Source of the DNA: Sutcliffiella horikoshii DSM 8719
GTDB lineage: Bacteria > Bacillota > Bacilli > Bacillales > Bacillaceae_I
Assembly (NCBI GenBank): GCA_001648575.1
Contig: LQXN01000003.1
Location: 1 to 55,709 of the forward strand
Length of the DNA: 55,709 nt
Reading direction: 5' to 3'
Both the position numbers and the translations under genes were made by a program. Every line of letters begins with the position of its first letter. The first letter of the stretch is position 1. Below are positions 1-55,709 of the stretch, piece after piece. The notes below the pieces were generated by a model that saw only the letters and a list, made by a program, of their open reading frames with translations, made no database searches and was not told the DNA's origin.

Positions 1-114
1 GTTACGCTGATGCATCTAAAGCTTGAAAGGGAACTAGGGTGGAATGCTAAACGTGACATTGTGACGATTTGCCGTGATGCATGGCGATATGAGAAGAACT
101 TTAAGGAACAATAA
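1..114 (+). CDS. 3' end of a sugar-nucleotide epimerase (GalE-like), partial
   Basis: The window opens inside an open frame that ends at TAA 112-114 and encodes 37 residues. The tail has the pattern ELGWNAKRDIVTICRDAWRY, which resembles the C-terminus of UDP-glucose 4-epimerases (LGW followed by a D-W-W/R-W-type helix). The catalytic part lies outside the window, so the assignment rests on this short tail only. A strong terminator follows 20 bases downstream, so this is the last gene of its operon. Another extended short-chain dehydrogenase family member is possible. Confidence 0.5.
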   Translation, partial: VTLMHLKLERELGWNAKRDIVTICRDAWRYEKNFKEQ

Positions 115-134
115 GTATTTACTATTATGTGATT

Positions 135-168
135 GCCCGCTTAGCTACTACAGCTAGGCGGGCTTATT
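135..168 (+). terminator. Rho-independent terminator
   Basis: GCCCGCTTAGCT and AGCTAGGCGGGC form a 12-bp stem with one G-T pair around a 5-base loop. It is followed by TTATTT and closes the upstream epimerase-like gene. Confidence 0.85.
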
Positions 169-188
169 TGGGTTAGAAAAAATAAGAC

Positions 189-551
189 TTATTCATATGT
201 TAATATTTGATCATCGATAATTTTACCAGTATTTAAATCAATTAACATGGTAGAAACGCTTAGATTTAACAATCGGGGTGGGTATTTTAATATAACCTTA
301 TATATTTTTTCATTACTAACCGCTAAAGTAAATTTTGTTATAGGGCTCTTATCAAATATGGTTAATCGACCATAAGTACGCCAAATAATTTCTCTTGCAC
401 GTATATCATCCCTAAAGTGTTTTTCGTCATCTTCTCGGGTACGAAAATACCTGAAATCTAAATGCCACTCTTCCTGGTGGGTCGAGGGAACAGTCCCTCG
501 AACCATTTCCAGGACTTGAATTGAAGAAAGAGTTATAAGGCAGGTGGTCAA
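189..551 (-). CDS. Hypothetical protein, possibly truncated at its 5' end by a repeat
   Basis: The frame gives 120 residues, but the first 25 or so run through a copy of the GGTCGAGGGAC palindrome repeat (479-504), which is normally intergenic. The remaining part (from about EEWHLDF to the C-terminal LTYE) has a balanced composition with alternating charged and hydrophobic residues and looks like real protein. It has no signal peptide or membrane segment that I can see, and I recognise no family. No good ribosome site precedes the first ATG. The likely reading is a fragment of a small cytoplasmic protein whose original 5' end was replaced by the repeat. Confidence 0.35.
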   Translation of the reverse strand: MTTCLITLSSIQVLEMVRGTVPSTHQEEWHLDFRYFRTREDDEKHFRDDIRAREIIWRTYGRLTIFDKSPITKFTLAVSNEKIYKVILKYPPRLLNLSVSTMLIDLNTGKIIDDQILTYE

Positions 552-710
552 GAATTTGTGGCTAGCTGTCTGTTTTTATGAAAGCAAATAAAACCTCTTT
601 TATCCCCCATGCCATTACGAGGATTGACTAATTTTTGTGTGTACAATAACTTACTTCACCAGCTAGATAGTGAAGCATAGGAAGAGCTCCGAAGGTACAT
701 TTCCCGTTAA

Positions 711-950
711 GTACTTACCGGGAAAGAGAATTCACTAAAAAACATCTGCCTACATTGGTTTTTTGAGCATTACTTACAAGAAAGAACGGAGAGTCAAGCA
801 ACATTCCTCCTTGAAGAAAAAACGATGCATGCCTATGTCCCTGCCTTACTCATCCCTTTCGGTACATCTATCAAAATTATTGAACCGATCAGCCTTAAAG
901 AAAACATGATGCAACACCTTACAGAATTGATACAACTTTATCAAGAATAA
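711..950 (+). pseudogene. Remnant of a WYL-domain (YafY/DeoR-type) transcriptional regulator
   Basis: The frame ending at TAA 948-950 encodes KENSLKNICLHWFFEH and then, at its end, a segment around FGTSIKIIEPISLKE and a terminal LIQLYQE. This matches the usual C-terminus of WYL-domain regulators, where 'vlePesLre' is followed by a helix and a terminal tyrosine. The frame has stops at about 678-680 and 708-710 and has neither start codon nor helix-turn-helix part, so only the tail survives. A terminator follows directly. It sits just upstream of the DJ-1/PfpI gene. Such regulators often neighbour small enzyme genes; whether it once controlled this one is inference. Confidence 0.5.
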
Positions 951-985
951 AACTTCCCTGACAGCGGTTGTCAGGGAAGTTTTAT
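951..985 (+). terminator. Rho-independent terminator
   Basis: AACTTCCCTGACA (951-963) pairs perfectly with TGTCAGGGAAGTT (969-981) around a 5-base loop, followed by TTATT. It starts on the base after the stop codon of the WYL remnant. Confidence 0.9.
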
Positions 986-1024
986 TATACTAAGAGATAT
1001 CAATGATGATGGGAGCAATCGCAA

Positions 1025-1654
1025 ATGCAAACAAGAAAAACTTATTTATATGTATTCGACACTATGTCAGACTGGGAATATGGCTATTTAATCGCTGAAC
1101 TAAACACTGGTAGATACTTCAAAAAAGAAATCGCCCCTATGAACATAATAACAGTAGGAACAACCAAACAAACGATTACCACAATGGGAGGTCTCAACAT
1201 AACCCCAGATCTTTCCCTTGATCACTGTACCTTTAAAAAGTCAGACCTGCTTATTTTACCTGGAGGGGAAACCTGGGGAGAAACTGCCCAACACCCCATC
1301 CTTCAAACAGTTGCTAAAGCATTGGAAAAAGGAACGATAGTAGCCGCAATATGTGGCGCAACCATGGGACTTGCCAATATGGGCTGCCTCGACACAAGAA
1401 AACATACAAGTAATAACTTGGACTACTTAAAAATGGTATGCCCCAACTACAAAGGAGAAAAGCTTCACGAGGAGGAGCAGGTCGTAACAACCAGTGATAA
1501 CCTAATCACCGCATCCGGAATCGCTCCCCTCGAATTTGCAAGAGAAGTACTCGAAAAACTAGAAGTGTTATCACCCACCACATTACACTCATGGTATCAA
1601 CTTAACAAAACACAAAAACCTGAACACTTTTTTGATTTAATGAATTCGATTTGA
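1025..1654 (+). CDS. DJ-1/PfpI family protein (YoaZ-like)
   Basis: The product is a 209-residue soluble protein of the DJ-1/PfpI (class I glutamine amidotransferase-like) superfamily. The family fold is visible: an N-terminal beta-alpha unit (YLYVFDTMSDWEYGY), then LLILPGGETW at about residues 77-86, and the nucleophile elbow AAICGATMGLA at about 112-122 with its cysteine. Members act as chaperones, deglycases or stress-related hydrolases. The substrate cannot be read from sequence. Length and motifs fit Bacillus YoaZ, linked to oxidative stress. It is a single gene, preceded by the terminator at 951-985. No strong Shine-Dalgarno is present (GGGAG is about 8 bases upstream of the ATG). Confidence 0.85.
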   Translation: MQTRKTYLYVFDTMSDWEYGYLIAELNTGRYFKKEIAPMNIITVGTTKQTITTMGGLNITPDLSLDHCTFKKSDLLILPGGETWGETAQHPILQTVAKALEKGTIVAAICGATMGLANMGCLDTRKHTSNNLDYLKMVCPNYKGEKLHEEEQVVTTSDNLITASGIAPLEFAREVLEKLEVLSPTTLHSWYQLNKTQKPEHFFDLMNSI

Positions 1655-1782
1655 GAGAGTAGTGCTTGGAAGCACGGGGACGCACGTTTGTTAGGAATTG
1701 TTAAAGGTATACTAAGAAAGTTAATTTTAAACCAACGTTTGTACAAGCAAAATGCTTTCACTTGTTTGATAGTCTTACTTTT

Positions 1783-1872
1783 ATCTTGATAAATATCGAC
1801 TAATCTCGCATAGTATATCGAAATAATATAAAAAGGCAGGTTCGTCATTCTTTGGAGCGAAGAACCTGTCTA
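1783..1872. repeat. Copy of the TATCGACTA-TCTCGCAT repeat with a flanking hairpin
   Basis: The block TATCGACTAATCTCGCATAG, followed by TATATCGAAATAA, closely matches blocks near 38456-38495 and 39731-39765. An inverted repeat follows: GGCAGGTTC and GAACCTGTC enclose about 17 bases. The rest of 1655-2185 is A+T-rich with no credible gene. Confidence 0.6.
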
Positions 1873-2194
1873 TAATTCTATTATTGAGATTATTTTATAG
1901 TGGATGATAGATATAAGATAGTTGTATATATCGACTTTATTCCAGTATTCAAGAATAAAATAGCTCCTATATGAAATTCCTTTTTAGTTCATACCTCCCG
2001 TTTTGTCTTATTTAAGCAGAAAAGTATAAAGAATAAGGAAATTAACGTTACTACATTAAACTATTACAAACTACTCATTTTATATAAGTGTTAGAGTAAT
2101 TATTCCTAGAAGAATATAAAATATTTGAAATATTTCCATTTTTTATGTCGGTTAATGTTATTATTTAGGTATTACATAAAAGGAGATGAACATA

Positions 2195-2395
2195 ATGAAA
2201 AACTTCAGAAAAAAGCTTGGAATTTTAAGTATGGTAGCAATATTAGCTTCTTCATTATACGGAGTAGATGCATCAGCATCACGAAACGTGGGCTGTCAAC
2301 CAGCTGGAGCGGTTCCGGACTGTAGTTATGGTCCCAAAAAACCTTGTACTTGGTACCCACATAACCCAGGTGGACCAAACCACGTATGCCTATAG
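2195..2395 (+). CDS. Small secreted peptide with four cysteines
   Basis: This 66-residue product begins MKNFRKKLGILSM and has a classical signal peptide: a basic N-terminus, a hydrophobic stretch to about residue 20, and an ASA-type cleavage region (GVDASAS). The mature part is about 37 residues, basic, and rich in Pro, Gly and Cys, with cysteines spaced C-x8-C-x6-C-x14-C. I chose the second ATG because AAAGGAG lies about 9 bases before it; the ATG at 2186 is too close. A strong terminator follows at once, so it is monocistronic. I recognise no family. Two disulfides and an antimicrobial or signalling role are possible but unproven. Confidence 0.65.
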   Translation: MKNFRKKLGILSMVAILASSLYGVDASASRNVGCQPAGAVPDCSYGPKKPCTWYPHNPGGPNHVCL

Positions 2396-2398
2396 TCA

Positions 2399-2437
2399 TA
2401 AAAAAGATCAGTGGCTCAAAACCACTGATCTTTTTTA
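2399..2437 (+). terminator. Rho-independent terminator
   Basis: AAAAAGATCAGTGG pairs with CCACTGATCTTTTTT across a 7-base loop. It directly follows the small secreted peptide gene. Confidence 0.92.
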
Positions 2438-3035
2438 TGGCTTACTTTTTCCATTTACCAATATTGATGGCCCGACGAAGGGCCAAGTGATTTAATCTTG
2501 CACTTGAGACAGGTATCTACCCTTTTGGAGCTATGGATCTTTTTCTTTTTCAGATTTCATAAGAGAAGGTCGAGGGAAGAATACCTCGACCCTTTATTTA
2601 TTTTTAGATCATTGCCATGTTTTTGGCCAACCGCATACATCAAATTGATCCACCTCTGCCATTGAAAAGACCACATCATTGATGGATCTGTAAAGCCATC
2701 ACATCGCGTAACCGTCAAGTTGAATAAATCATTTTTCATCAAATAAAGCTAAACAGTTCTCAACATCACTTATGCAAAGCTAAAGGAAGCTGAAAAAAAA
2801 GGGACGGTCCTGATAAACATGCAATCTACAAGTTCATTTATTTGACGAAACATATTATTTTTTGAGACTACAATATCATAGATAACTAGAGATTAAAGTA
2901 CTCTTAGCTAGAAATCAATTGAATACCACCTAAATATTTATTTAAAAATATTATTTAACAAAAAAAGCAGAAGAGGGTTTAAAAACTTAAACATTCTTCT
3001 GCTTTAAGAGTTATGAGTTGTAAATTCAATTTCTA
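2438..3035. other. Non-coding stretch with one palindrome repeat
   Basis: I see no convincing gene here. The stretch holds the palindrome at 2568-2592, an A+T-rich segment, and near 2797 the words GGGACGGTCCTGAT, reminiscent of the same repeat family. A minus-strand frame at 2557-2742 overlaps the palindrome and has no support. Confidence 0.5.
2568..2592. repeat. GGTCGAGG palindrome repeat (family 1)
   Basis: GGTCGAGGGA and CCTCGACC form an inverted repeat around AGAATA. Related copies lie at 479-504, 14077-14096, 20858-20884, 21094-21120, 23004-23030 and 48385-48410. Confidence 0.75.
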
Positions 3036-3232
3036 GCTGTTGATTGAAGCAAAAGGCGAAGACTCCTGAGGAGGCTCAAGGTCGCCCCGCGGAAAGCGAA
3101 GCCATTTGCGGAAATCAACAGCGGTGTCCTAAACAATATCAAATCAAAGTGGCTTCGAAGCGGAATGGGGAGCTTACGGACCGCTCGCTGGAAAGCGAAA
3201 TTCCTGCAACGGAAATCAACTTGTTCCAACAG
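3036..3232. repeat. REP-like G+C-rich repeat pair
   Basis: GCTGTTGATT (3036-3045) and AATCAACAGC (3113-3122) are perfect inverted ends enclosing a G+C-rich block with CGGAAAGCGAAGCC. A second unit to about 3232 carries GGAAAGCGAAATTCCTGCAA and GGAAATCAAC, then TTCCAACAG. A third, shorter unit lies at 34544-34610. This type of block is widespread between genes in Bacillus-related genomes and is not coding, although it opens frames on both strands. Confidence 0.75.
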
Positions 3233-3506
3233 ATAACCTTACTATTTTATAGTTTGCCAACAGTCAAATGTATGAACCCTATCTCCATCTCAAAAGCTCG
3301 CTTAGCCCCCGGTGATTTCTGCCTCCAGCCACTCTCCCTTTTAGAATAAATCTAAATAAGATATATTCCTTATTTTTATATAAAAACATATTTTCAAAGC
3401 TGAAATGAATGAAAACATGGTTTTAACCGCTCTTTTTGGAAAATTCATATAATTCTAACATATGTTACTATTCACTTAGGGCCTAGTTTATAGGAGAGGA
3501 GGAATA

Positions 3507-3647
3507 ATGATGAAAGAACTTAACTTGAAAGTTGAAGACTTCGAACTAGAGTTAGAAGTGTACGAAGTTTCTTCCGCTACAGTACTTGATACAATGGGAG
3601 CATCTCAAGGATATAACTCTTGCTCTTCCGTTGTAACTCAAGCCTAA
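3507..3647 (+). CDS. Thiazolylpeptide-type RiPP precursor peptide
   Basis: This 46-residue peptide was too short for the usual length cut-off. It has an acidic leader (VEDFELELEVYEVSSATVLD) of the thiopeptide type, then TMGA and the C-terminal SQGYNSCSSVVTQA. In the thiocillin precursor the leader also ends in IMGA before a 14-residue core beginning with Ser, so by analogy the core here is 14 residues starting at Ser33. The core has four Ser, one Thr and a single Cys. AGGAGAGGAGG stands 4-14 bases before the start (second ATG at 3510 also possible). A hairpin separates it from the dehydratase gene. The precursor role is inferred from leader motif plus the downstream LanB, cyclase and YcaO genes. 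Confidence 0.85.
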   Translation: MMKELNLKVEDFELELEVYEVSSATVLDTMGASQGYNSCSSVVTQA

Positions 3648-3674
3648 TTTCGTCTTTATACTTATCTACTGATT

Positions 3675-3710
3675 GCTCAGTTCAACTTTGAACTGAGCTT
3701 TCAACTTTCA
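3675..3710 (+). terminator. Hairpin between precursor and dehydratase genes (attenuator)
   Basis: GCTCAGTTCA (3675-3684) pairs perfectly with TGAACTGAGC (3689-3698) and is followed by TTTCAACTTTC. The broken T-run suggests partial termination, which would give more precursor than enzyme transcript. Confidence 0.65.
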
Positions 3711-3745
3711 TTACAAATTTTCGCTTGAAGGGAAGATCCTGAAAA

Positions 3746-6709
3746 ATGGCAGTAATGGACAACTATTTAGTAAGGACACCAGCACTGAACTTAGACGTGT
3801 TGGAAGCAATATTTAATAATGACAAGGAACTGGAAAAAATTCTTGCAGCTTATTTAAGTCAGGAACACATCAAAGAAAGAATACTTATTGGAAGCGATAG
3901 CCTTTACCAACAATTAGAAGAAGGAAAGCTGACAGCCGGTGCAAGGTTATCACTTGTGAAGTACTTACTACGCATGTCCTCAAGGACCATACCCTTTGGA
4001 TTGTTTTCAGGAATATCCAATAGCAAATTTTCTACAGCAGAAGTTGGGAAACATGCAGCAGATGAAAAGAAAATTAGACTGTCTATAAAATGGTACATAA
4101 AACTAATAGCTATTATAGAAGATTCACAAGGAATAGAATCTCAACTGAAGGTATCGATAAACCCTTTAATAGTAGAAGGCAGTCAGCAATATAACTTGGA
4201 TACAATTCTTCAAAATAATTTTCAACAACTGAAAATTAAAAAAGGTCCTCTAATTAAAGCACTGGTAAACCATTCTACCTCCCCTATAAGAATAGTAGAT
4301 TTAGTAAATCATATTGTTCCAGAAGATATGGAAAAGAAGCATCTGTGTTTAAAAACGATAAAAAACCTATTGAAAAAACAATTTCTTGTCAGTGAACTGC
4401 AGCCTTCTGTTTCTTTCCACAAGGAAGATGATCTATTAGGGAAGCTATTAGAAAGCTCAAGGTTATTGAGTGAAGGGCAATATTCTGTCATTCGCACTAT
4501 CGCCTCCATGATGGAAACGTATAAGGGGCAGAAAGTAGGAGAAGGGATCCCTACCTATTTGGAACTCATCAGAACAATGCAAAGATTAGTAGAAAGTGAT
4601 AAATACCTTGTCATCGATTCTATCTACCATAAGCAAAGGGATGAACAACTAGGATTTGATGTCAAGGAAATCGAGGCGGTGGTAGAAAACCTTGCTCCAT
4701 TGGCACATTTCAGTCAACAGTTCACCGCAAATGCCTGGGAACAATACTACTTGCAGTTTGTAGATCGTTATGGATTTTTTAACGAAGTGGCATTAATGGA
4801 TCTATTAGATAGTGACAAAGGTATCGGCGTGCCTTCCTTTCAAAAGAACACTCAAACCTCTGAGCAGGATGAAGAATTTTTGACATATATGCTGGATAAG
4901 CTTTGGAACAATAGCAATCATGGTTCGAACAAACAAATACTAGAACTACAAGATGAGGACATGAAGGCTATCTCCGCCATTTACAAAAACACCAAGCAAC
5001 ACAAATTAAAAGACGGATACGATATGAAATTTTCCATCTTGGTTGAAAACGGAAAGAAGCTCTTCAATCTAGGTGTAAATTCTTTCGGAAGTACAGCGTC
5101 CTCTTTCTCGGGTAGGCTCGACCTAGAACAGCATCAGGAGGCATCCACCTATTATTCAGATGACCACTATATAAGTTGTGAGTTAAATGGAGTACCGATT
5201 AATTATCCTGATTTAGGCATTTCCTATAAAAAGCCAGACTATGTGATTGACATCACCTGTAATAGTGAGAAGAAAGACAATGTCATTGAACTTGCCGATA
5301 TCTATGTCGGGGCAGATTCGGCTGGATTATACCTAAAAAGTCGAAAATACAATAAACGATTGTTACCAGTCTCGACTCATATGCTTTACTACAATAACTT
5401 TGTGGAACAAAAGCCACTTTTATTCTTATCACTTTTCGGAAAATACATTAGTGAAGTACCGACAAATATCAACTTGGGAAGATTGAAAACGCTTAGTCAT
5501 CTTCCAAGGATTCAGTATAAAAACATCATTCTATCTCCACGTAGGTGGAATATCCCGATGGCTGAACTGAAAGCCGAACCAAGGCAGCGCTTAAAGCAAC
5601 TCGCAGAAGAGCATTGCTTAAATGATCAATATATTTATCTCCTTGATGGTGATAAAACGTTACCGATTTTGTTACATACCACTATAGGTCAGGATTTAGT
5701 CATGGATGCCATCAAAAAGACTAGTAAATATAATAATCATCTAACATTTATCGAAGCATCGGAACTAAATGAAACGATTGAACAGAAGCGGACCTTTGTG
5801 AAAGATTATATTGTCACTGTACCACCAACTGCCAACAACTCAGTTAGGGTTGTCCCGGCAACGGATGTTGGGACACACGCACATCTGATTGAACATGAAT
5901 GGACATACTTTAAAATTTTTTACCATCAAAATCAAAAGCATACGGTTCTAAATTCCTGTTTGGATAGCCTCTATAAAAGCAACTGCCCAGAGGTGTTCTA
6001 TATAAACTATATGGATGTTCCTGGCCAGCCGCATCTTAGGATCAGGTACAAAAAAGAAGAGGGTTCAAAAGAGCATAAATCCCTGGTTGAAACACTAGAA
6101 GCCCTTCGCAAGAATGAACTGGTAAAGGATTATTCCACCCATTTATTTGAACCAGAATATAGCAGATATGGAGGAAGTACCACCTCTAAAGAAGCTTACA
6201 GATACTTTTGCCAAGAAACATTGGTAGGTTTCCAACTGAGCCTCCAGCAAAAGTGGAAGACGATAAAGGAAACAGAAAAAGGCATTATGTTCATGTTGTT
6301 TACATTATTCGATTTTCATGAAAGCTATGAGAGTGCGGCATCCTATCTTGAACAACTGCATGCCCATGTTCAGGCGGCTGCCGATGAAGACTACTTAAAG
6401 AAGTTTAAGTCAAACAGGAATTATTATACTTCACTTGGAAATCAGGCATTGGAATTATACAAGGAACATCAGCATGGGATTTTTAAGGGGAAAAAGGAAG
6501 CAGGAAGACGTTACACGAGCATGGTAACTCAGCAATTTTCAGCAGATAGAAGAGACTACATTTTCAATAGCATCGTCCATATGACTTTGAACAGGGTGAT
6601 CGGTGTCAATAAGCAGCTGGAAGCCGAAGTGAATTGCATGGTCAAGTACATCTTCCACAATATGAAATATAGACTGCAGATTAAAGGAGAATACGATGAA
6701 CTTTTATGA
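3746..6709 (+). CDS. Full-length LanB-type dehydratase (glutamylation plus elimination domains)
   Basis: This 987-residue enzyme should convert Ser/Thr of the precursor to Dha/Dhb using glutamyl-tRNA. The N-terminal glutamylation domain shows YLVRTPAL (about residues 7-14) and RMSSRTIPFGLFSG (about 76-89). The C-terminal elimination domain begins near WTYFKIFYH (about 717) and keeps QPHLRIRY (about 761-768), EPEYSRYGG (about 803-811) and IVHMTLNR (about 942-949). These match the NisB elimination residues Arg784, Arg826 and His961. The length equals class I lanthipeptide LanB, whereas thiopeptide systems usually split the two halves. GAAGGGAAG precedes the start. The end overlaps the next gene by 14 bases. 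Confidence 0.93.
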   Translation: MAVMDNYLVRTPALNLDVLEAIFNNDKELEKILAAYLSQEHIKERILIGSDSLYQQLEEGKLTAGARLSLVKYLLRMSSRTIPFGLFSGISNSKFSTAEVGKHAADEKKIRLSIKWYIKLIAIIEDSQGIESQLKVSINPLIVEGSQQYNLDTILQNNFQQLKIKKGPLIKALVNHSTSPIRIVDLVNHIVPEDMEKKHLCLKTIKNLLKKQFLVSELQPSVSFHKEDDLLGKLLESSRLLSEGQYSVIRTIASMMETYKGQKVGEGIPTYLELIRTMQRLVESDKYLVIDSIYHKQRDEQLGFDVKEIEAVVENLAPLAHFSQQFTANAWEQYYLQFVDRYGFFNEVALMDLLDSDKGIGVPSFQKNTQTSEQDEEFLTYMLDKLWNNSNHGSNKQILELQDEDMKAISAIYKNTKQHKLKDGYDMKFSILVENGKKLFNLGVNSFGSTASSFSGRLDLEQHQEASTYYSDDHYISCELNGVPINYPDLGISYKKPDYVIDITCNSEKKDNVIELADIYVGADSAGLYLKSRKYNKRLLPVSTHMLYYNNFVEQKPLLFLSLFGKYISEVPTNINLGRLKTLSHLPRIQYKNIILSPRRWNIPMAELKAEPRQRLKQLAEEHCLNDQYIYLLDGDKTLPILLHTTIGQDLVMDAIKKTSKYNNHLTFIEASELNETIEQKRTFVKDYIVTVPPTANNSVRVVPATDVGTHAHLIEHEWTYFKIFYHQNQKHTVLNSCLDSLYKSNCPEVFYINYMDVPGQPHLRIRYKKEEGSKEHKSLVETLEALRKNELVKDYSTHLFEPEYSRYGGSTTSKEAYRYFCQETLVGFQLSLQQKWKTIKETEKGIMFMLFTLFDFHESYESAASYLEQLHAHVQAAADEDYLKKFKSNRNYYTSLGNQALELYKEHQHGIFKGKKEAGRRYTSMVTQQFSADRRDYIFNSIVHMTLNRVIGVNKQLEAEVNCMVKYIFHNMKYRLQIKGEYDELL

Positions 6710-7679
6710 AATGAAAATCTACATGAATGATGTGGACAATCATCCAATCTATTCATCTATCCGATCATTGTTGGAGGAAGAATCCGTCCTTTCCCTTAAG
6801 AAAAGCTTCGAAAATGGCTATCATTTAACGGTTTTTGGTTGGCTTACCCAAGATCGAATGAACCAAATATCAACTGAATTCACAAGCTTACTCCTAGCGT
6901 ACCCAACAGAAAAGTATGATGAGACGGCTTTTAGGAATAGCTATAGAAAGGTAGCAGAAATAGCGCTGAAAGAGAATGCACTCACAGAAATCCATCAAAA
7001 TAAGGTTCTCATTTCAAAAAGGCAGGATTTATACGGTTTTCAAAATAAAGAGCAATTGGAGATATATTTAAGAATTAACCAAGTATTTGACAGATGGTTT
7101 ATGCCTAGCTATTGGAAAAGGGATAACAACATCCTTTCTATTACAAAGGAAATGACACCATTTTGCACGAATCTACCAGATGTTGTGCTCTCTAAAGAGC
7201 ATGCACTTTATTCCAATGGGTTTGTTTCCCATCTTTCACACTATCTTGGCCTATTACACTCTTTAAGCGAAAAGAATAAACAGATGATTGTCGAGAGATT
7301 TGAACAAGCAGCTGAGAAAGATAGAGAAACGCTAAAGGAGAGCTTGGAAAAGGATAATGGCTTAACTAAGGATCTGAATGAAATATATCATGAGATAAAG
7401 GATGCTGTTCAACGGGGCGTGCTGAACTTTCATTCTCCACACGATGATGCTCATATTGAAAAGAAGGTGGCAACATCCTCTAAAAGGCATCAGCGTGCAC
7501 TGGCAACTCCTGAATTAAACAAATTGATTTTGAAGGACCCTGTCTTAATCGCGAACCGTTGGATACTAAATGTATTATATGAAAAACTGGTGCTTCTAAA
7601 CATCAAACCACTGGAGAAGTTCTATATGAATTATTTGCTTTGCTCAATGAGGTTTCAGAAGAAGGAGGTATATGCATGA
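6696..7679 (+). CDS. TclM/TbtD-like thiopeptide cyclase (putative [4+2] pyridine synthase)
   Basis: This 327-residue protein resembles the 'thiopeptide-type bacteriocin biosynthesis' family, distant relatives of the LanB elimination domain. The N-terminus (MNFYEMKIYM) and the C-terminal segment ANRWILNVLYEKLVLLNIKP fit that fold, but the RYGG and HM-x-N-R motifs of true elimination domains are absent. A separate elimination enzyme is not needed because the upstream LanB has one. By position and size it is therefore best read as the enzyme that joins two dehydroalanines into a six-membered nitrogen ring and releases the leader. AAAGGAGA precedes the ATG; its last codons overlap the next start (ATGA). 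Catalytic residues were not verified. Confidence 0.75.
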   Translation: MNFYEMKIYMNDVDNHPIYSSIRSLLEEESVLSLKKSFENGYHLTVFGWLTQDRMNQISTEFTSLLLAYPTEKYDETAFRNSYRKVAEIALKENALTEIHQNKVLISKRQDLYGFQNKEQLEIYLRINQVFDRWFMPSYWKRDNNILSITKEMTPFCTNLPDVVLSKEHALYSNGFVSHLSHYLGLLHSLSEKNKQMIVERFEQAAEKDRETLKESLEKDNGLTKDLNEIYHEIKDAVQRGVLNFHSPHDDAHIEKKVATSSKRHQRALATPELNKLILKDPVLIANRWILNVLYEKLVLLNIKPLEKFYMNYLLCSMRFQKKEVYA

Positions 7680-7972
7680 ATATTTTTCTTGATCCGACAA
7701 CGTATATCATCGATACCGAAACTGATTTTTATATTTGTACCAAGGAAAAGAATTTAAAGCTGATGCTGAAGGAACCTTCAAGGAATAGAGTCTATCAAAT
7801 TATTAAAGCATTGAAAGCTGGAGAACCTTTTGCCTCTGCCAACGCATTCGATGAGAAGGTTGTAAAGCTGCTGCTGGATAAAGGGATGGCAACCACCTTA
7901 GAAAAAAGAAGGAGATTTCCTTTGAAGGGATCTCACACATTTCCGGTCCTCCATCGTTTATCGAAGTATTGA
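7676..7972 (+). CDS. RiPP recognition element (RRE) protein, N-terminal part of a split E1-like partner
   Basis: This 98-residue frame begins MNIFLDPTTYIIDTETDFYI (beta strands) and continues with helices ending KVVKLLLDKGMAT. That matches the PqqD-like winged-helix RRE that binds leader peptides. AAGGAGG lies 7 bases before the ATG. After an A6 run (7902-7907) the frame turns basic and loses domain character (EKRRRFPLKGSH...). The -1 frame from the same point reads EISFEGISHISGPPSFIEVL and joins the next ORF without a stop. I therefore think residues 1 to about 77 are the real domain and that the last 20 residues follow a frameshift. A free-standing RRE followed by re-initiation is the alternative. 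Confidence 0.75.
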   Translation: MNIFLDPTTYIIDTETDFYICTKEKNLKLMLKEPSRNRVYQIIKALKAGEPFASANAFDEKVVKLLLDKGMATTLEKRRRFPLKGSHTFPVLHRLSKY

Positions 7973-8736
7973 AAAGAGAGTGTGGCAAACAAGTGGAGCA
8001 TGTGGACGGAAATGCCATTCTTGTACTTGATGATGATGGTGGCAAACATGAACTGCATATTACTTTTTTCAAAAGTGATATGTATATTTCTAATTACGCC
8101 CTAGAATCTAACAAAACAGAGGATTTGAGCGATGATTATTTAGAATATGCTGCCTTTGTCTTCTTAGAGAAATTGCAACAGAAAGCCATTCAACCATCAC
8201 TTCTCACTAGTGGAATAATGGTGATCGATTTATCGATATATGAAAACTCATCAACCATGATTGCGCGGAAACATATCAATTACAAAAACATCAAATCTAG
8301 TTATTTCATGAATGAAAAATTGAACAAGGGCCCTGTATCCTTTGATTTTAAGCAGTATTTCCCTTTTGTTTGTTTGTCCTATCGATCCGAAGGCCTGGAA
8401 GGTGAACTGGTGAGCATCGGTTTTCAGGAGGAAGACGCCATCAACAATTTACTTCAGTTGCTTGCACATCATTTCCAAATGGACTCAACCATCGATCTCG
8501 TCCCTATAGAAAAGATAGAGACCGTAAAAGTAAAGACCCTTCTAAAAAAGCTATGGTTCATTAAGTTTCAGCAAGAACTAGAAATAGAAGAAACAAATGA
8601 TTCAGTGTTCCTTACCATAGGTGAACGATCGTATTCACAACCAAAAGATCCTACCATGAATCCTATTAGCTACTTACTAACCTTGCATCTAAATGGAATC
8701 ACTTCCCCAGAGAGAACAGAGGAATTAGTACGATGA
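7969..8736 (+). CDS. Degenerate ThiF/E1-like TOMM partner protein (body of the split gene)
   Basis: From TTG 7969 the frame encodes 255 residues, but open reading continues upstream to about 7906 (adding EISFEGISHISGPPSFIEV). There is no Shine-Dalgarno before the TTG. The segment ISGPPSFIEVLKRECGKQVEHV resembles the degenerate Rossmann start of ocin_ThiF-like proteins, which carry an N-terminal RRE and present the substrate to YcaO cyclodehydratases. Joined to the previous frame by a -1 shift, the protein would be about 353 residues. TTG overlaps the TGA of the upstream frame, so translational coupling is also possible. Its end overlaps the YcaO start (ATGA). Confidence 0.7.
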   Translation: MKRECGKQVEHVDGNAILVLDDDGGKHELHITFFKSDMYISNYALESNKTEDLSDDYLEYAAFVFLEKLQQKAIQPSLLTSGIMVIDLSIYENSSTMIARKHINYKNIKSSYFMNEKLNKGPVSFDFKQYFPFVCLSYRSEGLEGELVSIGFQEEDAINNLLQLLAHHFQMDSTIDLVPIEKIETVKVKTLLKKLWFIKFQQELEIEETNDSVFLTIGERSYSQPKDPTMNPISYLLTLHLNGITSPERTEELVR

Positions 8737-10304
8737 TGGGTGTAGAAGAGGTCAGGGGTATTTTCACCAAACACTTTTTAACAGGGGAATATGGCAATTA
8801 CCACATCTCTTTTATCACAGATGATAAAAGTATCACCATAGAAAGAAAAAGAAATGTGGAACAGGCATTAAGACACCCCGCCGTTTCAGGAGAAGTGCCC
8901 AAAAGCTCGTACCTATGCCCAGACATCAAAAGTGTGGAGAAAAGTATCTTGTTTTTTAAGATACATGTTCAAAAATACCAAGAAATGAAGTTGGATATCC
9001 CCAAACGGACTATTACTTTCACTTACGGATACGACCAGATAAAACGACCAATCAAGGAATCTGCAAGCAGTAAGCGGCTGCCATCTCACCTTTCCCTTGA
9101 GGATCTGAAAAATGCCTTGTTTCATATTCATGGTGGTTATGTCATTAGAGATACAGGCTCATCCATCGCCGTTGCAAACAGAAAATATTTCACGATACAA
9201 GGGTTTGGCTTTGATTATGATCCATCTACAGCAACAAGAAAAGCATTAATGGAGTACACAGAAAGATATTCAAGTATGGTAGATCTCCGAGATAGTATAA
9301 CGGGTTCTTACCATCAGTTACAGAACAAAGCACCCGTTATCAACCCGGAACAATTCGGTCTTTATACTTCAGAGACACCTAAAGAAAAATATCAATTGGT
9401 AAGCTATCATCACGACCTGGAAATCGACTGGGTGAAAGGAGATTCACTAGTAAATGGTGAGACTTTCTATGTACCGGAACAGATGGTTCAATACTTGAAA
9501 CCAGCAATGAAAAACAGATACACAATTGAAAGCTCCAATGGCTGTGCGATTGGGAATTGTGACGAGGAAGCGGCATTGTTTTCTATCCTGGAAGCATATG
9601 AAAGAGATACCTTTTTCAAGTCATGGTTTCGAAATTCCCAGGTTGTTAGAATAGAAGGTTTAAAAGGCTATGAAAACCAACGATCATTTTTTGAAAATGA
9701 AGGGTATGAATTGGAATTCTATCTGCTTCCTAATAATGCGAAGATACCAGTAGTATGGGCACTGATTCGAAGCGGTGATACTCATAATCAAATTTACTCC
9801 ATCACAGGGCTCGGATGTCATCCGCAGCTGGAGCATGCGATAGAATCAGCCTATTACGAATTGTATAATGCCTATTTAAATTTAACGGGCTTAAAAGAAG
9901 ATTCCTTGAGCACTTTGATCAGTGAAGTGGAAGCAAAGGAGAAATTGGATACCATGGAGGATCATTTTTACCTCTTTGCCTCCTATAAAGTGAGAGGGCT
10001 ATTAGAGAGGAAGCTTAGTGATGTTAGAGAGGAAGCATATGCCGACCTGTTAAGGTTCTCCTATTATACAGAGAATTTACAGGAAGAGCTTGCATATGTT
10101 GTCGAGAAAGTAAAAACAGAATATGAAGACATATTACTCTTTCACCAATCTAATGTACTATTGAATTCCCTTTCATTATCCTGTGCAAAGGTCCTTCTCG
10201 TTGGGGCTATGCCTGTCGACTTCACATCTGAACTTATTAGGAGGACCAATACACTTGATGACGAACGAAGATGGGAAGCACGTAATGTTCACCCATTGGC
10301 ATAA
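8733..10304 (+). CDS. YcaO-domain cyclodehydratase
   Basis: This 523-residue enzyme should use ATP to cyclise Cys (or Ser/Thr) of the precursor to an azoline. YcaO hallmarks are TRKALMEYTERYSS (about residues 166-179) and AIGNCDEEAALFSILEAYERD (about 271-291), which carry the Glu/Asp ATP-Mg ligands. The C-terminus reads EARNVHPLA; it lacks the Pro-rich PxPxP tail of many azoline-forming YcaO proteins, so either the tail is degenerate or this branch does not use it. The ATG overlaps the E1-like stop, indicating coupled translation. With only one Cys in the predicted core, the expected product is a single thiazoline, later a thiazole. Confidence 0.93.
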   Translation: MMGVEEVRGIFTKHFLTGEYGNYHISFITDDKSITIERKRNVEQALRHPAVSGEVPKSSYLCPDIKSVEKSILFFKIHVQKYQEMKLDIPKRTITFTYGYDQIKRPIKESASSKRLPSHLSLEDLKNALFHIHGGYVIRDTGSSIAVANRKYFTIQGFGFDYDPSTATRKALMEYTERYSSMVDLRDSITGSYHQLQNKAPVINPEQFGLYTSETPKEKYQLVSYHHDLEIDWVKGDSLVNGETFYVPEQMVQYLKPAMKNRYTIESSNGCAIGNCDEEAALFSILEAYERDTFFKSWFRNSQVVRIEGLKGYENQRSFFENEGYELEFYLLPNNAKIPVVWALIRSGDTHNQIYSITGLGCHPQLEHAIESAYYELYNAYLNLTGLKEDSLSTLISEVEAKEKLDTMEDHFYLFASYKVRGLLERKLSDVREEAYADLLRFSYYTENLQEELAYVVEKVKTEYEDILLFHQSNVLLNSLSLSCAKVLLVGAMPVDFTSELIRRTNTLDDERRWEARNVHPLA

Positions 10305-10316
10305 GGAGGAGCAGGC

Positions 10317-11378
10317 ATGAATTATACAAGTAATGATTTTTTTCAAGAACTCGCGTTTAATTCCCTTTTTAATGATGGGGAACAGATGTTGGAGCGGCAG
10401 ATGGATGACTACGTCCTTGTGGATGACGATGTGGTCTGTGATGATCCAGTTCATTCGATCATGACAGGACTCAACGACTACAACAGAATAGAGAAAGATA
10501 CTCACTTTAAGGTCCACAAAGGCTATCCATCCCCGCGAAGCTTATATCCAATCCGTTTATTCGTTGTAACGAAAAACGGTTCTTTCTTGACTAAAAACGA
10601 CCAAACTAAGAAATTCGAGCTCTATGAGAATGCTGCACGAGAGGGAGAAGAAGGGGACATTTTGCTCGAATATGGAAAAGTGTATCCTGCATATTATAAG
10701 TCCATCAAAAAAAGCTTGCTATTATTAGAAGCAGGACATTTAATATACAACATTCATCACGTTGCAAAAAGCTGTGAAGCTCGTTACCAAGTTCTTGAAA
10801 AAAACGGATACCTACTATTAAAAAAGGGAAAGAGCCCAAATCAAGATTTCCAGCCGGCTAAACTGGAGAAATTCTATCATTTAAGCTCTATCAGGAATAG
10901 CGGGCCATATTTACATCCAATAACAGCCTACCATCTTATTCCGCTGCTTGATAATGCCTTGGATTTTCAAAAACTTACTGAACAGTTGGTAAGCTTGTTC
11001 ATGCAACCACTAAAGAAGAACGCAATCCGGTTAATCAAACTACAAAATGATGGGGATGGGTTGTTTCACATCCCACATAAAGAACCAAAGGTGGACTATA
11101 AAAAGTTAAACAGCATTTATCCCTATATAAATTTTAAAGGCGTATCAGGTATGTATGTTTTCACCCTGGACAATCTGGTCTTTAGTGAGGAGGAGAATAT
11201 TACGCCATACATTTTGGCGATTGGATTTCTCGCACAATTTTATTGCATGTTGTATGCGTCCGAACAAAATTATTGCAGGCCAGTAAAGAGTTATAATATA
11301 GGGGATTTCGAGCATTTATTAGGTATAAATGGAAGTCATACGACCATCATGTACAGTTTAATCATCGGGGGTAAATAG
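10317..11378 (+). CDS. SagB-type FMN oxidoreductase (azoline dehydrogenase)
   Basis: This 353-residue protein has the divergent nitroreductase pattern of SagB-like enzymes. PSPRSLYPIRLFVV (about 71-84) is the FMN-binding Ser-Arg segment. EAGHLIYNIHHVAKS (about 138-152) matches the conserved E-x-G-H helix, and the C-terminal EHLLGINGSHTTIMYSLIIG is the last strand pair. Its role is expected to be oxidation of the thiazoline made by the YcaO enzyme to thiazole. AAGGAGGAG precedes the ATG, 12 bases after the YcaO stop. Sequence identity to known SagB proteins is probably low, so cofactor use is inferred. Confidence 0.8.
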   Translation: MNYTSNDFFQELAFNSLFNDGEQMLERQMDDYVLVDDDVVCDDPVHSIMTGLNDYNRIEKDTHFKVHKGYPSPRSLYPIRLFVVTKNGSFLTKNDQTKKFELYENAAREGEEGDILLEYGKVYPAYYKSIKKSLLLLEAGHLIYNIHHVAKSCEARYQVLEKNGYLLLKKGKSPNQDFQPAKLEKFYHLSSIRNSGPYLHPITAYHLIPLLDNALDFQKLTEQLVSLFMQPLKKNAIRLIKLQNDGDGLFHIPHKEPKVDYKKLNSIYPYINFKGVSGMYVFTLDNLVFSEEENITPYILAIGFLAQFYCMLYASEQNYCRPVKSYNIGDFEHLLGINGSHTTIMYSLIIGGK

Positions 11379-11395
11379 GAACTGGGGGAAAAACA

Positions 11396-12775
11396 ATGGA
11401 TACTAAATGGAGAACATTATTTAAATTTTCTCTCCCTGTAACATTAATCGGGATAGCGGATTTACTATTAATCTTAATAGACCTCCTATGGATCAGGGTT
11501 TTCATTGGGGATACCGACGCACTGTCGGCACTTCGTCTATCCACCACCATCATCACATTTATTGAAATGGTGCTGATTGCGGTCATTTCAGCTTTATTAA
11601 TTTTCATAAGCCAAAACTTTAGTGCCGGTAAAACAGACCAAGCAAAAGAAGGAATCAAAAATGCCTTTTCCTTTTCCATTTATAGTGGTGTCGTTGTCAT
11701 GCTGCTAGGATTTTGCATTCTTCCATTCATCAAATACATTTTTGGTGTGAACGACTCCGTAAACGGATATCTGAATAACTATCTACTAGTATATTTTGCC
11801 GGCTATGTATTCTTTTCTTTAAATAACTTTCTCATGCTTCTTCCAAGATATTTTCAAAAGCTGAAAATAATCTATATGAGCTTACTTTTTGCTATTCTGA
11901 TAAATATAATTATCACTCCATTAGCAATGCTGCTATTCGATTATTACAATATGTCGATGATGAGTGGGGCGGCAGCTGGTACCGTGTTGGCGAATGTGAT
12001 AAGTACACTTTATCTGCTAATGAGAATTTTCAACCAAGATTTTCTGAAAATTGGCCTGTCCAAAGCCATGATGTCATTCAAACCAACATTTCAAATCATC
12101 AAAGAGAACAAAAAATTTGTTAGCTCCCAGATCTTCAACGGCATCACCTTCAATTTGTCTATGTTCTTCTATATTATCATTCTTTCCTATTATCCAGATG
12201 AAGCATTTAACGTATATGCCGTTGGGATGTACGCCTTTATGGTATTCGGGGTATTTGCCCAAAACTTTGCAGCCAGCTTGATCCCGATTGTCTCCGGTTA
12301 CATGGGGAAAGAAGATATAAAATCCATTAAAGAAACAGTCAGGAAAGTATTTATCGTGCTGGGAGGCTATGGTATCTTTGTTGTCAGTGTCATCCTATTA
12401 TCTAATGACTTACTTGCATCAGCGCTCTCCTCAGATGCAGAGATGATAGCAAGATTTAAGGAATTCTACCTGCTATATAGCATTCCATGGGCCTTGAATA
12501 CGATTTCTTTCATCTTTATTTTTGTTGTGGCCGGCTCCGGAGACTATAAAGGTGGAATGTACCTGACCATAACCAATATGTATGTCATCGTCCTTGGTAG
12601 TTTACTGATTATCCCTAATCTATTTTCGGATAAGGTTTCAGGGGTAATCATTGCTCTATCCCTGATTAATATCATGACGTTTATCAATTCTTTGACCTAT
12701 TACCTATTAGGGAAATGGCAAAGCGCTTCCCTCGTTAAAAAAGCAAAGGCAACCAAAGAGCTTTCTGCTTCCTGA
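11396..12775 (+). CDS. MATE-family exporter
   Basis: This 459-residue protein has about 12 hydrophobic segments arranged as two MatE halves. The first half starts FSLPVTLIGIADLLLILIDLLWI and the second at about residue 240 with NGITFNLSMFFYIIILSYYP. It is the last gene of the RiPP operon, 17 bases after the SagB-like gene, with a GGGGG-type ribosome site. Export of the mature peptide, and with it self-protection, is the natural role, since no ABC exporter is in the cluster. Chloride- or proton-coupled drug export in general cannot be excluded. A bidirectional terminator follows. Confidence 0.88.
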   Translation: MDTKWRTLFKFSLPVTLIGIADLLLILIDLLWIRVFIGDTDALSALRLSTTIITFIEMVLIAVISALLIFISQNFSAGKTDQAKEGIKNAFSFSIYSGVVVMLLGFCILPFIKYIFGVNDSVNGYLNNYLLVYFAGYVFFSLNNFLMLLPRYFQKLKIIYMSLLFAILINIIITPLAMLLFDYYNMSMMSGAAAGTVLANVISTLYLLMRIFNQDFLKIGLSKAMMSFKPTFQIIKENKKFVSSQIFNGITFNLSMFFYIIILSYYPDEAFNVYAVGMYAFMVFGVFAQNFAASLIPIVSGYMGKEDIKSIKETVRKVFIVLGGYGIFVVSVILLSNDLLASALSSDAEMIARFKEFYLLYSIPWALNTISFIFIFVVAGSGDYKGGMYLTITNMYVIVLGSLLIIPNLFSDKVSGVIIALSLINIMTFINSLTYYLLGKWQSASLVKKAKATKELSAS

Positions 12776-12798
12776 TACCGTAGAGAGTATACAAGCGA

Positions 12799-12835
12799 TA
12801 AGCTTCAAGACCCAATTGTGGTCTTGAAGCTTACA
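12799..12835. terminator. Bidirectional terminator
   Basis: TAAGCTTCAAGACC and GGTCTTGAAGCTTA form a 14-bp perfect stem around CAATTGT, between the convergent MATE and PlcR-like genes. Confidence 0.85.
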
Positions 12836-12838
12836 TTT

Positions 12839-13738
12839 CTATACAGGGGATAATTTCAATTCTGCAACTTGTTTTTCTATATTTCCAATAAATTCCAAGC
12901 ACTTTTGGTTATTCGTCATTTGGAAAACAAACTTAGCATTATCCAAATAAACCTGAATGTTGCTAGACTCATAGTCTTTCAGTTTAAGCATGCTTTGTGA
13001 AGCTTGAATATAAAGGTTTCCTAGCATCGATATGTCCTCTAGTTCCTGGGATAGCTTTATACCCCTTTCCGCAACCTCAATCGATTGTTCATACAAATTT
13101 TCATAGAAATATAATTTAGAGAGATTAAAGTATACTTTTAGTTTAAACCGTCGATATGCTTCCAGTTTAATATTTACATTCAATATATCAGTATAGTGCT
13201 TCAAAGCTTCCTTATAATCGCCATTTTCAGCATAGACATTTGCTATGACATTTTTGATTCTTAAGTTTTGAAAATGCACTTTGTTCCTCTCTTTACTCAA
13301 CAACAAAAGCTTCAGCTGTTCCACGCATTCTTCCCAAGAAATCAAGCCAATTAATTGTGCTGATCTAAAAAAATGCCAATCTATAAATTGATTGAACATC
13401 CTGCCAAGATCTCTTGCTTTACTTAACTTCCTCTCAAGCTTGGTTATCTCGTGAACCTCATGATATTTTTTTGATTTTACATACTCTTCTATACTGATGA
13501 TTGTATCCGAAATATATGTTTGATTATTTTGATAATTATTCTGAAAAAAATAATCAATGGTAACGTTCAACCGCAAGGCGATAAAGTACAGTATATCAAT
13601 GCTGGGTAATGCCCGCCCTTTTTCAATACTACTAATAGTTGTCTGGCAGCAAATTCCGTCGGATAATTCTTTTTGAGACAAAAGCTGTTGTTTTCTCAAT
13701 CTCTTAATTTCTTCTCCAAGTAGTTTACTGTCCATCAT
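12839..13738 (-). CDS. PlcR-like RNPP-family regulator (HTH plus TPR)
   Basis: This 299-residue cytoplasmic regulator has an XRE helix-turn-helix at about residues 6-62 (LGEEIKRLRKQQLLSQKELS, then TTISSIEKGRALPSIDILYFIA). A long helical region of TPR-like repeats follows (for example NVYAENGDYKEALKHYTDIL, LYFYENLYEQSIEVAERGI). Order, length and wording closely resemble PlcR of the Bacillus cereus group, which is activated by a re-imported PapR peptide. GGAGGGG lies 5 bases before the first ATG at 13738; the next ATG at 13735 is equally possible. The small secreted peptide at 13908 is divergent and is the obvious ligand candidate. It lies next to the RiPP operon and may control it. Confidence 0.85.
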   Translation of the reverse strand: MMDSKLLGEEIKRLRKQQLLSQKELSDGICCQTTISSIEKGRALPSIDILYFIALRLNVTIDYFFQNNYQNNQTYISDTIISIEEYVKSKKYHEVHEITKLERKLSKARDLGRMFNQFIDWHFFRSAQLIGLISWEECVEQLKLLLLSKERNKVHFQNLRIKNVIANVYAENGDYKEALKHYTDILNVNIKLEAYRRFKLKVYFNLSKLYFYENLYEQSIEVAERGIKLSQELEDISMLGNLYIQASQSMLKLKDYESSNIQVYLDNAKFVFQMTNNQKCLEFIGNIEKQVAELKLSPV

Positions 13739-13798
13739 CTTGTCCCCTCCCAAAAATAAGACAAATATCATATATTAAACACAATTTATTACAAGTTA

Positions 13799-13816
13799 GA
13801 GTAAAATACAATACTC
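13799..13816. promoter_or_regulatory. Palindrome between regulator and signal-peptide genes
   Basis: GAGTAAAATACAATACTC has inverted ends GAGTA and TACTC. It lies 61 bases upstream of the PlcR-like start and 91 bases upstream of the peptide gene. A related GAGTATTTTCTCAATAC occurs at 15931-15947, before the small gene at 15999. It differs from the PlcR box of B. cereus; operator function is a guess. Confidence 0.35.
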
Positions 13817-13907
13817 TCTCCGATAATGGACCTATACTACAAAATCATAACTCTTAAAAATATAATATAATTGTACTAGAAATAGATAAAAATTAGGAGG
13901 AATCAAA

Positions 13908-14063
13908 ATGAGAAAATTTTTATACGCATGTTCTGCAATAACAATAATCTGCCTCTCCCTAGGAATCTCTTCCGCATCCATCACAAGTACCGAAATGTTA
14001 ACTTCCCAAGAAACAGTAACCCCAGATTCACGTAATGATCCGACATTGCCATCTGAGGATTGA
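13908..14063 (+). CDS. Putative PapR/Phr-like secreted signalling pro-peptide
   Basis: This 51-residue peptide is preceded by AGGAGG with ideal spacing. It has a short basic start (MRKF), a hydrophobic export segment (YACSAITIICLSLGISSA) and a polar C-terminal tail ending SRNDPTLPSED. Size (PapR has 48 residues), secretion signal and a short Pro-containing acidic C-terminus (compare the PapR end ADLPFEF) fit a quorum-sensing pro-peptide cut to its last 7-8 residues. It lies head-to-head with the PlcR-like gene, whereas papR normally follows plcR. A lipoprotein or other small secreted product remains possible, because a Cys lies within the hydrophobic stretch. Confidence 0.6.
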   Translation: MRKFLYACSAITIICLSLGISSASITSTEMLTSQETVTPDSRNDPTLPSED

Positions 14064-14076
14064 TGAGTTATAGGAT

Positions 14077-14216
14077 GTTCGAGGGTCCCTAGACCCAAGA
14101 AGAAATATATGGTGCCGACTATCAGTTCATAACGTTTATACTGGAAGAGAAAAATAAAGTAATTATTTTCTACTAAAGGAACTTTCTTATGAAGGTTCTT
14201 TATTTATCTTGAGGGA
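14077..14216. repeat. Partial copy of the intergenic element with the GGTCGAGGG end
   Basis: It starts with TTCGAGGGTCCCTAGACCC and continues with AAGAAGAAATATA and, later, TTTTCTACTAAAGGAAC and GAAGGTTCTTTATTT. These words recur in the same order in the elements at 20858-21120 and 23004-23313. The 3' part is missing. Confidence 0.55.
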
Positions 14217-14303
14217 TGTGGGTCGACAATCCAATCCATGAAATTATTGGGGGAGAGATCCAGACGAACTTGCCTATCCATCATGTTGCCACATCTCCTT
14301 TTG

Positions 14304-14338
14304 GCAAAAAAAGCACCTGTTTTCCCAACAGATGCTTC
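14304..14338 (-). terminator. Rho-independent terminator, minus strand
   Basis: Read on the minus strand, AAGCATCTGTT pairs with AACAGGTGCTT (one G-T pair) and is followed by TTTTT. It closes the YcxB-like gene. Confidence 0.85.
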
Positions 14339-14346
14339 CCGATTTA

Positions 14347-15411
14347 TCAGCTTGCTTTATCCATAAATGCTACTTTTTTCGTTTTTGCATTTTCACTGAT
14401 AATGCTTTTAATTTTGGATCGTTCATCGGCATTAAGGTACACTTGCGGAAGTATAATAGCTTTATTTTTTGACACAAAAAATAAAAAAGTTGTCTTCGTT
14501 TCATAGATTGAGAGGATATTATCCCAAGAGTAATGGGAATGGGCGCTTTGTATGGTTTGAGTAACTCCATCCGGGCTTATTTCTAAATGAATGTCGTTAT
14601 GCATTCGCCGGTCACTTCTGTATTCTATGGAAGCCTTCCAATTAATAACGGTTGATAACAAAAACCTGGTAGCTATGCTGACAATTATTGCAAACGCTGT
14701 GATCAGAAAGGTTATTTCCTTGAACAAGAGTAGTGCTAAGAGCATATAAAGCACACCAACCCAAATAGGAAAGAATACCTTCGCTTTTCTTGCGAGGAAG
14801 TGAATATGGTCAATGAACATCTTCTCACTAATGAAAATGGTGAAATTCACACCCCCGGGGTTTTCTGGTTGTATTCTTGCAACCGGCTCAGTGTATTCTA
14901 GGGCAGCACCCTTAGAATTCTCATTTTCCTTGATGAGCTGACGCAAGCGCTGCATCTCACTTTTCAAAAGGAATTTTTGTGGAATGAGAATTGCTTTATT
15001 TTTCGATATGTAAAATAAAAATAGGTTCTTGGTTTCGTGAATGGAGAGAATGCCTTCCCATCTTGTCAGCATTTCTGACCTACCCACTTTTTTATAAATT
15101 CCCTCTGCATTGATAGTGTAGAAAACCTCTTGCTGCATAAGCTGATCACTTCTATATTCTTTGATTCCTTTCTTAGAAGCCATCTTGGGTAACAAAAACC
15201 AAACAATGGTGCCCATAAACAAGCTGGCAACTAGCATGAAAATGATGGATATATCAGGGAGTAATATACGTATTAAGACAGAATATAGTAAAGCAAATGA
15301 AATCACATACCAAATTCTTGTTTTATTCGAGTGAAACACTATATATTCCTTCATTGCTTCTTCACTTATTAATCCACTTACCTTTATTTCGTTATTTTCC
15401 AATAAAGCCAC
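14347..15411 (-). CDS. Tandem YcxB-like membrane protein
   Basis: This 354-residue protein consists of two similar halves, each like a single YcxB-family protein. Each half has two hydrophobic segments (about residues 33-72 and 213-252) and a soluble part. The soluble parts share EYRSDQLMQQE / EYRSDRRMHND, the WEGILSIHETKNLFLFYISKNKAIL / WDNILSIYETKTTFLFFVSKNKAII pattern, and a final charged helix. YcxB-type domains are bacterial membrane proteins of unknown function. The internal duplication is unusual, since most family members have one copy. The start follows AAAGGGGTGGC. It has its own terminator on the minus strand. Confidence 0.8.
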   Translation of the reverse strand: MALLENNEIKVSGLISEEAMKEYIVFHSNKTRIWYVISFALLYSVLIRILLPDISIIFMLVASLFMGTIVWFLLPKMASKKGIKEYRSDQLMQQEVFYTINAEGIYKKVGRSEMLTRWEGILSIHETKNLFLFYISKNKAILIPQKFLLKSEMQRLRQLIKENENSKGAALEYTEPVARIQPENPGGVNFTIFISEKMFIDHIHFLARKAKVFFPIWVGVLYMLLALLLFKEITFLITAFAIIVSIATRFLLSTVINWKASIEYRSDRRMHNDIHLEISPDGVTQTIQSAHSHYSWDNILSIYETKTTFLFFVSKNKAIILPQVYLNADERSKIKSIISENAKTKKVAFMDKAS

Positions 15412-15584
15412 CCCTTTCTTATTAATTATAGCATGGCGAGGGGGGAGAAACAGGGGACGAATCTTTGCTTCTTTTCGTTATCCTTTTCGTTAAGATTGGA
15501 TAAAAAGGAAATGAGGAGGTTGGTTTGTTCAAATACATAACTGCGCATTACTAAGTAATCTCTCATAATTTTCTTCTATAATTA

Positions 15585-15705
15585 TATTTGAACAAACGTT
15601 TGTTCAAATCTATATTTTTCTTTATTATACGGGAGTTGATATGCATTCGAGGTTTCTCTACTATTTTTGCCCGGTATACTAGGAAAGCTTTTGAGGTTGT
15701 GGGAG
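15585..15705. repeat. Copy of the CAAACGTTTG / hairpin repeat (family 2)
   Basis: It begins with the palindrome AACAAACGTTTGTTCAA and continues with GTTGATATGCATTCGAGG and CTACTATTTTTGCCCGGTATACTAGGAAAGC. Copies at 38390-38500 and 39665-39775 have the same order. The rest of 15412-15998 includes a partial GGGTCGAGGGGACA word near 15758 and otherwise A+T-rich DNA without a gene. Confidence 0.55.
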
Positions 15706-15998
15706 AGTAGAAAGCCTTAATAAGAGGAGAAACCCAGGAGTGATAATAGTTTTGACGGGTCGAGGGGACATATTGTTAATTGAATAAAAACTTGAGGATT
15801 AACATCTAGCCTTTTGTTTTATTATGTGGAGAAACCAAGACAAAAGGCGAAATTAGTAAAATCACTTCACAAACTACTACAAAATTTGAAAAAAAACTAA
15901 AGATTTGGCGAGATTAATAGTACTAAAGTCGAGTATTTTCTCAATACAAATAAGTACTAGTATTAAATATAATTAAGTTAGGAAAGGTGGTGATATAC

Positions 15999-16136
15999 AT
16001 GGAACTAGTTACAAGTGATTTAGTGGTAACCCCACAAGGAACACCTGTACATATTGATCCGGGTACTGGGGGAGGAGGTAATAATAAACCACCAGGTGGT
16101 GGCACTCGCCCATCCCCACCTGAACCAACTCAATAA
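15999..16136 (+). CDS. Gly/Pro-rich 45-residue peptide, unknown function
   Basis: The frame starts with ATG 7 bases after AAAGGTGGTG. The N-terminal half (MELVTSDLVVTPQGTPVHID) is ordinary and the second half is low complexity (PGTGGGGNNKPPGGGTRPSP and onward). It has no signal peptide, no cysteine and no recognised motif. The upstream region has inverted words (TAATAGTACT ... AGTACTAGTATTA) and a GAGTA-type sequence like that before the PlcR-like gene, suggesting regulated expression. A small signal, a secreted peptide exported by a leaderless route, or a non-functional frame are all possible. Confidence 0.45.
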   Translation: MELVTSDLVVTPQGTPVHIDPGTGGGGNNKPPGGGTRPSPPEPTQ

Positions 16137-16223
16137 GTTAACTAGAAATAAGGAGAATCAAGTAGTGTTCTTCTTTTTTCATTAATAAAATTTTTGCAGT
16201 GAAACTTATTTAATAGGAGATTA

Positions 16224-17297
16224 ATGATGAAAAAAACATTGGGATTCTTTCTGTTGCTCAGTCTAACCTTAATAGTAAGTTACTATTTTTTCATTCAAAA
16301 AGCATCCAGCACTGAGGAAATCCCGTATCCTGAAGGTGAGTGGGAAAATGCTAGTGAGGATGAAGTGATCTTTCCTAGCGATAGGAGAGATGGCCTGTTT
16401 CATGCACTGGAAAAAAGACCTGAGATTCACACCATGCTTGTCATAAAAGAAGGAAAGGTCGTAGTGGATTACGGGCATGGATTAAATTCAAATGACACGA
16501 TTTATTCTGTTAATTCGGTAACAAAAAGTGTTGTTTCTATCCTTATCGGAATGGCTATACATAACGGGCATATGGAAGGTGCAGAGCAGCCTATTGAAGA
16601 TTTCATTCCAGAGATTAAGGAAATGGAAAACTACGAAATCCTTAAAACTCTAACAATTAAAGACTTATTGACGATGAGATCTGGTCTTAAGTGGAATAAA
16701 GATTTGGAAACTGCTCTTAGAGGGCAAAGCGATATGATTAATTATGTGTTGAATAAACCTTTCGTGCAAGAGCCTGACACATTATTCACCTATAATTCTG
16801 GAACATCCAATATATTAGCCATCATATTAGAACGTTCGACTGGCCAAAACCTCCTTGACTTTGCAGAGGAAAATCTATTTAGCCAATTAAAAATAGATAA
16901 ATACGAGTGGGAAAAGCAAGGAGAGCACTATAGAGGTGCAAGAGGACTGTTTATTCGACCCAATGATTTAGCTAAAATAGGCTACCTTATGCTGCACGAT
17001 GGCGTTTGGAAAGAAGAGAGGTTATTGCCAGAAGGCTGGGTGGAGGAAAGTACAAAAATCTATTCTGATGGAAGGTATATACAAACAGATGGTTATGGAT
17101 ACCAATGGTGGATAGGCAAATATGGGAGAGGAAAGGAATATTTCTTTGGATCTGGCGGTTTGGGGCAAGGCATATTTATCGTCCCAGAAGAAAATCTTAT
17201 CGTCGTCTTCACAGCGCGAATCCTAGACAATGACGATAGTATCTACTATGCATTACTGAGAAACTACTTGATTGATTATCTTGAAATAAAGCGGTGA
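16224..17297 (+). CDS. Membrane-anchored serine hydrolase (class C beta-lactamase family)
   Basis: This 357-residue protein has an N-terminal signal or anchor segment (FFLLLSLTLIVSYYFFI) and a beta-lactamase-related serine hydrolase domain. The nucleophile motif S-x-x-K is SVTK within YSVNSVTKSVVSILIG (about residue 98). The second motif is the YNSGTSN segment (about 191-197). The late GSGGLGQGIFIVPEE (about 311-325) fits the third, usually H/K-x-G, motif. These enzymes act on peptides or esters outside the membrane; the name 'beta-lactamase family' does not imply resistance. TAGGAGA precedes the ATG; the next codon is also ATG. It is a single gene. Confidence 0.85.
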   Translation: MMKKTLGFFLLLSLTLIVSYYFFIQKASSTEEIPYPEGEWENASEDEVIFPSDRRDGLFHALEKRPEIHTMLVIKEGKVVVDYGHGLNSNDTIYSVNSVTKSVVSILIGMAIHNGHMEGAEQPIEDFIPEIKEMENYEILKTLTIKDLLTMRSGLKWNKDLETALRGQSDMINYVLNKPFVQEPDTLFTYNSGTSNILAIILERSTGQNLLDFAEENLFSQLKIDKYEWEKQGEHYRGARGLFIRPNDLAKIGYLMLHDGVWKEERLLPEGWVEESTKIYSDGRYIQTDGYGYQWWIGKYGRGKEYFFGSGGLGQGIFIVPEENLIVVFTARILDNDDSIYYALLRNYLIDYLEIKR

Positions 17298-17489
17298 AGA
17301 GGTAGAGACTTATGATTGTTGCAAAAAGCAAATCAACAACCCAAAAGATGTAATGCTCACATGAGGTATGCTTTTGAATAGGCCTAAATACTCATTGTGT
17401 AATTCTATGGAGGAATTTCTCCATTTCCGTCGAAACGTGTTAGTTATGTATATACAGTTTTTGTAAAAAACAAGGAAAGGAGGACGAGG

Positions 17490-19169
17490 ATGAAAGTATT
17501 AGATGTATCCTCTTTACAAGAGGGAATTCGGGAAGTGACCCGGACAATGTCGCAATTAGAAAAACAATTATATAGCGTGGAAAATGCTATTCAGTCGTTT
17601 ATCACCTCCAAGGATTCCTTCCGGGGCAAAGGGGCAAATGCAATCAGGCGCTATTATGAATACGCACATCTTCCACTCTTGATATTCTTCCAACTGTTCC
17701 TCGTAAACTTCCAAACAAAAATTCAGCAGCTGCAAATGGAATTGGACAGTCTGGAGGGAGATTCTCGCGGATTTATTGATGAAGCCTTTCTGACAAGGGA
17801 GATCGAAGACGGGGTAAACCAAATCAATCGCATGGTTTCCGAATTGACCGAAGAGACCAATGCCAAGCTACGGTCCGTCGATGATATCGTCTATCTTCCA
17901 AGGCTGAAGGACCACCACTTCCATGACGGAGTCCAACAAGCCAAAAAGTCAGCAAGGGAAACGGCAGACAAGCTGCAACAGTTCGATCACCAACAAACCC
18001 GGTCGTTCACAGCCTTCGCAGAAGATTTATCTCTAATTACGAACTACATAGAGGAAATGACCCACCAATTTCAATCTGGTAAGATAAATGTGAAGAGCTT
18101 TTCACCGGTGCTGCTTAAGGATCTGGAGGCATACGGGAAGCTGCAGACGAGGCTGTATAATCAGACGGTTATGCAGCGGTGGAATAGTGAACATTATCCG
18201 GATCTTGGGGTGTTTTATTCGGTCGGGCACCCGGTAGCGTTTGATCAGTGGGTGAATCCTAGTTGTGCGAGACCGGAGCGAAATGAATCAGATGGAGAAA
18301 TTAGTTCGTTTTGGAAAAAAATGATATCTTCCGGAAATCTTCATGTAACTGCTTTAGGATTAGCGGGTGCAATAAATAAAAATATGCTGGATAAAGTGAA
18401 CTATCGTATGTATCAAAAAGAGGGAAAAACATACATACAGATAAAAACGGATGAAACGGATTATTTTAAAAAGAAAACGCTTCTAACAGATACATTTGGT
18501 TCTAATATAGGGAATAACAAGGGCAGATACTTCGACAAGTTAGCTAATAGTGGCATTCCTGTTTACAATGATAATGTTAAAGGTGGGGGATTCCTTAAAA
18601 ATCGCTATCACTTTTCTAACACTAAGATTGATCATTTGAATGACTATATTACAAGAATAGATTATGACACGTCTGGGAAAATGTGGACATCTGGTGTGAA
18701 AGATTTTAAACACAACTTGAAGGTATGGGATGATTTCACTGGTTGGAAGGGTGCTTCCAAATACGTAAAATTCGCTAAGTCTGCGGGAGTAGTTGGGAAT
18801 GTATTCATGGTGGGAAGTAACGTGAATAAAGCGATGGATGAGACAGGAAAAGCAGATCAAACTAGACGATTTATTGTTGATACAGGAGTTGATTTGGGAA
18901 CGGGAGCTGGATCAATGGCAGCAGGAGCAGCAGTAGGCTCGCTGCTTTTACCACCGCTTGGGACTGTTGTTGGGGCTGGTGTAGGTGTAGGTATTAACTT
19001 TGCAATTAATTATGAATTTGGAGATCCCCCAGAGAGTCTGGTAGGTAAGACTAAGAACTTTATTAATGACAAACTTGATCCTGTTGGAGATGCGATTGGT
19101 AACGCTGTTAGTTCGGCATCTGATCTTGTAGATGGAATTGGGAAAAAACTAGGAAGTGTCTTTTGGTAG
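17490..19169 (+). CDS. LXG-domain polymorphic toxin with glycine-rich membrane C-terminus
   Basis: This 559-residue protein starts with a typical LXG domain (KVLDVSSLQEGIREV, then SFRGKGANAIRRYYEYAHLP; about residues 1-200), which targets toxins to the ESX/type VII (Yuk) secretion system. The C-terminal part carries a strongly hydrophobic Gly/Ala run near residues 468-508 (GTGAGSMAAGAAVGSLLLPP, GTVVGAGVGVGIN). This glycine-zipper-like run suggests a pore-forming toxin rather than a nuclease. Base composition drops from fairly G+C-rich to A+T-rich near 18290, as expected where toxin modules are swapped. AAAGGAGG precedes the start. The small LXG chaperone genes are missing upstream. Confidence 0.85.
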   Translation: MKVLDVSSLQEGIREVTRTMSQLEKQLYSVENAIQSFITSKDSFRGKGANAIRRYYEYAHLPLLIFFQLFLVNFQTKIQQLQMELDSLEGDSRGFIDEAFLTREIEDGVNQINRMVSELTEETNAKLRSVDDIVYLPRLKDHHFHDGVQQAKKSARETADKLQQFDHQQTRSFTAFAEDLSLITNYIEEMTHQFQSGKINVKSFSPVLLKDLEAYGKLQTRLYNQTVMQRWNSEHYPDLGVFYSVGHPVAFDQWVNPSCARPERNESDGEISSFWKKMISSGNLHVTALGLAGAINKNMLDKVNYRMYQKEGKTYIQIKTDETDYFKKKTLLTDTFGSNIGNNKGRYFDKLANSGIPVYNDNVKGGGFLKNRYHFSNTKIDHLNDYITRIDYDTSGKMWTSGVKDFKHNLKVWDDFTGWKGASKYVKFAKSAGVVGNVFMVGSNVNKAMDETGKADQTRRFIVDTGVDLGTGAGSMAAGAAVGSLLLPPLGTVVGAGVGVGINFAINYEFGDPPESLVGKTKNFINDKLDPVGDAIGNAVSSASDLVDGIGKKLGSVFW

Positions 19170-19177
19170 GAGGAAAT

Positions 19178-19912
19178 ATGTTAAATCAAATAAAGGAAAA
19201 CGATTTTTATATATTAAAACAAACTGCAACTGGCCGGCTAAGCCCTAATCAGATGACTGGTTTTTTCTGGGGCGCATTCGTTTTCAGCGCTATTATGATT
19301 GCAGTGAGTTATAATGCCGCATTAAGTAATAACGTTTCAACTACTTGGACTATATTTATTCAGGTATATGTAGTAATATTGGCCATTCAATTCTTATTTA
19401 CGCTCTTTTATTCAAATACAAAAAACGCGTACAGGTTTCAAAAACTTCAGGTGTACTTGCTTTGTATCGTACTCTTTAAAATATCGATTGAAATGTATTT
19501 AATTTACTTCCTTTCCATCGATGATAGAAATGCCCCATACTATATGGTTAATATTGGGGTGCTTATGCTAATTGGTGGGATTCTTTACTTGATTATCTCT
19601 ACATATAGGGGAATTAATAGAGTTAAAAAGGGAGAATTCAAGAATGGAGGGAAAGGGTTATACAACTTCCAACAATCCAAAGGCTATATCAGCCTTCCTA
19701 TTATTTATGGGGTTTCCGTAATAGGGGGGATGCTAGCAAGATCTCTTTCTGGTACAAATGGTGCATTTCAAATCATTGAGGTGCTAATCCCTTTATTAAT
19801 TGCTGTCTTTTTGCAATACAGCATTGCGATGGTTTGGCCGGAGTTCTTTCTTTTAGCATATTGTAAAAAACGATTTGCATCATTTAATCATATACCTAAG
19901 CGTTACCAATGA
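19178..19912 (+). CDS. Polytopic membrane protein, candidate immunity protein to the LXG toxin
   Basis: This 244-residue protein starts at the ATG 5 bases after TAGGAGG and has about six hydrophobic segments: GFFWGAFVFSAIMIAVSY, FIQVYVVILAIQFLFTLF, the YLLCIVLFKISIEMYLIYF stretch, MVNIGVLMLIGGILYLII, and two more near the C-terminus. It begins 8 bases after the toxin stop and has the same low G+C as the toxin end. A membrane location is what an immunity protein against a pore-forming toxin would need. No family was recognised; the role is inferred from position. Confidence 0.65.
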   Translation: MLNQIKENDFYILKQTATGRLSPNQMTGFFWGAFVFSAIMIAVSYNAALSNNVSTTWTIFIQVYVVILAIQFLFTLFYSNTKNAYRFQKLQVYLLCIVLFKISIEMYLIYFLSIDDRNAPYYMVNIGVLMLIGGILYLIISTYRGINRVKKGEFKNGGKGLYNFQQSKGYISLPIIYGVSVIGGMLARSLSGTNGAFQIIEVLIPLLIAVFLQYSIAMVWPEFFLLAYCKKRFASFNHIPKRYQ

Positions 19913-19926
19913 GAGGGGATGAACTA

Positions 19927-20388
19927 GTGATACTAAAACGACGCCCATTAATTTTTCATAACGTTTTAAGCACTAACGTAAGTAGCAAAGCCGAAGAATG
20001 GCATTTGGCAGCAACGGATTTGAGAAACGCCGTAATAAAAAATGGGTTATATGGAACTGGTCCAATTTTTTATCGTGTTTTTACCCCTTCTGATAACAAT
20101 GACGTATTCAACTACACTTTTTATTTGCCGATTAATGAAAAGGTACAAATGAAAGAAAATGAAAAATATAGTTTTACTGACAAACTAGAAATTAATGATG
20201 GCTTGGTATTTAGACATGTAGATTTAGATAGTGAATTGGAAGAATCATATCAGTTAATTAGAGGAGTGGCAAAATCTCAAAATCTAGTATTGAATGAACC
20301 ATTCTACAATATCTATCTTGAGATATATGGAGGGGGTATAATTGATATTTATGCACCTATCGTAGTGGAGAAATCTAATGATGATTAA
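19927..20388 (+). CDS. DUF5085-like LXG-operon accessory protein 1
   Basis: The likely start is GTG 19927, 7 bases after GAGGGGAT; an ATG at 19909 overlaps the previous stop but lacks a ribosome site. The product has about 153 residues, is soluble, and has a pattern of strands and helices (TGPIFYRVFTP, FNYTFYLPINEKVQM, YGGGIIDIYAPIVVE) reminiscent of effector-binding (GyrI-like) folds. It aligns in outline with the next protein (GPLFYSL, AVEFFIPVKED), so the two are paralogues. Proteins of this kind (DUF5085-like, as far as I can judge) accompany LXG toxins in bacilli. Its function is unknown. Confidence 0.6.
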   Translation: MILKRRPLIFHNVLSTNVSSKAEEWHLAATDLRNAVIKNGLYGTGPIFYRVFTPSDNNDVFNYTFYLPINEKVQMKENEKYSFTDKLEINDGLVFRHVDLDSELEESYQLIRGVAKSQNLVLNEPFYNIYLEIYGGGIIDIYAPIVVEKSNDD

Positions 20389-20836
20389 CCCAAGTGATTA
20401 TATGCGTTACTCCAACGTTATTTCTAGAAAGTATAATTTTCACTATCAAGAATTCAATGAAAAGTTGCAACATTTTATAGAAGCATGTGTACAATGCGGG
20501 GCAAGTATAAAAGGACCATTGTTTTATTCCCTTAATAATGTTCCAAAAAATAAATGGGTGGCAGTGGAGTTTTTTATCCCAGTTAAAGAAGATATCATCG
20601 ATGTAAAAAGAGGTATGTATTTTCATAGTTACTTTAGTATAGAAGGAATGGTTTCTACCTGCCTACACCACAATTATAGAGAAGACACAGAAAAAGCTTA
20701 CGCTATGCTTCTGCACGCTACTGAACAAAATGATTTACAACAAGTCACTCCATTTTTTCACGTAATATCTGGAGATGAAACATTACAATATACATTCATT
20801 AAGCTTGGTGTCGTGGGATTAAAGGAACAAAGTTAG
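20378..20836 (+). CDS. DUF5085-like LXG-operon accessory protein 2
   Basis: This 152-residue soluble protein overlaps the end of its paralogue by 11 bases. The shared layout is an N-terminal helical segment, GASIKGPLFYSLNNV (about 45-59), WVAVEFFIPVKEDII (about 64-78), a mid region of strands and a C-terminal strand (YTFIKLGVVGL). The start has two adjacent ATGs with GGAG 10 bases before. Being the fourth gene of the toxin operon, it may be an immunity or chaperone component. No catalytic motif is visible. Confidence 0.6.
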   Translation: MMINPSDYMRYSNVISRKYNFHYQEFNEKLQHFIEACVQCGASIKGPLFYSLNNVPKNKWVAVEFFIPVKEDIIDVKRGMYFHSYFSIEGMVSTCLHHNYREDTEKAYAMLLHATEQNDLQQVTPFFHVISGDETLQYTFIKLGVVGLKEQS

Positions 20837-20857
20837 CGAATAAGAATAAGTCCGCGA

Positions 20858-21120
20858 GGGTTGAGGGGATAGGTCCCTCGACCCTTGGAAGAATAAAAGT
20901 AAATGGTACAGGCTATCTTGCTCATGTAGCTTTTCATTCTTTAATAGTATTGTATATGCAGGAAGAGATTAGTGAAATATATAAATTCTACTAAAGGAAG
21001 TTTTCTAATTTTCTTGCGAAGGCTCTTTTTAATTTGATTTCAACTCCAAAATAACTTTAAACGAACGTTTTGTAGAAACATTCTAGTAAAAGTGAGTCGA
21101 CGGACGGTTCCCATCGACCC
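20858..21120. repeat. Intergenic element, copy A (about 263 bp)
   Basis: Palindromes bound it: GGTTGAGGGG-ATA-GGTCCCTCGACC at the left and GAGTCGACGGACGG-TTCCCATCGACCC at the right. Between them are words shared in order with 23004-23313: GGAAGAATAAAAGTAAA, GTAGCTTTTC, GTGAAATATATAAAT, GCTCTTTTTAATTT, and AACGAACGTTTTGTAGAAAC followed by ATTCTAGT. It contains no gene. Confidence 0.75.
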
Positions 21121-21132
21121 ACACCCAAAAGT

Positions 21133-21625
21133 TCATTCTGCTATAACAACCTCCTCAACAAACGCTACACCACCACCATCACCAGCCTCATACCAATCCT
21201 TTTCAACTCTGGCGATAACCATGACCTCCAAATACTCCCTATTACTTAAACTCTCATAAACTTCAGGATACATTTGACGATGAAGTATTAATGACCTGCC
21301 TTCGATAATCCTCGAGTAAGGGGCAAACTGATCGCTCCTCCATATACGCCAATGCCTGGACTGAGGGCGATGTATGATTTTCTGACACTGGTTTATATGT
21401 TGCATCATACCCAACTGCGGAAGGGGCTTCTCCCGCTATGAACCGTTCCTGAGGCATAACGGCAGTCAGAGTGACATAAACCATCCCTTTCTGTGCTTCC
21501 TCATACAAATCACGATATTCTTCCCTGCTTAAAGCAACATACCAAAAGGACTCCACACTTGAACTTTGGTCCCTAAAATATAAAACGAAATGAGTGGGTT
21601 CCAAATCTCTATATAGAGTATTCAT
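21133..21625 (-). pseudogene. Frameshifted gene for a hypothetical protein
   Basis: Two overlapping minus-strand frames complete each other. The first (from 21625) reads well from MNTLYRDLEPTHFVLYF to SPSVQALAYMEE and then degenerates. The other frame takes over with DQFAPYSRIIEGRSLILHRQ and ends VAFVEEVVIAE. The switch lies near 21325-21335 and equals one extra base. Joined, it would be a soluble protein of about 163 residues with motifs SFWYVALSREEYRDLYEEA and YSRIIEGRSLI. No family was recognised. Its position beside the LXG operon suggests an old accessory or immunity gene. Genuine decay or a sequencing error cannot be separated here. Confidence 0.55.
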
Positions 21626-21766
21626 ACCATATACGTTGCAGATTGTTTTGTAGAAACAAACTTGCCCCGCATTCCAGTAAAAGTGGGTCGAGGAACATTC
21701 AACCGGTTTGTATTAAAAGGAACAAATGTTCTATAATGGAAATAATAAAACATGGAGGAATAAATT

Positions 21767-22330
21767 ATGAGACCAAATCTAACAAGAGATATAAGTGTAG
21801 ATAGTTTTAAAGACTTCTATTGGTTGAAAGAAGAATTACAAGCTTTTTGCAGGGGAAATGGAATAAGTGCTTCTGGATCAAAAATAGAGATTTCCGATAG
21901 AATTGAAACATTTCTTCGAACAGGAAAGATAATAAAGAAGATTAGAAAAACAAAGGTAAACAGTCAGTCAGAGATACAGGTAGATTTAAGCATTGATACA
22001 GTCATTTTGGAAAACCATCGATGTAGTCAAAATGTAAGAGCCTTTTTCAAGACAATGATCCCTAATTTTCATTTTTCTACTTACATCCAAAACTATTTTA
22101 AAAACAACATTGGAAAAACATATCGAGATGTTGTAGATGCTTGGTATGAAGAAGAAGAACGAAAGAAAGACCCATCGTACAAGAAAAAAATCGCCCCTCA
22201 ATTTGAATACAATCAATTTACTCGCGATTTTTTTGCCGACCCTAACAATCAAGGGAAAAGTCGTGAGGAAGCAATTGTAACCTGGAATAAAATTAAAAAA
22301 CTCCCTGGTACCAATAAATATAAAGGTTGA
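21767..22330 (+). CDS. SAP-domain protein (DUF6434-like)
   Basis: This 187-residue soluble protein begins with a SAP-like helix-extended-loop-helix: LKEELQAFCRGNGISASGSK, followed by IEISDRIETFLRTG (about residues 19-53). SAP domains usually bind nucleic acid. A basic linker (KIRKTKVNSQS) follows. The C-terminal region has two related repeats, FSTYIQNYFKNNIGKTYRDVVDAWYEEEE and YNQFTRDFFADPNNQGKSREEAIVTW. Such SAP plus C-terminal repeat proteins occur in many bacilli without an assigned role. The start is preceded by GGAGG at good spacing. It is a single gene. Confidence 0.75.
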   Translation: MRPNLTRDISVDSFKDFYWLKEELQAFCRGNGISASGSKIEISDRIETFLRTGKIIKKIRKTKVNSQSEIQVDLSIDTVILENHRCSQNVRAFFKTMIPNFHFSTYIQNYFKNNIGKTYRDVVDAWYEEEERKKDPSYKKKIAPQFEYNQFTRDFFADPNNQGKSREEAIVTWNKIKKLPGTNKYKG

Positions 22331-22446
22331 GGGGACAACGTTTAATGGCCACTAAGACAAACGGTTAATTACTATAAAGACTTTAAGTAAAATCCGATCC
22401 CTTAACTTGGAAGCCTAACAAAATAAAATGATTGAGCAACATAAAA

Positions 22447-22478
22447 TAAACGCAGGAAGCCAATTCCCCTGCGTTTTC
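22447..22478. terminator. Rho-independent terminator
   Basis: ACGCAGG and CCTGCGT pair around an 11-base loop and are followed by TTTTCTT. It lies between the SAP gene and the convergent DUF948 gene. Confidence 0.7.
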
Positions 22479-22554
22479 TTGAGCTATTTAAGTCCTCGTG
22501 CTTCTTTCAGATTATGACCTGCGATAGAACTGTCCCTTTAATCCCATCTTTCTC

Positions 22555-22917
22555 TTACTTCAATTTAATCTGAACTGGATTGCTTTCTTGCGTATGAATG
22601 GTTTTTGGTTGTCTCTTTTGCATAGCCGTTCTCTTTATCTCACTTGTAACATTGTGTATCATATCCCCTACATCATGAGCGGACTCAATTAAAGGGTCTA
22701 CGGCTTTTATTTTTCCTTTTACATCATCAGAAATTTGGTTGGCTGTATGGATTAAATCCTTAGCTTCCCCTGTTATTCCGTTCACCGCTGTCCGTGCGTC
22801 AGACAGCGTTTGTTCCGTTTCAGCAAGTGTGGCCATTACTTTTCTTAATGTCATAATCAAATAGATGACGAGAATGGTAAACGCGACAGCTGCAATGACA
22901 GCACTCCACTCAAGCAT
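22555..22917 (-). CDS. DUF948 (YtxG-like) membrane protein
   Basis: This 120-residue protein has one N-terminal membrane segment (WSAVIAAVAFTILVIYLIMTL, about residues 3-24). A long cytoplasmic or extracytoplasmic helix follows (LAETEQTLSDARTAVNGITG, then DDVKGKIKAVDPLIESAHDV), as in DUF948 general-stress proteins. The C-terminus is basic. GGGAGC stands 4 bases before the start. Family members are often sigma-B controlled in Bacillus; no such promoter was identified here. It is a single gene. Confidence 0.85.
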   Translation of the reverse strand: MLEWSAVIAAVAFTILVIYLIMTLRKVMATLAETEQTLSDARTAVNGITGEAKDLIHTANQISDDVKGKIKAVDPLIESAHDVGDMIHNVTSEIKRTAMQKRQPKTIHTQESNPVQIKLK

Positions 22918-23003
22918 TGAGACCAGCTCCCTTCTTTTACTCTAAGCCTATGAGAATAGAGGCTTAGACATTCCTTTTCTAGAGAACGAATTTCTGGTCA
23001 GAG

Positions 23004-23313
23004 ATTTGAGGGGACAGGTCCCTCGACCCATGGAGGAATAAAAGTAAAAGATACTGACTTTTTTGAACAAGTAGCTTTTCCTTCATTTGTAGTATTTATA
23101 TGCAGAAAGTGAAATATATAAATTTCTACTTTCTTGAGAAGGTTCTTTTTAATTTAAAGGTACGGTGGAAAAAATGAATTTATGACACTTGGGTGTAAGG
23201 GGTTAAGTAAACTTAAAATATAAAAATTTGAATTCAACTCGAAAATAACTTTTAACGAACGTTTTGTAGAAACATTCTAGTGAAAGTGGGTCGACGTACC
23301 TGTCCCCCTTGGC
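23004..23313. repeat. Intergenic element, copy B (about 310 bp)
   Basis: It starts with TTTGAGGGG-ACA-GGTCCCTCGACCC and ends near GGGTCGACGTACCTGTCCC. The same words as in copy A appear in order. Copy B carries about 75 extra bases (from about 23158, including CACTTGGGTGTAAGGGG) that copy A lacks. The right end of a further copy (GTTTTGTAGAAACAAACTTG, GTGGGTCGAGGAACA) lies at 21645-21695. Confidence 0.75.
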
Positions 23314-23348
23314 TCCCTAGATGCCGATGGTACCGTGTACTTCTCTAC

Positions 23349-24185
23349 CTAGTCGACTATTTTTTGATGATCAAAACAAAAGATTTTCCCTTTAAATTTT
23401 TTATTTGATAAACAATAAGCCTGAACCTTATCCGATACACGTTTATCGCAAATAGAACAATTCTGTTTGCTGCCAACTGCTGGTGTTTCTGTTCTTAATA
23501 TGCGTTTATGTTCCTCTTTAACTATGGGATCCGTAATATTTGCATTAGAGAAAGCGCTATAAATGATAGAAATATCACGTTCGTTTAATAGGGGTTCCTT
23601 ATGATGGATCCTCAATACAGAGATCTTCCTATGAAGAAACTCAGATAGCTCGATATCATATATGATAATTTCGTTCGATGCTATTTTACGATAATCTAAA
23701 CCGACTTTAAATGTACAACGTTTTGTAAAAGAAACCATAGATATAAATAAACTATGATATTTTTTATCTATGAGTGAAGTTAATGACATAATATGACCGT
23801 AGTTCTGCACAAAAGGGTTCATCATTTTAAACTTTCCATTAACCAACCATGTTTTCCTGTCTTTCCCCCCATAAATTGTCCCTTTATAATTCTTGGTTTC
23901 AATGACAAATATCCCATAAGAAGTTATCACTACATGATCTACCTGAGAATATCCAGATTTTGCTCTGGGGTTCTTTAATAATAGATCACTTAAATATCGA
24001 TATTCCTTTGGAAGCTGACCTAGTTGAATATCAATCTTGTACTCTCCTATTTCACCTTTTCTTATAGAAATCTGCTCCATGGTTTTTAGTGGGGCTAGCG
24101 AGCTAGCAGTATCTGGAGTTTCTGGTACTCTACTAATTTTCTTTTTAAATATATTTAGGAATAATAGCATGATTGTGCCCCCCAT
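23349..24185 (-). CDS. NERD-domain protein with C-terminal zinc-finger-like motif
   Basis: This 278-residue protein has a nuclease-related NERD domain: GEIGEYKIDIQL (about 44-55), then QVDHVVITSYGIFVIETKNYKGTIYG (about 82-107). This keeps the D...E-x-K pattern of the family. The C-terminal part has CSICDKRVSDKVQAYCLSNK and a later CFDHQ, resembling a small zinc-binding module. A hydrophobic N-terminus (MLLFLNIFKKK) may be a weak anchor. The start is uncertain: ATG 24185 has GGAGA 13 bases before, while ATG 24170 has a G-run at better spacing. It is a single gene with no toxin or phage partner nearby; the biological role is unknown. Confidence 0.8.
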   Translation of the reverse strand: MGGTIMLLFLNIFKKKISRVPETPDTASSLAPLKTMEQISIRKGEIGEYKIDIQLGQLPKEYRYLSDLLLKNPRAKSGYSQVDHVVITSYGIFVIETKNYKGTIYGGKDRKTWLVNGKFKMMNPFVQNYGHIMSLTSLIDKKYHSLFISMVSFTKRCTFKVGLDYRKIASNEIIIYDIELSEFLHRKISVLRIHHKEPLLNERDISIIYSAFSNANITDPIVKEEHKRILRTETPAVGSKQNCSICDKRVSDKVQAYCLSNKKFKGKIFCFDHQKIVD

Positions 24186-24348
24186 GTTCTAAGTATTTTC
24201 TCCTATAATATCGTCAAGGTGCTTAAAACATTAATTTTTAAAGAATACAACTTTGGGTTTTATTTTCCACCAAAAAATGTTTACGTCCCTAAATCAAGGG
24301 AATCCCAATATAAAACTCAAAAAAATATAAATAAGGAGTGCATGTAGT

Positions 24349-24747
24349 ATGGCGAAGCTATTAACTGCAATAAGTATCAAGTTTGTGGCAACCCTGAGTC
24401 TGCTGTATGTTATCCTCGGGGCATTCGGAGGTCTGTCCTTTGGAAGCGTGCTCTTGATTACCGTTGTTCTTGGAATGGTATCCTATATGGTTGGGGATAT
24501 GCTTATCCTGGCTAAGACGAATAATGTGACTGCCACCATGGCTGATTTAGGACTGGCATTCGTGCTGATATGGCTCATGGCTGCAAGCTTTTCAGATGGT
24601 GGAATCATCGGTACAGTAATCATTGCCACCATTGGTGTTACCGTATTTGAATTCTTCTTCCACGAATACCTCCTAAGAAAGGTATACGATGGCAGATCAT
24701 CTGACAGAGTTGCTCCTCATAATACGGAGAAAAGCTACACTAATTAA
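24349..24747 (+). CDS. DUF2512 membrane protein (YndM-like)
   Basis: This 132-residue protein has four hydrophobic segments: FVATLSLLYVILGAFGGLSF, VLLITVVLGMVSYMVGDMLI, MADLGLAFVLIWLMAASFSD and IIGTVIIATIGVTVFEFFFH. It ends in a short charged tail. Order and length match DUF2512 proteins such as YndM, common in spore-forming bacilli and of unknown function. AAGGAGTG precedes the ATG. It is a single gene with a terminator at 24764-24791. Confidence 0.85.
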   Translation: MAKLLTAISIKFVATLSLLYVILGAFGGLSFGSVLLITVVLGMVSYMVGDMLILAKTNNVTATMADLGLAFVLIWLMAASFSDGGIIGTVIIATIGVTVFEFFFHEYLLRKVYDGRSSDRVAPHNTEKSYTN

Positions 24748-24763
24748 TATAAGGTTAGACAGG

Positions 24764-24791
24764 GGGTGTCCAGGGGTGGGCACTCTTTTTG
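24764..24791 (+). terminator. Terminator after the DUF2512 gene
   Basis: GTGTCCA and TGGGCAC pair (one G-T) around GGGG and are followed by TCTTTTT. Confidence 0.6.
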
Positions 24792-24897
24792 TGGTCGAAG
24801 GGAGAGAATTTGAAAGATAGTATTACTTTTTAATTATGAATTTTTTGACTATTCTTTATTTACAAATCAATATTAATATTTTATAATAATACCCATA

Positions 24898-24913
24898 TTG
24901 AAATCGTTTTCAA
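24898..24913. promoter_or_regulatory. LacI-type operator O1
   Basis: TTGAAATCGTTTTCAA is a near-perfect palindrome around a central CG, the LacI/GalR hallmark. The identical 16-mer recurs at 24974-24989, so the regulator gene very likely controls itself through both. Confidence 0.75.
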
Positions 24914-24973
24914 AAGAAATAGCTAAAAATTAGTTGATGGAGAACGAATTTCAGTATTTTTTTATAATATTTA

Positions 24974-24989
24974 TTGAAATCGTTTTCAA
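24974..24989. promoter_or_regulatory. LacI-type operator O2
   Basis: This is the second copy of TTGAAATCGTTTTCAA, 76 bases after the first and 20 bases before the regulator start. A DNA loop or double block is possible. Confidence 0.75.
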
Positions 24990-25009
24990 AGTCAAAGGTG
25001 GTTGTCTAT

Positions 25010-26008
25010 ATGAAGCATAGAGTGACGATTAAAGAAGTGGCGAAATACGCTGGTGTTTCTCCTTCAACTGTTTCAAGAGTCCTGAATAACTATCCATTTA
25101 TTAAGCCCGATAAAAAGGTGAAAGTTGAAGAAGCTATCAAACAACTTCAATTTGAGCCTAATGAAATTGCTAGAAGCATGATCACTAAAAAGACAAAAAC
25201 AATCGGATTAATCGTGGATGATATCTCAAACCCTTTTTTCTCGGAAACATCAAGGTTCATCATTAACAAGGCAAGACAAAGAGGCTATGAAGTACTTATC
25301 TATGATACAAATGGCGAGGAAGAATTAAAGCATACGCTGAAGTTCCTTTCGAACAAAAATGTTTCTGGAATAATCGTCGGTTCAGTAAGTAGGTTTGAAC
25401 AAAAGCATGAGGAAATTGTTGATGAGAGTATTCCAATCGTGTACTTCAATCGTAAACCCGAACAAACAAACTTATTCTCGGTCACTATGGATAATAAGAA
25501 AGCATCAAAAATGGCCATTGCACACCTGGTTCAAAAAGGTCATTCGAAAATTGCATTCATCGGAGGACCATTTGAATATTCCACCTACTATGATCGTTAT
25601 ATCGGTTACTACGAAGCTATCATCGAGTTTGGTCTTGAATTGAATGAAGATATTATTTCAAGGGAAACTCCAACAAGTGAGAATATCCAAAAGTTTGTTG
25701 CAAAAGTACTTAATGATAAAGACAGACCAACAGCAATTATTGCAACGACTGATCAAATTGCAATTACAGTGCTGGACGCTGTTGTGCAAAACAATTGTCA
25801 GGTTCCTGCCGATGTTGCTGTAATTGGTTTTGATAATATTGCCATTTCTAGTAATCCTTATATCGGATTAACTACAGTTTCGCAGCAGAAACGTCAAATG
25901 GTTGAAACTGCTTTGAATACTCTTCTGCATTTAATCGAGGATGTGGTAACTGAGATTCCAGGTGATGTATTGATACCTCCTAAATTAATTATACGGAAAA
26001 CGACCTAA
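25010..26008 (+). CDS. LacI-family transcriptional regulator of the carbohydrate island
   Basis: This 332-residue protein has an N-terminal helix-turn-helix VTIKEVAKYAGVSPSTVSRV (about residues 4-23) and hinge helix. A periplasmic-binding-protein-like sensor domain follows, starting KTIGLIVDDISNPFFSE. Conserved positions such as VIGFDNIAISSNPYIGLTTV (about 270-289) are present. The start is the ATG after AAAGGTGG; an upstream TTG in the same frame lies inside operator O2. The downstream dehydrogenase genes run the same way with short gaps, so it is probably their repressor. The closest operator outside its own promoter is at 29773, before the transporter genes. Confidence 0.9.
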   Translation: MKHRVTIKEVAKYAGVSPSTVSRVLNNYPFIKPDKKVKVEEAIKQLQFEPNEIARSMITKKTKTIGLIVDDISNPFFSETSRFIINKARQRGYEVLIYDTNGEEELKHTLKFLSNKNVSGIIVGSVSRFEQKHEEIVDESIPIVYFNRKPEQTNLFSVTMDNKKASKMAIAHLVQKGHSKIAFIGGPFEYSTYYDRYIGYYEAIIEFGLELNEDIISRETPTSENIQKFVAKVLNDKDRPTAIIATTDQIAITVLDAVVQNNCQVPADVAVIGFDNIAISSNPYIGLTTVSQQKRQMVETALNTLLHLIEDVVTEIPGDVLIPPKLIIRKTT

Positions 26009-26051
26009 GTTACTACTACCTAATAGATTCAAGAAAAAGGCTGGGTGAAAA

Positions 26052-26822
26052 ATGGAATTTTTAAAAGAATTATTCGGATTAGATGGCAAGGTTGCAATGG
26101 TCACGGGAGCGAGTAGAGGAATTGGAAAAGAAGTAGCTCTTGCGCTTGCAAAAGCAGGAGCCGATGTTGCTTTGATTGCCAGAAATGAAGAGGAATTAAA
26201 TGAAGTTGCAAAGGAAATCGAACAGCTGGGGAAAAAGGCTTTAAGCGTACCGATGGATTTATTTAACGTAGATGAGATGGCAGATAAAGTAGAAGAGATA
26301 TATAAGCATTTTGGCAGTATAGATATATTAGTGAATAATGCTGGAATCAATATTGCGAAATCACCCATGGAAGTTACAGAAGAGGATTGGGATAAAGTAT
26401 TAGACATCAATTTAAAAAGCGTTTTCTTCCTATGCAGGAATGTAGCAAAATATATGATTCCAAACGGTGAAGGAAAGATTATCAATATGTCCTCACAAAT
26501 GGCCTTTGTAGGATATTACAAAAGGGCTGCTTATAGTTCAAGTAAAGGTGGACTATTACAACTGACCCGAAGCCTTGCTATAGAATGGTCAAAATATAAT
26601 ATTAATGTCAATTCTGTCGCACCAACCTTTATTGAGACACCGATGACAAAGCCTATGTTTGAAGATGAAGCATTTTTAAAGGATGTACTTAATAGAATTC
26701 CGCTTGGAAGGTTGGGTAAAACAGAAGATTTATTTGGAGCAATTATCTACTTATCATCTTCAGCATCCGATATGGTAACGGGTCATACTGTCATGGTTGA
26801 TGGTGGCTGGACAGTTTGGTAA
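26052..26822 (+). CDS. Short-chain dehydrogenase/reductase (gluconate 5-dehydrogenase-like)
   Basis: This 256-residue NAD(P)-dependent oxidoreductase has the glycine motif TGASRGIG (about 18-25), NNAGIN (about 95-100), and the active-site Ser (NMSSQMAF) followed by YSSSK (about 160-164). The end is DMVTGHTVMVDGGWTVW, typical of classical SDR enzymes with ketose, sugar-acid or polyol substrates. The wording resembles gluconate/2-dehydro-3-deoxygluconate 5-dehydrogenases, but the substrate is not decided by sequence. GGGTG precedes the start. It is the first gene after the LacI regulator (43-base gap), followed by two more dehydrogenases. Confidence 0.88.
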   Translation: MEFLKELFGLDGKVAMVTGASRGIGKEVALALAKAGADVALIARNEEELNEVAKEIEQLGKKALSVPMDLFNVDEMADKVEEIYKHFGSIDILVNNAGINIAKSPMEVTEEDWDKVLDINLKSVFFLCRNVAKYMIPNGEGKIINMSSQMAFVGYYKRAAYSSSKGGLLQLTRSLAIEWSKYNINVNSVAPTFIETPMTKPMFEDEAFLKDVLNRIPLGRLGKTEDLFGAIIYLSSSASDMVTGHTVMVDGGWTVW

Positions 26823-26849
26823 TTAAATCGATAAATGGGAGTGAATACT

Positions 26850-28055
26850 ATGATAGGAATATTGAATTATAAAAAAGCAACAAATATACATGACTTTAGA
26901 ATGCCGGGAAATGTAAAGATTGGACGAAACTCATTCTTCACCATTCATGAGGAAATCAGAAATATTAAACCTAGCAGGATCGTTTTTATCAGTGACAAGG
27001 GATTGGAAAAAGCAGGTATAGTAGAAGAGATTGTCAATGAGTTAAGCATTCATAACATACCGATTGACACGTTTACACAAATAGTCGGTGAGCCAGATTT
27101 TGAAACGGTTGGTGAAGCGATAACTTTCATAAAAGAACAAGATGCAGATCTAGTTCTGGGCCTTGGAGGCGGAAGTGCATTGGATGTAGCCAAAGCATCA
27201 GCAGCGCTGGCAGACAAAGACCCAGTAATGATCAAAAAAATCCTAGCTGGAGAGGCTGTTCCGGAAACAAAAGGGATAAAATGCATATTAATCCCCACCA
27301 CTTCAGGTACAGGTTCTGAAGTAACAATGAATGCAATATTTGGTGATCATCAAAACGATGTAAAAAGAGGGATTGTAAGCCCGTATTATTTGCCCGATAC
27401 CGCAATTATTGATCCGATACTTACGATGAGCTGCCCGCCTATGGTAAGTGCTGCATCCGGAGTTGACGCATTTACACATGCAATAGAATCCTATGTTTCC
27501 AAAAAGGCTACCCCTTTAACCAAAATGTATGCAGAAGAAGCTATGAAGCGATTCTCGAAAAATATCACTAAAGTTGTTTTTGATGGCAGTGACCTTGATG
27601 CAAGAGAGGAAATGAGCTGGGTTAGTTTTCTGGCAGGGGTATCACTTGCAAATGCAGGTGTAGGGGCGGTTCATGCACTAGCATATCCGTTAGGTGGAAA
27701 ATACCATATTGCCCATGGGATAGCCAATGCATTGTTGCTACCATATGTGTTTAATGTCACAGGAAAAACTTGCATCAAGGAAATGGTTGAAATTGCAGAT
27801 TTCTTATCCTTGGGAGATTTCAGCGATCGACCGCATAAAGCATTAAATGCAGTCATTGAATACTTATATGGATTATTGGGTGATTTAAATTTACCTACTA
27901 GTTTGAAAGATTTGGATGTAGACGAGGAAGCTTTAGAAAATCTGGCAGTAGAAGCGTCTAAAGTCAGTCGTTTGCTAGATAATACACCGTATATACTGAA
28001 TGTCAAATCCATTCATGAAATATATACAAATGCTTATCATGGAACAATGAGATAG
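26850..28055 (+). CDS. Iron-containing alcohol dehydrogenase
   Basis: This 401-residue group III (Fe-dependent) alcohol dehydrogenase has the nucleotide-binding LGLGGGSALDVAKA (about 98-111), TTSGTGSEVT (about 149-158), and the metal ligands in ASGVDAFTHAIESY and HALAYPLGGKYHIAHG. ATG 26850 is chosen because the earlier ATG at 26835 is part of the GGGAGTG ribosome site. Members oxidise or reduce alcohols, diols or hydroxy acids. In this operon it may interconvert a C2-C4 aldehyde and alcohol with the adjacent aldehyde dehydrogenase. Confidence 0.9.
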   Translation: MIGILNYKKATNIHDFRMPGNVKIGRNSFFTIHEEIRNIKPSRIVFISDKGLEKAGIVEEIVNELSIHNIPIDTFTQIVGEPDFETVGEAITFIKEQDADLVLGLGGGSALDVAKASAALADKDPVMIKKILAGEAVPETKGIKCILIPTTSGTGSEVTMNAIFGDHQNDVKRGIVSPYYLPDTAIIDPILTMSCPPMVSAASGVDAFTHAIESYVSKKATPLTKMYAEEAMKRFSKNITKVVFDGSDLDAREEMSWVSFLAGVSLANAGVGAVHALAYPLGGKYHIAHGIANALLLPYVFNVTGKTCIKEMVEIADFLSLGDFSDRPHKALNAVIEYLYGLLGDLNLPTSLKDLDVDEEALENLAVEASKVSRLLDNTPYILNVKSIHEIYTNAYHGTMR

Positions 28056-28065
28056 GAGGATGAAC

Positions 28066-29490
28066 ATGGAGAAAAAGAAACTATATATCGGTGGTAATTG
28101 GGTGGAGGCAAATGACTATTATGACTTGCGGTCACCATTCAGCCAGGAAGTAGTCGCACAAGTACCACTTGCAGATAAAAATCATGTAGAAGAAGCCATT
28201 CGTGCTGCAAGTGAGAATACTGGAATCATCAAGAACATGCCTGCCCATGAGAGGGCGGACATTTTACTTAGGGTTTCCACTCTATTAGAGGAGAACATGG
28301 AAGAAGCAGCTAGAATCCTAACGTTGGAGAATGCAAAGCCGATTAAAGCAGCAAGGTTAGAGATCGGCAGGACGGCACAAACATACCGTTTCGCAGCAGA
28401 AGAAGCAAAGCAACTATATGGAGAAACGATCCCGATGGATGCTGCTAAAGGTGCAGAAGATAAATTTGGTTTTACTATTAGGGAACCATTAGGGGTCATC
28501 GCGGCAATCACTCCATTTAACTTCCCATTCAACCTTGCCGCACATAAATTGGGTCCTGCGATAGCTGCGGGGAACTCTATTGTATTAAAACCAGCTAGCC
28601 AAACTCCATTAAGTGCCTTTTATATAGCTGAACTATTTGAGCGCGCAGGCTTACCAAAGGGTGTTTTAAATGTGGTCACTGGAAGCGGCGGAGTCATTGG
28701 AGATTTACTTGTCACTGACGATCGAGTCAAGATGGTGACTTTCACTGGTAGCTTAGAGGTTGGTAAGCGAGTTAAGGAACTTGCTGGGCTAAAAAGAGTA
28801 ACCTTGGAGCTGGGATCCAATGCACCGGTTATCATTGATAATGTTAAAGATTTAGATAGAGCGGTTACTAAATGTGTTCAAGGATCTTTTGCTTATTCTG
28901 GTCAAATATGCATCTCTGTTCAAAGAATTTATGTGCATGAGGATATATTTGATACATTCCTAGAAAAGTTTTCTCGAGGTGCCCAATCACTGGTCATCGG
29001 TGACCCAGAAGACGAAAGCACTGATATATCAGCCCTGATTCATCAAAAAGAAATAACGAGGGTCAAGACTTGGATAGAGGAAGCGGAAAATAAAGGAGCA
29101 ACAAAGATCCTTGGTGGAGAATTGTATAATAATACAACTATTACACCAACTATACTGACTAACGTACCAAGTGACTCATCATTGTGTACACTAGAGGCAT
29201 TTGCTCCGATTGTCTATGTAAATAAATTCAACAATATCAACGCAGCGATTAAAGAGGCTAATAATTCTCAATTTGGATTGCAAGCTGGGATATTCACCGA
29301 CTCCATCCAAACTGCACTAAAAGCTGTTAGAGAACTTGAATCAGGTGGAATCAACGTAAATGATGTTCCGACATTTAGAGTAGATCATATGCCTTACGGT
29401 GGTGTAAAGAACAGTGGCATAGGAAAAGAAGGCATTAAGTATTCCACAGAAGAAATGACTGAAGTTAAATTTGTATCATTTACTTCATAA
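28066..29490 (+). CDS. NAD(P)-dependent aldehyde dehydrogenase
   Basis: This 474-residue enzyme has PFNFPFNLAAHKLGPAIAAG (cofactor loop), FTGSLEVGKRV, the general base Glu in VTLELGSNAP (about 248) and the catalytic Cys in SGQICISVQR (about 282). The C-terminal MPYGGVKNSGIGKEG is also typical. Length and motifs fit the lactaldehyde/glycolaldehyde/succinate-semialdehyde dehydrogenase group. TAGGAGG precedes ATG 28066; the ATG at 28060 is too close to it. It is the last of the three-dehydrogenase operon; a 465-base regulatory gap follows. Confidence 0.92.
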   Translation: MEKKKLYIGGNWVEANDYYDLRSPFSQEVVAQVPLADKNHVEEAIRAASENTGIIKNMPAHERADILLRVSTLLEENMEEAARILTLENAKPIKAARLEIGRTAQTYRFAAEEAKQLYGETIPMDAAKGAEDKFGFTIREPLGVIAAITPFNFPFNLAAHKLGPAIAAGNSIVLKPASQTPLSAFYIAELFERAGLPKGVLNVVTGSGGVIGDLLVTDDRVKMVTFTGSLEVGKRVKELAGLKRVTLELGSNAPVIIDNVKDLDRAVTKCVQGSFAYSGQICISVQRIYVHEDIFDTFLEKFSRGAQSLVIGDPEDESTDISALIHQKEITRVKTWIEEAENKGATKILGGELYNNTTITPTILTNVPSDSSLCTLEAFAPIVYVNKFNNINAAIKEANNSQFGLQAGIFTDSIQTALKAVRELESGGINVNDVPTFRVDHMPYGGVKNSGIGKEGIKYSTEEMTEVKFVSFTS

Positions 29491-29623
29491 TTGAGTTTTT
29501 CTGTTATCCATTAGATGCCTATAATCAACTAGTAGATGAAATATTAGTTACTTCAATATACACCGTTTGAAATACTTACAAAACAAAAGCGGCAAAATAA
29601 TTCTAAAAATTCACAAACATCTG

Positions 29624-29652
29624 TTGACTTAAAAATTCATATGATGTATATT
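29624..29652 (+). promoter_or_regulatory. Possible promoter in the gap before the transporter operon
   Basis: TTGACT and TATATT are separated by 17 bases. The gap 29491-29955 contains no gene. It also holds the LacI-type operator (29773) and a cre-like box (29898), both downstream of this promoter. Confidence 0.4.
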
Positions 29653-29772
29653 TTAAACTATCAAAATATTAAATTTATTCAACTAGACTTTCCGCAATAT
29701 GTAACTTGAGTGAATATATTATCACAGGAAATACACCACTTGAAAAAAATAGGCACCCCTATTTATTGTTTG

Positions 29773-29788
29773 TTGAAAACGTTTTCAA
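29773..29788. promoter_or_regulatory. LacI-type operator before the transporter operon
   Basis: TTGAAAACGTTTTCAA is a perfect 16-bp palindrome, one base from the two operators before the LacI gene. It also satisfies the CcpA cre consensus, so either protein could bind. Confidence 0.7.
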
Positions 29789-29897
29789 TGGGATGTATTT
29801 CCTTATATTAAAAGGGGTGATGAAAAACTCACGTATGTAGCATAGTCTTTTAATTGCTGAGATAGAGATTAATGGTGATGACTTTTTTAACTAAATT

Positions 29898-29911
29898 TGA
29901 AAACGCTTACT
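29898..29911. promoter_or_regulatory. cre-like catabolite control box
   Basis: TGAAAACGCTTACT matches the Bacillus cre consensus TGWAARCGYTWNCW at every position. It lies 44 bases before the transporter operon, as expected for CcpA repression. Confidence 0.6.
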
Positions 29912-29955
29912 GTTAAATGAAAATTCTAATAATGAGTGAATAAGGGGAGGAAAAA

Positions 29956-30954
29956 ATGTTTAACTCTAAAAAGATTTCTTTATATTTGTTTCTATTGATA
30001 CTTATCATAGCTTTGGTTGCTTGTTCTAATAACTCCAGTGGGGAAGCTGATTCAAATTATCCGAGTAAGCCAATTACTGTTATTCAAGGGTTCGATCCAG
30101 GAGGCGGTAGTGATCAATTAGCTCAATTGACCCAACCATACATTGGGGAAATTCTTGATGCTACACTTACAAATGAATATGTACCAGGTGCTGCAGGAGC
30201 AATCGGTTGGACAAGACTAGCTCAAAAGGCAAAAGCGGATGGATATACAATAAGTATTACAAATTCCCCTATGCTTATGACAAATTATATTATGAACTCT
30301 GAGATTAGTTACGCACTAGAAGACTTTGATCCAATTGCAAATATTGTTACTGATCCAGGGATCATTGTAGTACCAAAAGATAGCGAATTCAATACGTATG
30401 AAGACTTAGTCGAATATCTCGAGGCAAACCCTAATGGGTTGAATGTTTCCCACTCTGGAGTAGGGGGAGATGACTTTTTCACTCTACTTAAGTGGATGAA
30501 TGAAACAGGATTATCAATGGAATTTATTCCTTATAGTGGAGACGGGCCAGCTTGGCAAGCCGCTGCTGGTGGGGATGTGGAAGTGAACTTTAATAACCTT
30601 GGTGTTGTCTTTTCGCAGGTTCAAGCTGGAAACTTAAAAGCACTGGCCGTATTTAGTGAAGAAAGAATTGACTTATTGCCGGATGTCCCTACTGCAAAAG
30701 AATTAGGAGTTGATGTTGTATCAGGTTCTTCCCGTGGATATAGTGCACCAAAAGGATTACCAGAGGAAATAAAACAAAAATTATATGATGCTTTTGAAGA
30801 GCTCAAAGAGGACCCTGAATTTAAAGCAGGATTAGATAAAGTTGCCCTACCGATGGATATTAAAATTGGGGAGGATTATGCTAACTTCCTTAAAGAAGAA
30901 GAGGAAATATCTAAACAGATTTGGGAAGAAGTAAAAGACAAATACCAAGAGTAA
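29956..30954 (+). CDS. TctC-like solute-binding lipoprotein (TTT family)
   Basis: This 332-residue lipoprotein has a signal peptide ending in the lipobox LVAC (Cys23). The Bug/TctC fold is marked by YPSKPITVIQGFDPGGGSDQ (about 36-55), VPGAAGAIGWTRLAQKAKADGYT (about 77-99), and LKALAVFSEERIDLLPDVPT near residue 230. It captures a carboxylate-containing substrate outside the membrane and hands it to TctAB. GGGGAGG precedes the ATG. The natural substrate is unknown; the downstream genes suggest a four-carbon sugar acid. Confidence 0.92.
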   Translation: MFNSKKISLYLFLLILIIALVACSNNSSGEADSNYPSKPITVIQGFDPGGGSDQLAQLTQPYIGEILDATLTNEYVPGAAGAIGWTRLAQKAKADGYTISITNSPMLMTNYIMNSEISYALEDFDPIANIVTDPGIIVVPKDSEFNTYEDLVEYLEANPNGLNVSHSGVGGDDFFTLLKWMNETGLSMEFIPYSGDGPAWQAAAGGDVEVNFNNLGVVFSQVQAGNLKALAVFSEERIDLLPDVPTAKELGVDVVSGSSRGYSAPKGLPEEIKQKLYDAFEELKEDPEFKAGLDKVALPMDIKIGEDYANFLKEEEEISKQIWEEVKDKYQE

Positions 30955-31011
30955 GAGAAGTCAGGGAGAGGGGTGTGTTCTCTTCTTCCTGATTTTAAGG
31001 AGGTTATTTCA

Positions 31012-31464
31012 TTGTCGATGGTTGTAAAACACGGAATCGCAACCGGTTTAGTTCTAACATTATGTGTAGTCTTCTTTCTACAATCTTTAGGCCTTCCAAC
31101 TACTGCTGCACGATTACCGCAAATCTTGATCATCATCATCGCTATATTAGGTATCCTGATGTTTATTGAGGCAATTAAAAAATCCAAGGATACAAGTACA
31201 GTAACCGAAGAAAAGCCTAAGGGTGAAAAGATTAACGTCAAGAGAGTAGTTATCTTTGTGGCGATGATCACGTTGTATATCTTCCTGATGGATATTGTTG
31301 GTTACTTCATCCTGACACCATTATTTACTTTAACAGCTTTATTTTATTTCAGGGCCACGAATGTAGTAATGGCAATTATTCTATCAGTTGGTTTTACCGC
31401 GTTTATTTACGGGCTGTTCAGTATGTTTTTAAATGTACCTGTTCCTACAGGTATCTTCCTCTAG
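31012..31464 (+). CDS. TctB-like small membrane subunit (TTT transporter)
   Basis: This protein of about 150 residues has four hydrophobic segments: GLVLTLCVVFFLQSLGLP, ILIIIIAILGILMFIEAI, VVIFVAMITLYIFLMDIVGY, and AIILSVGFTAFIYGLFSMFL with a VPVPTGIF end, as in the TctB family. TTG 31012 lies 8 bases after AAGGAGG and is the best start; the ATG two codons later is too far. It sits between tctC- and tctA-like genes, the usual order. Confidence 0.88.
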   Translation: MSMVVKHGIATGLVLTLCVVFFLQSLGLPTTAARLPQILIIIIAILGILMFIEAIKKSKDTSTVTEEKPKGEKINVKRVVIFVAMITLYIFLMDIVGYFILTPLFTLTALFYFRATNVVMAIILSVGFTAFIYGLFSMFLNVPVPTGIFL

Positions 31465-31518
31465 CTGATGATTTGGATATAGTGAGCAGAAGAATAATTA
31501 CAAAAAGGGGGGAATTCA

Positions 31519-33003
31519 ATGGAAGAAATTATGTCTGGTTTAGTGAGTGTATTATCATTTAATAACCTGCTATTCATTGGGATTGGTATGACACTTGGGA
31601 TATTCATCGGGTCGATGCCAGGATTATCGGCTACCATGGGGATTGCTATCCTTCTTCCGCTTACATATGGTATGGACCCGGCAACAGGGATAGCCATGCT
31701 CGCCGCTTTATATATGGGGGCTTCGTATGGGGGGTCCATCCTGGCTATATTGATCAATACACCTGGAACCCCGGCAGCTGCGGCCACGGTATTGGATGGA
31801 TATCAAATGACAAAAAAAGGTCAACCAGGTAAAGCTCTTGGCATCTCACTTGTCTCATCCTTTATTGGCGGAGTTATCGGAGCAATCGTATTATTGACAA
31901 TCGCACCTTTCTTAGGGGAAGTTGCACTAAAAATTGGCGCTGTTGAATTATTCGCAATTGCGGTACTAGGGATAACGATAATATCCTCGCTTTCAGCAGG
32001 TTCTGTAGTAAAAGGTCTATTGTCGGGAACATTGGGTTTACTGATATCCTTAATCGGAATGGATGCAATCACGGGTACTCCCCGATTTACTTTTGGTAGT
32101 ATCTATTTATTCGATGGGATTTCCTTTGTAGTAGCATTGATTGGTCTTTTCTCTATACCACAAGCTATAAAACTAATTGAGAAAGATCAAGAAGAAGTGA
32201 AAGTAAGTAAGATAAAGGATAAAATACTTCCGTCCTGGAAAGAAGTTTTCAAGTATAGAATGACATTGCTCAGGTCCAGCGTAATTGGAGTCTTTACCGG
32301 CCTAATTCCAGGTACTGGTGGAGATACAGCAAGTTGGTTCAGTTATAACGAAGCGAAGAGGTTTTCCAAAGATAAAGAAAAGTTTGGTACTGGTCATGCA
32401 GAAGGGATAGCTGCACCTGAATCTGCCAATAACGCTGTAGTTGGTGGGGCGCTTGTTCCTACCATTACATTGGGGGTTCCGGGAAGCTCATCAACTGCTG
32501 TGCTTTTGGGTGGGCTTATGATACATGGAATCATGCCAGGGCCAACTCTAATGACAGAACATGCAGATGTCGCATACACCTTACTCTGGGCAGTTTTGAT
32601 TTCTTGTTTCTTCCTGTTATTCCTGGGTCTTTTATACACAAAGGTTGCAGTTGGGGTTACGAAAGTTCCGCCAAAGGTTTTGGCACCAATCATCATTCTA
32701 TTATGTGTGATTGGAACCTTTGCTGTCCATAACAGTATGGTTGATGTAATGATAATGTTTGGCTTTGGAATTCTTGGATATTTTATGGACAAGTTGAAAA
32801 TACCAGTAGCACCAATGGTTGTTGGGCTGATTCTTGGAGCGATGTTAGATACAAGCATGCACCAATCCTTAAGAATTGGTGGTGGGGACTGGATGATTTT
32901 CCTTTCAAGCCCTGTAGCTGTTGTGCTGCTAATCATCGCACTATTTACAGTGCTTCAATCCACTCCATTATTTAGCAAGCTAACACTACTATTTAAAAAA
33001 TAG
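31519..33003 (+). CDS. TctA-like large permease subunit (TTT transporter)
   Basis: This 494-residue polytopic protein has about 11-12 membrane segments. Family signatures are GIFIGSMPGLSATMGIAILL (about 27-46), ASYGGSILAILINTPGTPAA (about 75-94), FTGLIPGTGGDTASWFSYNEAK (about 259-280) and ITLGVPGSSSTAVLLGGLMI. It forms the channel of the tripartite tricarboxylate transporter. GGGGGG precedes the ATG. A long hairpin after the stop ends the transporter operon. Confidence 0.94.
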   Translation: MEEIMSGLVSVLSFNNLLFIGIGMTLGIFIGSMPGLSATMGIAILLPLTYGMDPATGIAMLAALYMGASYGGSILAILINTPGTPAAAATVLDGYQMTKKGQPGKALGISLVSSFIGGVIGAIVLLTIAPFLGEVALKIGAVELFAIAVLGITIISSLSAGSVVKGLLSGTLGLLISLIGMDAITGTPRFTFGSIYLFDGISFVVALIGLFSIPQAIKLIEKDQEEVKVSKIKDKILPSWKEVFKYRMTLLRSSVIGVFTGLIPGTGGDTASWFSYNEAKRFSKDKEKFGTGHAEGIAAPESANNAVVGGALVPTITLGVPGSSSTAVLLGGLMIHGIMPGPTLMTEHADVAYTLLWAVLISCFFLLFLGLLYTKVAVGVTKVPPKVLAPIIILLCVIGTFAVHNSMVDVMIMFGFGILGYFMDKLKIPVAPMVVGLILGAMLDTSMHQSLRIGGGDWMIFLSSPVAVVLLIIALFTVLQSTPLFSKLTLLFKK

Positions 33004-33013
33004 TATACTGTTG

Positions 33014-33053
33014 TTATAGGTCAAGTACATCTACAGATATACTTGACCTATAA
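33014..33053 (+). terminator. Hairpin after the TTT transporter operon
   Basis: TTATAGGTCAAGTA (33014-33027) pairs perfectly with TACTTGACCTATAA (33040-33053). There is no long T-run after it, so termination may be partial, or the site may be an operator for the GntR gene that follows. Confidence 0.6.
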
Positions 33054-33109
33054 ATTAACCAAATTCATCTGATGAATTTTGAGGATGAGCCAATTATGGA
33101 GGTATTTTC

Positions 33110-33781
33110 ATGTCTAAGATTCAATATCACGAGCTTCTCAGTGTAATAGAAAAAAAGTTTGAAAATGAAGAATGGAAGATAGGTTCGAAGCTTCCTACCA
33201 TGAACGAACTTGCTTCTCAGTATAATGTAGCAATCTCTACTGTTCGGGAAGTATACCGAGCGTTAGAGTCTAAAGGTTATATTGCTATTCAGCAAGGTAG
33301 AGGTACCTTTGTCACTTACAATGGCTCCAAGCAATATGCAAATCGTTCATCGTTTATGGAACTCCTAAGGATAACTGAATTTCGTTCAATAATAGAACCT
33401 GCTTTTGCGGCATTGGCAGCAAGGGAAGCGTACAAAAATGAAATAGAGCTGATTACAGAGTCTGCTGAAATTATGCGGGGAATGGCTGAAAATAATCAAA
33501 TAACAACTAGTGAGGATTTGCGTTTTCATCGATTGGTTGTAGAGGCGACTCATAATGAATATGCCTTAAAAGTATATGCCAACTTACAAGAGGAATTAAA
33601 ACGAATGCGTGCTTATACAAGAAGGCCAGATATGATTGAAAAAGCTGTCCATTATCATCAAATGATAGCCAAAGCAATTGCAAATAGAGATCCGCATAAT
33701 GCAAAAATGCTCATGGAGTCCCACTTGCAATCCAATAGTGAACTAGCTATGTATGAACTAGCTGGAATGCGATCCAATTAA
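33110..33781 (+). CDS. GntR-family regulator, FadR/FCD subfamily
   Basis: This 223-residue regulator has an N-terminal winged helix (WKIGSKLPTMNELASQYNVA, ISTVREVYRALESKGYI, GRGTFVT; about residues 19-70). An all-helical FCD ligand domain follows, with RSIIEPAFAALAA, the metal/ligand segment SEDLRFHRLVVEATHN, and HYHQMIAKAIANRDPHNAKMLMESHL. Such domains bind small carboxylic acids, which fits the neighbouring sugar-acid genes. It probably controls the downstream module (racemase-like, dehydrogenase, kinase, decarboxylase). TGGAGG precedes the start. Confidence 0.9.
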   Translation: MSKIQYHELLSVIEKKFENEEWKIGSKLPTMNELASQYNVAISTVREVYRALESKGYIAIQQGRGTFVTYNGSKQYANRSSFMELLRITEFRSIIEPAFAALAAREAYKNEIELITESAEIMRGMAENNQITTSEDLRFHRLVVEATHNEYALKVYANLQEELKRMRAYTRRPDMIEKAVHYHQMIAKAIANRDPHNAKMLMESHLQSNSELAMYELAGMRSN

Positions 33782-33819
33782 CTATAAATAGAAGTCTTTT
33801 ATATAAGGGGGAGATTCTG

Positions 33820-34476
33820 ATGAAAATAGGCATTATCCATGCAACCTCGAATGCCGTACCGCCATTAAATGATGCTTTTAAATCATTAGCGCCGAATGTA
33901 ACGATTTTTAATTTTGTTGACGAGTATCTTCAATATTATGCAAATCAAATCAAGGGAATAGACGATAAAGTCCATCGGGATTTTGTGAATATGGCAATCA
34001 CTGCACAAGAAGCGAAAGTAGATGCAATCATAGTTGCTTGTACCGTCTTGACACCCATTGTAGACATTGTGAAACCGTTTATAACCGTACCAATTATAGC
34101 AGTTGATCAACCAATGCTTGAATCAGCAGTAAATAACTATAGAAAGATTGGTGTTGTAGCCACTAATGCCCCATCAGGACCTGCAACCAAAGCCCAATTA
34201 GAAAAAATAGCCGGGAAATTTGGCAAGGAAATTGAAGTGGATACCGAAATTGACATTCAGGCAATGACCGAATTAAAGGCAGGTAATGAAGAAGAACATA
34301 ATCGCCTTAACGCTCTAGCAGCCGAAAAATTGAAACAAAGAGGGTGCGAAGTCATCATTCTTGCCCAGATTACCCAGGCATCCGCTGAGAGTAAAACGAA
34401 AGAATTAGGTCTGCCGGTTTTAACAAGTCCAAAAGAAGCAGTCAAAGAAGTCTTAAGAATAGCAGTAGGAGATTAA
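33820..34476 (+). CDS. Asp/Glu racemase-fold protein 1 lacking the second cysteine
   Basis: This 218-residue protein of the Asp/Glu/hydantoin racemase superfamily has the N-terminal strand IGIIHATSNAVPPL, the first catalytic-Cys segment DAIIVACTVLTP (Cys about 74), and KIGVVATNAPSGPATKAQL. At the second catalytic position, where racemases have a Cys (often in 'lGCT'), it reads VIILAQITQAS. A two-base racemisation is therefore unlikely; one-base isomerase or decarboxylase chemistry, as in maleate isomerase or arylmalonate decarboxylase relatives, fits better. It follows the GntR gene by 38 bases and has a paralogue at 37530. Confidence 0.8.
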   Translation: MKIGIIHATSNAVPPLNDAFKSLAPNVTIFNFVDEYLQYYANQIKGIDDKVHRDFVNMAITAQEAKVDAIIVACTVLTPIVDIVKPFITVPIIAVDQPMLESAVNNYRKIGVVATNAPSGPATKAQLEKIAGKFGKEIEVDTEIDIQAMTELKAGNEEEHNRLNALAAEKLKQRGCEVIILAQITQASAESKTKELGLPVLTSPKEAVKEVLRIAVGD

Positions 34477-34543
34477 TAGTATATAGGTTATTTACTATAA
34501 ATCTTCAGTGTATAGACAAAGCTTAGAATAATGAAATTCGCTC

Positions 34544-34610
34544 GTTGATCGCAGTGGAAAGCGAAGCTCCTGCAACGAAGATCGACTGTTCCAACAGATT
34601 GTCTAACAAA
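34544..34610. repeat. REP-like repeat, short copy
   Basis: GTTGATCGCAG, TGGAAAGCGAAGCTCCTGCA and TTCCAACAGATTGT repeat the words of the 3036-3232 block. The copy sits between the racemase-like gene and the dehydrogenase gene and may affect mRNA processing. Confidence 0.7.
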
Positions 34611-34673
34611 TTTTTTATCTTCTATAAAACTTAAAAACTCACAAAATTATAGAACACAAAGGAGAGATTCGGA

Positions 34674-35579
34674 ATGAAAGTAAGTTATGTTGGATTAGGT
34701 GTAATGGGTGCGGGTATGGCATTAAATCTTGCAAAAGGTGAAAGTGAAGGACTATATGAATTTCTTGCATGTGATGCGAACGAAAACGCCCTAGAACAAT
34801 TTCAGGAAAAAGGACTAAAAACTACAACTAATATGGAAGATACGCTAGATAGCGACTACATTTTCTTATGCTTACCAAACTTAGATATTGTAAAAGCGGT
34901 TGTTTTAGGGGAGGACGGTATTCTTAAGCGTCTAAAAACAGGTCAGACTATTGTGGACTTCAGTACTATCAGCTACTTGGGGGCTACTGAGATTGCTGCA
35001 AAATGCCAAGAAGCAGGGATTGAATTCCTTGATTGTCCGATTTCCGGCCAACAGGCAAAAAGTATGGATGGAACGCTAAGTATCATGTGCGGAGGAAATG
35101 AAGACGTATTTAATGCAATTAAACCAATGCTTGATAGAATGGGCTCTCAGGTACTATATATGGGTGAAAGTGGTGCTGGCCAATTAACGAAAATGATTAA
35201 TAATTGTGCTCTGAATATCTGTGTTGCAAGCTTCAGTGAATTAATGCCAGTTGGGGTAAAGCTTGGTTTGGATCCTGAAAAATTAGGTGATGTTTTAATG
35301 ACAGCTACTGGCTCAAGCTTTGCATCCAAGACTTTGATTCCTAAAGTTTTAGAGGGGCAATTTGAACATGGATTTTCACTTGGACGAGCATATAAGGATA
35401 TGGAAAGTATGTATGAAGTATTAGTTAAATCTGAAATTCCTCTTCCAACATTAAATGGATCCATGCAATCATACCAGCTGGCATTACAGGGCGGACACAG
35501 AGACGACTATAAACATGCAATGATTAAGTTTTATGAAGAAATGCTGGATGTGAAAGTTCGTAAAAAGGGCTTGGAATAA
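34674..35579 (+). CDS. LtnD/DenD-like tetronate dehydrogenase (beta-hydroxyacid dehydrogenase family)
   Basis: This 301-residue NAD-dependent enzyme has the nucleotide-binding YVGLGVMGAGMALNLAKG (about 4-21), VDFSTIS, the substrate-binding DCPISGQQAKSMDGTLSIMC (about 120-139) and the catalytic Lys in GQLTKMINN (about 173-181). Adjacent genes for OtnK-like kinase and OtnC-like decarboxylase point to the pathway in which L-threonate or D-erythronate is oxidised at C2. Relatives include tartronate-semialdehyde reductases, so the exact acid is not certain. AGGAGAG precedes the start. Confidence 0.85.
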   Translation: MKVSYVGLGVMGAGMALNLAKGESEGLYEFLACDANENALEQFQEKGLKTTTNMEDTLDSDYIFLCLPNLDIVKAVVLGEDGILKRLKTGQTIVDFSTISYLGATEIAAKCQEAGIEFLDCPISGQQAKSMDGTLSIMCGGNEDVFNAIKPMLDRMGSQVLYMGESGAGQLTKMINNCALNICVASFSELMPVGVKLGLDPEKLGDVLMTATGSSFASKTLIPKVLEGQFEHGFSLGRAYKDMESMYEVLVKSEIPLPTLNGSMQSYQLALQGGHRDDYKHAMIKFYEEMLDVKVRKKGLE

Positions 35580-35626
35580 GAGAAACCTTGGTTCAAAATC
35601 AAGCGCGTAATAGGAGGTAAACAATT

Positions 35627-36859
35627 GTGATTTTTGGTTGTATTGCAGACGACTTTACAGGTGGTAGTGACATTGCCTCCTTCTTTGCCAAAGGAGGACT
35701 AAGTACCGTTTTATATAATGGAGTACCGAATGATCAAAATGCACCCAAAGCAGATGTATGCGTAATAGCCTTAAAAACTCGCACACAGGATACCCAAGAC
35801 GCTGTACGTGATTCTTTAGACGCAGTAAAGTGGCTAAAGAAACAAGGAGCGCAACAGTTTTACGTGAAATATTGTTCAACATTCGATTCTACACCTGAGG
35901 GTAATATTGGACCGATAAACGATGCAGTAATAGAAGAATTGGGTGTTCCGTATACTATTCTTTGCCCTGCCTTGCCAGTGAATGGCCGTACAGTAAAAGA
36001 TGGTTGTTTATATGTTCATGGAGTTCCATTACATGAAAGTACCATGAAGGATCACCCCTTAACACCAATGTGGGACTATGATTTAGTACGATTAATGGAA
36101 CCACAAAGTAAGTTTAAAAGTATAAAATTGCCGAACGATTTAACAGAAAAAGAAGCAATGAATTTTATTGATAAAGAAAAACAAAAAAATGATTCATCTC
36201 CATTTTATATAATACCCGATTACAAAACGGATGAAGATGCGGAAATAATTGTTGGATTATTCGGAAATCTAACCCTTCTTACTGGCGGCAGTGGTCTAGC
36301 TGAGCCACTTGCTAAAACGTTTGAACAAGAGATGGAAGTAGATGAATTTGACAGTTCTGATTCTAAGGCATTAATTTTATCAGGAAGCTGCAGTGAAACA
36401 ACCAGAAAACAGATAGAAGCATATCAAAAATCTGGTGGTAATAGCTATTTTATTGACCCTATGAAATTATTGTCAGGGGAAGAATCGGTTGAGAGTATAT
36501 GGAGTGCTATTCGAAACAATGAAGGCTCTATGCTTGTTTACAGCAGTGATAACCCGGAAAATGTGAAAAAAACCCAAGAAAAAGGTAAAGAAGAAGTTGC
36601 AGGGATATTAGAAAAAACTACTGCAGAATTGGCTGCACGTGCTGTAGAAGCAGGCTATCACCGAATTATCGTTGCAGGTGGAGAAACAAGTGGTTCTGTA
36701 ACGAAGAAACTTGGATATACCAGCTATCATATCGGAAAGAGTATAGCACCTGGGGTTCCTATTATGATACCTACAGAGGATACTAGAGTCCGTCTTGTTT
36801 TAAAGAGTGGTAATTTTGGTGGAACAGATTTTTTCTTGCAGGCTTTATCAAGAACATAA
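35627..36859 (+). CDS. OtnK-like four-carbon acid-sugar kinase (DUF1537 family)
   Basis: This 410-residue kinase has the N-terminal substrate domain IADDFTGGSDIASFFAKGGL (about 6-25) and YVKYCSTFDSTPEGNIGP. The C-terminal nucleotide domain includes ALILSGSCSETTRKQI, the glycine-rich IIVAGGETSGSVTKKLG (about 346-362) and KSGNFGGTDFF. In the family, OtnK phosphorylates 3-oxo-tetronate at O4. The GTG start follows TAGGAGG. It lies between the dehydrogenase and the aldolase-like decarboxylase, the standard context for this function. Confidence 0.9.
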   Translation: MIFGCIADDFTGGSDIASFFAKGGLSTVLYNGVPNDQNAPKADVCVIALKTRTQDTQDAVRDSLDAVKWLKKQGAQQFYVKYCSTFDSTPEGNIGPINDAVIEELGVPYTILCPALPVNGRTVKDGCLYVHGVPLHESTMKDHPLTPMWDYDLVRLMEPQSKFKSIKLPNDLTEKEAMNFIDKEKQKNDSSPFYIIPDYKTDEDAEIIVGLFGNLTLLTGGSGLAEPLAKTFEQEMEVDEFDSSDSKALILSGSCSETTRKQIEAYQKSGGNSYFIDPMKLLSGEESVESIWSAIRNNEGSMLVYSSDNPENVKKTQEKGKEEVAGILEKTTAELAARAVEAGYHRIIVAGGETSGSVTKKLGYTSYHIGKSIAPGVPIMIPTEDTRVRLVLKSGNFGGTDFFLQALSRT

Positions 36860-36880
36860 TACCAGAAAGAAGGGGTTACG

Positions 36881-37465
36881 GTGGATACAGCATTAGATCA
36901 AAAGTTTAATGAAGCAATATGGGTTGCTCATAGCCTCTTTAATCGGGGAAAAGCAAGTGGTAGTATTGCGAATTTAAGCTTTAAGCATAATGATAAGATA
37001 TATATCACTGCTACTGGAACATGTTTTGGGACCTTGAAACGTGAAGAATTTTCTATGATTGATCTAGAAGGAAATCAGCTTGATGAATTAAAGCCAAGTA
37101 AAGAAACGCCGATGCATCTTTCCATATTTAAAGCAAAATCTGACGTGCAGGCGGTTGTTCATGTTCACAGTACATACAGTGTACTTTGGAGCTTTATACC
37201 AGATTTAAAGGAGACAGACTGTATTCCAGATCATACACCATATCTTAAAATGAAATTAGGGACAGTTGGACTGGTTCCTTATGAAAAACCCGGAAGTATG
37301 GAATTGTTCACTGAATTTGATAAGCGAGTAAATATAAGTGATGGATGGCTTTTAGCCCAACATGGTCCAGTAGTGCCAGGAAAGAGCATAATGGAAGCAT
37401 TTTATGCCTTGGAGGAATTGGAAGAAAGCGCAAAAATTGCTTGGGAGTTACATAATAGGTTGTAA
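36881..37465 (+). CDS. OtnC-like class II aldolase family decarboxylase
   Basis: This 194-residue zinc enzyme of the class II aldolase/adducin family has NRGKASGSIANLSF (phosphate loop, about 23-36), TGTCFG, the metal ligands HVHSTYS (about 88-94) and the later LLAQHGPVVPGKS (about 151-163). With an OtnK-like kinase upstream, decarboxylation of 3-oxo-tetronate 4-phosphate to dihydroxyacetone phosphate is the likely reaction. The start is GTG, 5 bases after AAGGGG. An aldolase acting on another sugar phosphate is the alternative. Confidence 0.88.
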   Translation: MDTALDQKFNEAIWVAHSLFNRGKASGSIANLSFKHNDKIYITATGTCFGTLKREEFSMIDLEGNQLDELKPSKETPMHLSIFKAKSDVQAVVHVHSTYSVLWSFIPDLKETDCIPDHTPYLKMKLGTVGLVPYEKPGSMELFTEFDKRVNISDGWLLAQHGPVVPGKSIMEAFYALEELEESAKIAWELHNRL

Positions 37466-37529
37466 CCCATTTTGAAAATGGACGATTCATGTGTCCGGCT
37501 CTAAACAATACATTTTAGGAGGGGATTGA

Positions 37530-38186
37530 ATGACTAAAAAGATTGGTCTTGTACATGCAACGATGAATTCTGTTGATCCAATACTACACGCATTTCGCAC
37601 ACTCCACCCGAACGTTGATTTGATAAATGTAATGGATGAAGGACTGATTTGGGAGTTGAATGAAACAAATCAAATCACACATAGTATGACCCGTAGATTA
37701 ATTGATATCGCATCAAAAGCAGAAGATGCAGGCGCTGACGCAATTTTATTAACTTGTTCTTCTTTTTCACCATATGTTCCAGAGTTCAAACATCTATTTA
37801 ATGTACCGGTCCTAAGTTCGGATGAAAGTATGCTGAATGAAGCAGTAAACAAAGGCACTAAGATTGGAGTTATTGCAACTGTCGGCAAAGCGGGACCTAC
37901 CACAACGAATTTACTCTATCAAACTGCTAAAGAACAAGGAAAAACAATAGAAGTCGAAACAATAGTAATCACTGAAGCTTTTCAGGCATTACAAAGAGGA
38001 AATCAAGCAAAGCATGATGAATTGATTCATGAAGCAATCAACAAATTAACAACCACTTCCGATGTAATCTTGCTTGCACAATATTCAATGTCACGTGCTC
38101 TGGATTCATATGAAAAAGGATCCACACCAATTTTAACGGGTCCAGAAGTCAGTGCCAACGCAATCGTTGAACTTGCCGGAAAATAA
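37530..38186 (+). CDS. Asp/Glu racemase-fold protein 2 lacking the second cysteine
   Basis: This 218-residue paralogue has the same length as protein 1 at 33820. Shared segments are KIGLVHATMNSVDPI, DAILLTCSSFSPY (Cys about 76), KIGVIATVGKAGPTTTNLL and, at the second catalytic position, VILLAQYSMSRA instead of a Cys. The two proteins bracket the dehydrogenase-kinase-decarboxylase genes, so both probably act in that pathway. A missing isomerase step (usually OtnI) could be their job; this is inference. AGGAGGGG precedes the ATG. Confidence 0.8.
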   Translation: MTKKIGLVHATMNSVDPILHAFRTLHPNVDLINVMDEGLIWELNETNQITHSMTRRLIDIASKAEDAGADAILLTCSSFSPYVPEFKHLFNVPVLSSDESMLNEAVNKGTKIGVIATVGKAGPTTTNLLYQTAKEQGKTIEVETIVITEAFQALQRGNQAKHDELIHEAINKLTTTSDVILLAQYSMSRALDSYEKGSTPILTGPEVSANAIVELAGK

Positions 38187-38260
38187 AACAGGCAATTACT
38201 CGATGGTTGAGACAGTCACAATCGGCAGCATAGTCAATTATGACTGTTTCTCCATTCACA

Positions 38261-38293
38261 AAAGAAGGACCGGAACCTTGGTCCTTCTTTTTT
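38261..38293 (+). terminator. Terminator of the acid-sugar operon
   Basis: AAAGAAGGACC pairs with GGTCCTTCTTT around GGAACCTT, followed by TTTTA. An additional inverted pair ACAGTCA ... TGACTGT lies just before (38212-38248). Confidence 0.88.
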
Positions 38294-38389
38294 ACGTTTA
38301 TTGTCAGAAAGTAAAGTATTCTATTCCATTAAGTTGTTTTGGTTGAACCCAGGTTAATCATAAATTATTTTGTACATATAATTTTTTTC

Positions 38390-38500
38390 AATCAAACGTT
38401 TGTTTAATCTTATTACAAGTGTTGAAATGTATGAATTTTGAGCTATGCGAGCAATATCGACTATTCTCGCATGGTATAGTGAGATAGTTTTGATTGATCA
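38390..38500. repeat. Copy of the hairpin repeat (family 2)
   Basis: It holds CAAACGTTTGTTTAATCTTA, AAGTGTTGAAATGTATGAA, then the hairpin ATGCGAG - CAATATCGACTATT - CTCGCAT and GGTATAGTGAGATAG. It matches 39665-39775 throughout. The remainder of 38294-38608 is A+T-rich without a gene. Confidence 0.75.
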
Positions 38501-38609
38501 TTCAACCCTTCTCCATTAATAAAAAGCAGGGAGGTAGGCTAAGAGGGATTTAATCATCGGTCCATTCTACAAATAAAGAATCATTCTTCATATATTTGAA
38601 AACAAAGGT

Positions 38610-38647
38610 TGTCATTTTGACAACTAAACTTGTCAAAATAGTAATAT
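38610..38647 (+). promoter_or_regulatory. Promoter with overlapping palindromic operator
   Basis: TTGACA (38618-38623) and TAATAT (38642-38647), 18 bases apart, form a promoter. The perfect palindrome TTGTCATTTTGACAA (38610-38624) covers its -35 box, and a half-site TTGTCA (38631) lies in the spacer. This suggests autorepression by the XRE protein encoded next. Confidence 0.65.
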
Positions 38648-38678
38648 TAGTTTATTATGGGTTTTAGAGGTGATGCTG

Positions 38679-38897
38679 GTGAGTCTGCAAAATCGATTAA
38701 AGGAACTTAGGGCTCGTGAGGGGCTGAATCAAACAGAATTGGCCAGGATTATCGGGGCGTCCAGACAGACTGTTAGCCTGATGGAACGTGGGGATTATGC
38801 TCCATCTGTGGTTCTTGCCATAAAAATTGCGCGAGTGTTTAAGGAAAACGTAGAAGATATTTTTATATTGGAGGAGGAACAGGAGAGTGACAAATAA
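38679..38897 (+). CDS. Small XRE-family (YgzD-like) regulator
   Basis: This 72-residue protein is a bare helix-turn-helix: LQNRLKELRAREGLNQTELA, RIIGASRQTVSLMERGDYAPS, then the YgzD-type end VVLAIKIARVFKENVEDIFIL and an acidic tail. GTG 38679 lies 8 bases after AGAGG and is preferred over ATG 38673. It overlaps the following membrane protein fragment (GTG 38887), the common XRE plus membrane-protein pair of Firmicutes. It likely represses its own operon through the palindrome upstream. Confidence 0.88.
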   Translation: MSLQNRLKELRAREGLNQTELARIIGASRQTVSLMERGDYAPSVVLAIKIARVFKENVEDIFILEEEQESDK

Positions 38898-39054
38898 GAA
38901 AATATTTTTTATAGGACTTTTCACAGCACTGGGTTGTATGATTTTGGGTGGAGTCATTGGCGCTTCTAAAATTATCTTTGGTAATTATTTTCCGAAAGGG
39001 TATATTCTCTTCTCCCTATCCCCTGTGTGCCTTGTTGAGCTTGGTTATAATTAG
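38887..39054 (+). pseudogene. N-terminal fragment of a membrane protein (DUF3169-like)
   Basis: From GTG 38887, overlapping the XRE gene, the frame encodes 55 residues with one clear membrane segment (IFFIGLFTALGCMILGGVIGAS) and part of a second. It stops at TAG 39052. Reading on in frame after the TAG gives SFFLFFKQLIAYKSLIRNKEK, which continues the second membrane segment and a basic end, before a TGA. The next ORF resumes in another frame, so one nonsense codon and one frameshift seem to have broken a single gene. Confidence 0.5.
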
Positions 39055-39116
39055 TCTTTTTTCTTATTCTTCAAGCAGCTAATTGCTTATAAAAGTCTTA
39101 TTAGAAATAAAGAAAA

Positions 39117-39629
39117 ATGAGCGAGGATGTACGGGGAGGACTGTTGGAAAAGACATCTTTCAAGTTGTTGTATTCCACTTCGTTCTTAGTTGTGGTGTCT
39201 CTCATGTGGTTGGCGATTGCATGGGGGCATATAAAAGCAGGTCCGCCTGAAGAGCAATTCAGGTATGTTACCATCAACCTGGTGTTAGCAGTACTGTCGT
39301 TTGTGCTGACAGGGGTTGCACAATACTATGCAGTGAAAATCCACAATAAACAATTTCCGGACAGAACGTATAACATCTTCTCACCTGACCCGCAAAAAGA
39401 ATATTTCGAGCAATTAGACGAGGGCGAAAAGTACCTGACCTACCAGGCTTCGTTTTCAGTATTTCGAAAAATGACATTTGTTTTCTTCTTCGTATTAGGA
39501 GGCCTACTCTGCTACGGAGCCTTTGTCCAATTTCATATTGTCCCTATTCTCCTTGTAGGGGGGCTATGGTTAACGATGTATTTTATCCACTATTCGGAGG
39601 GGAAGAAGCAATATCAGATGGAGTCTTAG
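39117..39629 (+). CDS. Membrane protein, probably C-terminal part of the broken DUF3169-like gene
   Basis: This 170-residue protein has four hydrophobic segments: LLYSTSFLVVVSLMWLAIAW, TINLVLAVLSFVLTGVAQYY, MTFVFFFVLGGLLCYGAFVQ and VPILLVGGLWLTMYFIHY. Between segments 2 and 3 is a soluble stretch with NIFSPDPQKEYFEQLDEGEK. There is no ribosome site before the ATG. The upstream frame NKEK joins naturally to MSEDVRGGLLEK by a frame change, and the pair XRE regulator plus such a membrane protein is common. It is therefore likely the rest of the disrupted gene. Expression as an independent protein is less likely. Confidence 0.6.
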   Translation: MSEDVRGGLLEKTSFKLLYSTSFLVVVSLMWLAIAWGHIKAGPPEEQFRYVTINLVLAVLSFVLTGVAQYYAVKIHNKQFPDRTYNIFSPDPQKEYFEQLDEGEKYLTYQASFSVFRKMTFVFFFVLGGLLCYGAFVQFHIVPILLVGGLWLTMYFIHYSEGKKQYQMES

Positions 39630-39664
39630 GGTGGAGGAGTTAATATTTTTTGAATAATTATTTT

Positions 39665-39775
39665 CAAACAAACGTTTGTTCAATCTAATATTAAGTGTTG
39701 ATATATAGAAGTTAAAAACAGTGCGACATACATCGACTATTCTCGCATTGTATTTTGAAATAGCTTTTCGGCAGG
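39665..39775. repeat. Copy of the hairpin repeat (family 2)
   Basis: It contains CAAACAAACGTTTGTTCAAT, TAAGTGTTGATATATAGAA and the hairpin TGCGA - CATACATCGACTATTC - TCGCA, then TTGTATTTTGAAATAGC. It is the closest relative of 38390-38500. Confidence 0.75.
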
Positions 39776-39845
39776 CTAGGGGAGCCAGAAAACAAAAAAG
39801 CAGCATGGCTCCCCACACCCATGCTGCCCCCAAAACCAAAACCCC

Positions 39846-40634
39846 CTAAGCCCTTACCTCCGCACAATTCTCATACAACTCAACAGCCTCTTTCACCGTG
39901 AATCCTTCCTTCACAATCGCATGGATCGCACGGATCATCGCCGTTGGTTGTGCCGACTGCCAAATATTCCGACCCATATCCACTCCGGCAGCTCCTTGAT
40001 TCATCGCATTATACGTAATCTCCAGCGCCTCTTTAATGGTGTCAAACTTCGGCCCGCCAGCTATCACAATCGGCACCGGACATTTACTTGTTACCTGTTC
40101 AAAATTCTCACAGTAATAGGTCTTCACGATGTCCGCACCCATTTCTGCCGTGACCCTTGAGGCGAGTGCCAAAAATCTAGTATCGCGTTTCTCCAGTTCT
40201 TTTCCGACAGCGGTAATCCCTAGAACTGGCAGGCCATAATCATGCGCTTCACTCACCACATGCGCTAAATTGGTGATGGTTTGTGTTTCATATTTAGATC
40301 CCACGAACACAGAGACACCGACACCCACCACATTATGGCGGACAGCCTCTTTCATCGAGGTCACGATCGTCTCGTTGGAAAGGTCATTCAATACAGTCGG
40401 TCCGCCCGATACCCTCAGCACCATCGGTTTTTCCGTATCCTCCGGGATGCAGGAAGCAAGCGTTCCGCGTGTCAGATACAAGGAATCTGTGTATGGCAGC
40501 AGCTCCTTGACCGTTTCTCCCGGTTTTTCCAACCCTGAAATCGGCCCGAGGAAGTAGCCGTGATCAATGGCAAGCATCACCGCCCGCCCGTTTGGCAGTA
40601 TTTTATTCAATCGATTTTTGAAACCCCATGTCAT
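39846..40634 (-). CDS. lsrF: LsrF: 3-hydroxy-2,4-pentadione-5-phosphate thiolase (AI-2 catabolism)
   Basis: This 262-residue class I aldolase-fold enzyme handles the last step of autoinducer-2 breakdown, passing an acetyl group from the isomerised phospho-AI-2 to CoA. Visible features are VMLAIDHGYFLGPISGLEKP (about 19-38), the strand and lysine region ADIVKTYYCENFEQV (about 167-181), and VIAGGPKFDTIKEALEITY. AAGGAG lies about 9 bases before ATG 40634; upstream ATGs fall on or before that site. It ends the lsrR-lsrK-cupin-lsrF operon. The G+C content is clearly higher than in the genes before 39.6 kb. Confidence 0.92.
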   Translation of the reverse strand: MTWGFKNRLNKILPNGRAVMLAIDHGYFLGPISGLEKPGETVKELLPYTDSLYLTRGTLASCIPEDTEKPMVLRVSGGPTVLNDLSNETIVTSMKEAVRHNVVGVGVSVFVGSKYETQTITNLAHVVSEAHDYGLPVLGITAVGKELEKRDTRFLALASRVTAEMGADIVKTYYCENFEQVTSKCPVPIVIAGGPKFDTIKEALEITYNAMNQGAAGVDMGRNIWQSAQPTAMIRAIHAIVKEGFTVKEAVELYENCAEVRA

Positions 40635-40673
40635 ATTGATCCACTCCTTTTTCATAATAAGAACGTTCAACCT

Positions 40674-41036
40674 TTATGCTTCAGCAATGACCGGTTTATC
40701 AATAACTACCGAGTCATTTTTGCCGATATGTGGTGACTTAATGAAGACAGCTTTGAAACGCATTTCCGATTGATTGATTAAGTAATGGGAATCCCCAGGA
40801 CGGCACTGAATCATATCCCCAGGCTTTGCTTCAATCTTTTCCCCGTTAATAAAGAAGTCAATTTCACCCTCTAAGATATAGAAAATTTCCTCGCACTCTG
40901 TATGGTAGTGGTTCGGAAAGTCTTGGCCCGGTTTCAGAACCACGACCCCGACATCCACATTAGGACCCTTTGTTAAATACTTCGGGCCATTGTCCCCAAA
41001 GCGGTATTCAAAATCACTCTCATTGACTTTCTTCAT
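40674..41036 (-). CDS. Small cupin in the lsr operon, possible LsrG replacement
   Basis: This 120-residue single-domain cupin shows the first motif as NHYHTECEEIFYILEGE (about 47-63, ligands His, His, Glu). The second motif is CRPGDSHYLINQS (about 82-94, final His). AAAGGAGG precedes ATG 41036. In enterobacterial lsr operons the gene beside lsrF is lsrG, an ABM-fold enzyme that isomerises phospho-AI-2. No lsrG is present here, and this cupin occupies its place, so a metal-dependent isomerase doing the same job is a reasonable guess. A regulatory or storage role cannot be excluded. Confidence 0.8.
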   Translation of the reverse strand: MKKVNESDFEYRFGDNGPKYLTKGPNVDVGVVVLKPGQDFPNHYHTECEEIFYILEGEIDFFINGEKIEAKPGDMIQCRPGDSHYLINQSEMRFKAVFIKSPHIGKNDSVVIDKPVIAEA

Positions 41037-41060
41037 TCCTTCACCTCCTTTCAAAGTCAT

Positions 41061-42620
41061 TTAATAACCGGGAGCCTTCCACATATGTGCCGTCACTCCG
41101 CGGTCGGCAAGCTTCAGCTGCGCTGCATATACTTTTCTCCAAGTTTCATAGATTTTGAGATACTGTTGATGATTCTTCATTTCTGGCACAAAAGTATTTT
41201 CCCACTGCACCACTTTCCCAGTTGCTTCTTTTACCGAAGCATACAACCCGGCCCCAATACCCGCATATACCGCCGTCCCCAATGCCGCAGACTCCTTCAC
41301 TACCGGAACCTTCACTGCGACACCAAGCACATCGGCAAGCGTCTGGCTCCATAACCTACCTTTGGAAGCACCTCCGACAAAAATCACTTCCTGGGGGTAA
41401 AAGCCAGTTGCTTCTTCCATCAGCTTAAGGTTGCCGTATGTGATCAAAGCGGCATTTTCCTGAAGTGATTTAAAGATTGCAGCCTTGCCGGATTTCTCTG
41501 GATCCAAGCTCAGGTTAAGGAAGGAGGGAGCGGCATGCCGCCAAGCGCTGTAGTTCATCGTGTCAGAGAAAATAGGGAGGATCCCGTTTGCTCCAACAGG
41601 AACAGACTTTGCTTTTTCCTCTAAAATTTCATAGGCGTCACGGCCTGATTCATCCGCCTCAGCTTTTTCCTGCTCGCAAAACGCATCCCGGAACCACCTC
41701 ATCACAAGCCCTGGGAAAAAGGCGATCGCCTCAAGCTGCCACAAACCTTCGACCGCATGGCAATTCACCCGGATCCTGCCGGCATTATCGACAAGCGGTT
41801 TGCCGACATTGACCTCCTGCTGCCAAAACGATCCGCCTGAGACCACCGTCTGTTGCGGCTCGATGGCACCGACACCGACTGAGGCCATCTGTGCATCCCC
41901 GCCACCTGAGACGACAAGTGTTCCGGCAGTTAGACCGGTCAATGCAGATGCTTCTTCCGTCAGCTTCCCGATCACTTTTCCTGCTTCATTCACGTCCGGG
42001 AAGATATCGGCCTTCACCCCGCATTTTTCAGCAATTTTAGCTTCCCAGGCCCTCTGTTCCAAATCAAACATCCCCGTGGTACAGCCGTTGGAAGGGTCGA
42101 CCTGCAAGATTCCGGACAGTTTAAAAAGGATCCAGTCATTGATCATTGTCATGCTTTTCGTAGCTTCATAGATATCAGGCTCATGCTTTTTCAGCCAAAG
42201 AAGGCGGGGGATGGCCCCAAGCGCATATGTCTGGCCTGAAATATTATAAATCTCATTTTCTAGCTCTGCATTCATCTTTTTAAGAAGGCAGACTTCCTCC
42301 CCCGCACGGGCATCGACATTCGCACATGCCCATATCTCCTGACCGTCCCCATCATAAAGGACCAGCCCTTCCCGCATGCTCGTGGCACTCAAAGCCTTGA
42401 TGGAAGAAGGGGGGACGCCTGTTTTGCTGATGACTTCCTTTATGCAATGGACAACCTTGCCCCAGTTCTCCCGATAATCAAAATCCATGGAGCCCGGATG
42501 CCTAGGGTCGGTCAGGTGTGTCCATTCCTCCTGGCTCACGCCGACTTGCCTTCCGTCCCTGTCAAACAGGACCGCCCGGATGCTTCCGGTTCCCGCATCT
42601 AGCGCCAGCAAAAATTCCAT
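41061..42620 (-). CDS. lsrK: LsrK: autoinducer-2 kinase (FGGY family)
   Basis: This 519-residue FGGY carbohydrate kinase phosphorylates linear AI-2 (DPD) after uptake. Visible features are the phosphate-binding LLALDAGTGSIRAVLFDRDG (about 4-23), ATSMREGLVLYD, NGCTTGMFDLEQRAWEAKI, VVSGGGDAQMASVGVGAI (about 236-253) and the C-terminal VIFVGGASKGRLWSQTLADVL. The overall wording is LsrK-like rather than glycerol- or xylulokinase-like. It overlaps lsrR by one base, and the cupin gene follows after 24 bases. Confidence 0.94.
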   Translation of the reverse strand: MEFLLALDAGTGSIRAVLFDRDGRQVGVSQEEWTHLTDPRHPGSMDFDYRENWGKVVHCIKEVISKTGVPPSSIKALSATSMREGLVLYDGDGQEIWACANVDARAGEEVCLLKKMNAELENEIYNISGQTYALGAIPRLLWLKKHEPDIYEATKSMTMINDWILFKLSGILQVDPSNGCTTGMFDLEQRAWEAKIAEKCGVKADIFPDVNEAGKVIGKLTEEASALTGLTAGTLVVSGGGDAQMASVGVGAIEPQQTVVSGGSFWQQEVNVGKPLVDNAGRIRVNCHAVEGLWQLEAIAFFPGLVMRWFRDAFCEQEKAEADESGRDAYEILEEKAKSVPVGANGILPIFSDTMNYSAWRHAAPSFLNLSLDPEKSGKAAIFKSLQENAALITYGNLKLMEEATGFYPQEVIFVGGASKGRLWSQTLADVLGVAVKVPVVKESAALGTAVYAGIGAGLYASVKEATGKVVQWENTFVPEMKNHQQYLKIYETWRKVYAAQLKLADRGVTAHMWKAPGY

Positions 42621-43564
42621 TAGCTTTTCACCTCCATCTTAAGTAGAGAAAGCGCGGTTTCTTCATCTGTGATTAATGTATGGACATATCCGCCGTTTAA
42701 GGCCCCGAGTATCGCCTCCACCTTCTTTTCTCCGCCTGCTACGGCGATGACATTTTTCATCGAAGCCAAGGTCGAGATGGGCTGGCCGATCAACCGCTTA
42801 TGATGGGGAAGGGCAATCACCTTGCCTTCCCGGTCGAAAAACTGGCCAAGGATATCGCCGACTGCCTGTTGCCTCTTTATAAATGTCAGCTCATTCAAGG
42901 TCATTTTTTCCTCCTGGATGATGGTCGCATCCGGACAAATCCCCCCGATCCCGACGAGGATATACTTGGATAAGCGCCCCAACGCCAAAATCTCTTCTAT
43001 GGAAGGCTCCGACAAAAAGCTTTCCGCCATTTCCTCTGTTGAGGCCAGGAATGGAGCGGGTATCACATGGATATGCTGGAATTTTTCCATCCCCCGGTCA
43101 TGGGAATTGCGATTATGCAGATAATAATTCACCCCGCCCGTCAAGGTGACCACAGATACATGGCAGCTCGGCTCCATGGAGAGGTAATCAACGGTACGCG
43201 AGACAGCCCTTCCCCAGCCGAGCCCGATCAAATCCTCAGGCTGCAGTTTATGATTCAAGTACTGGGCGGCCGCCCGCGACAGGCTGTCATTCAGGTCTTT
43301 TTCATTCGGCGGGGTAGGGATGATGAACACATGTGGAAGGGAAAAAGCTTCGATGAATTCCTTTTCTATCGTCAAACCGTTCGTTTCCATCCCCTTGATC
43401 TGGAACTGGACGATCCCCTCGACCCGGGCACGCTCCAGCAATCGGACCACCTTCGTGCGGGAAATCCCCAATAATGAGGCGATCTCATTTTGGGTCAAAT
43501 TGTCTTTGTAGTAATACCAGGCTACTTTTATTAGAAGATTCTCTGTATAACTGTCATGTGTCAT
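42620..43564 (-). CDS. lsrR: LsrR: SorC-family repressor of the AI-2 operons
   Basis: This 314-residue regulator has an N-terminal helix-turn-helix (LTQNEIASLLGISRTKVVRL) and a sugar-binding SorC domain. The latter includes DLIGLGWGRAVSRTVDYL, VTLTGGVNYYLHNR, ILVGIGGICPDATII and the final IAVAGGEKKVEAILGALNGG. By homology it represses the lsr genes until phospho-AI-2 binds. ATG 43564 lies about 9 bases after GAGGAG; the longer frame would start on a TTG inside that site. It is divergent from lsrA, with candidate sites in the shared 237-base gap. Confidence 0.93.
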   Translation of the reverse strand: MTHDSYTENLLIKVAWYYYKDNLTQNEIASLLGISRTKVVRLLERARVEGIVQFQIKGMETNGLTIEKEFIEAFSLPHVFIIPTPPNEKDLNDSLSRAAAQYLNHKLQPEDLIGLGWGRAVSRTVDYLSMEPSCHVSVVTLTGGVNYYLHNRNSHDRGMEKFQHIHVIPAPFLASTEEMAESFLSEPSIEEILALGRLSKYILVGIGGICPDATIIQEEKMTLNELTFIKRQQAVGDILGQFFDREGKVIALPHHKRLIGQPISTLASMKNVIAVAGGEKKVEAILGALNGGYVHTLITDEETALSLLKMEVKS

Positions 43565-43730
43565 CTGCTGTACACTCCTCAACAAATGTGCGCAAGCAAG
43601 ATTTATGTTCGCGCTTTATCCAAAATATATCCCCGCCCTTTTAAGAAAAGAACGAAAAGGAAAAATTAATTTGTTGTTGTCATATTCGCTTTCCTTACTG
43701 TGTAAATAAATAACAGGCATGGATTGATTT

Positions 43731-43755
43731 TGAACATTTCTTCAAGGAACGTTCA
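43731..43755. promoter_or_regulatory. Inverted repeat upstream of lsrA, candidate LsrR operator
   Basis: TGAAC (43731-43735) and GTTCA (43751-43755) are inverted, two helical turns apart, about 50-70 bases before the lsrA start. The assignment to LsrR rests on position only. Confidence 0.4.
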
Positions 43756-43765
43756 TATGTGTATT

Positions 43766-43779
43766 TGTAAGCGCTTAAA
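43766..43779. promoter_or_regulatory. cre-like box before lsrA
   Basis: TGTAAGCGCTTAAA fits the cre consensus TGWAARCGYTWNCW except for A in place of C at position 13. It contains the perfect core TAAGCGCTTA. Catabolite control would parallel the CRP control of lsr in enterobacteria. Confidence 0.5.
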
Positions 43780-43801
43780 TAAAGGCAAGGTGGTGAGTGA
43801 A

Positions 43802-45310
43802 ATGGACACAAAGCACGATCCTCTCCTTCATATAGAATCTATGTATAAGCAGTTCTCCGGAAACCACGTCCTAAAGGGGGTGTCCTTGGAGGTGCTGCCA
43901 CACGAAGTGCACGCCATCGTGGGAGGAAACGGGGCAGGGAAGTCGACCTTGATGAAAATCATCACGGGATTGTACCAAGCAGACAGCGGAACGATGAGCG
44001 TGAAAGGGAAGCGGGTGCGTTTTTCCTCCACACATGAAGCGCATCATCACGGCATCTATCTTGTACCACAGGAACCGTTGATCTTCCCGAACATGACGGT
44101 GGAAGAAAATATCCTCATCGGGCTGCCGGGAAAACCTGCGCTCTTAAAGGCAAAAGTGGAAAAACTGATCAAAAGGCTCGGCTGGAACCTGCAGCTTGAA
44201 GAAAGCGCGATGACCATGTCCATTGCCGAACAACAATTAATAGAAATCATCCGCGGACTGACAAGGGAAGCGGACATCCTGATCCTTGACGAACCAACAT
44301 CCACGCTGACATTCGGGGAGATCGACAGCCTTTTTACAACCATCAGGCAGCTGACCAAAGCCGGAATCGGCATCATCTATATCACCCACAGATTCTCCGA
44401 GATCTTTGAGCTTGCCGACAAAGTATCCGTGCTGCGGGACGGGATTATCTCTGCCAAGGGGCCGACTTCGGAATTCACTTATGAAAGGCTGCTTGCATGC
44501 CTGATGCCTGAAAATAAACAAACACCGAAGTCGGAGCAACAAAAAGAAACCGCGCCAAAAGAAAAGGGGTGGCCGATTCTCCAGGTTGAAAATCTTTCTT
44601 CACAAAAATTCAAGGATATCTCGATAAATCTGTGCCCTGGGGAAATCCTCGGCATTGCAGGAGTGGTGGGGGCAGGGCGGACAGAGTTGGCAGAAGCCAT
44701 CTCAGGTCTAATGCCGACAACCTGTGGCAGCATCCAATTAGAAGGGGAGGAAATTCGAGCCCTTTCCGTAAGGCAACGCATCGACAAGGGACTGATCTAT
44801 GTCCCGGAAGACCGGCATAAGCATGGCATATTCTCACTCGCTTCCATTCAAAACAATATGTCCTCCACCATCCTTCACCGCCTTGCGAAATTATTTTTAC
44901 CTTTTACAAAAGAAGACGAACTTGCTGCAGACTATGTCTCGCAACTACAAATCAAAACCACCTCCATTAAACAGGAGGTCAAGGATCTCTCTGGAGGCAA
45001 TCAACAAAAAGTGGTCCTGTCCAAAAGCCTTGCCACTTCCCCAAAAGTCATCATTCTCGATGAACCGACAAGGGGGATCGATGCCAATGCCAGGACGGAT
45101 ATCTACAAGATCATCCGAAATTTGAAACAAAAAGGCCTTGCCGTCCTCCTAATCTCCTCTGATATCGAGGAAGTCGTAAAGCTGAGTGACAGGGTGGTCG
45201 TGCTGTATGAAGGCAGGCTCGTAAAGGCACTTGAGCGCAAGGAGGACATGACACCGGATACGATCGCATCTTACGCATTCGGAATCGGTTGCGAGGTGAG
45301 CAACCGATGA
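43802..45310 (+). CDS. lsrA: LsrA: AI-2 ABC transporter ATP-binding protein
   Basis: This 502-residue double ATPase of the sugar (RbsA-type) importers has two halves. The N-terminal half has Walker A GGNGAGKST (about 40-48), a degenerate signature region, and Walker B ILILDEPTSTLTFG (about 158-171). The C-terminal half has the modified Walker A VVGAGRTEL, signature LSGGNQQKVVLSKSL (about 397-411), and VIILDEPTRGID. ATG 43802 follows AAGGTGG; the frame extends further upstream without a ribosome site. Its last bases overlap the lsrC start (ATGA). Confidence 0.95.
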   Translation: MDTKHDPLLHIESMYKQFSGNHVLKGVSLEVLPHEVHAIVGGNGAGKSTLMKIITGLYQADSGTMSVKGKRVRFSSTHEAHHHGIYLVPQEPLIFPNMTVEENILIGLPGKPALLKAKVEKLIKRLGWNLQLEESAMTMSIAEQQLIEIIRGLTREADILILDEPTSTLTFGEIDSLFTTIRQLTKAGIGIIYITHRFSEIFELADKVSVLRDGIISAKGPTSEFTYERLLACLMPENKQTPKSEQQKETAPKEKGWPILQVENLSSQKFKDISINLCPGEILGIAGVVGAGRTELAEAISGLMPTTCGSIQLEGEEIRALSVRQRIDKGLIYVPEDRHKHGIFSLASIQNNMSSTILHRLAKLFLPFTKEDELAADYVSQLQIKTTSIKQEVKDLSGGNQQKVVLSKSLATSPKVIILDEPTRGIDANARTDIYKIIRNLKQKGLAVLLISSDIEEVVKLSDRVVVLYEGRLVKALERKEDMTPDTIASYAFGIGCEVSNR

Positions 45311-46302
45311 GTGCACAACTGATCCGGTTATTGAAAGCCCGCGAGTTTTCCATCGTATTGCTCTTTGTCGCCTATCTCTTATTCGTCAGCAGCATCAACC
45401 CGGGCTTCTTTTCAGGAAACACCTTTTCCTTATTGATCAAGGCAAGTGTCATCCTGCTTGTGATGGCAATCGGTCAATCCTTTGTCCTGCTCACTTCCAA
45501 TATTGACGTATCGGTAGGGTCCATCATGGGCTTATCCGCCGCAGTCTGCGGGGTGCTTTTGACCTCGGGTGTCAGCATCTGGATGGTGATCCCCGCTGTC
45601 CTGCTCGTCGGTGGGGTGGTAGGACTATTGAATGGAGTTGGGGTTTCGTATCTGAAGGTGCCATCGATCATCATGACCCTTGGGATGCTAGGGGTCATCC
45701 GTGGCCTCATGCTTCTTTATACAAAAGGAATGTGGATCGAAAACATCCCCAACTTTTATAAAAAGCTTGCCAATGTCACCTATCTCGGGCTGAATCTGCC
45801 GGTTTGGATTGCGCTGATACTGGTGGTGCTAGCGCATTCGTGGCTGACAAGAACAAGGTTTGGACGTTATTTTTACGCTGTCGGAGATAATCCCGAAGGT
45901 GCACGCCTCGTCGGATTGCCGGTCAAAAAGGTGACGATGCTGGCCTTCATTCTCTCTGGGGTGTCCGCCTCCATGGCCGGTCTCGTATTTGTCATGAATA
46001 TCGGCTTCGTCCCAAACCAGACTGGTACCGGAATGGAGCTGCAGGTGATTGCTGCCGCGGTGCTCGGCGGAGTCAGCTTGACCGGTGGACTCGGCACGGT
46101 CATCGGAGCGGGGCTCGGTGCCATTTTCCTGACGACCATCACCAACTCCCTGATCTTCCTGAAGGTGCCGGCATACTTTAACAATGCGATCTTCGGACTG
46201 CTTCTCCTGATCATTGTGGTAGGAGATTCGAAGTTTCAATCTTTTGTAAAAAACAAAGTGCCAGAAAGCGAGAAAGGAAATTGGAGACAACGGATGCTGT
46301 GA
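45307..46302 (+). CDS. lsrC: LsrC: AI-2 ABC transporter permease
   Basis: This 331-residue permease of the RbsC family has about 9-10 membrane segments. Family segments include TSNIDVSVGSIMGLSAAVCG (about 63-82), VPSIIMTLGMLGVIRG, RYFYAVGDNPEGARLVGLPV and VIAAAVLGGVSLTGGLGTVIG. The start ATG overlaps the lsrA stop; GAGGTGAG lies just upstream. It forms the channel with LsrD. Confidence 0.94.
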   Translation: MSAQLIRLLKAREFSIVLLFVAYLLFVSSINPGFFSGNTFSLLIKASVILLVMAIGQSFVLLTSNIDVSVGSIMGLSAAVCGVLLTSGVSIWMVIPAVLLVGGVVGLLNGVGVSYLKVPSIIMTLGMLGVIRGLMLLYTKGMWIENIPNFYKKLANVTYLGLNLPVWIALILVVLAHSWLTRTRFGRYFYAVGDNPEGARLVGLPVKKVTMLAFILSGVSASMAGLVFVMNIGFVPNQTGTGMELQVIAAAVLGGVSLTGGLGTVIGAGLGAIFLTTITNSLIFLKVPAYFNNAIFGLLLLIIVVGDSKFQSFVKNKVPESEKGNWRQRML

Positions 46303-46320
46303 CAAAAGGAGGGGGAGCAG

Positions 46321-47319
46321 ATGAAGAGCAAATTAAAAATCTTTCATAAATGGGAAGGGGTTTTGGTGCTCTTAATCCTGCTGGAATGCATGGTGTTTGG
46401 TATCCTGTCCCCAAGCTTCCTGAGGATTGATAATCTCCTTTACAGCATGAACGACTTTGCCTTCATCGCCCTTGCTGCCATTCCGCTGACGTTTGTCATC
46501 ATCACTGGTGGAATCGACGTTTCCGTAGGTTCCATCATGGGATTGACTTCCATTGTGTTAGGGGTCTTGTGGATGAGCGGGCTTTCCGTTTGGCTAGCTC
46601 TGGTTGTCGCGCTTTTGGTGGCTGTTTTGGCAGGTGGGGTGAACGGGGCACTTGTGGCAAACACAAACGTACAGCCGCTTGTCGTCACACTCGGCACGAT
46701 GTTCTTATTTTCCGGAATCGCCCTTGTCATCTCCGGCGGCTCCAGTGCCTCAGGGTATGAAGGGATCAGCGGTTTTCCGGCTTCCTTTGTGGAGCTGTCA
46801 AACGGAACCTTCCTTTCTGTGCCTAATCCGATCTGGTTTATTTTGCTAAGTGTATTATTCTTTGGAATCCTGCTCCATTACACACGTTACGGTAGAAATG
46901 TGTTCCTGGTGGGGATCAATAGAAAAGCTGCTTCCTACAGCGGCATCCAAACGAAAGGAACCATCCTGAGTACTTATATGCTTTCTGGATTTGGCGGTGG
47001 TTTGGGGGGAGTAGTGCTCACCTCTTACTTCAGCTCTGCCAGGTCCGACCTTGGGGCCGAGGCGGTTTTGCCTGTCATCACCGCCGTCGTACTCGGAGGG
47101 ACCAGTATCTTCGGGGGAAAAGGCAGTGTCCTTGGAACCGCGATCGCTTGTATCTTTATCGGATTGATGCAATATGGCCTGCAGATGAGCGGCTTTTCAA
47201 GCCCGCACATCAGTGTGGTGATCGGCAGTATCTTGATACTCGCCGTCGTGATGAAATATGCGAACTGGAACTCTATCATGAGTCTTAACTTTAGAAGCCT
47301 ATTAAAAAGGGGGATGTAA
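46321..47319 (+). CDS. lsrD: LsrD: AI-2 ABC transporter permease
   Basis: This 332-residue second permease is paralogous to LsrC, with FVIITGGIDVSVGSIMGLTS (about 59-78), VQPLVVTLGTMFLFSGIAL, RNVFLVGINRKAASYSGIQT and VITAVVLGGTSIFGGKGSVLG. GGAGGGGG precedes the start 18 bases after lsrC. The close packing with lsrC and lsrB indicates one transcript. Confidence 0.94.
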   Translation: MKSKLKIFHKWEGVLVLLILLECMVFGILSPSFLRIDNLLYSMNDFAFIALAAIPLTFVIITGGIDVSVGSIMGLTSIVLGVLWMSGLSVWLALVVALLVAVLAGGVNGALVANTNVQPLVVTLGTMFLFSGIALVISGGSSASGYEGISGFPASFVELSNGTFLSVPNPIWFILLSVLFFGILLHYTRYGRNVFLVGINRKAASYSGIQTKGTILSTYMLSGFGGGLGGVVLTSYFSSARSDLGAEAVLPVITAVVLGGTSIFGGKGSVLGTAIACIFIGLMQYGLQMSGFSSPHISVVIGSILILAVVMKYANWNSIMSLNFRSLLKRGM

Positions 47320-47322
47320 GAG

Positions 47323-48372
47323 ATGACAAGATTCAAAATGGCAGGTTTATTGATTTTAGTACTGGTGCTCGGAACATTCTTGGCAGCATGCAACAGCGGG
47401 GCCGACGGGGAAAAGAGCAAGGAAGATGTGAAACTCGCCTTCATTCCTAAATTGACGGGTGTCGGGTTCTTCACATCCGGCGGTCAAGGGGCAGAAGAGA
47501 TGGCCGACTCGCTTGAAGTCGAACTGAAATACGACGGCCCGACCGAAGCGACCGTTGCCGGCCAAGTGCAGTACATCAACAATTTCGTCAACCAAGGCTA
47601 TGACGCATTGATGATCTCTTCCGTATCTGTTGATGGTCTGAGCCAAGCCTTGAAGCGGGCAAAAGATAAAGGCGTCAAAATCATCACATGGGACTCTGAC
47701 GTCAATCCGGAAGACCGTTCCTTCTATATTAACCAAGGAACACCAGAACAACTGGCAGAGTTGTTGATCAAAATGACCTCCGACCAGATCGGGGACACAG
47801 GCAAAGTCGCCTTCTTCTACTCCAGCCCGACCGTAACCGACCAAAACCAATGGGTCACCAAAGCCAAAGAAATCATCGCAGCTGACTACCCAGGCTGGGA
47901 AATCGTGACCACCCAATACGGCGAAAACGATGCCCAAAAATCATTGTCAGTAGGGGAAAGCATCCTGCAAACATATGAAGACATCGATGCGGTGATCTGT
48001 CCGGATGCAACCGCCTTGCCAGCCATGGCCCAAGCAGCCGAAAACCTTGGCAAAGACGGCGAAGTGGTCATCACCGGCTTCTCCACGCCAAATGTCATGA
48101 GGGACTATGTCAAACGCGGAACCGTTGAACAATTCGGCCTCTGGGATGTCAAACAACAAGGCGCCCTAGCCGCATACGTAGCCTACCTTATGACAGTAGA
48201 AGGAAAAGAACTCAAGGTGGGGGATGAGTTTGAAGTGCCGGAAATCGGAAAGGTGAAAATTGAGCCAAATACCATTCAGGGATATGAATATACAGCGGAC
48301 GACAGCGGGATTATTTTATTGCCGGAGCGGGTGATTTTTACGAAGGATAATATTGATGGGTATGATTTTTAG
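47323..48372 (+). CDS. lsrB: LsrB: AI-2-binding lipoprotein
   Basis: This 349-residue lipoprotein has a signal peptide ending in the lipobox LAAC (about residue 23). The type I sugar-binding fold begins [20 protein letters not shown] (about 36-55) and includes [20 protein letters not shown] and [20 protein letters not shown]. The aspartates and the Trp/Phe-rich ligand region are as in LsrB rather than RbsB. It begins 3 bases after lsrD and completes the lsrACDB set. A repeat and then a strong terminator follow. Confidence 0.94.
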
Positions 48373-48384
48373 AGGAGGGGAAGG

Positions 48385-48410
48385 GGGTCGAGGGGCAGGT
48401 TTCTTGACCC
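48385..48410. repeat. GGGTCGAGGGG palindrome repeat (family 1)
   Basis: GGGTCGAGGGG-CAGGTTTCT-TGACCC lies 12 bases after lsrB. It is the only family 1 copy in the lsr half of the window. Confidence 0.65.
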
Positions 48411-48443
48411 GAGTTCGCTTTAAAGTGTAGGGGTATCAACTAA

Positions 48444-48490
48444 AAGAAACAGGTCCGTCGACGCCAAAGGTGACGGACCTGTTTCTTATT
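48444..48490 (+). terminator. Strong terminator after the lsr operon
   Basis: AAGAAACAGGTCCGTC (48444-48459) pairs perfectly with GACGGACCTGTTTCTT (48472-48487). The stem is nearly palindromic at its ends, so it may act both ways. Confidence 0.88.
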
Positions 48491-48568
48491 ATGGTGGGTT
48501 CTTTGTAAAGTCGTCCAAACGTGGGCCTGAGCCTGAGCGAAGGTGAATTAGTCAATAAACTAGAGAAA

Positions 48569-48652
48569 GTATTCAATAAATGGTCTGAAGTATTCAATAA
48601 ACGCTCTGAAGTATTCAATAAAGACGTCCAAGTATTCAATAAAACAGTTCAA
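48569..48652. repeat. 21-bp tandem repeat (four units)
   Basis: Four consecutive 21-base units each begin GTATTCAATAAA and end with a variable 9 bases (TGGTCTGAA, CGCTCTGAA, GACGTCCAA, ACAGTTCAA). A degenerate unit precedes them. Because the unit is a multiple of three, both strands stay open and produce repetitive frames (VFNK on one strand, LLNTS on the other). No start or ribosome site supports expression. Confidence 0.85.
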
Positions 48653-48842
48653 ATTGACGATAATCCATATATTCACAGGATTATCCTCTTAATTTGGAGC
48701 AAAATGGACAGCTCCCCCGCCTCTTAATCAATTTATATCGGAAAATTGAGAGAGTTGCTTACCTAGCTACCTTGCTTTTGTCTAAAGAACGACCCTAGCT
48801 TTTTAACTCACACTTAACGAAGACAGGAAAATTCTCTCACGT

Positions 48843-48956
48843 TCTAATATAATAATATTGCGAGGAATTCCATACGACAAAGAAACAGAAAAAATGGTTA
48901 CCCTAGAAAACACATTAGTTACAAAAGATAACGTAGAAGAAATCAAAACTCGGTAG
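48843..48956 (+). pseudogene. C-terminal remnant of a sugar-binding protein, before ribokinase
   Basis: An open frame without a proper start encodes LRGIPYDKETEKMVTLENTL followed by VTKDNVEEIKTR and ends at TAG, which overlaps the ribokinase ribosome site. The final segment resembles the usual end of type I sugar-binding proteins ('...LVTKDNVDE'); LsrB itself ends [12 protein letters not shown]. The body of the gene is gone. It suggests that an rbsB-like gene once preceded rbsK here. Confidence 0.4.
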
Positions 48957-48965
48957 GTGATCAAC

Positions 48966-49886
48966 TTGTCAAAAATTGTAGTAGTGGGAAGCTATGTCGT
49001 GGATTTAACAGCAAGAACTCCCCACATGCCTAAGCCAGGAGAAACGGTGCTCGGTGGTCCATTTAAAATGGGCCCAGGAGGAAAAGGCGGTAACCAAGCT
49101 GTGGCTGCAGCACGGTTGGGAGCCCAAGTTACCATGGTAACCAAGGTCGGGAAAGACCTGTTCGGGGATGATGCGATTCGAAATTTCAAAAACGAAGGCA
49201 TCGCCTCGCAATTCATCAATCAAGTGGAAGATGAATCTACCGGCGCAGCCCTAATCGCCGTTGATAACTCAGGGGAAAATATGATTGTCGTCTCGCTCGG
49301 TGCTTGCGGTACCATTACGGAAGAAGAAGTACTAAGAGCTGAAGCGGCCTTTAAAGAAGCGGATATCATTCTCGTCCAGCTTGAAACCTCGATGGCAGCA
49401 ATCCACACCACCATCAATCTGGCAAATAAGCTATTAAAACCAGTCATCCTAAACCCGGCACCATTCCAAGAAGTATCAGATGAACTCTTGGCAAAGGTAA
49501 ACTATATTACTCCTAACGAAACCGAAGCCGGGCTTCTTACAGGAGTGGAAGTGACAAATGAAGAGTCTACTAGAAAAGCTGCAGAAATACTGTTAGCAAA
49601 AGGAATAGACACGGTTATCATCACTCTCGGCAAGCAAGGATGCTACCTTTTACAAAAAGGAGAGAGCAACGGAAAAATCATACCAGGCTACCAAGTCCAA
49701 GCCGTCGATACTACTGGAGCGGGAGATGCCTTCAATGGAGGATTCGCCCACTTCTTAGCAGAAGGAAACTCCGTGGAAAAATCCTGCCAAATGGCCAATG
49801 CAGTAGCTGCCCTATCTGTAACCAAACCTGGTACAGCACCTGCCATGCCGTATGGTGAGGAAGTAGAAGAGTTGGTTGGGGAGTAG
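48966..49886 (+). CDS. rbsK: Ribokinase (RbsK)
   Basis: This 306-residue PfkB-family kinase phosphorylates ribose at O5. It shows VVVGSYVVDLTARTPHMPKP (about 5-24), the GPGGKGGNQAVAAARLGA motif (about 37-54), NPAPF, the anion-hole and base motif VDTTGAGDAFNGGFAHFLAE (about 249-268, catalytic Asp in GAGD) and the ITLGKQGCYL strand. I place the start at TTG 48966 (giving MSKIVVVGS), 6 bases after TAGGTGA; GTG 48957 overlaps that site. It stands alone, just after the lsr locus. Confidence 0.9.
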   Translation: MSKIVVVGSYVVDLTARTPHMPKPGETVLGGPFKMGPGGKGGNQAVAAARLGAQVTMVTKVGKDLFGDDAIRNFKNEGIASQFINQVEDESTGAALIAVDNSGENMIVVSLGACGTITEEEVLRAEAAFKEADIILVQLETSMAAIHTTINLANKLLKPVILNPAPFQEVSDELLAKVNYITPNETEAGLLTGVEVTNEESTRKAAEILLAKGIDTVIITLGKQGCYLLQKGESNGKIIPGYQVQAVDTTGAGDAFNGGFAHFLAEGNSVEKSCQMANAVAALSVTKPGTAPAMPYGEEVEELVGE

Positions 49887-49906
49887 GAAGGTATACAGAG
49901 ATGAAT

Positions 49907-49952
49907 AAAAGAAGGAAGGGTGTGAGGGATGTCCTCTACCCTTCTTTTCTGT
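49907..49952 (+). terminator. Terminator after ribokinase
   Basis: AAAAGAAGG-AAGGGT and ACCCTTCTTTT form a stem with a small bulge, followed by CTGTT. It can also serve the convergent lipoprotein gene. Confidence 0.7.
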
Positions 49953-49996
49953 TAGCTATCTTACTTATTCAATTAATTTCCCTAACTACCTCCCCC

Positions 49997-51217
49997 TTAA
50001 TCTATCACTTTCAACCCTAACAAAACCTCAGAATCTTGGTTAAACCAACCTGCAAGGTTTGATGCCATAGTTTTTCGATAAATGACCCCTTCTGTAGTCA
50101 ACTCAATATCAATCCGGCCTGAATTGCCATTGGCATCTTCCAAAAATTCAAAACTTGCTTTCCCCTCAACAAATGTCACTTCCCCATCGGCACCGTTTAT
50201 AAAATATGCGCCAGGGCTATGTTCCAGTAGATTTATTTCATAAACATCTCCATGTTTATTTATCATCAATGAGGAGACCATACCTGAATAATCTGTGGAA
50301 TCCATCCATGTCCCAATAAACGTAGAAGGATTTGAAATGTCTAAGATAATGGAATCGGCTGCTGCAACTCCATGCTCCGTAAACTCATGTTCACTTTCTT
50401 CCTCGTTTTCAGTAGGCTCATCGTATAGAGCTGCAACCTGCCAGTCATGTACAGAGGTTTGTGTATTTATTGCAGAGTGGCTATTATTACCTTTGAAAAT
50501 CAACCATGTAGTGCCTTCTATTTCTTTCTCTTCTAAAAATGTAAGACTTGTTTGGAACACGGCTTGGTAATACGCAATTATCTCTTCGGGTATAAGGTTT
50601 AATGGATAATCTTCGGATTTATCGTAAGTTATGACATGGAACTTTTCCTCTTTTTTATCTATGGTAATACTCCACGTGCCTCCGCCATACCCCATCTCAT
50701 TTTGCAGATCAATGCTTGAAACCGTTATAAAATCTTCATTCTGTTCCACTATTGTGAATCTTAAATCCAGCGGGTATGGTCGTAGGATACCGTATGCATC
50801 ACATTGGCACATGTAAGCATCCACCCACTTTTCCAGATCGCTTGAATCAAGCCATTCAGGTGAACCGATAACAGAGAGATCTTCTTTTATTTGTTTCATG
50901 TTAATGAAGTCTTGATAAGGAATGTTTGGTTCTGCTTTTTTAAAATACTCTGTCTGATGCACTGTAAGTATATTACTTAGCAAACTATAGTTATTCTCAA
51001 TCACACCTTTTGCTTTTTCTTCTGACCACTCCTCTATTGGGAGGGTAGTTACCTCTTCCTTTTCTACCTCTAATGGTTCTACTACTTCTTTCACATTGGG
51101 AGGTGATTCTTCTTGGTCGGTCACTTCCTCATTGTTAGTAATAAAAGAAGTGTTGCAGCTAGTAAGCAAAAAAATTAAGACTGTACATCCCCAAAAAAGT
51201 GTGAATTTATATTTCAT
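49997..51217 (-). CDS. Hypothetical lipoprotein
   Basis: This 406-residue protein has a lipoprotein signal (FWGCTVLIFLLTSC, Cys about 21). An acidic, Glu/Val-rich linker follows (EEVTDQEESPPNVKEVVEPL). The folded part has two halves: residues about 70-260 (YSLLSNILTVHQTEYFKKAE, MGYGGGTWSITIDKKEEKFH) and a C-terminal beta-rich part (STFIGTWMDSTDYSGMVSSL, DVYEINLLEHSPGAYF). I recognise no family. It should be anchored on the outer face of the membrane. GGAGGG precedes the start. It is a single gene. Confidence 0.7.
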   Translation of the reverse strand: MKYKFTLFWGCTVLIFLLTSCNTSFITNNEEVTDQEESPPNVKEVVEPLEVEKEEVTTLPIEEWSEEKAKGVIENNYSLLSNILTVHQTEYFKKAEPNIPYQDFINMKQIKEDLSVIGSPEWLDSSDLEKWVDAYMCQCDAYGILRPYPLDLRFTIVEQNEDFITVSSIDLQNEMGYGGGTWSITIDKKEEKFHVITYDKSEDYPLNLIPEEIIAYYQAVFQTSLTFLEEKEIEGTTWLIFKGNNSHSAINTQTSVHDWQVAALYDEPTENEEESEHEFTEHGVAAADSIILDISNPSTFIGTWMDSTDYSGMVSSLMINKHGDVYEINLLEHSPGAYFINGADGEVTFVEGKASFEFLEDANGNSGRIDIELTTEGVIYRKTMASNLAGWFNQDSEVLLGLKVID

Positions 51218-51530
51218 TCTTTTTTCCCTCCTTTTATCCCAAGTATTAAAAACACATAATTTACTTTTATTGTTAAAACCGTGGAGGTATGAATATTATT
51301 TTTTGTTTTTGCCTGCTCTTCCTATTTTCTCTTATTAATATTGTGGGGGTAGGTACGCAGACCCGCTATTGCTTTAAAAGGAAAAGATTCCAAAAAAGAT
51401 TCTCACTTTACTACTGTTGTTTAATATAGAATTTGAGTTGGAGAAATTTTAAGTAGTTAAAAATAACATATTTTAGCAATTTACTAATTTTATGGTAGTG
51501 GTTAAATAATCCTATGTAGGGGGCGATGTT
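51218..51530. other. Intergenic region without a recognised feature
   Basis: This is the divergent gap between the lipoprotein and the small membrane protein. It is A+T-rich, presumably holds both promoters, and shows no clear repeat or RNA structure. Confidence 0.4.
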
Positions 51531-52025
51531 TTGGGGAGTGTAAAATTTTCTATTAGTTTATTGTTCTTCTGGATTAAAGGGAAGGTAGAGGTGGATAAAC
51601 GGTTTGTTAAAACAAACATAGCGAACACCATCTTAGGGATTATCCCAGTAGGTAAAGATCAGCAAAATATACCTTTGAAGAATATTTCTGGTGCCATGCT
51701 ATCGTCAAAGTACTATTTTAAGCCAATGCTATTTGGCCTGATTCTCTTATTATTTGGATTGGGTTCCTTCGGGGGAAACTTCTTCCTTGGCTTAGTCTTG
51801 ACATTACTCGGCATTGGAATCGCCGGAAATGGTATACAAACGTTATTAGTAATAGAGAAGTCAGGATCACCCTATATCATAAGTGTGCCATTCTTTGAGA
51901 AATCAAAAATGGCCTCAATAAGCAACAACATACATCAAGCATTAGCAGATGACGTGGACAAAACAGATTTAAATATGTTCTTTGATAAAAAAGCTGACAA
52001 AAATGCTAATGCCAACATGAGTTAA
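51531..52025 (+). CDS. Small membrane protein of unknown function
   Basis: This 164-residue protein appears to start at TTG 51531, 7 bases after GGGGGCG. It has an N-terminal hydrophobic stretch (ISLLFFWIKGKVEVDKRFV), a PH-like or YcxB-like segment (TILGIIPVGKDQQNIPLKNI) and a central double membrane segment (PMLFGLILLLFGLGSFGGNF, FLGLVLTLLGIGIAGNGI). A soluble tail rich in Asp, Lys and Asn follows. The pattern suggests a membrane-bound PH-type protein, but no family was identified. Confidence 0.6.
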   Translation: MGSVKFSISLLFFWIKGKVEVDKRFVKTNIANTILGIIPVGKDQQNIPLKNISGAMLSSKYYFKPMLFGLILLLFGLGSFGGNFFLGLVLTLLGIGIAGNGIQTLLVIEKSGSPYIISVPFFEKSKMASISNNIHQALADDVDKTDLNMFFDKKADKNANANMS

Positions 52026-52076
52026 GGGGATAGATAAGAGGACCAGCCATTGATTAAAAGGATGAAAGAGTGGGGG

Positions 52077-52106
52077 GAGGCGAGATTTATTTGCCTCTTC
52101 TTTTTT
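52077..52106 (+). terminator. Weak terminator
   Basis: GAGGC and GCCTC pair around an 11-base loop and are followed by TTCTTTTTTATTT, after the small membrane protein gene. The remainder of the gap up to 52290 holds nothing recognised. Confidence 0.55.
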
Positions 52107-52290
52107 ATTTCCACTTAGTTCAAGTGGAGGACACATAATTGAAGATAACTTGAGAAGAATTAGTTAGTATTGCTGAGGAGATTCTAACTATGAATCAGAA
52201 GAAGAATTGGATAATATGATAGGTAAGGTAGACAAATCGTTCCTCATCCCAGTAAAAATACCTCTCCCTAAAAAATATAGAGAATAGTAG

Positions 52291-52316
52291 GGGGAGAGGG
52301 TCTCCACCCGCTCCCC
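52291..52316 (-). terminator. Hairpin after the phosphodiesterase gene
   Basis: On the minus strand GGGGAG-CG-GGT pairs with ACC-CT-CTCCCC directly after the stop. The T-run is poor, so it may only stabilise the mRNA end. Confidence 0.5.
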
Positions 52317-52322
52317 AAACCA

Positions 52323-54647
52323 TTAATTCGAAACATTCACTTCAATCGGTTCCGATACCAAATTCCATTCTTGCCCAAGCATGGTAAAGGTGTGTTTTAC
52401 GAATACCTGTGCTGTGCCAGGGGACAATGCGATGATTTCGTTTCCTTCAATCCGGACCACTCCGTTATTTTCTACTGCATAGAGTTCCGTTTCGATATTT
52501 TCTTTATTGCCTGTTCGGTAACTTAGAAAAGCTTTTGCTTGTATGTTACGGGACTTTCCTACTTTTAGGTTCGCTTTTTTAATTGGTGATTCTAGACTGA
52601 TTGGTGATTCTGTCAGCCATTGCATGTAATCGGTAATTGGGCCGATTAAACCTTCTTTCAGTTTGTCTGCAAATGGATCCTCATCCCGGAACGTCCAGTG
52701 CATGCTTAACATTCCCCGTTGTCTCATGTAAGTCAGGAATTCTTCATATACACTGCCATAACTTGCATTCAGCGTTACATTTGCGCTAGTTCCATAGTCT
52801 ACAAGCTTCTTTGCATTGTCCAATTTTGCTTGAAGGGATCCAGGAACAGCAGCTGAGAATAAATACCCTGTTGCAAGGTTTGGCTGTAGCTGGTTGAAGA
52901 TTTTCATGCTGTTTAAGCTGAAGTTCTGGACGACAACCTGATCCAGCATACCTTCTGCCAAGATTTCCTCATTCACCTTTTCCTCCATACCAGCAGCCTT
53001 CAACTCTACTAAAAGCACAACATCCTTGCCTTTAAACTCCTGTAGAAATTCTCTAAAGGTCGGTACAGGTTCACCTGCAAACTCTTCTCCAAACTTGATT
53101 CCTGCATCAAGCTGTTTAATCTCATCAAGCGTCAAATCGGCCACGGCACCTGTTCCATTTGTAGTGCGGTTGACCGTCGTATCATGCATGACAATGATAT
53201 GGCCATCTTTCGATTCATGAAGGTCCGTCTCAATCATGTCCGCTTCCAGATCGTACGCTAATCGGTACCCGACCATCGTATTTTCAGGAGCAAGGGAAGG
53301 GACACCCCGGTGTGCTGCGACCATGGGGCGCTGCACAATAGTATTTTCCGGATACTGGCCAAAAGCTTCAGAAGCATACTCTGGGTAATCGGTAATCATT
53401 CCATCGACACCTAAATGAATAAGCTCATGTGTGGATTTCAGTGAATCTGCACCAATACCCCAAACGGCAACCATGCGGTTATGCAGGTAATGGACGATTT
53501 CCTGTGTTAGTAATTTTTGAGGGATCAAAACAACCTTGCTTTCACTTGAATGCACTTGGAATGGCAATTCCCTCAAGGCATGTTTATTAAGGGAGTTTCC
53601 GGTATACACCAAACCACCACGGATCTTAGGATTAAGGATTTTTAATTCCTCAACTATATCAGGGTTGAAGGAAACAACGTGAACATCTGTTGTCTGGGTG
53701 GCATTAAGACTTTGAATGATCTGTTCGCCAAATCCCGTTTGTTCCACCTGCAACACAGGGATTTTTTTATTTTTTAACTGCTGCAGTTGATCCTGTAAAA
53801 GGAGACCATTCGCTGTTAACTCCCCATCATTATTGCGTTCCACCAATAACAGGGAGGAGGCACTTTGACTAAAATCACCTGTATACCCCGTGCCGGTGAT
53901 GATTGTAGGAGGATTGATGATATTGGTCTCAGGTTCGGCAGGGAGGAAAGCGCCTGAATCCTCTATAGGTGGCAGTGTTTGCTCATATGTAGTGACTCGC
54001 ACGTTGTCATACTGCACGGTCGAGCCACTTGCCTGGAACCCTACATCCCCATTCATCCATTCGGTAGCATCAGCACTATCAATTACCAACTCATCATTTA
54101 CAAACTGTTGTACTCGATTCCCGCTAACCACTACTTTGAGGCGATAACTCTTATTGTAATCAAAATTCTCTGTATAGAAATTGGTCTGTGCGATGGCCCA
54201 AGTATTATTGCGCCTTTTTGCAAACTCTAATCCATTTAATGCGTTCGTCCCTTTTCGGGCAGCAAACTGATAGTAGTTATTGTTATCTTGAATCCGGTAC
54301 ATAATGGATGCCCAGCGTGCATCATCCACTGTAGAGAGGAAGGTTAAATCCGCCTCCATTTGATAATCTCCAAATTCGGGATCAATAGGCACTTTTACCA
54401 CTGCTGGGCTTGCAGTTGTAGGAGAGCTTAATAAAAGTTTTCCATCTTGTACCTCACCACTACCTTGAACAACCTCCCAGTTCTCCGGAAGCTGTCCATT
54501 TGATACATGATCAAATGTTTCGTTTATTAACTCCGTATGATCCTGCTCGGCATGAACACTTACTTGAGGCTGGAAATTAATTAAACTAAGGGCTAAAGCG
54601 GATGAAATGACAACACTTCCGAAACTCTTAAAAGAATTCTTCTTCAT
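52323..54647 (-). CDS. Secreted glycerophosphodiester phosphodiesterase, multidomain
   Basis: This 774-residue protein has a signal peptide (FGSVVISSALALSLINFQ, cleavage near VHA). A beta-sandwich domain follows (about residues 38-225; FDHVSNGQLPENWEVVQGSG, WASIMYRIQDNNNYYQFAAR), typical of concanavalin/LamG-like carbohydrate or surface-binding modules. A middle region (about 255-430) resembles a second, degenerate phosphodiesterase barrel (VWGIGADSLKSTHELIHLGV, DGMITDYP). The active GDPD domain shows MVAAHRGVPSLAPENT (about 438-453) and ETDLHESKDGHIIVMHDTTV (about 473-492). A C-terminal beta domain follows. It should release glycerol 3-phosphate from phosphodiesters or teichoic acid outside the cell. 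GGAGGAA precedes the start. Confidence 0.9.
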   Translation of the reverse strand: MKKNSFKSFGSVVISSALALSLINFQPQVSVHAEQDHTELINETFDHVSNGQLPENWEVVQGSGEVQDGKLLLSSPTTASPAVVKVPIDPEFGDYQMEADLTFLSTVDDARWASIMYRIQDNNNYYQFAARKGTNALNGLEFAKRRNNTWAIAQTNFYTENFDYNKSYRLKVVVSGNRVQQFVNDELVIDSADATEWMNGDVGFQASGSTVQYDNVRVTTYEQTLPPIEDSGAFLPAEPETNIINPPTIITGTGYTGDFSQSASSLLLVERNNDGELTANGLLLQDQLQQLKNKKIPVLQVEQTGFGEQIIQSLNATQTTDVHVVSFNPDIVEELKILNPKIRGGLVYTGNSLNKHALRELPFQVHSSESKVVLIPQKLLTQEIVHYLHNRMVAVWGIGADSLKSTHELIHLGVDGMITDYPEYASEAFGQYPENTIVQRPMVAAHRGVPSLAPENTMVGYRLAYDLEADMIETDLHESKDGHIIVMHDTTVNRTTNGTGAVADLTLDEIKQLDAGIKFGEEFAGEPVPTFREFLQEFKGKDVVLLVELKAAGMEEKVNEEILAEGMLDQVVVQNFSLNSMKIFNQLQPNLATGYLFSAAVPGSLQAKLDNAKKLVDYGTSANVTLNASYGSVYEEFLTYMRQRGMLSMHWTFRDEDPFADKLKEGLIGPITDYMQWLTESPISLESPIKKANLKVGKSRNIQAKAFLSYRTGNKENIETELYAVENNGVVRIEGNEIIALSPGTAQVFVKHTFTMLGQEWNLVSEPIEVNVSN

Positions 54648-54680
54648 GTTATTCCTCCTTCAACATAATGTAAGAGGGCA

Positions 54681-54759
54681 AATAAAAAGAGAAGAGCCAA
54701 CCACGAAAACCCTTATTTTATAAGGATTTTAATGGGGTTCTTCTCCATGTCTCTGCCCA
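54681..54759 (-). promoter_or_regulatory. 5' leader with terminator hairpin before the phosphodiesterase gene
   Basis: On the minus strand the leader reads TGGGCAGAGA, then GGAGAAGAACCCC, and ends GGCTCTTCTCTTTTTATTT. GAGAAGA pairs with TCTTCTC in front of the T-run, so transcription should stop before the gene unless relieved. The same blocks in the same order precede the divergent binding-protein gene (55038-55115). GlpP-type antitermination, known for glycerol phosphate genes of Bacillus, is a candidate mechanism. Confidence 0.65.
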
Positions 54760-54778
54760 GTATTCATTTACATTCTCA

Positions 54779-54807
54779 ACTATATATAGTTGTTTGAATT
54801 TTCTCAA
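54779..54807 (-). promoter_or_regulatory. Promoter of the phosphodiesterase gene
   Basis: On the minus strand TTGAGA and TATAGT are 17 bases apart, about 20 bases before the conserved leader block. Confidence 0.5.
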
Positions 54808-55012
54808 TAATTAAAAGGTCCTATGTTTCCGAACCAACTTCTCCTACAAAAGTAATATTTTTCAATATTTTGACGATTTGTGAAGGTTAAGGACGAGAGA
54901 TGTCGAAATTTACTACTATTAAAATAGAGTGGCGAAATAGCATCAGTGAGGGACTGAACTCTTGTCCAAAATAAATTATCTATTTATACTATATTTCTCT
55001 GAAGTATTATTG

Positions 55013-55018
55013 TATAAT
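55013..55018 (+). promoter_or_regulatory. -10 box of the binding-protein gene
   Basis: A perfect TATAAT lies 20 bases before the conserved leader block; the -35 region is weak. The divergent gap 54808-55012 shows no other feature I can name. Confidence 0.45.
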
Positions 55019-55037
55019 TTAGAAAAGTAAAATAATT

Positions 55038-55115
55038 TGGGTAGAGAATATAAGAGAAACCCTCAACGGATGCGCCTGCTATAGGCTTCTTTCGTTGTGT
55101 GGTTTCTCTTTTTAT
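55038..55115 (+). promoter_or_regulatory. 5' leader with terminator hairpin before the binding-protein gene
   Basis: TGGGTAGAGA is followed by AGAGAAACC and, after about 40 bases, by GGTTTCTCT and TTTTATTTTTTT. The arms AGAGAAACC and GGTTTCTCT pair perfectly, and inner CAACG/CGTTG extends the stem. It shares layout and wording with the leader at 54681-54759. Confidence 0.7.
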
Positions 55116-55202
55116 TTTTTTCTGGAGGTGAAAGCGTATACAAATATGAATTTGTTCATCTTTCGGCCAACTGAATCAAAAATTATGAGGGGGATTATTT
55201 TT

Positions 55203-55709
55203 ATGAAGAAATCATTATTAATCTTGATGGCGTTAGTGTTAAGCGTAGGGCTTGTGGCGTGTGGATCGGATACGAGCTCTTCTGATGGAAGTGTCGGCGA
55301 AGTAACTTTGTATTCACCTGAAACTCCTGATATGACCCGCGAGCTTGCGGAAGCTTTTGAAGAGGCGACTGGCGGGAAAGTTAATGTGCAATATGCTGGA
55401 ACGAATATTCTTGTTAATCAAATGATTGCAGAAATGGATAATCCACAAGGAGATCTATGGTATGGCGGCGGAGGAATCCTTCCTTTTGAGTCCGCAATCA
55501 AACATGGTTTTATCGAAAGCTACACACCAGACGCAGCGAAAGACTGGGAAGTATATGAGAACGGCATCAAAGTAAGACATGAAGACTGGAACTGGGTGGG
55601 CTTGGAGGTATTCGTACTAGGATTAATCTACAATACCGACCTGGTGGATGAAGCAGATCTGCCTGAAACCTGGGATGATCTATTAGACTCCAAATGGGAA
55701 AAAGGAATT
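55203..55709 (+). CDS. Solute-binding lipoprotein of an iron/phosphonate-type ABC importer, partial
   Basis: The window ends inside this gene after 169 codons. A lipoprotein signal ends in LVAC (Cys about 20). The mature part VTLYSPETPDMTRELAEAFE followed by ATGGKVNVQYAGTNILVNQM fits the family 1 periplasmic proteins that bind ferric ions, 2-aminoethylphosphonate or related anions. The hinge segment NWVGLEVFVLGLIYNTDLV is also typical. GAGGGGG precedes the ATG. The ligand is open; the leader shared with the glycerophosphodiesterase gene points to an organophosphate such as a glycerol phosphate derivative. The permease genes lie beyond the window. Confidence 0.85.
   Translation, partial: MKKSLLILMALVLSVGLVACGSDTSSSDGSVGEVTLYSPETPDMTRELAEAFEEATGGKVNVQYAGTNILVNQMIAEMDNPQGDLWYGGGGILPFESAIKHGFIESYTPDAAKDWEVYENGIKVRHEDWNWVGLEVFVLGLIYNTDLVDEADLPETWDDLLDSKWEKGI

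Follow-up and report, generated by a model that had tools for sequence, protein, structure and literature searches.

The operon described here, from Sutcliffiella horikoshii DSM 8719, probably makes a small thiopeptide whose only obligatory thiazole is at Cys7 and whose 20-membered ring is closed by a pyridine formed from Ser1 and Ser8 of the core. It lies in a stretch of 55,709 nucleotides, referred to below as the window. As a gene family, the operon is well supported as a variant of the thiopeptide/pyritide kind, and the product is a prediction from its genes and relatives.

Results

A thiopeptide-type operon with a one-cysteine precursor

The precursor gene heads the operon, upstream of the LanB, cyclase, partner, YcaO, SagB-like and MATE genes (Table 1), and its position and sequence agree with the initial annotation. 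The precursor matched two leader models significantly, in each case just under the cut-off: Pfam Thiopep_pre (E 1.3e-4, 22.1 bits against a curated 23.5) and NCBIfam thiazolyl_B, NF033400 (E 4.2e-6, 26.6 bits against 30). The thiazolylpeptide leader HMM was matched at E <=0.1 by eight of nine related precursors, and one of the nine also touched the lanthipeptide model NF038155 (E 0.019). An MGA/S leader junction is a feature of thiocillin. Codon changes among three Sutcliffiella-type precursors (synonymous versus other: 6 vs 7, 16 vs 15 and 16 vs 10) showed no selection signal, the counts being too few and too even. The stem-loop that follows the precursor gene has 92.3% of its 78 cells paired across six clusters, against 26-39% when slid, and two of its pairs carry changes on both sides, a number also reached in 94 of 500 shuffles. 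It is probably an attenuating terminator that holds the precursor mRNA in excess.

Table 1. Positions and supporting matches of the operon and its neighbours in the window
Feature	Position	Strand	Basis
Precursor peptide, 46 aa	3507..3647	+	32-residue leader ending TMGA, 14-residue core SQGYNSCSSVVTQA; NF033400, Thiopep_pre
Stem-loop between precursor and LanB genes	3671..3702	+	Present in 6/6 clusters of the window gene order
Full-length LanB dehydratase, 987 aa (glutamylation and elimination domains in one protein)	3746..6709	+	Lant_dehydr_N E 7e-80, Lant_dehydr_C E 1e-26
Pyridine synthase ([4+2] macrocyclase), 327 aa	6696..7679	+	NF045556 E 2.4e-7
Partner protein at the place of the leader-binding cyclodehydratase partner	7676..8736	+	Frame broken in window copy: 7676-7972 and 7969-8736
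YcaO cyclodehydratase, SagD family, 523 aa	8733..10304	+	PF02624 E 4e-54; TIGR03604 E 2e-53
SagB-like azoline dehydrogenase, 353 aa	10317..11378	+	TIGR03605 E 0.0037; hhalign to L013 SagB E 9.5e-19
MATE exporter, 459 aa	11396..12775	+	MatE E 5e-24
RNPP-family regulator, HTH and TPR C-terminal domain	12839..13771	-	RNPP_C E 6e-33, HTH_3 E 8e-13
Pheromone-precursor-like peptide, 51 aa, ending NDPTLPSED	13908..14063	+	Divergent from regulator; predicted secreted, N-terminal hydrophobic stretch by eye

Most of the enzyme assignments in the initial annotation were upheld. LanB carries both its N- and C-terminal domains, matches NisB in the PDB (E 1e-34) and shares the RxR, R(Y/F)GG and HM motifs with all 11 LanBs compared (PFGLF is kept in six of the 11), so that the LanB-type Ser/Thr dehydration of thiopeptides is represented by gene content. 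The YcaO protein belongs to the SagD family, with a TIGR03604 score of 181.8 bits against a cut-off of 219; its ExxER and LExxERD motifs are invariant in all eight members, and its five PDB matches include MusD, TruD and LynD. The SagB-like call is weak from the protein's own TIGR03605 match and firm through a relative, the L013 SagB, which itself matches that model at E 5.3e-12; a PDB profile search with the SagB-like protein gave no match. By homology, the operon thus has both the azole-forming YcaO and the dehydrogenase of thiopeptides. The MATE call likewise stands, with homologues 87% (L009), 73% (L003), 55% (L012), 51% (L036) and 49% (L019) identical.

The protein annotated as a TclM-like cyclase matches NF045556 (TbtD_PbtD) at 30.3 bits, far under the equivalog cut-off of 325, and profile-profile alignment (hhalign) links its family to six cyclases at E 1e-12 over 286 columns, all six of which match NF045556. 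Seven of the eight members of its own alignment matched the same model at E <=0.1. A pyridine synthase of the TbtD/PbtD/TclM kind is therefore present, though under the equivalog cut-off. The S-H, H and N-x-x-Y positions are common to the window family and classical cyclases, while the PDB profile match to TbtD (5wa3) reached only E 0.016 and the structure model was poor (pLDDT 42). Alignment to three cyclases from pyritide-like clusters (L020, L021 and L022) gave E 4.5e-42, and in the tree, drawn with L042 left out, seven classical-type Bacilli cyclases stand apart from the window cyclase group (alignment A12 omits both L040 and L042). Profiles and tree thus place the cyclase nearer the azole-less pyritide-like Bacillales clusters than the classical thiopeptide cyclases.

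Relatives of the operon

Five further genomes (L003, L009, L012, L019 and L036) have the window gene order, each time behind a homologous precursor gene, and the pairing of operon and precursor is beyond chance. Each of the six cores follows the pattern S-x-G-x-N-S-C-S and contains one Cys, and G3 and N5 are fixed in this set, whose rings are predicted to be 20-membered. The initial annotation had proposed a one-Cys core in a thiopeptide-type pathway, and both the gene set and these aligned cores bear it out; no Cys-rich precursor, which alongside these enzymes would have argued against it, was seen when looked for in the six clusters. Sutcliffiella rhizosphaerae CIP 111883 has an intact cluster with the core SVGTNSCSVVVTQQ. 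As the clusters were mostly found with the cyclase as query, the presence of a cyclase in each is not independent evidence.

More distant kin have the cores SSAPVFSCSSIFKI (L037), SRGGNGCCSVIIAT (L070) and SIGKLGCCSSIIIR (L013), and cyclases 22-31% identical to that of the window. Beyond these, nine distant class matches were obtained, of which eight were compared (G547 was left out). Five of the eight (L038, L039, L041, L042 and L045) yielded a readable precursor, Cys-rich in each case and accompanied by a split LanB; none was recognised in L040, L043 or L044. The distant match in G088 has four stops.

Wider searches returned few carriers. A phylum-wide draw of 398 genomes returned only the own genome; in the families of G435 (1/3) and G282 (1/19) nothing came up beyond the carriers already known, and the family of G739 had two carriers among 295. 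Plasmid records held no match to the window cyclase, the precursor, or the L037 and L022 cyclases; the L013 cyclase had one match, on a Streptomyces plasmid, at 20% identity, annotated as thiopeptide maturation pyridine synthase. Viral contigs gave 60 pattern matches, none of them encoding a relative.

Predicted size and register of the ring

The register of the ring is suggested by L070. Its core has only two Ser, Ser1 and Ser9, the second directly after Cys, and because of this a pyridine in L070 must use the Ser that follows Cys. L013 and L037 fit the same register, and its transfer to the window by homology, from clusters whose cyclases are distant, would place the ring between Ser1 and Ser8 with Cys7 as a thiazole. 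This supports the earlier proposal of a ring of about 20 members in which the second ring Ser adjoins the Cys7 azole. In classical thiopeptides, too, an azole precedes the second ring Ser. The ring size follows from the rule 3(n-1)-1, which for n = 8 gives 20 members; the same rule gives 14 for pyritide A1, 17 for pyritide A2 and 26 for thiocillin (n = 10), in agreement with their known sizes.

The residues after the proposed ring Ser are SVV in the window, VVV in L003 and L009, VIV in L012 and SVI in L019, and among the distant kin SIF in L037, VII in L070, and SII and SIE in L013. Ser1 and a second Ser with hydrophobic C-terminal residues are thus a pattern of five of the six cores. The exception is L036, with QVN in place of the hydrophobic tripeptide. 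Across the five modifying and partner proteins of L036, identity to the window is 31-40%; its ring, SQGYNSCS, is identical while its tail is different and longer, suggesting that the unit under selection ends at Ser8. In pyritide A1 the ring Ser is followed by WVI, and its enzymes need that C-terminal tripeptide (PMC9247985).

The reading of Cys7 as the sole azole goes too far: Ser6 may be an oxazole or a Dha, an option that the initial annotation did not raise. With the Ser1-Ser8 ring retained, an oxazole at Ser6 would give an oxazole-thiazole-pyridine with one azole from Cys. This is a sub-variant of our preferred structure, with overlapping odds, to which we give a little under an even chance. 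In the seven one-Cys clusters a Ser stands just ahead of the ring Cys, whereas a second Cys holds that place in both two-Cys clusters of the same register (L013 and L070); this suggests the oxazole, and an oxazole also precedes the ring Dha of lactazole (PMC7210931). However, a Dha at Ser6 fits as well, and in lactazole a Dha is implied at Ser10, two residues ahead of the ring Dha (PMC7210931).

A smaller ring between Ser1 and Ser6 seems unlikely. It would be 14-membered like that of pyritide A1, with the Cys7 thiazole exocyclic, at the opposite face of the pyridine, and Ser8 either unchanged or converted to Dha. Known thiopeptides frequently carry an azole just past their second ring Ser, and Ser6 is conserved equally with Ser8 in the six clusters; moreover, the ring of pyritide A1 is closed at Ser6 with no azole ahead of it (PMC9247985). 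Against this, the matching position is Cys in both L070 and L013, L070 has Ser only at positions 1 and 9, and the hydrophobic tripeptide comes after Ser8 rather than Ser6. The match of Ser6 to Cys in L013 holds only if the cores are anchored at their ring Ser, as a gapless alignment would set Gly6 of L013 against Ser6 of the window.

The partner protein and other possible products

The partner gene is spread over two frames in the window contig, which could mean that the pathway is dead or phase-variable. We consider this improbable, as another contig of this assembly, C34, matches the window along its full length of 12,380 bases with one 1-base gap and no mismatch and carries the gene as one open frame. 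C34 appears to be a duplicate contig and the gap a sequencing or assembly difference, and the gene is also unbroken in the seven relatives compared (L003, L009, L012, L019, L036, L037 and L070). The description of its product as RRE/E1-like found no sequence support: NCBIfam and Pfam scans of eight members gave only single-member, unrelated matches, the PDB profile search was empty, and hhalign gave no link to the L013 ThiF-like protein. A structure model of the L003 homologue was poor (pLDDT 44).

The YcaO, SagB-like and LanB proteins alone would be expected to give a linear or otherwise uncyclised peptide with azole and Dha residues, of the goadsporin or dehydrazole type; with a pyridine synthase homologue in the operon that keeps the S-H, H and N-x-x-Y positions of classical cyclases, such an outcome is very improbable. 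A class I lanthipeptide in which Cys7 forms a thioether is scarcely credible: LanB and one Cys are present, but no LanC-like gene was found in the genome (no PF05147 match, against 1/14 in control genomes; the initial annotation had noted its absence from the operon) and the operon includes a dedicated cyclase and azole enzymes.

Proposed pathway and regulation

From the genes and their families, the conserved core and the relatives, we infer the chemical steps, ring size, export and regulation as follows. The YcaO and partner proteins would turn Cys7, and perhaps Ser6 too, into azolines, which the SagB-like enzyme would oxidise. LanB would convert Ser1 and Ser8 to Dha by glutamylation and elimination of glutamate. 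The pyridine synthase would link Dha1 to Dha8 through a formal [4+2] reaction, expelling the leader as a carboxamide, so that the pyridine would be bonded directly to the Cys7 thiazole in the 20-membered ring and the tail past residue 8 (SVVTQA) would lie outside it. No leader peptidase would be needed, and none was found among the recognised genes of the operon. The MATE protein would export the product.

Expression is probably timed by the RNPP regulator and its own pheromone. By gene content, the HTH-TPR protein and the adjoining, putatively secreted small peptide form an RNPP-type pair, and the former is probably a quorum-sensing regulator. Regulator homologues lie beside the clusters of L009 (82% identity), L003 (69%) and L012 (51%), with a weak one (29%) in L019 and none recognised at the L036 cluster. 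The 51-aa peptide had no Pfam match; its homologues in L003, L009 and L012 share the ending [DV]PT[LI]PSED. A quick look for a shared operator upstream of the precursor and pheromone genes recognised none. The recognised genes of the operon include none for ribosomal immunity, so the target of the product may not be the ribosome.

Discussion

The suggestion of a new chemistry class was overstated, and the operon is better seen as a variant on a pyritide-thiopeptide continuum. We tentatively propose, at somewhat less than even confidence, a pheromone-timed mini-thiopeptide family in Bacillota, with 20- to 23-membered rings, one or two pyridine-touching azoles (oxazole-thiazole or thiazole-thiazole), other ring residues unmodified, and an ancestry shared with azole-less pyritide-like peptides. 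If true, such a family would show how pyritides and thiopeptides interconvert, an evolutionary step that would become testable with the aligned clusters. A 20-membered ring that is conserved in nature and has one thiazole, derived from Cys, would bridge the gap between 14/17 (pyritides) and 26-35 (thiopeptides), and would offer engineering a compact pathway that leaves ring residues unmodified.

Classical thiopeptides such as thiocillin/micrococcin share LanB, YcaO, dehydrogenase and pyridine synthase with the window. They differ in forming several azoles from Cys-rich cores, where all six cores here have one Cys, and often in a split LanB. According to a 2020 paper, the rings of all thiopeptides then known have 26-35 atoms, thiocillin having 26 (PMC7210931), against the 20 predicted here. 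Lactazole (Streptomyces lactacystinaeus), a thiopeptide from a minimal cluster which shows that azole number differs between family members, resembles the window in its low Cys/Ser/Thr content, unmodified position 2 and small enzyme set, but has a 32-membered ring and a minimal scaffold that needs two azoles and three Dha (PMC7210931).

The lactazole core sequence appears unlike the window-family cores. The pyritides of Micromonospora rosaria (MroA/MroB/MroC/MroD; A1 and A2) share with the window a leader, a [4+2] cyclase and, on the proposed pathway, non-azole ring residues and the conversion of Ser1 and a second Ser to Dha; a hydrophobic C-terminal stretch follows their ring Ser, as in five of the six cores here. 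Their cluster is without Cys and azole enzymes and has a split LanB, and their rings of 14 and 17 contain no azole (PMC9247985). The window, in contrast, has one core Cys, YcaO and SagB-like genes, a fused LanB and a predicted ring of 20. A fused LanB and a near cyclase are also found in the pyritide-like Bacillales clusters L020, L021 and L022, in whose 20-kb stretches no YcaO or SagB-like homologue was seen; these differ in having four or five tandem precursors and Cys-free cores (SIYASVIIRPELAN, SYVGSVIIVTK and SWVGSVITIDR) with predicted 11-membered rings.

Distribution and make-up of the clusters

A rare, conserved family of thiopeptide-like clusters with a one-cysteine core exists; the chemistry predicted for its product is the part that is likely. 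The one-cysteine thiopeptide-type operon claimed in the initial annotation was borne out by the precursor reading frame and by family matches for the enzymes that follow, and most of the interpretation given with it also holds. The leader has eight acidic and two basic residues, and the precursor matches Thiopep_pre in Pfam at E 1.3e-4 and thiazolyl_B in NCBIfam at E 4.2e-6, each slightly short of the curated cut-off. After it come genes for a fused LanB, a TbtD/PbtD-type pyridine synthase (the cyclase), a protein at the usual place of the leader-binding cyclodehydratase partner, a SagD-family YcaO, a SagB-like protein and a MATE exporter.

Features and their coordinates
Feature	Location	Strand	Details
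Precursor	3507-3647		MMKELNLKVEDFELELEVYEVSSATVLDTMGASQGYNSCSSVVTQA; ORF translation
Hairpin	3671-3702		3' of the precursor; 6/6 clusters
Partner gene	7676-8736
RNPP-family regulator	12839-13771	-	divergent from the 51-aa peptide
51-aa peptide	13908-14063	+	hydrophobic N terminus, ending NDPTLPSED
High-G+C block	39846-49886		G+C about 0.45-0.50; flanks 0.37-0.40
Precursor pair	L019:6544-6995		tandem
Four precursors	L013:18087-18782		near end of split-LanB thiopeptide operon
Pyritide-like clusters	L020:9549-14277, L021:6193-10941, L022:5765-10876		fused LanB + cyclase
Cys-rich thiopeptide precursors	L041:5837-6377, L042:13712-14253, L045:5340-6142		tandem; cores e.g. SSGSSSSSGCSTCGSSSCCGSC

The gene order is common to six genomes (the window and the stretches L003, L009, L012, L019 and L036 from related genomes). 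Related clusters were located via the cyclase, so its presence in them is built in, which does not apply to their other genes and cores. Aligning the cores of precursors beside the same gene set, as the initial annotation had proposed, gave one-Cys cores in all six, with S1, G3, N5, S6, C7 and S8 invariant. In L019 the two precursors are identical in leader and core. Two genomes of a different family, f72 (L037, L070), carry the same modifying genes but an ABC exporter, and L013 has a split LanB and a ThiF-like protein; one of its four precursors differs in its core (SIFIIACCSSIEIKPY).

Cores, tripeptides after the proposed second ring serine and predicted ring sizes
Cluster	Core	Tripeptide	Ring size
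Window	SQGYNSCSSVVTQA	SVV	20
L009	SQGHNSCSVVVTQK	VVV
L003	SVGTNSCSVVVTQQ	VVV
L012	SIGKNSCSVIVQQ	VIV
L019	SNGHNSCSSVIQEK (two copies)	SVI
L036	SQGYNSCSQVNPSLPEIGFGN	QVN
L037	SSAPVFSCSSIFKI	SIF	23
L070	SRGGNGCCSVIIAT	VII	23
L013	SIGKLGCCSSIIIR (x3), SIFIIACCSSIEIKPY (x1)	SII, SIE	23

The cyclase was matched, own genome counted, in 3/16 genomes of the genus, 5/18 of the family, 10/397 of the order and 12/398 of the class, in overlapping draws; the phylum draw returned the own genome only (1/398), and the family of genome G739 gave 2/295. The precursor profile matched 8 of 397 genomes in the order draw, every one a cyclase carrier. As so few genomes match in either search, the family is rare and patchy. 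Among the distant cyclase matches of the class search, L038, L039, L041, L042 and L045 have Cys-rich cores, split LanBs and distant cyclases; no precursor was recognised in the L040, L043 and L044 clusters.

Enzyme assignments

The window cyclase matches NF045556 at E 2.4e-7, well under the equivalog cut-off; seven of eight aligned family members match this model (E up to 0.1), as do all six thiopeptide-type comparison cyclases (best E 1.7e-82). Aligned against those six, the six one-Cys cyclases gave E 1e-12 over 286 columns. The only PDB profile matches up to E 1 were TbtD (E 0.016) and PbtD (E 0.8).

All eight YcaO sequences compared keep the ExxER and LExxERD motifs unchanged, and five PDB matches include MusD, TruD and LynD. 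All 11 LanB sequences have the RxR pair, R(Y/F)GG and the late His-Met; PFGLF is present in the six of common gene order and absent from the other five. The roles of these residues are known from work on NisB. The SagB-like protein alone gave a weak family match (E 0.0037) and no match in a PDB profile search; it aligns with the L013 dehydrogenase (E 9.5e-19), which matches TIGR03605 (E 5.3e-12). Family scans, a PDB profile search and comparison with the L013 ThiF-like protein assigned no family to the partner protein, whose structure model was too poor in quality for use.

The partner gene is spread across two frames in the window, which is contig C12 of an assembly of 4.68 Mb in 67 contigs. 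Contig C34 (12,380 bases; L004), a duplicate of the operon differing by one base in length, aligns with window positions 3229-15607 with no mismatches and one 1-base gap, which falls inside the partner gene; the C34 frame is open. The gene is also intact in all seven relatives compared (L003, L009, L012, L019, L036, L037, L070). The likeliest explanation is a duplicate contig that differs through sequencing or assembly; phase variation at a single-base run is possible.

Proposed ring closure

The serines of the L070 core lie at positions 1 and 9 only, with a terminal Thr, and any pyridine there must therefore use Ser9, immediately after CysCys. This spacing is kept in L013 and L037. The core in the window has one residue fewer, which puts the proposed second ring serine at 8, following Cys7. 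The formula 3(n-1)-1, where n is the position of the second ring serine, reproduces the published 14 and 17 members of pyritides A1 and A2. The register favours Ser8, for which the formula gives a 20-membered ring, as first proposed; Cys7 need not be the only azole. When cores are anchored at the second ring serine, the one-Cys cores have Ser at position n-2 where the two-Cys cores have Cys, a pattern that speaks against Ser6 as a ring serine and argues for an azole there. This anchoring is our choice, since MAFFT sets L013 without a shift, its Gly6 opposite Ser6. It is possible that Ser6 becomes Dha instead of the favoured azole. L036 is the exception among the tripeptides behind the ring serine; in pyritide A1, according to PMC9247985, MroB and MroD require WVI there.

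Regulation and neighbouring genes

The hairpin passed a slide control clearly (92.3% paired, against at most 38.5%). Shuffling gave a modest result, the covariation score being reached in 28/500 shuffles and the number of pairs with a double change in 94/500, because there are only six sequences and 7/13 pairs are invariant. The regulator and peptide look like a PapR/Phr-type pair. The pair recurs adjoining the clusters in L003, L009 and L012, where the peptide homologues end in VPTLPSED, DPTLPSED and DPTIPSED, respectively.

Elsewhere in the window, the high-G+C block encodes an FGGY kinase, a sugar-binding regulator, an ABC ATPase, two permeases, a binding protein, a DeoC-type aldolase and PfkB. 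It looks like an acquired autoinducer-2 uptake operon of the lsr type.

Comparison with pyritides

In a 19-row cyclase tree, the one-Cys, L037/L070, L013 and pyritide-like (L020-L022) sequences separate from seven classical-type cyclases with support 96/97. The one-Cys and pyritide-like rows together form a nine-row group with support of only 86/80, and long branches were flagged, L013 included, so the branching order within the group is unsure. Profile comparison agrees with the tree on the nearness of the groups, placing the one-Cys cyclases closest to the pyritide-like (E 4.5e-42), then to L037/L070 (E 1.5e-22) and the classical type (E 1e-12).

No YcaO homologue was seen in the L020-L022 cluster stretches, which hold four or five Cys-free precursors in tandem, with cores SIYASVIIRPELAN and SYVGSVIIVTK. 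These cores would give 11-membered rings, a size that MroD is reported not to achieve (PMC9247985).

A literature search of titles and abstract openings found no such one-Cys cluster described; a listing in the large 2018 thiopeptide survey is possible. A thiazole-bearing pyritide has been made in the laboratory by joining two pathways (PMC9247985), and in the one-Cys clusters nature appears to have done something like it.
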